A DNA stretch of 26,481 nt from a virus. The stretch's first letter is position 1; every line of letters begins with the position of its first letter. Positions 1-26,481 of this stretch are shown here, one piece after another. The notes below the pieces were generated by a model that did no database searches, was not told the origin of the DNA, and saw only the letters and a list, made by a program, of their open reading frames with translations. Position numbers and translations under genes: made by a program. The stretch is taken from the IMG/VR virus record IMGVR_UViG_3300011013_000071, positions 1-26,481 of that record. The stretch is one strand, 5' to 3'.

Positions 1-3
1 CAT
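1..3 (-). CDS. Start codon of a further gene running off the window
   Basis: On the minus strand the sequence GAGGGGATGGCATAATG ends at base 1. The TAA of the preceding gene overlaps an ATG at 3-1, with a strong ribosome binding site (GAGGGGAT) seven bases before it. This repeats the TAATG coupling seen at 1338 and 952, so the operon very likely continues to the left. Nothing of the product can be seen. Confidence 0.5.
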
Positions 4-611
4 TATGCCATCCCCTCATCCATTCCACCCATACTATTCAAAATATCCAACGCCGCTTTAGCAGCCCGCCTCGTATCAAAGACACTGGGAAATTGCCCAT
101 CGTATATATCTGGTGTATTCGCCTTTCTTTCCATTTCCATCGTGAACTCGTCAATGCTCATCTCCATAATGGCGTTTGTAATTTGAGCCTTTCTTTCATT
201 TTGATTGCCATAAGAATAGTTCTTCAAATAATCATTAAGAAACGCTCGTTTTGCTTCATCCAAACCCGGATTGGCCCTGTCTTGCATGAACGCCCCAAGA
301 GCATCTGCCAAGTTTTCTTTACCTTGCATGACAGGTGAAATCACCATATCCATACCTTCGGTTTCTCCAACCTGCCAATCATCCGGGTTATGTTCGGCCC
401 ATTCACCCGTTCCCGCCGGTCCATCGAAGTTAATGTCGCAATCGTGGCACATATAGGGTTGTTTGAAATCGGTTGCATAGCCAACTGATGAGGTCCATTG
501 GTTTTCATCGGGGTCATATTGCGCCCCGCATTGAGGACAGGCTGTGCCTTTCACCCCTCTTTCACTACCTAAGCCTTTCAAAATACCCCAAGCCTGTTGA
601 AATGCACTCAT
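3..611 (-). CDS. Zinc-ribbon protein with AFQQAW N-terminal signature, about 202 residues
   Basis: Seen: MSAFQQAWGILKG at the N-terminus, then CxxC pairs at C25/C28 (CPQC) and C55/C58 (CHDC) forming a probable zinc ribbon, an EWAEHNPDDWQ stretch, and a C-terminal, mostly helical, charged region of about 120 residues (ENLADALGAFMQDRAN, DEAKRAFLNDYLKNYSYG, RAAKAALDILNSMGGMDEG). The signature and the first cysteine pair fall at the same positions as in the 128-residue gene two genes upstream, so the two share a common module with different C-terminal parts. The previous TGA overlaps the start region. Its TAA (3-5) overlaps the ATG of a following gene. The function is unknown; a structural, DNA-binding or host-directed role cannot be told apart from sequence. 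Confidence 0.75.
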   Translation of the reverse strand: MSAFQQAWGILKGLGSERGVKGTACPQCGAQYDPDENQWTSSVGYATDFKQPYMCHDCDINFDGPAGTGEWAEHNPDDWQVGETEGMDMVISPVMQGKENLADALGAFMQDRANPGLDEAKRAFLNDYLKNYSYGNQNERKAQITNAIMEMSIDEFTMEMERKANTPDIYDGQFPSVFDTRRAAKAALDILNSMGGMDEGMA

Positions 612-952
612 CATCTAACCTCCATCACTATATCAATTCTAATCTCATTGGTACTATTTTTTGAGATTGGGAGGAAAGAGGCTCGATAAGCAGGGGTATC
701 AAGGGGTGTTGCGCCATGAATGACCAACTCTTTAATTTGATTAGCAGAAATTAATTGTGTATCAAACAAACCACTAACGGATATGGACCGGTCGTCTAAA
801 CGCTGCACAGTCGGTGTAACTGAAAAGGCTACGTTACCTGCACCACCGTCACGGCTCGTTGCTTCACCACCAGTAGTACCAAGACTCATTTGAGTTATTA
901 GTGTTTGAAGGTGCGCCACCAATTCCGCTTTTACCCCATCTAATACTGGCAT
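611..952 (-). CDS. Small tail-associated protein, 113 residues, family unclear
   Basis: Seen: an N-terminal helix (VKAELVAHLQTLITQMSLG), a Gly-rich turn, then beta-strands: VAFSVTPTVQRLDDRSISVSG, a NQIKELVIHG segment, and AYRASFLPISKNSTNEIRIDIVMEV at the end. The pattern of a strand, a KEL turn, then an R-x-x-F-x-P-I-x-K strand and a final strand resembles small proteins that accompany tail fibres or baseplates in several phages, but I cannot name a family. No cysteines and no signal peptide. The upstream end of the previous gene supplies GAGGGGTTGA, and the ATG overlaps its stop as TAATG; its own end carries GGAGGT for the next gene. Coupling on both sides suggests production together with the zinc-ribbon proteins. 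Confidence 0.65.
   Translation of the reverse strand: MPVLDGVKAELVAHLQTLITQMSLGTTGGEATSRDGGAGNVAFSVTPTVQRLDDRSISVSGLFDTQLISANQIKELVIHGATPLDTPAYRASFLPISKNSTNEIRIDIVMEVR
618..623 (-). promoter_or_regulatory. Strong ribosome binding site for the last complete gene
   Basis: GGAGGT lies six bases before ATG 611 and only three before ATG 614. The better spacing, and alignment with the MNAFEQAW start of the sister gene, favour ATG 611 (MSAFQQAW). Confidence 0.6.
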
Positions 953-1338
953 TAACTCAACCCCTCTCTATCAATATCTAATTCATCGGTATCATAGGGC
1001 CACGGTACAATATCAAATAGTGGTTCCGCAGGTGTACTTGTGATTTCATCTATTCCTGTTAGAGCATCACCTATTGCGGGGTCATTAAATAAATCTTCAA
1101 AACCGTGTCTAGCCAATTTCTCTCGTTCTTCTGTGGTTTCGTTATTTCGGTCTTGTCTCCAAGCCATTTCATTCATCCAACAACCACGACAAAGGAGAGA
1201 ACCACCGCCGCCCTCACCACCCCATGCAAGACGACCTATTTTCCCACCACCACCGCAACCGTCACAAATGTCACCATAACCTTCATCATCGGGTAATTCA
1301 GTTTTGAGGAAAAGCCAAGCCTGTTCAAATGCGTTCAT
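952..1338 (-). CDS. Zinc-ribbon protein with AFEQAW N-terminal signature, 128 residues
   Basis: Seen: MNAFEQAWLFLK at the N-terminus, then CxxC pairs at C25/C28 (CDGC) and C50/C53 (CRGC) with a very Gly-rich loop between them, which reads as a zinc ribbon; then a basic-acidic helix (DRNNETTEEREKLARHGF) and an acidic C-terminus (YDTDELDIDREGLS). GGGTGA (1343-1348) lies four bases before the ATG, which overlaps the hub gene stop as TAATG. The N-terminal signature and the position of the first cysteine pair are shared with the last complete gene of the window, so the two are probably related. I recall small proteins starting like this in marine viral metagenomes, without known function. Nucleic-acid binding, host takeover or a late regulatory role are all possible. 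Confidence 0.75.
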   Translation of the reverse strand: MNAFEQAWLFLKTELPDDEGYGDICDGCGGGGKIGRLAWGGEGGGGSLLCRGCWMNEMAWRQDRNNETTEEREKLARHGFEDLFNDPAIGDALTGIDEITSTPAEPLFDIVPWPYDTDELDIDREGLS

Positions 1339-4300
1339 TATTTCACCCTGTAAAACATTGATTTTGAATTTCCTATTGGGTCGGCTCTTGCAGATGTGGC
1401 CCGCAATTCATCATTATCTGGTATGGCGACAAGGTTATTTGCTTTGAGAGTAACGGTTGTGGAGGTTACAGAAAGCACAAAACCCACTAATAAATTAGCA
1501 CTGGTAAATACTGCATCATGGGGAGAGAACCGTAAGGTAGCATCTATCTCATCCACTGCTAAAGAGGTTGTAGTGGTGGCACTAATAGCACCATTCTTTA
1601 GAACACCTGTTCGGCCACCACTCACACCAATAGCACCTAATTGTTTAGTGGTAGGAGAACCACGCCAAGAACCACCAATGAGGAATCTGGTATTATTTAC
1701 TATACGAGTCATAACACGACTAGCCGCCTTGATTCGTATAGGTGCTGAAAATACCAATTCTTTTCTCTCTTTTGTTCGTGTTGAATCTTCATCTATTGTA
1801 CTAGATACTGACGACTGTAAATCAGCCAAAAGACCTTCAATACCTTTCTCATACTGGCCTATTACTAAGTTACTCAATCCCTTTGTATAATCGTGGTGAG
1901 CCTCAAATACTGCAAACTCACCTTTAATGCGTTCCATAACAAAATCAACATTTATTATTTCACCGGGTTGTATATCATTTGATTTTAATAACCCTTCAAC
2001 TCTAATCAAAGCCGCACCTTGACCGGTTCGGATTAGAATACCTTTAGCCATACGCAGGGCTAAATTAGCCTCTCTCAATCCGGGGATGGTTTCACGGGCA
2101 GTTCTGGTTACACCCTCCCCATCACCTTTACCCCCCATTTTCTTTTTCTTTTCCTCATCTTGAACAAAACCTTTTACGGTTTCATTTTCGGCTATCTTAT
2201 CTCCCTCGATAATGACTTCATTAGCCATTTCTAACATACCACTCACTTCTATTAATTGCGGGCCACTACTTGAGCCTATATTCCTATCACGCCCAATAAA
2301 TACATTAGGAGAATAAAGCAGTAAACCACTTTCATTCAATAATAATTGGTAGCCATCCATTTGTGACAAACCACGCAAAATATCTAAAATACCAATGCCA
2401 CGAGCCGCCCGACTAATGAAAATACTACTATGTTCAATAGTCGATTTCAAAGAGGGGTGGGCTGAAAGGTATGAGGAAAGAGAACTTGTGGTACTACGTT
2501 GTAAAGCAGAATAAGTAGAATATACACCACTATCAAGTCGTTTTTGTTCTCGTGCTGGTCTATATGGTTGTAAATCCATACCGGGTATTAAACTACCTAA
2601 ATCCTTCATCATCATTAGTGCAGCATCGGTAGTACGAACCCCTATTGCAGTAATGTGACTTACTCTTACTGGTTCATTAGTATTAATTCCAGATTTTGCT
2701 ATTGTTTCTCCACTTAAATTTCTAAATTTCAAATTGGTAGTAGTTAATTTCCCATCTCCAAAACTACTAATACCACCTATACGCAACCTCTTACCGTCAC
2801 TATCAATAAGATATGGAGGAAACGATGATTCAGTAATATTTATACCATCAATATAAACATCAGACAAACCACCCGTTCCTTTACCTTTTATGTATGATAA
2901 AACACCACTATTTTGTCCGTTACTTAACATGAAACGCTGTGGTGTAGCCATGAAAAAGTCATTAGGATTATAATGACCCAAACCACGATAGTTAATATTC
3001 GGCTTCAAAACTTCACTATTATCACTATTCGTTCCACACCATTTATTAGCCAATGTCAAACTAACAGATACAGAATTATCTATAAATGATGGCAATATAA
3101 CAAGAGAATGTGTTGGTGGATTCAAATTAGCATTTGTGCTATCTATTGTTGCGTTTGCGTTATTACCAAATCGTATTTCACGGCCTTCAAGGTCACCAGT
3201 TGATAGACAATCACCTGTGCGGGTTCCTGTTGTGAAGGTCGTTTCCGTTCTAGCAGTGTAAGGAATTTGACCCGATAAGCCAATAATAATTAAATTACCA
3301 GAAGCAGGGAAATTGGTGGCATCTTCAACCACTAAACTCGTACCACTATCAAATTTAATCGTCCCCCTAGAACCTAAAATACCCATGCTATAATTTGGTT
3401 GTTTAGATACTGCAATACCACTTCGTTCTCTTCTGTTATATGGGTCTAAAACCAAAGTGGCATTGTCAGCATATACTGTTTCTGTTTGTGATAATGTTTC
3501 ACCACCGCCGGGATGTGTGCTTTGAGAATATCGGGCATCAATAAGTGAATGTATTTTTCCTTCGTTATCTTTTCTTGAGGCATCGGCTTTGAAATGTTGA
3601 AGCATATTTGCACTTGGTATTAGATGCCAAGTAATATCTCGTTCATTAGCATCGGGCCACTCTATGGTTGGTGATGTATCGTGGGTTGAAGTGATGGGGA
3701 GAATGTTTCCAATGCTCTTGGCGGTAGTTGTTTCAAACATCCCATATCGCTTATCACGGGTAAATGGTTGGTGTTTGAAATTTGCTTCTGTCAAACTACT
3801 AAAAGCCCCTAATAACCAACCGTCTTGATTTAGGACAGACCCATCAACATCGTTTTTTGTTGTGTAGCCAAATGCCTTCAATGGTCTAACCATTCTCATA
3901 ATATAATCAGCACTCTTTCTTACAGGTTGGGCATTTTGTGTCAATCCACTAGCATTGTTTTTTAGTGAGGCTCGACTCGCATCAATATCATCTGGTCTCT
4001 CAAGCCATGTTTTACGGAGAATATATACACCACCCCACGGTGGTAAATCACCACAACCACGAACAGCCCAATGGTCTTGAACACCCACACCTTTGAACTC
4101 TTTACTTGTATCAGATAATACTGCTGCACCTAAATTATTGTCACGATTCAAAGACCATTGTGGTTTTGAAAGTCGTTGATTTGGTTCACTTTGCCCACCA
4201 TAAGTTTCATCGGGATTAGCCGCCGTAGTAGTAATAGAACCTATTGATGCACCATATTTGGTCCATTTTGTTTGTTGTACCCAAGACGGTAATACAGGGA

Positions 4301-7300
4301 ATTGTTGCCCTATTGCTAAATCACTATGAAGGGAAACTGCTTTTGTGCTCGTTACCTCATAATCAGTTGCCTTGCCTTCATCCCGTTCCGTTTTTGTTTC
4401 AACGACTAAACCGAGTCTTGGTGATAAATCAGATTGAACCTGCCGATGGTCAGATATTTCAGAAAGAGGAATCGGCATGGTCCCTCGCTCGGATGCACCA
4501 CTTTGATTCTTCATAGCGAGATTTTGGCCCCATCCGTGGGCAGGGAAATGTTGGTTATCCCCCGAATTAACAAAATGGTCCACTGGGTGGGCGTTTAAGT
4601 GAAGATTATTTCCTCTTTGATGTATGAATTCATTACCAACAGAAGCCCCAAATGAGCCACTTTGTGTTTGCGCCTCTACTGAATTAGCGGCCAATGTTTT
4701 ATCCCCTGAATGATGATTCAATCCAATGATTGGGTCTGAACCAGTATTCACAGATTTGGCATGTAAAAACTTAGCACTACTACCAGTAGTTGTAGTAAAT
4801 TCTGTTCTTCGTGAATCAACCAATCCAGCAGGTAAAGCGGTTGGCTTAACCACACCTAAATCAGAATGTTTCAGAACCCTCCCAATACCTAATTCTTTTT
4901 CCCCTTCGGCCCAAGCAACATTAGAAAGCCGTTCCATTCCCTCACCGCTTGTATGCTCACTAACAACCATACCAATAGGAACGCTTCGTTCAACACCACC
5001 ATAGGCAACAGGCCAACGCCAATCAGCACCTAGAGTGATAGTTGGTATGTCTTGAACGCTATCGTGTTTACCACCATCAAAACGAGCAGATTTTTGTATT
5101 TTTTGTTGAGTAGAGAGTATTTCATTGGGGTCACCACTTAGCATATTAAGGGCATCACTACCAGTTTTGAATCCCCAAGCCCTTACTGGTAGTCTGCGAC
5201 TTACATCTATCGCTACCATTGCGTTTTCTGGTGTCGTTACTTCGTGCCAAATATAGTTATTAGTTGAATCTTTATCGAGTATTCTTCGTGATACAGTTTT
5301 TCGGGGATTTAGCCCATCCCCAATACCTTCCCCACGACTCATTCTCTTTACTGCACCATGTTTCACAAAGTGTTGTCGCAATTCAAGGGTTCCACAAGGC
5401 TCACGAAGGCCACTATGACCCATGAGAACCGCACTGGCGGCCCTCTCACCCCAATTAGCACCATGACCCCCTGCATTAAGCGCATTATACCCATAGTTTT
5501 GCATCCATTGGAACGCATACAATCTTTCAAAGGGTAAAGCAGTGCGAACAGAACCCGCCACTAATGAATTAGATGAAGCATTACGCAGTAATAGACCACG
5601 AACTGCTGGATATGCTACTGCATTTGGCATTCCCGCTTCACGATAGCGAAACGACATAAAATGCTCACGACTTGTGCCGAATAGTGCAGGGTGGCTATAT
5701 TCCGCTAACCAAGTGGATAGGAAAGCATCGGGTGTCGCACCCGAATTAGTATTAGTTGATTTGAGTAGTGCCAAATCGTTGTTAGTTGATAGTTGTGTAA
5801 AATGCGCTGTATCTATTGCGGGATTTTCAACAATTGGTATGGGAATAGCCGCCGCATTAACCATTTCAACATCATGGGCAAAAAGAGGGGGGACAGTTGC
5901 TAATTCAGTAGCAACACGGGGTTGATACCAACCTCCTTGATGCCCAAGTAATGTATAGGTATGTGGTGTGGCCCCGCTACCCGCTAAATCATATTGAAGC
6001 CAAGCAGGGTTTGGGCGACCACCCATCAATAAATACTGATTGAGGAAAAAACCATTGATAGCGAACTCTTCACCTGCATTATGACGTGTATTTACTGTTC
6101 TAGCAGAAGCAGCAGTAATAGCGATTGGCCCACTATGAGCAACATTACCATACGGCCCCATACTCGTATCTTTACCATGACTACTACTTACGAAATGCGT
6201 TTGTTCAGAAGCACCTTCAACCTTCGTGTGTTCTTGACCGGGTGCAAACAATACATCAAAAGATGTTTCAGGGCTATCGTCATAAAATTTCCTATGATTT
6301 GGTAGCCCATTCCTACTAATTTCACCAAGAGGAAAACCATCAGATGAAAACGAGCCAGTATTGTAGGTTTCTGTTTTGGCTTCTAAAGTGTCTAAATAGT
6401 ATAATGTGCTACTTGGTGAGTCGGTCCCCCCATTATATGCTGATTGGAAACCCCAGTGCTTGTTCTCCGTTTCAGCCTCAAACATGAGGGAATAAGCCGA
6501 GCCATGAGAACGATGCAATTGTCGTCTTAATGATTTAGGTGTGCCACGCATGGTGAAGGGGGTAATGAAGTGGTGGCCCTGCCTTCCAAATCGTATGCGG
6601 TGATGTGGGTGCATAAAAGAGGCATCAACCCCATTTTGTGCATCTAATAATACTGAACCTCGTTCCACATGGTCATTAAGACGATGAGCAGAAAATAAAC
6701 GAGTTGAACCACTTGGCACAGCACCCGCATTGGCGTTGGGGGATAAGCCAAATTGAGTAGCGAGTTTATCATGTAAAATCCTAACAGGGTGGAAATACAA
6801 CACCCTATCGTGAGTGTCGAATTGTGTAGCACCACCAGCGGCAGTATCATTGGGGTCAGTATTGGCTTCTATTGAGCCGGGTGTGTTAGGATATGGTTCA
6901 GTTAAGCCACCCATCCCCCAAGTCATATTACGCCATGCTTGTACCCTATCATGGCCGCTACGCACAAGGATATTACCCGGTATCTCATCCTGTGATGGTA
7001 GTTGTATTTCCATATTTGGTTCAATACCGCTTCCGGGTGTTGATGGCAATATTGTTTCAGTACCATCGGTAGGATTTATCCGTGTTTTATTAAAATTATA
7101 ATCCTTTATGACTGTTCCAAATGGTGACCCGCCTTGTAATACCAATTCTTGACCAGTATCATCCACGACTGATAAATCATCCCAAACTCTCTCTTCATTT
7201 GATATATGTAAATTACCTACTGTTTCAGTATTGACGGCTCTTACAGTACGAAATGGCCTAGTAACATAACCTTGAGAGCCAGTAGTGGAAGTGCTTGAAG

Positions 7301-9719
7301 TCGATATGGTTGTTGCTTCGCTTTTTAGGCCATGTTTCACCACGACTTTGTTAGCGATAGCGTCTGAATTTGTTAAATTAGTAATTGTATGATGATTACC
7401 CGTTGTGGCATCTTTTAACTCTCCAAACTTACTATTCAATTTATGACCGTTTTCAAGAGCCACCTGCCATTTATTAATTTGAGAGGCTTTGTATAGTGTT
7501 TCTCCGTTTTCTAATGAAGTTACATAGCCAGTAATTGAACCAATAGCCGCTTCAAGTGTTATTACATTACAGGCACGATAAGCGGCTGTGGTTGTTGGTA
7601 TTGTTTTCAATAATGTGTCACGAGTAATGTTCATCCTACTATAACGATTACCACCTGCTGTTGATGCTGTTGGTGTCGATACATTACCTACTGTGGCATA
7701 TTTTTCCCCATTACTATCTAAGAATAATGATGAGTTGCCTTTTAGAACATTATTGTAATCTGCTAAAGTACCCGCACCACCAAATGCTTCGGCATCCCCT
7801 ATTTCTTTAGTGCCACCAATAGAAGCCATAACAATAGGTATATTCTCGTCTAAATGTGTTTGGGTATAATCAATGCCTGTTCCCGCAGTATAATTAACCC
7901 GTTGAATATATACATAATCACCATCAAAATAGTTTTGTAAGGTTCCAGCACTAAAGGTAATCGTATCGGGTCCCGTTGTTCTGGTAGTAATGATACCCAT
8001 ACTGTTACCATCTTTGTCAGTAGCAGTATCACCAGAAACAGCAATAAGTGAAGTTGGGTCTTGTCTAACAGTTATTGCTGTTGTAGTTCCAGACGCATAA
8101 TCACCATTTATTTGCACTTCAATTTTTTCCATTAATGGCCCCATAGTAGTTAGTGCAGTTGTTTGAGTATCGGCTATTGATGATACGACACCAATAGGTG
8201 TACCTTTTGCGTTGTATAGTGTATCTCCTTTTGAAAAATTGTTTTTTGCGGTCGTTGAAGGTGCTACAACATTAATGGTTGTTCCACCAGTAAGAGTTGC
8301 ATTACTACTAACAAAGCAATCAGTTTGATATGGCCCCATCTTATCCATTTTTGTTCCAAATTCGGGTTTCTTAATGAAAAGGTCGTCTTTTTCTTCGGTT
8401 GTTAATAATGCGTTTTGGCCGGTCCATTGGAAGGGGTCGGCTTCTGTTGAACCCATGATAGATGGGCCGTCAAATGGCATATCTGGTGGTGGGGCGGTTG
8501 GTAAATCACAGGAATTAAGACCTTCAACAGAAAACCTACTATAACCATGCCCAGTGGAATGAGCCGAAGGTTGCGCCCCCCGTGAATCATAACCTAAACT
8601 GGGTAGCCCCAAATTACCCCCATCCATAGGTTTAGCGGTCATATACCATACTGGTAGTGGCGCACCCAATCCTTGAACAATAGGGCCGCCATTAGCAGTA
8701 CCCCAATAGCCACCACCCGTAGGGGTGGGTGTTTCCCAAGACACGATAACGGTGTGTTGTTCTTCACCATCGTTTTGTACTGCAAATGTTCCACCTTCTG
8801 CGAAATTCGCTGTTGGACCAGCAGAATTCACGACATTTGTTATGTTAAAAGAAACAATATTATGGTTAGAAAGACTAGCATCGTTATTTTCTCTTTTAAT
8901 CTCCCAACCATCATAAGTTAGTGTATAATTCCCACCCGTTATTGTACCGTTTTGTGGTAAATCAGTAGGGCTACGATTATAGGTGTAAAATCTGCCATCA
9001 AAACGCCCCCCTCTAACACTATCACCTATTGTTAAAGCACATTCATTTGTTGATTGAAGATAAACATACACACCATTTATTTCTAAAACTTTACCAATAT
9101 ATGTGTTTTCAGTATAAAGTGAATCATTGGGTTTAACATGAGCCGATATATCAGTTCCAACATTAATTACTCTAGTGCTACCTTTAGCATGGTCAGCAGA
9201 AATAGCACTACTGGTAATACCTGCTGCGGCATAATGTAACTTATTATGATTAATAGTAGTATAAGAGGTAGCACCACTCATTTTTACATATTTGGCACGA
9301 AGAAAACGCTCTCGACTAGAATGTAATCCCCTTTGCCATACTCTACTTGAGTTGATAGTTGCCGCTATTAGTCGTGAAGCCTCTTCTGTTCCAAGATTAT
9401 AGGTTTTGTTAGTTCCCGCATTTGTCGAGGCTTCTGCGGCTCTTTTCAAGTCAATTATTTTGACACCTATTCTCCCGTAATGTGCGAAAGCAGTTGCCGC
9501 CGCAGTAGTATCTCCCGCTAATGGTGTTCTAATAAGAAAGTGCATTCCTTGAGAAGTGCTACCCCCCGCCCAAACAGTATCAGTGGCATCATCATATTCG
9601 GTATCGGGATATGTGAAAAACATACTGAAATAGCCGCTTGGTGGTCGGGCATTATCAGTTCCTAATGTTTGAACATTGGCGGGGTATTCACGCTTAGGGA
9701 ATGTCTTAATTTCCGCCAT
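1338..9719 (-). CDS. Giant tail-tip protein with C-terminal baseplate-hub (gp27 / late control D-like) domain, about 2793 residues
   Basis: Hub proteins form the centre of the tail tip beneath the tube. Seen: near residues 2440-2640 a succession typical of gpD/gp27-like hubs: a helix IGILDILRGLSQMDGYQLLL, strands GLLLYSPN, a NEVIIEGDKIAE segment, a helix LREANLALRMAKGILI, a SNDIQPGEIINVDF strand pair, then FAVFEAHHDY and LSNLVIGQYEKG. A Lys-rich loop (EEKKKKMGGKGDG) lies inside. The preceding ~2400 residues are beta-rich and Asn/Thr/Gly/His-rich, with several short beta modules containing GD and GxV (for example NFSKGDTLYNAKGTPIGVVSS) but no enzyme motif I can name. Another such module closes the protein (SLAVDEIDATLRF, TVTLKANNL). 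Usual hubs have a few hundred residues, so this is a hub with an enormous extension. The stop overlaps the next ATG by one base (TAATG). Confidence 0.72.
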   Translation of the reverse strand: MAEIKTFPKREYPANVQTLGTDNARPPSGYFSMFFTYPDTEYDDATDTVWAGGSTSQGMHFLIRTPLAGDTTAAATAFAHYGRIGVKIIDLKRAAEASTNAGTNKTYNLGTEEASRLIAATINSSRVWQRGLHSSRERFLRAKYVKMSGATSYTTINHNKLHYAAAGITSSAISADHAKGSTRVINVGTDISAHVKPNDSLYTENTYIGKVLEINGVYVYLQSTNECALTIGDSVRGGRFDGRFYTYNRSPTDLPQNGTITGGNYTLTYDGWEIKRENNDASLSNHNIVSFNITNVVNSAGPTANFAEGGTFAVQNDGEEQHTVIVSWETPTPTGGGYWGTANGGPIVQGLGAPLPVWYMTAKPMDGGNLGLPSLGYDSRGAQPSAHSTGHGYSRFSVEGLNSCDLPTAPPPDMPFDGPSIMGSTEADPFQWTGQNALLTTEEKDDLFIKKPEFGTKMDKMGPYQTDCFVSSNATLTGGTTINVVAPSTTAKNNFSKGDTLYNAKGTPIGVVSSIADTQTTALTTMGPLMEKIEVQINGDYASGTTTAITVRQDPTSLIAVSGDTATDKDGNSMGIITTRTTGPDTITFSAGTLQNYFDGDYVYIQRVNYTAGTGIDYTQTHLDENIPIVMASIGGTKEIGDAEAFGGAGTLADYNNVLKGNSSLFLDSNGEKYATVGNVSTPTASTAGGNRYSRMNITRDTLLKTIPTTTAAYRACNVITLEAAIGSITGYVTSLENGETLYKASQINKWQVALENGHKLNSKFGELKDATTGNHHTITNLTNSDAIANKVVVKHGLKSEATTISTSSTSTTGSQGYVTRPFRTVRAVNTETVGNLHISNEERVWDDLSVVDDTGQELVLQGGSPFGTVIKDYNFNKTRINPTDGTETILPSTPGSGIEPNMEIQLPSQDEIPGNILVRSGHDRVQAWRNMTWGMGGLTEPYPNTPGSIEANTDPNDTAAGGATQFDTHDRVLYFHPVRILHDKLATQFGLSPNANAGAVPSGSTRLFSAHRLNDHVERGSVLLDAQNGVDASFMHPHHRIRFGRQGHHFITPFTMRGTPKSLRRQLHRSHGSAYSLMFEAETENKHWGFQSAYNGGTDSPSSTLYYLDTLEAKTETYNTGSFSSDGFPLGEISRNGLPNHRKFYDDSPETSFDVLFAPGQEHTKVEGASEQTHFVSSSHGKDTSMGPYGNVAHSGPIAITAASARTVNTRHNAGEEFAINGFFLNQYLLMGGRPNPAWLQYDLAGSGATPHTYTLLGHQGGWYQPRVATELATVPPLFAHDVEMVNAAAIPIPIVENPAIDTAHFTQLSTNNDLALLKSTNTNSGATPDAFLSTWLAEYSHPALFGTSREHFMSFRYREAGMPNAVAYPAVRGLLLRNASSNSLVAGSVRTALPFERLYAFQWMQNYGYNALNAGGHGANWGERAASAVLMGHSGLREPCGTLELRQHFVKHGAVKRMSRGEGIGDGLNPRKTVSRRILDKDSTNNYIWHEVTTPENAMVAIDVSRRLPVRAWGFKTGSDALNMLSGDPNEILSTQQKIQKSARFDGGKHDSVQDIPTITLGADWRWPVAYGGVERSVPIGMVVSEHTSGEGMERLSNVAWAEGEKELGIGRVLKHSDLGVVKPTALPAGLVDSRRTEFTTTTGSSAKFLHAKSVNTGSDPIIGLNHHSGDKTLAANSVEAQTQSGSFGASVGNEFIHQRGNNLHLNAHPVDHFVNSGDNQHFPAHGWGQNLAMKNQSGASERGTMPIPLSEISDHRQVQSDLSPRLGLVVETKTERDEGKATDYEVTSTKAVSLHSDLAIGQQFPVLPSWVQQTKWTKYGASIGSITTTAANPDETYGGQSEPNQRLSKPQWSLNRDNNLGAAVLSDTSKEFKGVGVQDHWAVRGCGDLPPWGGVYILRKTWLERPDDIDASRASLKNNASGLTQNAQPVRKSADYIMRMVRPLKAFGYTTKNDVDGSVLNQDGWLLGAFSSLTEANFKHQPFTRDKRYGMFETTTAKSIGNILPITSTHDTSPTIEWPDANERDITWHLIPSANMLQHFKADASRKDNEGKIHSLIDARYSQSTHPGGGETLSQTETVYADNATLVLDPYNRRERSGIAVSKQPNYSMGILGSRGTIKFDSGTSLVVEDATNFPASGNLIIIGLSGQIPYTARTETTFTTGTRTGDCLSTGDLEGREIRFGNNANATIDSTNANLNPPTHSLVILPSFIDNSVSVSLTLANKWCGTNSDNSEVLKPNINYRGLGHYNPNDFFMATPQRFMLSNGQNSGVLSYIKGKGTGGLSDVYIDGINITESSFPPYLIDSDGKRLRIGGISSFGDGKLTTTNLKFRNLSGETIAKSGINTNEPVRVSHITAIGVRTTDAALMMMKDLGSLIPGMDLQPYRPAREQKRLDSGVYSTYSALQRSTTSSLSSYLSAHPSLKSTIEHSSIFISRAARGIGILDILRGLSQMDGYQLLLNESGLLLYSPNVFIGRDRNIGSSSGPQLIEVSGMLEMANEVIIEGDKIAENETVKGFVQDEEKKKKMGGKGDGEGVTRTARETIPGLREANLALRMAKGILIRTGQGAALIRVEGLLKSNDIQPGEIINVDFVMERIKGEFAVFEAHHDYTKGLSNLVIGQYEKGIEGLLADLQSSVSSTIDEDSTRTKERKELVFSAPIRIKAASRVMTRIVNNTRFLIGGSWRGSPTTKQLGAIGVSGGRTGVLKNGAISATTTTSLAVDEIDATLRFSPHDAVFTSANLLVGFVLSVTSTTVTLKANNLVAIPDNDELRATSARADPIGNSKSMFYRVK

Positions 9720-9720
9720 A

Positions 9721-12700
9721 TTAATCCCACACACTCCTTGCGTTGAATAGTGTTGTCACTTCTGATGGCGATAATACTTTATTCCACAGGGCAACTTCAC
9801 TTAGCCGACCAAGAAAATATGTAGGGTCATAAGGATTGGAAATAGTAGTACCGTAAAAATAAGTAGCAGGTGGGCCGTAAGTATGTAAACCCAATCCAAT
9901 CAATACCATATTTTTATCACGCCCAAATAGTGAAGTAGCGGTATGCGCCCCTATCTTAGTCAAGGCTTGATTATTTGCCAAAGCCGTTTCTATTGGTGAT
10001 TCAAATGTGATGCTTGTAGCGTTCATAGATTTTATTTTTCCGTAAAAATTACCACTTGTGGGTAATATTTGTTGAACACTATCTCCAATTGAAAAATAAG
10101 ATAATGGGCTAACAGTATCAACTGCAACAGTATCGGTACTACCCACAGCGTATGTGCCAGCAGATGGGTGATTTATTAGTGGATAAGTACCGGGTGCTAA
10201 TGGGTAGCCAATACCAATATTGATATGTGGTAAATGTGGCCCTACGGTTCCACCCCTGTATGTTGCATCATCAGTCAAAGCAATTAATGGGTTGGGTGTT
10301 GGTGTTAGTGTTTTAGCCACGGCATTGATATAACAGGTTGGCCCCGCCGCATTACTATAAGTGAATACAACATGATACCATGCGTCTTTAGCCACAGTAC
10401 CACTACTCACAGATTCAGCATGAAACGCATTTCCAGCACTATCAGTAAAATGACCTATTACCTTAAATTCGTAAGTAGTCATTGCTATTTGCTTACTGAC
10501 AATAGAAACGCCCCACGGAAACCCATTATGGTCGATTCCATGTAATACTGGCCCTGTTCCATAAGCATCTTGACTTACTGCGGGCCAAGCACCAACAATA
10601 TTTGGGTGCATGAAAAAGGAAATAGACCAAGCCGCATTAGCACCTTTCATTTCATTTAAGACATTCACAAGTGGTTTTATTTTTGGGGTAACGGGGTTAT
10701 TTTTCTCTATTTCATGGGCAGCAATATAATCAGTACCACTAAAGATAACTGCCCCCGATTCACCATCTAAAACAATAGGGCCATTCGCTGCCGTTATGCG
10801 TTGAGCAGATGCCTCCCAATCACTGTAAACCAATAATTTACTACCATGTAGTTTTTCTATGGGCAGTTTTACATGTTGATAGTTTGCATAGTCACCAGTA
10901 TAGTCGGCCAAATCTCCTAATCTAATATAAAATTGTGTTTCTTGAGATAGTAAATGACTATTTTCGGGCGTTGTTCCAGTATTGGTAAGGATTTGCCTAT
11001 GGTGTAGCCCACGATAGGTATTTTCCTTTACAGTATCAGCATTTTTTAAGTTGGAAAAGTCTAATATTGCGGCTGATGTTTGAACCTCTTGGAGATTTTG
11101 AAAACCACTATATCCAGATGGCCCCTTTGCGTAATGATGAGTGTAAAAGTCACTATAATCATTAGCGGTTCCATCACTAATATCGAAGGTGACCCCTGTG
11201 TGACCCCCACCAAAAAATAGTATTCCATGAGCATCTATTAGAGGGTGTATTAATTTGATTTCAACTTGTTTGTATGAACCATCAGAATTAACAAACAAAT
11301 CTTTCCATTTGTTACTCAATTGATTCAATGGTTGAACATCAGCAAGTGCGGCACAAGCCCCTGTTCCAGAAACCTTACAATCAGTTCCCCCTTGACCCCC
11401 CGCTACCCATCTAAAAGTACCATAATCAGTATTATTAACCAATATAGTTGCCCTATCGCTTGCTGATAAATTTCTATCAATTCTCCTAATAATATCTAAT
11501 GCTTTGCGTTCAACCCACAAAATGCTTTGAGTTTCGGGGTCATAACTTGGTAGTGTGTTGCCGTATGAATTTTTGGGGTTGAGAACAGTATTGAATGTAA
11601 TCTCTTGACCTATTCCACTATAAGTGCGTAGTTCATCACCTGCATTTTCAACTAAACCATGAACACCACCTTGAAAGGTGGTAATTGGTATGTGAGTTTC
11701 CCCATCCATTCCAATCGGCAATGGGGCAGGGAATGAACCTGCTTGATATGACCTGCTATTTGTGGCTAAAAGCCCACCATGACCCACCGCTTGAATTGGC
11801 CGATATGGATAGGGGCTATGATTACTAAACCATACTGCAAAATTACGACCAGTAGCACCGGGTATGGTGCTATGAATAACTATACTCGTGCCACTTTCCC
11901 CATCCCTACTCTCTACACCTTTACCTGCAAATGCTCTTATGTAACCCATGTGTGAACCCGTATCTGTTGAAGAAACGGTATGAGTACCCGCACTTTCACT
12001 AAACAAAAGGGGCGCATCAAAAGCACTACCGCCGTTTTCGTTTTTCGCCAAAGGGTGACTGGCTTGATTAATAGTGCGTATTAGTTCATTTACTGCTGTA
12101 TTGAAATCCGAAACTGACCCCTTACTAGCAATATCTCCCAATTTTATTCGTTGTGGGCGAACATACCAAAGGTCCCCACTACCTTTCTTACCTTGTAGTG
12201 CATAATAACTAGCCCTACATTCTATTGGTGGTAATAAGGGTAAATCATCGTTCCCGTACAAATAATTACCGGGGTCAAAAGAGAACCCTTCCATTGATGG
12301 GCCGTTGTGGATAAGAATAGTGGTATCATCATCGGGGTCAATACAAATAGAAGTTAATGGGTTTCCAATACGAAGCCCAAGAGCCTTTTCTATTGGGGCT
12401 ATGAAGGCTTGGGCCATAGTGCTTGCAGAAGTGCTTACAGCCACAGTAGCACCAGTAATTGCGGCTACTGTACCAACCCCTGCGGAGGCATCATCTGTAA
12501 GCCAACTACCCAAAGTAACAGGAAGCCCAACAATTAGTTTATTTCTTAAATCTGCTTCTGATAGTGTGTTGTTATCCCAATCTTGATATTGGTCAAAATA
12601 CATTTTATAGACATTGCTATTTTGTTCTAAATGTGAAATATGAAGTCTAATACCACGTTGTGAAATTATACCTTCCCCCACAGTTACCAAAAAACCACCA

Positions 12701-14874
12701 TCAGGTATGGTCCATTTAGAGGGTAAGGTTGTGGCTACATCAGAAAAACTACTTTCGGTAGTAAAAGGTAAGAAACTATCTACTTCAATATAAGCATCAC
12801 TACCACCTAATGTACCAGTTACAACTTCTGTTTCACCCCCTGCATAAGTATAAGCAGTAAGGTATGTGGTCGCATTTTCTCGCATACACCTTATCCATGC
12901 CTTACCACTAACAGTAGCCCAATCATTTACAGTTAAAGCCGACACTATATTTTTTAGCCCCCAGTCAATAGACCAGCGATTTTCATAGTTTTGCATTTGA
13001 GGGCGATTAATGGCGGTCATTGTGCAATCTAATGATAATTCCATAGATTGTGACGAAGGGAGGGGGGTGCGGTTATCCGTACTGGTTGCTAAACGCTTTT
13101 CAATATCAAAAAACATGGATGGGAAAAGGGGTATTTCCACTAACGCACGAGTTGAAGCATAATATGTGGATGTTTGACGGTCATTTCTCACCGAAGCATT
13201 ACCAGACCCAACAACCTTGTCTTTCCATACTGGTAAAAACGGGTGTTCGGTTCGTGAAGGGTTGATGTCTATACCACCCTGCCCCAATCCCCCCATTGAC
13301 AGGGTTACTGATGGGCTTCCTAAGTCACCAATTTCTTTTAGGGGATAACCTTCTGATAAATTGAAATCTCGTTGAGATGTTCGGTCTGAAATATCCATCA
13401 GTTGGGAACGCCCTCTCACTATAACGCCACCCTCCATTTCACCACTATTTGGTGTTATTTCTTCTATTCGCCCTTTCATAAGCATTAGTTCAATAGTGCA
13501 TTTATGATATTGGGTATCTGAATCTTGTTTTGTTAATAAAGTGGTCAAAGTGTTGGCTCTTTGCTTATTTTTTGGATGAATGAGCAATAAATGATTATTA
13601 CCTTCAATTATATTATCAATAATATCAAACTGTTCTAAAACTACTGGTTGTTGGCTCGCATAAGTATCATCTACTATTGCTACCCCCTCACCTTGAACGG
13701 ATATTGAAAGTAAATTGTAAGCAGATTTACTATCGGTGATTGGTGACCTAGTATTGGGTTGTGCAATCGGTGGCCCGTAGCCTTCGTACCTATCCCCCAT
13801 TCCCGCTATTGAATTTTGAATTACTGTATGAGCGCAATTTTCAATATTAATGAAAGGAGAACTGGTAGTATCACCACTAGGATTCATTTGAAGCATGTGT
13901 GATTTTATAGGTCTTTGAAGGTTTGTTTTGGGTATTGATATGATACCACCGGGAGAATGTATTGTAAGTGGGGTCCATGTGTTATCAACTGCACCCGCAT
14001 AGGGATAGCGCAACCAATCTATCAATGGCCTATATTCGGGGCTACCGGTTGGGTCCTCTATGTAAATGGTGTTAGCATCCGGAACTGTGCGTTCCACCAC
14101 CAACCACCCACGACTACTACTTTGATTAATCGCTTGAACATCATTTTCAGTTGTTGCATGAGAGTTAGAACCTCCTACCCCTGCCCCAAAAGCACTACTT
14201 TTCCAACCCGCCACCACTTCCCCAGTGGTATCAATAGCATTGTAATATACTAGAATTTTTGGTGGTCCACCCGCCGCTATAAGGTCGCTTGGGCTTTCAA
14301 TAATAGCAATACGACTCTCTTTTTCTGGTGTCAAATGATGCACATAATCTTCATTTGTTGGTTTTTGGGGGTCAGTAAAATCGAATAAGGCTTCTTGGCT
14401 TACATCTAAATTTTTAAGGGCAAAAAGACGCACATCTTCTACTGCTATTGCTACAATTGTGTTTTTACCCGATGATAAAACATTAGCCGACCCATCGTGA
14501 TATGAATATCCACCCTGTGCCATAATACTACTAACTTTATCACCACTACCAGTAGCAGTTAAAGTACCAATACTTGAACTGGTTTGAATATCATTAATTT
14601 CGCCTTGATAAACAGTTTGTGTGATATTAACTTTTTCATTTTTCGCTATTAATGATTCAATAGTTGTATCTTCATAAGAACTCTCAAATCTGTCAGTTAG
14701 TCCTTGAATTGTACGAGTAATTGATTCATTTTTTGGGCTTGGCATTTTCTTTAAGAAAAAATGCCCACTGACACGATTGTAAGTGGTTAAACCACACATG
14801 CCCGGAAAATCATCACTAGGTTCTAACAAATCGTTAGATATTGGCACATATCCTTCTGATGGTTCTTCTGGCAT
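9721..14874 (-). CDS. Giant tail-tip protein with C-terminal laminin-G-like domain, 1717 residues
   Basis: A very large virion protein, probably part of the tail tip. Seen: no signal peptide; beta-rich, Thr/Ser/Gly-rich sequence throughout; a middle block (MLMKGRIEEITPNSGEMEGG, LMDISDRTSQRDF) of baseplate-like character; a helix NTAVNELIRTINQA near residue 960; and a C-terminal LamG-like domain from about residue 1418 to the end (AAWSISFFMHP, AWYHVVFTYSNAAG, CYINAVAKTL, GRLSEVALWNKVLSPSEVT). That domain is interrupted at about residues 1568-1645 by a separate beta module (LSYFSIGDSVQQI, YGKIKSMNATSITF). GGGGT lies upstream of the ATG in the end of the previous gene. The order after distal tail and adhesin fits a receptor-binding or tail-tip scaffold. 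The first 900 residues match no family I recognise. Confidence 0.7.
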   Translation of the reverse strand: MPEEPSEGYVPISNDLLEPSDDFPGMCGLTTYNRVSGHFFLKKMPSPKNESITRTIQGLTDRFESSYEDTTIESLIAKNEKVNITQTVYQGEINDIQTSSSIGTLTATGSGDKVSSIMAQGGYSYHDGSANVLSSGKNTIVAIAVEDVRLFALKNLDVSQEALFDFTDPQKPTNEDYVHHLTPEKESRIAIIESPSDLIAAGGPPKILVYYNAIDTTGEVVAGWKSSAFGAGVGGSNSHATTENDVQAINQSSSRGWLVVERTVPDANTIYIEDPTGSPEYRPLIDWLRYPYAGAVDNTWTPLTIHSPGGIISIPKTNLQRPIKSHMLQMNPSGDTTSSPFINIENCAHTVIQNSIAGMGDRYEGYGPPIAQPNTRSPITDSKSAYNLLSISVQGEGVAIVDDTYASQQPVVLEQFDIIDNIIEGNNHLLLIHPKNKQRANTLTTLLTKQDSDTQYHKCTIELMLMKGRIEEITPNSGEMEGGVIVRGRSQLMDISDRTSQRDFNLSEGYPLKEIGDLGSPSVTLSMGGLGQGGIDINPSRTEHPFLPVWKDKVVGSGNASVRNDRQTSTYYASTRALVEIPLFPSMFFDIEKRLATSTDNRTPLPSSQSMELSLDCTMTAINRPQMQNYENRWSIDWGLKNIVSALTVNDWATVSGKAWIRCMRENATTYLTAYTYAGGETEVVTGTLGGSDAYIEVDSFLPFTTESSFSDVATTLPSKWTIPDGGFLVTVGEGIISQRGIRLHISHLEQNSNVYKMYFDQYQDWDNNTLSEADLRNKLIVGLPVTLGSWLTDDASAGVGTVAAITGATVAVSTSASTMAQAFIAPIEKALGLRIGNPLTSICIDPDDDTTILIHNGPSMEGFSFDPGNYLYGNDDLPLLPPIECRASYYALQGKKGSGDLWYVRPQRIKLGDIASKGSVSDFNTAVNELIRTINQASHPLAKNENGGSAFDAPLLFSESAGTHTVSSTDTGSHMGYIRAFAGKGVESRDGESGTSIVIHSTIPGATGRNFAVWFSNHSPYPYRPIQAVGHGGLLATNSRSYQAGSFPAPLPIGMDGETHIPITTFQGGVHGLVENAGDELRTYSGIGQEITFNTVLNPKNSYGNTLPSYDPETQSILWVERKALDIIRRIDRNLSASDRATILVNNTDYGTFRWVAGGQGGTDCKVSGTGACAALADVQPLNQLSNKWKDLFVNSDGSYKQVEIKLIHPLIDAHGILFFGGGHTGVTFDISDGTANDYSDFYTHHYAKGPSGYSGFQNLQEVQTSAAILDFSNLKNADTVKENTYRGLHHRQILTNTGTTPENSHLLSQETQFYIRLGDLADYTGDYANYQHVKLPIEKLHGSKLLVYSDWEASAQRITAANGPIVLDGESGAVIFSGTDYIAAHEIEKNNPVTPKIKPLVNVLNEMKGANAAWSISFFMHPNIVGAWPAVSQDAYGTGPVLHGIDHNGFPWGVSIVSKQIAMTTYEFKVIGHFTDSAGNAFHAESVSSGTVAKDAWYHVVFTYSNAAGPTCYINAVAKTLTPTPNPLIALTDDATYRGGTVGPHLPHINIGIGYPLAPGTYPLINHPSAGTYAVGSTDTVAVDTVSPLSYFSIGDSVQQILPTSGNFYGKIKSMNATSITFESPIETALANNQALTKIGAHTATSLFGRDKNMVLIGLGLHTYGPPATYFYGTTISNPYDPTYFLGRLSEVALWNKVLSPSEVTTLFNARSVWD
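9724..9728 (-). promoter_or_regulatory. Ribosome binding site deciding the start of the hub-fusion gene
   Basis: GGGAT lies four bases before ATG 9719, with the TAA of the preceding gene between them. The alternative in-frame GTG at 9734 would overlap the preceding gene and has only a GGAG about ten bases further on. I prefer MAEIKTFPK as the N-terminus. Confidence 0.55.
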
Positions 14875-14876
14875 TT

Positions 14877-17800
14877 TTAGACCCCGTATTTATCTTCAAA
14901 CCATTGTTGCATATCATCATCTTGTGCATCTGTTAATAGTTGTGGCATCCCTATAATTTCGTGAACAATGAAACCCGGTGGTGCTAATTCATTAATGTCG
15001 CTTGTAACACCAGTTCCGTCAACAACTTCACAAAAAAAGTCAACCCCCCCTTGCCTATTTGCGCCAGTGTTTAGATATTTATGGCCCGAAGCCAATGTTA
15101 TACCATATTTTTCAGCCATTTGACCCTCAATCAAATCCCTTTCTGCATTGGTTAGTTGTCTATTATATTGTAATACTTCACCGATATAGCCATCTAATTT
15201 GTAAGTTGTGGGGGTATAACCCACACAATAAGGTTGAGATGTTGCCAATTTATGGTAGTTGACGGTTGCAGTACCCGCCGATGCACCATTAATTCTTAAT
15301 TCACAAGAGGCCGCACCACCAACCCCATTACCACCCGAAATAGTAGCGGTTAAAACTACTGGTGTATCTACCACAGAAGTACCCGTTGCTGCTTGTATTG
15401 CTTGCCAAGCAGAACCATCACCTATCCAAAATTCCCATTGGTTGTTTGAACCAGTCATATCGCTGTATAAATTCCATCCTTTGTATGTAGCATTATTACG
15501 ATTACTTACTATTCCTTCATAAGTAGCATTATCAGCACTTGTTGTCGTTACTACAATAACAGTAATATCATTAGTATTCAAATCTGCATCATAAGCCCTT
15601 TCCAAAAAGTCATTACCATCAAACTGAATTGCTGGTTTATTATTAAAAATACTAGATGGGGAACGGATAGTTGGCCGGTCTGTTCCCGCTGATGGTCCAA
15701 AATCGTGATTATTGCCACTTCTATCCACCCAATCAGCCAATGCTAATCCATCAAATGATGGATTATTAAAGTGATTAGCGTCTAAATGTAATACTAAACC
15801 CGAACTTGGTAAAAGCCCACCATAATCAAATTGAACAGGTGCAGTGGGGGTCCACCCAGCCACCGCTGCTGCACTACCCCCGGTATTTTGTTGATTTCGC
15901 CATTTCCAAGTGGCATTAGTGCCGTGGTCTATTCGTAGTGAAACAAGAGCCGGAATACCTGCTGTTGGTCTTTGTGTGGTTGGACCTGCAAAGGCCGCCG
16001 TACCACCCGTAGCGGTTAATTTTGGATTCGGGGTCACGGCGTGACCATCATCCAACAATAATTTGAAGTTATCATTAATTTCACTACGCATTAAAGTCAA
16101 AGGGGTACTGGCTGTATAAGTGGGTGTTATGACATAATAAAAGGTCCAATCACCGTCAGCCATATTTGCCCCTGTGGAGGGATATAATAGTGTTAAGTGT
16201 TCAGAAGCAAAGGGGGCGGCTACTACGCCCGAAACATCTGGTATTCTACCAAAAGTCAATGGCCCATTGACACCATGCCCATTAACCCAACCCGACCCAC
16301 CATAGTATTGTTTTCCAGATAAATAGTTAGGAATAGTTGTGGTTGCGTGAACAGTCGGATTACCACCCGGCCATACCATCGGCCCTGTTGGTGGTGTTAG
16401 GGCTTCGGAGGTGGAAACGGCAACCAAACCTGCTCGATTGTTAGCATTACCACAATTTTGTTTCCAACGCCATCCATCACCCCACCCATATAGGGCATAA
16501 TTTGTTGATGAAGCCACAATACCCGTTGCTTTGTTGGTCCACCAAAAAACATAATCATCATTTGATACAACATTTGACCCGTTGTATTTTTTGATGGTTG
16601 TTTTATCATTTGCATCAAACCATAAAGCCACTAAGTGGTCTAAGGGTGGCTCATAAGAACCGGCAGACCCCGAAACACCCGATGTTTGTGTTTGTGTATT
16701 AGTATTAAAACGAGATTTAGTAGCAATAAAATAGGCATCATTCCCATTACCAGTAATATCACTAAATCGTTGGTTTTGTGTTAGTCTGGCCCTTGTCATT
16801 TGGCCCGTTGGTCTTGTTTCTGTCTTTCCGGGGTCGATTACTAAATCCCCATTACCGAGAGTAAACCATACAGGGGTATTGTCAGGGTGACCAAATAGAA
16901 ATCCCTGTGTATTTGGGTCATTATTTGAGGCTAATAAGGTACTTTGAACAACTACACATGGTGGCCTACCAAGTGACCCATTACCATTAAAATCAATAGC
17001 CACAATTCTCATTCTTTCAATGGGATTTACCATTGGGTCAAGGTCAACACCCCCTTCGGGCGAACTATCATGGTAGCCAAAGGAACTTACAGTACCACCA
17101 GTCATTGGGTCTGTTCCACTCACGTTTATTATAGCATTCAAATTAGAAACAGGAATACCGTCTGAATGATAAGTGGATTTTGTCACTTCGGCTTGAATAT
17201 CAAGAATACCACTAGCCCACCATGTTTGTAATTGTAATTCTTCAACAGGTATTGATAATATATGCGAAGCCAACAATTCTAAAGCAGCAGGTCGTTCTAT
17301 CACACCACCCATAACACTACTAGGAAAATCTCGTATTGCGAAATACCCATAATCATAACCAGCGGCTAGAGTAAGCGGGTGACCACCAGCAGGGTTTACA
17401 GGCGCAGTTACTTCTATGGTAGTGAAATCATATCCTATACACACCATAGGTAGGGGCATTAGCCCCTCATTCTCTCTCCCCACCCCATCCTTACCTTGAT
17501 GGGGGTGGGCGGGGTTGCGATTATTAAAAAAATACAAATCGGGTATATCATCTTCATCTTCAAAATTCCATAAACCAACCGCATCTGGTAAAACTGTAAA
17601 CGGTTGCATTTTTGGCTCAATAATCCCCCGACTTACCCTAACGCTCTCTATTACACCACGAAACTCTCCACCTTGACCACCAATAAATAAATCAGATGAG
17701 CCAGAACGTATAATTCGTTCTTCACCACCAAAATCCATATCTGCAACCAAATCAGTATTAATATACACTTTCATTCGTTTTCCTGTAAATTGAGCATTAA

Positions 17801-18299
17801 CATATAATAATTCACGAGATGGTAAATCAAGGTCATGTGGCTTACTTTCTCCTGTTGCATAAGACCCCCAATTAGTATTCGTAACATTGGGGAAATTGTA
17901 TGCCGATACCACCCTTTCAGCAGCCAAACTACCTTTTGAAGTAGTTGTATATAAATCAAATGTAACAGGACCGGGTTTGTGCGGCTCTCCTACTTTAAGC
18001 GTAAAACAATTGGGTTTATGGAGAATAACACCACCCTTATCAGGTATGAAAAATGATTCGATTGTAAATGGGCCGATTATATTATTAATGCTATTTCCTT
18101 CATTTGGTATGTGCCGTTTACCTATTTTGGTTTCATTACTTTCATAGGATGATACTTTATTACTACCACCTGTTTTTTCACTATGTGAAGCATTAAATAA
18201 ATCCACACCGCTTTCACGAAACGCACCAGTAGGAACTACTAAACCATCAGTATAGCCATTTAGCCTCACGGCTTTAGAATAAACACTATGTATTGGCAT
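14877..18299 (-). CDS. Tail-tip adhesin-like protein with three laminin-G-like regions, about 1140 residues
   Basis: Probably a tail-tip or fibre protein that binds a surface glycan or receptor. Seen: a first concanavalin-A/LamG-like region at about residues 75-225 (FTIESFFIPDKGG, RMKVYINTDLVADMDFGG, FRGVIESVRVSRG); a divergent one at about 550-810 (HLVALWFDAND, WTFYYVITPTY); and a clear one at about 833-1063 (GLVLHLDANHF, WVDRSGNNHDF, PAIQFDGNDFLERA, YIGEVLQYNRQLTNAERD, MAEKYGI). A related ending, DAQDDDMQQWFEDKYGV, closes the protein, so the last LamG unit may be followed by a partial repeat. LamG domains are calcium-assisted carbohydrate or protein binders, and recur in phage fibres. No enzyme active site is visible. 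The TAA precedes the next ATG by two bases. LamG assignment is firm for the third copy, weaker for the others. Confidence 0.75.
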   Translation of the reverse strand: MPIHSVYSKAVRLNGYTDGLVVPTGAFRESGVDLFNASHSEKTGGSNKVSSYESNETKIGKRHIPNEGNSINNIIGPFTIESFFIPDKGGVILHKPNCFTLKVGEPHKPGPVTFDLYTTTSKGSLAAERVVSAYNFPNVTNTNWGSYATGESKPHDLDLPSRELLYVNAQFTGKRMKVYINTDLVADMDFGGEERIIRSGSSDLFIGGQGGEFRGVIESVRVSRGIIEPKMQPFTVLPDAVGLWNFEDEDDIPDLYFFNNRNPAHPHQGKDGVGRENEGLMPLPMVCIGYDFTTIEVTAPVNPAGGHPLTLAAGYDYGYFAIRDFPSSVMGGVIERPAALELLASHILSIPVEELQLQTWWASGILDIQAEVTKSTYHSDGIPVSNLNAIINVSGTDPMTGGTVSSFGYHDSSPEGGVDLDPMVNPIERMRIVAIDFNGNGSLGRPPCVVVQSTLLASNNDPNTQGFLFGHPDNTPVWFTLGNGDLVIDPGKTETRPTGQMTRARLTQNQRFSDITGNGNDAYFIATKSRFNTNTQTQTSGVSGSAGSYEPPLDHLVALWFDANDKTTIKKYNGSNVVSNDDYVFWWTNKATGIVASSTNYALYGWGDGWRWKQNCGNANNRAGLVAVSTSEALTPPTGPMVWPGGNPTVHATTTIPNYLSGKQYYGGSGWVNGHGVNGPLTFGRIPDVSGVVAAPFASEHLTLLYPSTGANMADGDWTFYYVITPTYTASTPLTLMRSEINDNFKLLLDDGHAVTPNPKLTATGGTAAFAGPTTQRPTAGIPALVSLRIDHGTNATWKWRNQQNTGGSAAAVAGWTPTAPVQFDYGGLLPSSGLVLHLDANHFNNPSFDGLALADWVDRSGNNHDFGPSAGTDRPTIRSPSSIFNNKPAIQFDGNDFLERAYDADLNTNDITVIVVTTTSADNATYEGIVSNRNNATYKGWNLYSDMTGSNNQWEFWIGDGSAWQAIQAATGTSVVDTPVVLTATISGGNGVGGAASCELRINGASAGTATVNYHKLATSQPYCVGYTPTTYKLDGYIGEVLQYNRQLTNAERDLIEGQMAEKYGITLASGHKYLNTGANRQGGVDFFCEVVDGTGVTSDINELAPPGFIVHEIIGMPQLLTDAQDDDMQQWFEDKYGV

Positions 18300-18301
18300 A
18301 T

Positions 18302-19564
18302 TCAAATCCCCAGTAGTTGTTCACAAGCAGCGAAAGTGAGATTGTAAAGCCAAACAGAATCACCCGCTTCATAACTTGGATTGAAAGTTTGAACTACCCC
18401 CGGAATGGCTATCCCCTGTCTAAAAAATGGGTTTGGCCTAACACTTTCACCACCTATTACATCAATTGGGTCAAATGATGTAGTGTTTTTTTCCGCAGCG
18501 TAATCAGTTCCCGGTCCAGAAGGTAAAATAAATTGCCTTAATATTTCATTTGCACCACCAGTAGCGGTTACCATAGATTCGTAAGGTATTCGTATTCCAA
18601 CAATATATTTTTTAACGGCATCGGATTGTGATATGCGTAAAAAGGTAGATACATCTAATGATGATAGTGAATCCGGCATCTCTATTAAATCACCCGTAAA
18701 TGATTGGGTTGATAACATACCCCCACCGGGTGAAGCATTTATGGTCATATTAATAAGGTCTTGAATTTTATCCCCTTTGCTCATTTTAGTTCCCGAAACA
18801 CCATCAGTAAAGGCGGTTGTTGTGTAAAATGAACTAGCCCAATTTTGTGTTGTGCTTACACCAATTGCGCCTGTTTTCACTATTGGTGTATTACCATCAC
18901 TATCTTTAGTAGTATTTGTTAAAGTTATCTTTTCGTTTGTTAAAGCGGGTATTGATTGGTCTGTTGAACTATTCAAATTATTCCCAGTAGTTTGAGTTAT
19001 AGTGAAAATACTAGAAATAGCAGTTGTAACAGTATTTACTTTTACATTACCTCCCGTTAGGGCGGTGTTAATTGCAGTAGCAATATCACCTGTATTGTTT
19101 ATTGTTCCACTAATATCAACTGGAACAATGCTTTTTGTCGCCACAGTTGGTGATAAAGAGCCAGTAGCATAAAACTGCAATGTGATGTTTTCACCCAACC
19201 CTGCCGTCATTTGACCTGCTGATTTGAAAACTATTTGTTTACCCCCCAAAGCCGTCACCATTGCAGCAATATTAGCATTACCCGCTTCGTCTTGTTGTTG
19301 TGTGAACCACGAAGAAAATAAACCAGTAGGGCGTGATAAATCAAAATGTGCTACTGCCCCCGTTGAACCACTAACACTATCATCATCTCTTAAAATCCCA
19401 TCAACAGTAATATTCAATGTGTTTGTATTCAAGTCAAGACCTGCCCTTACACCATAAATCGGTATAGGCCATACCGCCACCCCTCTTGTAACTTGAAATG
19501 CTATATTACTTGCTTCTAGTTCTATAATTCCACCGTCTTTTCGTATTAATTGAATTTTTGGCAT
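18302..19564 (-). CDS. Distal tail / baseplate-like protein, about 420 residues
   Basis: Proteins encoded right after the tape measure usually form the ring (Dit-like) joining the tail tube to hub and fibres. Seen: a beta-rich N-terminus (IQLIRKDGGIIELEA, AFQVTRGVAVWPIPIYG, LDLNTNTLNITVDGILRDD); a Thr/Ala/Asn-rich middle from about residue 115 to 250 (DIATAINTALTGG, FTITQTTGNN) that looks like an inserted surface domain; and a C-terminal part (KGDKIQDLINMTINA, DAVKKYIVGIRIPYESM, RPNPFFRQGIAIPG, GDSVWLYNLTFAACEQLLGI) that appears to complete the N-terminal sandwich. I see no clear family signature, so the call is mainly positional. Its TGA is followed after two bases by the next ATG. Confidence 0.5.
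   Translation of the reverse strand: MPKIQLIRKDGGIIELEASNIAFQVTRGVAVWPIPIYGVRAGLDLNTNTLNITVDGILRDDDSVSGSTGAVAHFDLSRPTGLFSSWFTQQQDEAGNANIAAMVTALGGKQIVFKSAGQMTAGLGENITLQFYATGSLSPTVATKSIVPVDISGTINNTGDIATAINTALTGGNVKVNTVTTAISSIFTITQTTGNNLNSSTDQSIPALTNEKITLTNTTKDSDGNTPIVKTGAIGVSTTQNWASSFYTTTAFTDGVSGTKMSKGDKIQDLINMTINASPGGGMLSTQSFTGDLIEMPDSLSSLDVSTFLRISQSDAVKKYIVGIRIPYESMVTATGGANEILRQFILPSGPGTDYAAEKNTTSFDPIDVIGGESVRPNPFFRQGIAIPGVVQTFNPSYEAGDSVWLYNLTFAACEQLLGI
18306..18311 (-). promoter_or_regulatory. Ribosome binding site deciding the start of the 1140-residue gene
   Basis: GGGGAT lies six bases before ATG 18299, within the last codons of the preceding gene. A TTG at 18305 is in frame but too close to the motif, so the protein most likely begins MPIHSVYSK. 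Confidence 0.6.
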
Positions 19565-19566
19565 AC

Positions 19567-21111
19567 TCAAACACCCCTACTAAAACCACTACCACGAGAA
19601 CGGCTCTTGAATACTCTTCCTACTTCCTCACCAACTAATCGGGCTATTTTTCGTGGGTCGCCATTAGCACCAGTCACATTGATATTTACGGTTGTTTCAC
19701 CACCACCAGTACCAGCACCATTAACAGTAACAGGGATGGTGCGGCCATCAGGTAGTGGAACAACTGCTTCTGTTCCATGTAGTGTCATAGGATAACCAGT
19801 TGAAGGACCAGATGCGATACCCCCTCTAGCCATTCCGGGGGCATCATCACCACCGAAACCGAAGAAACCACCAATACCATCAACAACCCACATAACAGCA
19901 TCTATTAATGGTTGGATATAATCTAAAAGATTGTCTATCATTTCACTACCATAGGTCCATATTCTTGAAAATGCGTCTTGAATTGCGGTCCAAACACCAA
20001 AAATTATTTCTTTGGCCTTTTTGGTATCGCCACTTAATACCGCTACAATTGCTCTAATAACACCAACAACAGTAGTTAGAACTATTCCAATGAAGGTTAA
20101 GACCATTTTGAATCCACTCATAAATGCCTTCGCTAAGGGTTTAATATACGGCCAAATCCATTTAATAACTTTAATAACTAATGCAATTATTTCTCCCGTA
20201 GCCATTGCTACTGCACCTACAAGTTCCCCTATCACACTTATTGCATAAACAAGAAAATCAATCATTCCAGAATCTTCAAGGTAAGCAACAAAATCAGCCC
20301 ACAAATCAGTTAATATGGTTATGAATTCTTCCACATCACTAGCACCAAAGGCTTCCATAATGGAATTCAAAGCAGACATAAAACCGTCATAAATATCAGT
20401 AAAGGCTGTAATTATTGTTTCAACTATCCCTGCCTCAACAAAAGCACCCAATAAAAGACCTATTGAATCATAAACGGACCCATAAAACCTGAAATAGAAA
20501 TTCATTATTTCAGTAAGGGTAGGTATAACATCCATTCCAATACCCGCAGCATCGAGTTCGGGCAATACAATATCATTAAAGGCTGCTTTTATATCGTCAA
20601 TGGCTATTTGTAAGCCAGCAAATATTTCCCCAATAATAGCCAAATCTTCTAACCATTTCCTTAAAGAGCCACCACCCTCATCAAAGGCAGCGGTAAATAG
20701 CATTAGACCCCCTACTACTGCAAAAATCAAACCTATAATTGGCAATATACTACTTAACATTCCCATAAATAAGTATTTTGTTGCACCAAGAACCTTTGTT
20801 AATGGCATAAATACCTTTGTTAAAAGACCAGTTGAAGCACCAACAACGGCCATTGAGCCACTTAATTTCTTTGTTGCTTCACTAGCCTCTTCTGCACCCT
20901 CTCCCACATCTCCACCAACATCACCAAAAGTAGAACTGATACTTTTTAATGCCATATCCCATTTCATATATGTTGTATAAAGTGGCCCTAATGCTTTCAT
21001 TAATATTCGGTGTTTATCGGGTAAGACTGTAAGAATATCTGAATACTGTTGGAGAGTTTTTACCGTATTAACAGTATCAAGAGCCATCCCTGCGGTCTTT
21101 TCACTAGCCAT
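19567..21111 (-). CDS. Tail tape measure protein, 514 residues
   Basis: The tape measure fixes tail length and leaves the tail during infection, often inserting in the host membrane. Seen: a helical N-terminus, a hydrophobic pair at about residues 113-143 (MLSSILPIIGLIFAVVGGL), a long run of hydrophobic and amphipathic helices to about residue 410 (including MVLTFIGIVLTTVVGVIRAI), then the typical C-terminal signature near residue 430, ARGGIASGPSTGYPMTLHG followed by TEAVVPLPDGR, and a strand-rich end (TTVNINVTG). The ARGGI...LHGTEAVVPL pattern is characteristic of phage tape measure proteins. At about 0.15 nm per residue the tail would be near 77 nm. No lysozyme or peptidase domain is visible. 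GAGG lies upstream of the ATG, which overlaps the T frame. Confidence 0.92.
   Translation of the reverse strand: MASEKTAGMALDTVNTVKTLQQYSDILTVLPDKHRILMKALGPLYTTYMKWDMALKSISSTFGDVGGDVGEGAEEASEATKKLSGSMAVVGASTGLLTKVFMPLTKVLGATKYLFMGMLSSILPIIGLIFAVVGGLMLFTAAFDEGGGSLRKWLEDLAIIGEIFAGLQIAIDDIKAAFNDIVLPELDAAGIGMDVIPTLTEIMNFYFRFYGSVYDSIGLLLGAFVEAGIVETIITAFTDIYDGFMSALNSIMEAFGASDVEEFITILTDLWADFVAYLEDSGMIDFLVYAISVIGELVGAVAMATGEIIALVIKVIKWIWPYIKPLAKAFMSGFKMVLTFIGIVLTTVVGVIRAIVAVLSGDTKKAKEIIFGVWTAIQDAFSRIWTYGSEMIDNLLDYIQPLIDAVMWVVDGIGGFFGFGGDDAPGMARGGIASGPSTGYPMTLHGTEAVVPLPDGRTIPVTVNGAGTGGGETTVNINVTGANGDPRKIARLVGEEVGRVFKSRSRGSGFSRGV
19572..19578 (-). promoter_or_regulatory. Ribosome binding site deciding the distal-tail gene start
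   Basis: AGGGGTG lies seven bases before ATG 19564, inside the last codons of the tape measure gene. The other in-frame candidate is a TTG at 19570 with worse spacing. The ATG follows the TGA stop by two bases, so translation is probably coupled. Confidence 0.65.
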
Positions 21112-21442
21112 CGTCTTTCAGCCTCGCATTCATTCGTTCAAAGAAATCAGTATCACTTGTAGTTCGAACAGCCCTACCCTTTGTGTTACCGAAACCCTGT
21201 TCACGCTTTACTTTATTTATAGATTCGGCTTCAATCTCCTTAAAAACAGACAAAGTAAAATAATCCAACATTACCCGTTCAGGTGTTAAATTATCCCATG
21301 AATGGGGTGGGCATTTGAAAAATTGACCTAGAAAAAAGGTGGGTAAGGCGTGTGCCAGTATTGGTATTTTTTCAATACCAACACTCAAATCACCCTCTCC
21401 GTCCCAAGTCATAAAACTACGAACATCATCAAGGGTTATACC
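21104..21442 (-). CDS. T part of the tail assembly chaperone GT, made by -1 frameshift
   Basis: In lambda-like systems the GT fusion binds the tape measure through G and the tube subunit through T. Here the T frame is open upstream of its first ATG (21412) right through the slippery site, reading GITLDDVRSF before MTWDGEGDL. The fused product would be 121 residues of G plus 112 of T, about 233 in all. Seen in T: HALPTFFLGQFFKCPPHSWDNLTPE, a YFTLSVFKEIEAES helix, and a basic C-terminal part ending ERMNARLKDDG. The ATG at 21412 has no good ribosome binding site, which argues against independent translation. The stop overlaps the tape measure start by 8 bases. Independent translation from 21412 is the alternative. 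Confidence 0.75.
   Translation of the reverse strand, partial: GITLDDVRSFMTWDGEGDLSVGIEKIPILAHALPTFFLGQFFKCPPHSWDNLTPERVMLDYFTLSVFKEIEAESINKVKREQGFGNTKGRAVRTTSDTDFFERMNARLKDDG
21358..21384 (-). repeat. Inverted repeat: 11-bp stem with 5-base loop in the T frame
   Basis: In the mRNA sense (minus strand) GTGTTGGTATT pairs with AATACCAATAC around the loop GAAAA. Eight base pairs are perfect, then come one G-U wobble and two more pairs. It starts 57 bases after the slippery heptamer, much further than the usual 5-9 base spacer, so a role in frameshifting is doubtful. Confidence 0.6.
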
Positions 21443-21804
21443 AAAGGGCCAGCAACACCGCCAGCCAATCCCTGCATCAATGAATCAAACGAAGGTAATA
21501 ATGATTGAATCGCCTCTCCTACTTCTGGTTTGAGATTCAGTAGTTCTGACTTACTCAAAATAGGGTCAGTGCGCTCAATACAAGTGCTGTAAACAAATTC
21601 CCAATATCCACCAAAATCAATATTAGGGGCCATATCCCCTTTACTATTAGGTGTAATACTAACAAATCGTGTTAAAGCATTTTGTCGTTCAATCCAAGAA
21701 AGGGGTTTAATCCATAAGGCTAGTTCCCCGAAGGGGGTATCAACTGTATGCCTAATTGCATCATTTCCTACTACTAAGTCACTCGCTTTCGCTTTCTCCG
21801 TCAT
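21436..21804 (-). CDS. Tail assembly chaperone, short (G-like) product, about 122 residues
   Basis: G-type chaperones coat the tape measure protein and recruit tube subunits; they are not kept in the virion. Seen: a mainly helical protein with an N-terminal TVDTPFGELALWIKPLSWIERQNAL segment (short strands, then a helix), a FGGYWEFVYSTCIERTDPI block, and a final helix FDSLMQGLAGG. Length, position directly before the tape measure gene, and the shift site near its 3' end are those of phage lambda G and its analogues. The TAA at 21436-21438 comes one codon after the slippery heptamer. The 5' end overlaps the SAP gene, so translation is probably coupled. The sequence itself is divergent, so the call rests on the combination of order, frame arrangement and size. 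Confidence 0.75.
   Translation of the reverse strand: MTEKAKASDLVVGNDAIRHTVDTPFGELALWIKPLSWIERQNALTRFVSITPNSKGDMAPNIDFGGYWEFVYSTCIERTDPILSKSELLNLKPEVGEAIQSLLPSFDSLMQGLAGGVAGPLV
21442..21448 (-). promoter_or_regulatory. Programmed -1 ribosomal frameshift site, CCCTTTG
   Basis: Read on the minus strand the G frame is GGC CCT TTG GTA TAA. It contains C CCT TTG, an exact X XXY YYZ heptamer in the zero frame, with the stop one codon later. The -1 frame is open across the site and continues to 21104 with no stop. Slippage would give ...AGPL-GITLDDVRSFMTW.... The site lies exactly where tail G/GT frameshifts occur. Confidence 0.85.
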
Positions 21805-22174
21805 TTTCATCACCATCAGTTATTGGTTCGGTTTCTTCACTTTCTTCAACTGATTCATCATCGGCAATTAATCGAGCAACAATTTCTGCTTTTGTTCCAC
21901 TTACTGTTAGCCCACGCTGACTACACAAAACCTGTAAATCGGTTTTGGTTGTATCTTCGTAAGTCGTTGGTTCTGTGTTAGCAACGACTGGTGTTTCTGG
22001 TGTTGAAGGAGGTGGGGCGGGTGTTTCAATGTTATTGTGAACGGTAATACCACTAGCCGATAGGCCAGCCCCCTCCACAATACCTTTGTCTGTTATCATC
22101 CAATTAAGTAATTCTCGCCTTCCGGCAATCGTTACGAACCCTGTTAGCCTTACCATTGTTATCAACCCTATCAT
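21779..22174 (-). CDS. SAP-domain protein with acidic tail, up to 131 residues
   Basis: Seen: an N-terminal part of about 45 residues (MVRLTGFVTIAGRRELLNW), a Pro/Thr-rich linker (ETPAPPPSTPETP), a SAP-like helix-turn-helix at about residues 77-108 (TDLQVLCSQRGLTVSG, TKAEIVARLI), and a very acidic Glu/Asp/Ser tail. SAP and the related HeH/LEM motifs usually bind DNA, and also occur as small modules in phage structural proteins. An in-frame ATG at 22156 (MVRLTGF) is preceded by GGGTTGATAACA and may be the real start. The gene lies between the tail tube and the tail assembly chaperone, where most siphoviruses have nothing or a small tail protein. The end overlaps the chaperone start by 26 bases. 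Role unknown: a minor tail component or assembly factor are both possible. Confidence 0.7.
   Translation of the reverse strand: MIGLITMVRLTGFVTIAGRRELLNWMITDKGIVEGAGLSASGITVHNNIETPAPPPSTPETPVVANTEPTTYEDTTKTDLQVLCSQRGLTVSGTKAEIVARLIADDESVEESEETEPITDGDENDGESESE
21808..21814 (-). promoter_or_regulatory. Ribosome binding site deciding the chaperone start
   Basis: GGTGATG lies three bases before the ATG at 21804. Earlier in-frame ATGs at 21816 and 21810 lack such a motif, and the one at 21810 lies inside it, so the start at 21804 (MTEKAKASDL) is preferred. Confidence 0.55.
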
Positions 22175-22202
22175 CCATTACTATTAGTTATTGTGATTAT
22201 GA

Positions 22203-22214
22203 CTTAAATTTTCC
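22203..22214 (-). promoter_or_regulatory. Possible archaeal-type promoter element in the only sizeable intergenic gap (22175-22267)
   Basis: The 93-base gap is AT-rich. Read on the minus strand it holds a T run (GACTTTTTAGG, around 22225-22229), possibly a weak terminator after the tail tube gene, then GGAAAATTTAAG, which loosely resembles an archaeal BRE plus TATA box. A start site about 25 bases further on would fall near 22180, next to the ATG of the SAP gene, giving a nearly leaderless message. I see no bacterial -35/-10 pair and no clear hairpin terminator. Evidence is motif resemblance and position only. Confidence 0.25.
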
Positions 22215-22267
22215 TTTGTTGCCTAAAAAGTCTTTTTCTTACTATTGGGTCATTTATGATAAAACAC

Positions 22268-24553
22268 CTACAAAGTGAAATAAGGATTGGTTTCGGTTAC
22301 TTTAACATGTCTTAATGCAATATGAACATCAGCGGTTACTGGCCCTTTATCATCAGGTAATGGGTGTTCAGCCTTTACTACTGTATAATCTTCAATAGTA
22401 ATCGCTGCATTCTGTCTTGTTGCATGGGAACCGGGTTTTGTTAATGTCAAGGTAATATCATTACTATTGGTGTGGTGTTTACGTTGTCGCAATTCATCAA
22501 ACCAACGAGTATCTTCAACTAAAGCAGAAAAACTAAGTTCATAATCACGGGCCGCTTCTGTTATTTCAGCCGCATATTGTGTTGATGCTTCGGCAACTTG
22601 GTCGGCAGCAGCATAAGAACCATCAGTACCCCGAACATACCATCTAGCCTCATTATTATTATTTATTTTCAAATCAATATTGGTAGCACGAAGTATGCTT
22701 GCGCCAAATGCTTCAAATGAAACATGTTGGAATAAATAAGGCTTTTCACCATTAACTGCAATACCCGAAACCCTACGATTTACTTGTGTATTAGCGGTAT
22801 TTTCAAACATACGATGTGGTGTAATGAATTTTTCAGTTGTATCTGTAAACATACGACCCGCTTCATAATCACCTTTCACTTTTAGTTCCCCTTCACTATC
22901 TGCTACACAATTAAGATTTCCAACTTTACAACCAGAATAAACTCTCATCATTTGTTCAGCACCCGGTGTTACATCGGTTTGTCGGAATGATTGTTCAATA
23001 GTAAAAGAGGGTAAGTAAGAATACCCGAAGAAATTGTGGGCTACACCATATTTTAATTCAAAGGTGCTATCAAGTATCGCAGGGCTTCCTCTCTCCCATG
23101 CTATGCTGTTTGTGCTATCCCATGTGTATTGCATCCTTTCAACACCACATGAAGCGGCTGTGTGTTCAAATAAGAATGGTTCTTCAACATACACATATTC
23201 TGCATCTCCACCATCGGATGTCCCAACACCAATTACCCTGCGTATCTCGTGTTTGTTGAGTGTTGGTAATTCTGCATCTGCACCGGGGATTTGAACTGTG
23301 TCCTTATCCACGATTTGAATATAATCACCTATTGCGAATTTAGCGGCATTTGTAGCACCCAAATCAATTCTAATATCACCTGCTGAAATATCCGTATCAA
23401 TTTTAGCCAATACATAAACTGAACGATTCGCTACTATTGCAGTTGCTACTGCACCTGCGGTAATGTCAACACAACTTGAAATGGCTGTGGTTGCACCCGC
23501 ACCCGCACCATAATATCCGTATTGTACACCACCTGTATCACTTTGCTCAAGAACCTTAAAAACACCAGTTGAGCCGATATTTTCGAAAATATCATTATAA
23601 TTAGATGTATTGATATTCACTACACCATTACCAGCAGCAGATGTACCGCTACCAATAGTGGTTTTACCACCAATCAAACAATCTGCATTGATAGCAATAT
23701 CTGTTCCACCACCACCCGCTATACCCGTTGCTGTTGATGGTGCAGTAATTACTGTCACATCTTCAACTTGTGATATATCACCCACTTGTTGTGCATAAAA
23801 TGCCGCAGTAGCGGGTTTTATGTTAAGAGGTGGTGCTGATAAAATAGTATCTGCGGCAGTAACATTCGAAAACTCGCCTAAACCAAGAGCAGTGTGACCA
23901 CCAAGAGCATATTTGAAAAAGCGTAAACTGTGGGCATTCGTGTCAAACGCCCCACCACTAAGGGTTTCTTTACCGCTAGTCAAAACATTAACATCACGCC
24001 CCATCCCAACAATGTGTTGTTTCCTTACATCTATTTCTGATTCGGGTAGTGAAAATGAGTTAAGTAATCCTAAGAATTGGTCTGCTTTGATACGCTCATC
24101 CGTTCCGGGGTTACAAGACGCATCAAAAGTAGGAACACGAAGGTTATCAATAAGGAAATACTTGTCACTTGTTCCTACTACCGCTGCACCTACTGTTGCT
24201 AATCGTGGTTGAATAGTAATAGTATCAGCGTCATTAGCAGTAATATAAAAGGTGCGTTTTGTTGAAGAATAATCATCAAGTAGATGGTTACCAGCCGCAT
24301 CATAAAATCGCAAAGTTGCCCCAACAAGCATATTTTTAGGGACCATCATATTACCAGCCGTATCAACCCAATACATTCCTTCGCCCACATGAATTGTGGA
24401 TGTGTTTGTGGTTGGGCCTACTTGAGTCGTTTTCCATCCATCGGTGGCTGTTGTTCCATCGACCCATGTTCCTGTTCCGTGGCCGATAAGACCAGTCTCT
24501 TTAGCCAATGATACTTCGGCCAAATCTCCTTTGTAAACTAAATTCGTTGCCAT
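22268..24553 (-). CDS. Major tail tube protein, large form with a long insertion, about 761 residues
   Basis: Tail tube proteins stack as hexameric rings to form the channel for DNA. Seen: tube-like sequence in separate blocks, at about residues 153-220 (SFSLPESEIDVRK, GRDVNVLTSGKETLSGGAFDTN), 510-568 (SYLPSFTIEQSF, YSGCKVGNLNCV, SEGELKVKGDY) and 671-761 (YELSFSALVED, DITLTLTKPG, ending NPYFTL). The pattern LPSFTIEQSF followed by a GCKVGNL strand resembles phage tail tube families. Between residues about 225 and 505 is a Gly/Ala/Thr-rich stretch with little similarity to the core, containing a KFAIGDYIQIVD segment; the N-terminal ~150 residues also look like added beta structure. Many tube proteins are much shorter. 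Position between the terminator and the G/GT chaperone supports the call. Another major virion protein is the main alternative. Confidence 0.68.
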   Translation of the reverse strand: MATNLVYKGDLAEVSLAKETGLIGHGTGTWVDGTTATDGWKTTQVGPTTNTSTIHVGEGMYWVDTAGNMMVPKNMLVGATLRFYDAAGNHLLDDYSSTKRTFYITANDADTITIQPRLATVGAAVVGTSDKYFLIDNLRVPTFDASCNPGTDERIKADQFLGLLNSFSLPESEIDVRKQHIVGMGRDVNVLTSGKETLSGGAFDTNAHSLRFFKYALGGHTALGLGEFSNVTAADTILSAPPLNIKPATAAFYAQQVGDISQVEDVTVITAPSTATGIAGGGGTDIAINADCLIGGKTTIGSGTSAAGNGVVNINTSNYNDIFENIGSTGVFKVLEQSDTGGVQYGYYGAGAGATTAISSCVDITAGAVATAIVANRSVYVLAKIDTDISAGDIRIDLGATNAAKFAIGDYIQIVDKDTVQIPGADAELPTLNKHEIRRVIGVGTSDGGDAEYVYVEEPFLFEHTAASCGVERMQYTWDSTNSIAWERGSPAILDSTFELKYGVAHNFFGYSYLPSFTIEQSFRQTDVTPGAEQMMRVYSGCKVGNLNCVADSEGELKVKGDYEAGRMFTDTTEKFITPHRMFENTANTQVNRRVSGIAVNGEKPYLFQHVSFEAFGASILRATNIDLKINNNNEARWYVRGTDGSYAAADQVAEASTQYAAEITEAARDYELSFSALVEDTRWFDELRQRKHHTNSNDITLTLTKPGSHATRQNAAITIEDYTVVKAEHPLPDDKGPVTADVHIALRHVKVTETNPYFTL

Positions 24554-24557
24554 ATTT

Positions 24558-24565
24558 CTCATCTC
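24558..24565 (-). promoter_or_regulatory. Ribosome binding site deciding the tail tube start
   Basis: GAGATGAG, close to GAGGTGAT, lies four bases before the ATG at 24553. The upstream in-frame ATG at 24562 falls inside this motif, so it is unlikely to be the start. I therefore prefer the protein beginning MATNLVYKG. Confidence 0.55.
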
Positions 24566-24995
24566 AAATTATTTCTAATGGTTGTGCGAAAGTCACTACC
24601 TCCACCTGCATAGTATAACGGAACAACCTCTTGCTACGGTCTGACAAATCGGTTCTCGTTTTGAAGATTGCCCTGTCAAAGTTACTACCATCACCTTTTC
24701 GGTTCTTATGGATGATGCGCCGTACCTCATCTCTTAGGTCACTTAAACGCTCACGCCCCTTGACTGTTCGCATATCAATTGTTAAATTAACATGTTCATT
24801 TACGAAATCAAAAAGTAGTTCTGGTTGGGCTTCATTGTGGGCTGTTTCAAAAATTCTGATTATGTCGTGGTCTTGAAGTCTGGTCCTTTTTCCCTCTCCT
24901 ACATCTAATGTAGCAATATCTAAAATAGATGGTTTAGGTGATATATTCCAACCAGTGTCTATTAAAGACTGGATTGCCGAAATTGCATCAACCAT
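24564..24995 (-). CDS. Tail terminator / tail completion-like protein, 143 residues
   Basis: Tail terminators cap the head-proximal end of the tail tube and stop its growth before the tail joins the head. Seen: an alpha/beta protein starting with a short helix (AISAIQSLIDTGW), a KPSILDIATLD strand, a conserved-looking LQDHDIIRIFET segment, a central strand VNLTIDMRT, a charged helix ERLSDLRDEVRRIIHKN, and a final strand YTMQVEVVTF. That order resembles small terminator proteins of siphoviruses (gpU / HK97 gp10 type) in length and secondary structure, as I read it. The gene ends 10 bases before the preferred start of the tail tube gene, which fits the usual terminator-tube order. The ATG is preceded by GAGTTGATG. 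Another neck or connector role remains possible. Confidence 0.55.
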   Translation of the reverse strand: MVDAISAIQSLIDTGWNISPKPSILDIATLDVGEGKRTRLQDHDIIRIFETAHNEAQPELLFDFVNEHVNLTIDMRTVKGRERLSDLRDEVRRIIHKNRKGDGSNFDRAIFKTRTDLSDRSKRLFRYTMQVEVVTFAQPLEII

Positions 24996-25001
24996 TTATC
25001 A

Positions 25002-25265
25002 TCAACTCACTAATTCGGCTTCCGCTTGCTCAACATCACTAGCGAAAGGACTTGATATTTTATGACTTTTCATTATGTTGGCTAATTCTTCATCATTTAA
25101 CCCACCATATTCATCAGCATTATTTTTCTCAAAAATTAATAGCCGTTCTAAATGGTTTGGCTCTAATGATATTTGCCGCTGTTGCGCTAACAATAAATTC
25201 TTAACAAGTCGTGATTTCTTTTCCCAAAATTTAATAATTTGTGGATGTGGTACTGTGGCTTTCAT
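25002..25265 (-). CDS. Hypothetical helical protein, 87 residues
   Basis: I do not recognise this protein. Seen: an N-terminal KFWEKKSRLVKNLLLAQQRQ stretch that looks like a basic amphipathic helix, a second probable helix (HLERLLIFEKNN), and an acidic C-terminus ending AEAELVS. No signal peptide, membrane segment or cysteine pair. The ATG has a very strong ribosome binding site, GAGGGGTGAT at 25271-25280, five bases before it, and overlaps the preceding stop as ATGA. The gene sits between the zinc ribbon and the tail-terminator-like gene, six bases before the latter. Position suggests a neck or tail-completion accessory, or a chaperone, but the sequence gives no direct evidence. Confidence 0.7.
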   Translation of the reverse strand: MKATVPHPQIIKFWEKKSRLVKNLLLAQQRQISLEPNHLERLLIFEKNNADEYGGLNDEELANIMKSHKISSPFASDVEQAEAELVS

Positions 25266-25444
25266 ACATCATCACCCCTCATTGCGTCTATACCTGCACC
25301 TGTGGCTTTGTCTTTAACATCACATACACGACAAAGATGCTTTCCCGAAAGATTGCTCGCAATAACACCATACGACCCACAACCTTCACAATTATCAATC
25401 ATTTTACCCGATGCGGTCCACCGGCGTTCTTTTTTAATTTCCAT
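25262..25444 (-). CDS. Small zinc-ribbon protein, 60 residues
   Basis: Seen: two CxxC knuckles, C19-EG-C22 and C38-RV-C41, separated by 15 residues, the pattern of a minimal zinc ribbon. The N-terminus is basic (MEIKKERRW) and the C-terminus acidic (ends MRGDDV). The ATG lies one base after the stop of the preceding gene, with GGCGGT just upstream; its own TGA overlaps the next ATG as ATGA, which suggests translational coupling. Zinc ribbons this small commonly bind nucleic acid or protein; here, among neck and tail genes, the role is unknown. Two more zinc-ribbon genes lie at the other end of this operon, but this one lacks their AF[EQ]QAW start. Metal binding is inferred from the cysteines only. 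Confidence 0.75.
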   Translation of the reverse strand: MEIKKERRWTASGKMIDNCEGCGSYGVIASNLSGKHLCRVCDVKDKATGAGIDAMRGDDV

Positions 25445-25445
25445 C

Positions 25446-26481
25446 TTAACCGCCCATACCTGCTACAATTATACTTTCTTGGAATGGCACTAATAGTTTT
25501 TGTACTTCGGCTTCTAATTTTTGGTGTTTATTACTTAAATCAACATTTTGTGTTCCTTCGGGGAATAATACAGAATAATCATCTGACATAATTATATCCA
25601 TAACTACCAATTTAGTACAAGCCTCACTGATAGATTTTTCGACATACCGTTCACCATAAATATAAGCCATTCTCAAAGAATGGTTCTCAAAGAATGGGTA
25701 TTCATTGTTGAATAAAATCATGCCATTTTCTTCAATGGACCACCATGATTTTTGCCGTTCTTCATCATTAATATCACACTTGAAACGAATTTGTAAAATT
25801 TCAGCATTTGCGGCATTCGTAATGTTTTGGTCAGAATCAAGAATAGCAATGGCTACATTAGTAGTAAAACTATTCACCATATCAGTTACTATGGTGAAAA
25901 TATTACCAACTCTTGAGCACAAAGCGACCCTATTAGTTGTACCATCAGACAAATAAACAACACTATGACCATTGACAAAGGTTGAACCATCTGCCACTAC
26001 AAATCCTGTTATTGTCGTGACGGTAGCAATTGTAAATGTAGCATTAGCACCACCTGTTGAAACTGTAATTGTGTCTCCTGTTGTATATCCCGTACCAGCC
26101 GCATTAATCGCAAGAACAGTAATGACACCACCCACCTGTGTAACATCTACTGTTAGCCCTGTGCCTGTGCCACCAGTTGTGGCTACGCCCGTTCCTGTTG
26201 AATACCCTGTTCCACCACCCACAAGAGTTATTGTAGCAGGGCTACCAACAAGTTCTGAAACAGTTGAAGAAACTGCCGTGTGGAGATTTCCAACGTAAGT
26301 CAAACCAGTATTGTGTGTCACCGCTATTGTTGCGTTTTGCCCCCCTTCTGTGCTACGCATTGACGATATTTCCACTACACCATCACCCGCATCACTATTA
26401 CCGACCGCCAAAAATTCGTGATGCACATTAAGAGCAGCGGTTGAACTTGTGGGTGTTTCTGATGTTAATGAACCAATAGCA
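25446..26481 (-). CDS. Virion protein with GTGY-type beta repeats and a C-terminal connector-like region (5' end outside window)
   Basis: The frame is open to the window edge with no stop, so the true start is probably outside; the GTG at 26426 is only the first candidate inside and has codons of normal composition before it. Seen: a Gly/Thr-rich middle with two related beta repeats (GGGTGYSTG and AGTGYTTGDTITV), a short GFVVADGSTFVNGHSV segment, then a compositionally different C-terminal part rich in charged and aromatic residues (RQKSWWSIEENG, RMAYIYGERYVEKS, SDDYSVLFPEGT, ending LLVPFQESIIVAGMGG). GTGY repeats of this kind occur in marine phage structural proteins. The gene lies just before the tail terminator, where head completion or connector proteins usually sit, so I infer a neck or virion-surface role. 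I do not recognise the C-terminal fold with certainty. Confidence 0.6.
   Translation of the reverse strand, partial: AIGSLTSETPTSSTAALNVHHEFLAVGNSDAGDGVVEISSMRSTEGGQNATIAVTHNTGLTYVGNLHTAVSSTVSELVGSPATITLVGGGTGYSTGTGVATTGGTGTGLTVDVTQVGGVITVLAINAAGTGYTTGDTITVSTGGANATFTIATVTTITGFVVADGSTFVNGHSVVYLSDGTTNRVALCSRVGNIFTIVTDMVNSFTTNVAIAILDSDQNITNAANAEILQIRFKCDINDEERQKSWWSIEENGMILFNNEYPFFENHSLRMAYIYGERYVEKSISEACTKLVVMDIIMSDDYSVLFPEGTQNVDLSNKHQKLEAEVQKLLVPFQESIIVAGMGG
25670..25697. repeat. 14-bp perfect tandem repeat, two copies, inside a coding region
   Basis: The unit TTCTCAAAGAATGG occurs twice head to tail (25670-25683 and 25684-25697). It lies within the coding sequence of the virion protein, near its PFFENHSLRM segment. 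Fourteen is not a multiple of three, so the two copies are read in different frames while the gene stays open. Confidence 0.9.

Follow-up and report, generated by a model that had tools for sequence, protein, structure and literature searches.

The slippery heptamer of phage lambda, the model for frameshifting between the tail genes G and T, is GGGAAAG. In the tail assembly genes of tailed phages a conserved -1 frameshift is described, as in lambda gpG/gpGT (PMC5009743). Among haloarchaeal viruses, -1 sites have been predicted for HVTV-1, HCTV-1, HCTV-2 and HCTV-5, the heptamers being GGGAAAC in HCTV-1, AAAAAAC in HCTV-2 and GGGAAAG in HCTV-5 (PMC5009743, PMC8211752), and for Hardycor1, with the site GGGAAAT (PMC7911831). 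A +1 shift is predicted for HSTV-2 (PMC5009743, PMC8211752), and HF1-like viruses, which are devoid of a conventional slippery sequence, would need one as well (PMC7230728). A -1 site has been studied in the fucA gene of Saccharolobus solfataricus (PMC8211752). A first-pass annotation of the DNA analysed here had noted that experimental archaeal cases are few; in the reviews consulted, archaeal -1 frameshifting is represented by a single studied gene, which is cellular, and by a small number of predictions from sequence. The kind of event discussed below is already known: -1 frameshifts of haloarchaeal viruses have been predicted in print.

The DNA analysed, referred to as the window, is 26,481 nucleotides long and corresponds to positions 1-26,481 of the IMG/VR record IMGVR_UViG_3300011013_000071; the G and T genes are located on its minus strand. 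The order of the genes is tail tube - SAP gene - G - T - tape measure (Table 1). Two small genes sit between tail tube and tape measure, as expected for G/GT, and a third small gene, coding for a SAP-domain protein of 131 aa, separates tail tube from G. The tail tube protein matches that of the haloarchaeal virus HHTV-2 with an E-value of 4e-6 and 25% identity over 271 columns. We consider it highly probable that the region codes for a pair of tail assembly chaperones from a tailed virus, whose host is very probably a marine archaeon; the pair would be expressed as lambda-type G and G-T.

The locus has in common with lambda two small genes, G and T, ahead of the tape measure gene, a predicted -1 slippage near the end of G, and a T without a start of its own. 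It differs in the heptamer, which is CCCTTTG and is invariant in the relatives found, in a hairpin present in about half of the representatives, in the host, which would be archaeal, and in that no sequence similarity to named families was detected. With HVTV-1, HCTV-1, HCTV-2, HCTV-5 and Hardycor1 it shares the nature of an archaeal tailed virus, the position of G/T before the tape measure and a -1 heptamer predicted from sequence; whereas the sites given for HCTV-1, HCTV-2, HCTV-5 and Hardycor1 differ, a single heptamer is fixed here in 46 representatives. The fucA gene is comparable for its archaeal -1 shift, slippery heptamer and putative downstream stem-loop, but it is a cellular gene with an A stretch at the site and does not yield two structural products in a set ratio.

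Table 1. Features of the G/T region of the window, in window coordinates.
Feature	Position	Strand	Basis and remarks
Tape measure protein, 514 aa	19567..21111	-	Match to phrog_58 (tail length tape measure protein) at E 6.1e-15; the 5' end of the gene overlaps T
T, in the -1 frame and without a conserved start; fusion part 21442-21107 (112 aa)	21104..21484	-	Open frame, start-codon survey
Putative stimulatory hairpin	21392..21436	-	5' arm 21436-21431 (ACCCTT), 3' arm 21397-21392 (GAGGGT); 5-nt spacer after the heptamer
G stop codon TAA	21436..21438	-	One codon past the heptamer; position kept, TAA/TGA/TAG 40/4/2 in 46 representatives
Slippery heptamer C CCT TTG	21442..21448	-	In-phase X XXY YYZ; invariant in 46/46 representatives
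GGTG, possible Shine-Dalgarno-like element	21456..21459	-	7 nt upstream of the heptamer; GGTG in 27/46 representatives
Short tail assembly chaperone G, of 122 aa, or of 126 aa from 21816	21436..21804	-	GGTGAT before ATG 21804; predicted fold
Tail tube protein, 764 aa	22268..24562	-	Match to the HHTV-2 tail tube over residues 494-756

At the junction, the sequence of the minus strand is ...GTT GCT GGC CCT TTG GTA TAA CCC TTG ATG... The first-pass annotation had described a G frame ending in GGC CCT TTG GTA TAA, a heptamer C CCT TTG in the right phase for X XXY YYZ, and a -1 frame open from before the site to 21104. All three were recovered on re-inspection, the -1 frame being open from 21484 to 21104 in the stop-to-stop list and closed by the stop at 21106-21104. 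The proposed lengths of about 233 residues for GT and 122 for G both fit a start at 21804. In-frame ATG codons of G are found at 21816, 21810 and 21804, of which the last aligns with the MAEKA start of the relatives; the G-T fusion would accordingly measure 233 aa from 21804, or 125+112 = 237 aa from 21816.

Taken alone, the heptamer of the window is a weak case, for which chance is a plausible explanation, because in-phase heptamers are common. In the 14 genes of the window, 53 in-phase XXXYYYZ are found in 8628 codons (0.6% per codon), which corresponds to a chance of about 10% for an overlap of 16 codons, and CCCTTTG itself occurs in phase within two other genes (9721-14874 and 14877-18305). 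It is the conservation in relatives that makes the case.

Relatives were collected from IMG/VR. Searches with single proteins produced 6 and 8 loci, while those based on alignments yielded 46 loci for T and 37 for G. Since one of the patterns used in the first T alignment search (PFGIT...) spanned the junction, the search was repeated with wider profiles and with patterns located elsewhere in T and G. These junction-independent searches matched at least 80 T loci and at least 80 G loci; the union of both lists includes, by reading, about 81 contigs, many of which are near-identical. Clustering at 90% identity led to 46 representatives, with a minimum pairwise identity of 34%, and clustering at 70% to 22. 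No relative was found among the genome contigs searched with T.

CCCTTTG was detected in phase, 10 nt ahead of the G stop, in all 46 T loci of the alignment search and in all of the 35 G loci examined (of 37). With the junction-independent patterns, the first base of the heptamer is again 10 nt ahead of the G stop in 80/80 T and 80/80 G loci among the matches listed. Conservation of the slippery site in homologues had been indicated at the outset as a check, and homologues devoid of any slippery sequence, with T translated separately, as evidence against the reading; CCCTTTG is present in every relative found, and no such homologue is among them. Between positions -12 and +19, every base varies among the 46 representatives except those of CCCTTTGG and the first one of the stop. 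The codon ahead of CCT takes eight forms (GGC, AGC, GAC, GCC, AAC, TCC, CGC and ACC), always with C at the wobble position, and the one separating TTG from the stop has ten, each with G as first base. In a codon alignment of 28 sequences, only five among 226 wobble columns show no variation, three of them in the heptamer and two in tryptophan codons. Codon choice at the site, evaluated against codon usage in the 18 representatives below 70% identity, gives a naive probability of 1e-27, uncorrected for phylogeny. At the level of sequence comparison, the relatives thus settle the case for a frameshift site, the heptamer being fixed across a broad virus family.

The T frame was surveyed for start codons, which bear on a different arrangement, with T produced as a separate protein through an internal start or termination-reinitiation and the heptamer incidental. 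The T frame of the window contains an ATG at 21412, 26 nt away from where the G stop begins; this codon, the twelfth of T, is ATG in 5/46 representatives, and the eighth is TTG in 15/46. No general start emerges, however, as 15/46 representatives have no ATG, GTG or TTG among the first 27 T codons, and in 17/46 the first ATG is found at codon 58 or later, or is absent. Moreover, the protein between the slip site and the first T start is conserved: in the 15 representatives without an early start, mean pairwise identity over T codons 2-11 is 0.64/0.66/0.48 at codon positions 1/2/3. A separate T also leaves CCCTTTG in every relative unexplained. Independent translation is therefore very improbable, and T, to judge from this survey, is not an independent gene and lacks a conserved start codon.

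Less probable still is that CCCTTTG is kept solely through the overlap of the reading frames, and not through slippage. The overlap is real, extending over 13-112 nt across loci, and translation of the site in the -1 frame gives P-F-G in 46/46 representatives; yet the first position of the heptamer, the wobble position in the codons of seven amino acids, is C in all 46. Moreover, CCT is one of four synonyms and TTG one of six, with a usage elsewhere of about 30% and 33%, respectively. The P-F of the -1 frame lies upstream of any T product, so that it would impose no protein constraint unless ribosomes shift there. Joining of the frames through slippage in transcription or through a +1 shift, the latter proposed for some haloviruses (HSTV-2 and the HF1 group; PMC8211752, PMC7230728), has hardly any probability at all: in the 46 representatives no run longer than 4 bases occurs from -3 to the stop, T always lies in the -1 frame relative to G, and past the heptamer the +1 frame meets a stop after a median of 4 codons (at most 69).

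The lambda-type G/GT reading, already put forward in the first-pass annotation, is supported by the kept heptamer, the lack of a conserved T start and the chaperone-like predicted fold of G. According to it, most ribosomes would read G through to its stop, and a minority, with CCU in the P site and UUG in the A site, would slip back one base on both codons together, re-pairing from CCU to CCC and from UUG to UUU. The slipped ribosomes, presumably archaeal, would bypass the stop and continue into T, generating the 233-residue G-T (...AGPL-GITLDDVR...). A pause at the downstream hairpin may raise the rate of slipping. As in lambda, G would coat the tape measure protein and T recruit the tail tube subunits. 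We infer that slippage does occur, at some frequency. With UUG as YYZ, a mismatch remains at the third position after the slip, and for this reason the efficiency may be low. In E. coli, C_CC.U_UU.G is reported to shift at more than 0.10% without stimulators (PMC4066793).

No match to G was found in PHROG and Pfam at E<=1, and no relevant one to T; tblastn of both against 50,697 phage records at an E-value of 0.01 also gave no match. Tail chaperone families diverge fast in sequence, and the absence of a profile match is for this reason not decisive. The AlphaFold model of G (pLDDT 84) was compared by Foldseek to BFVD, with five matches at E<=0.001. The top one is an unnamed protein (E 9e-7); R4TKL2, the 'Tail assembly chaperone' of HHTV-2, follows with E 7e-6, rmsd 10.0 and TM 0.5-0.6, and a tape measure chaperone of a Salmonella phage is matched with E 9.9e-4, the remaining two being an uncultured virus protein and an uncultured archaeal virus protein. 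Foldseek against the PDB gave nothing for G at E<=0.001, so that the likeness in fold rests on predicted structures and annotations. In VIA-align the top row is 3klu (YqbN), which we take to be an XkdN-like tail chaperone, with a Z of 6.2, values under 8 being no proof. On these models, the predicted fold of G resembles known tail assembly chaperones. The model of T (pLDDT 80) is helical, and its fold search returned none at E<=0.001.

A hairpin located 3' of the heptamer, absent from the first-pass annotation, was also evaluated. Stimulatory structures are described as starting 5-8 nt downstream of the slippery site (PMC4066793). Folding was compared with that of synonymous recodings keeping the T protein, over 51 nt from the third translated T codon. 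In the 28 representatives the mean z is -1.87, with 15/28 at p<=0.05, against means from -0.63 to +0.35 in seven other G/T windows; in 18 held-out representatives the z is -1.25, with 6/18 at p<=0.05, against -0.15 to +0.22 in five other windows. The p<=0.05 level is missed by 13/28 and by 24/46. A stem of at least 6 long-range pairs, starting 5-8 nt past the heptamer, is found in 22/46 representatives; 24/46 fail this criterion, a few of them only because a strong stem starts earlier. The lineage with the YEDLV motif is, by eye, mostly without the hairpin.

RNAalifold detected no common structure in the 28 gapless sequences. When pairing was evaluated in a fixed register, in the 24 sequences left by removing L040, L046, L083 and L089, which differ in length or lineage, 65.7% of the cells were paired, versus 46-55% when the register was slid. 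The covariation score of the same 24 sequences was not above that of shuffles (95/500 as high). In the 14/24 sequences which fold in that register the measures exceed those of shuffles, a result which counts for little because the selection is circular. The modest covariation and the RNAalifold result are explained by paired bases which differ between lineages and by a register drifting by a few bases. The principal support for the hairpin comes from the comparison with synonymous recodings. The hairpin is likely a stimulator in the lineage of the window, rather than a universal part of the signal.

Upstream of the heptamer, the GGTG is a weak candidate for a Shine-Dalgarno-like element. The mean duplex energy in 28 representatives, computed with an archaeal 16S tail sequence, is -7.2 kcal/mol versus -7.0 for codon shuffles, and the control is not beaten. 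The glycine 11 nt upstream is encoded by GGT in 28/35 cases among the 46 representatives, and in 11/16 among those below 70% identity, for a naive P of 0.0014 versus 30% usage; in other GGN-G contexts of the latter representatives GGT is already found in 42/98.

The host was approached through larger related records. Over 26.2 kb, the window shares 99.96% identity with a record of 52.8 kb, which is in turn syntenic with a relative of 100.9 kb. This relative contains a family B polymerase, a PriL (PF04104) just above the cut-off and a thermosome above the cut-off; the RFC small subunit is the best match of one of its proteins, below the cut-off. At the PriL position, the 52.8-kb record has a protein 69% identical to the PriL of the relative, with no match by the Pfam model itself. 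PolB is found in 6/18 records. The thermosome matches 39 genome contigs, of which 38 are archaeal and one bacterial by title; a MAG with the title Nanoarchaeota has the best E-value (48%), and a Poseidoniales MAG the highest segment identity (51%). The archaeal-type genes of the syntenic relative, together with the links of tail tube and G to HHTV-2, indicate that the host is very probably an archaeon, so that the archaeal host, entertained only conditionally at first, is now well supported; Poseidoniales are only a lead. A scan for tRNAs in the window and 12 stretches found none.

A placement in Magrovirales / Aoguangviridae was considered and dropped. Aobingvirus encodes its own MCM helicase (PMC10768690); unlike in that virus, MCM_OB (PF17207) was detected in 0/18 records, 4 archaeal control genomes being positive, and the absence is less than certain because some of the records are fragments. 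A literature search combining magrovirus and frameshift retrieved only the title of a reference on cobalt chelatase, and the term frameshift, like five others looked for, does not occur in a magrovirus survey (PMC10160649). For CCCUUUG and frameshift, only West Nile virus was matched in the literature text available to the search.

What appears to be new is that one heptamer is fixed throughout a broad family of viruses, which very probably infect marine archaea, and that a probable hairpin accompanies it. An unvarying site in many metagenomic genomes, together with the hairpin, would provide a clean comparative system for slippage of the archaeal ribosome, and the G/GT rule of tail assembly would be extended to viruses that probably infect marine archaea and have chaperones without a sequence match to any named family. 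A more far-reaching picture is possible but rather doubtful: a complete and unusually frozen -1 signal in marine archaeal viruses, perhaps of Poseidoniales, made up of a Shine-Dalgarno-like GGTG placed 7 nt ahead of the site, C CCU UUG without any variation, a stop exactly one codon on and, in most members of the two main lineages, a hairpin 5-8 nt downstream, setting a fixed G:GT ratio on the archaeal ribosome. If so, the invariance would mean that Pro on CCU and Leu on UUG form the sole efficient slippery tRNA pair in these hosts.

The best named fold match of G, the 152-aa chaperone of HHTV-2 (KC292024), corresponds by its length to gp47. The gp47/gp48 junction differs from G/T in that no canonical X XXY YYZ is seen by eye in its 28-nt overlap, where G GAA AAC is found by the stop; it is similar in that gp48 is read in the -1 frame relative to gp47, and the overlap is open.

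At the gp47/gp48 junction of the haloarchaeal virus HHTV-2 (KC292024), where gp47, identified by its length, is the best named fold match of the short tail assembly chaperone G, the two genes are annotated separately, and the -1 frame of gp47 holds an open gp48, the overlap being 28 nt. Inspection of this overlap by eye revealed no canonical X XXY YYZ sequence; G GAA AAC TGA, at the 3' end of gp47, may be a non-standard site. Within the window, two further in-phase CCCTTTG heptamers were found, both inside long genes and probably due to chance. In two members of the lineage carrying the YEDLV motif (L180 and L183), a strong hairpin lies 7 nt 3' of the heptamer, while by eye most of the remaining members have no strong hairpin after it.

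The features are reported in the table below.

Location of the features in the window and in other stretches
Feature	Location	Strand	Remarks
Very large gene, 2798 aa	window 1338-9734	-	downstream of tail genes
Very large gene, 1717 aa	window 9721-14874	-	downstream of tail genes
In-phase CCCTTTG	codon 940 of gene 9721-14874 (window)		inside long gene
In-phase CCCTTTG	codon 734 of gene 14877-18305 (window)		inside long gene
SAP-domain gene, 131 aa	window 21779-22174	-	PF02037, E 1.1e-8
Tail tube protein, 764 aa	window 22268-24562	-	match to HHTV-2 tail tube
HHTV-2 gp47/gp48 (KC292024)	L148 6244-6756		
Virus-encoded thermosome, in a relative	L104 18054-19643	+	NF041082, 567.5 bits

The HHTV-2 tail tube (323 aa) matches only residues 494-756 of the tail tube protein in the window, for whose N-terminal two thirds no match was found. 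The SAP-domain gene, located between the tail tube gene and G, overlaps the start of G and encodes its domain close to the C-terminus. For the thermosome of the relative, the highest segment identity (51%) was to a Poseidoniales MAG, and the best E-value was to a MAG titled Nanoarchaeota.
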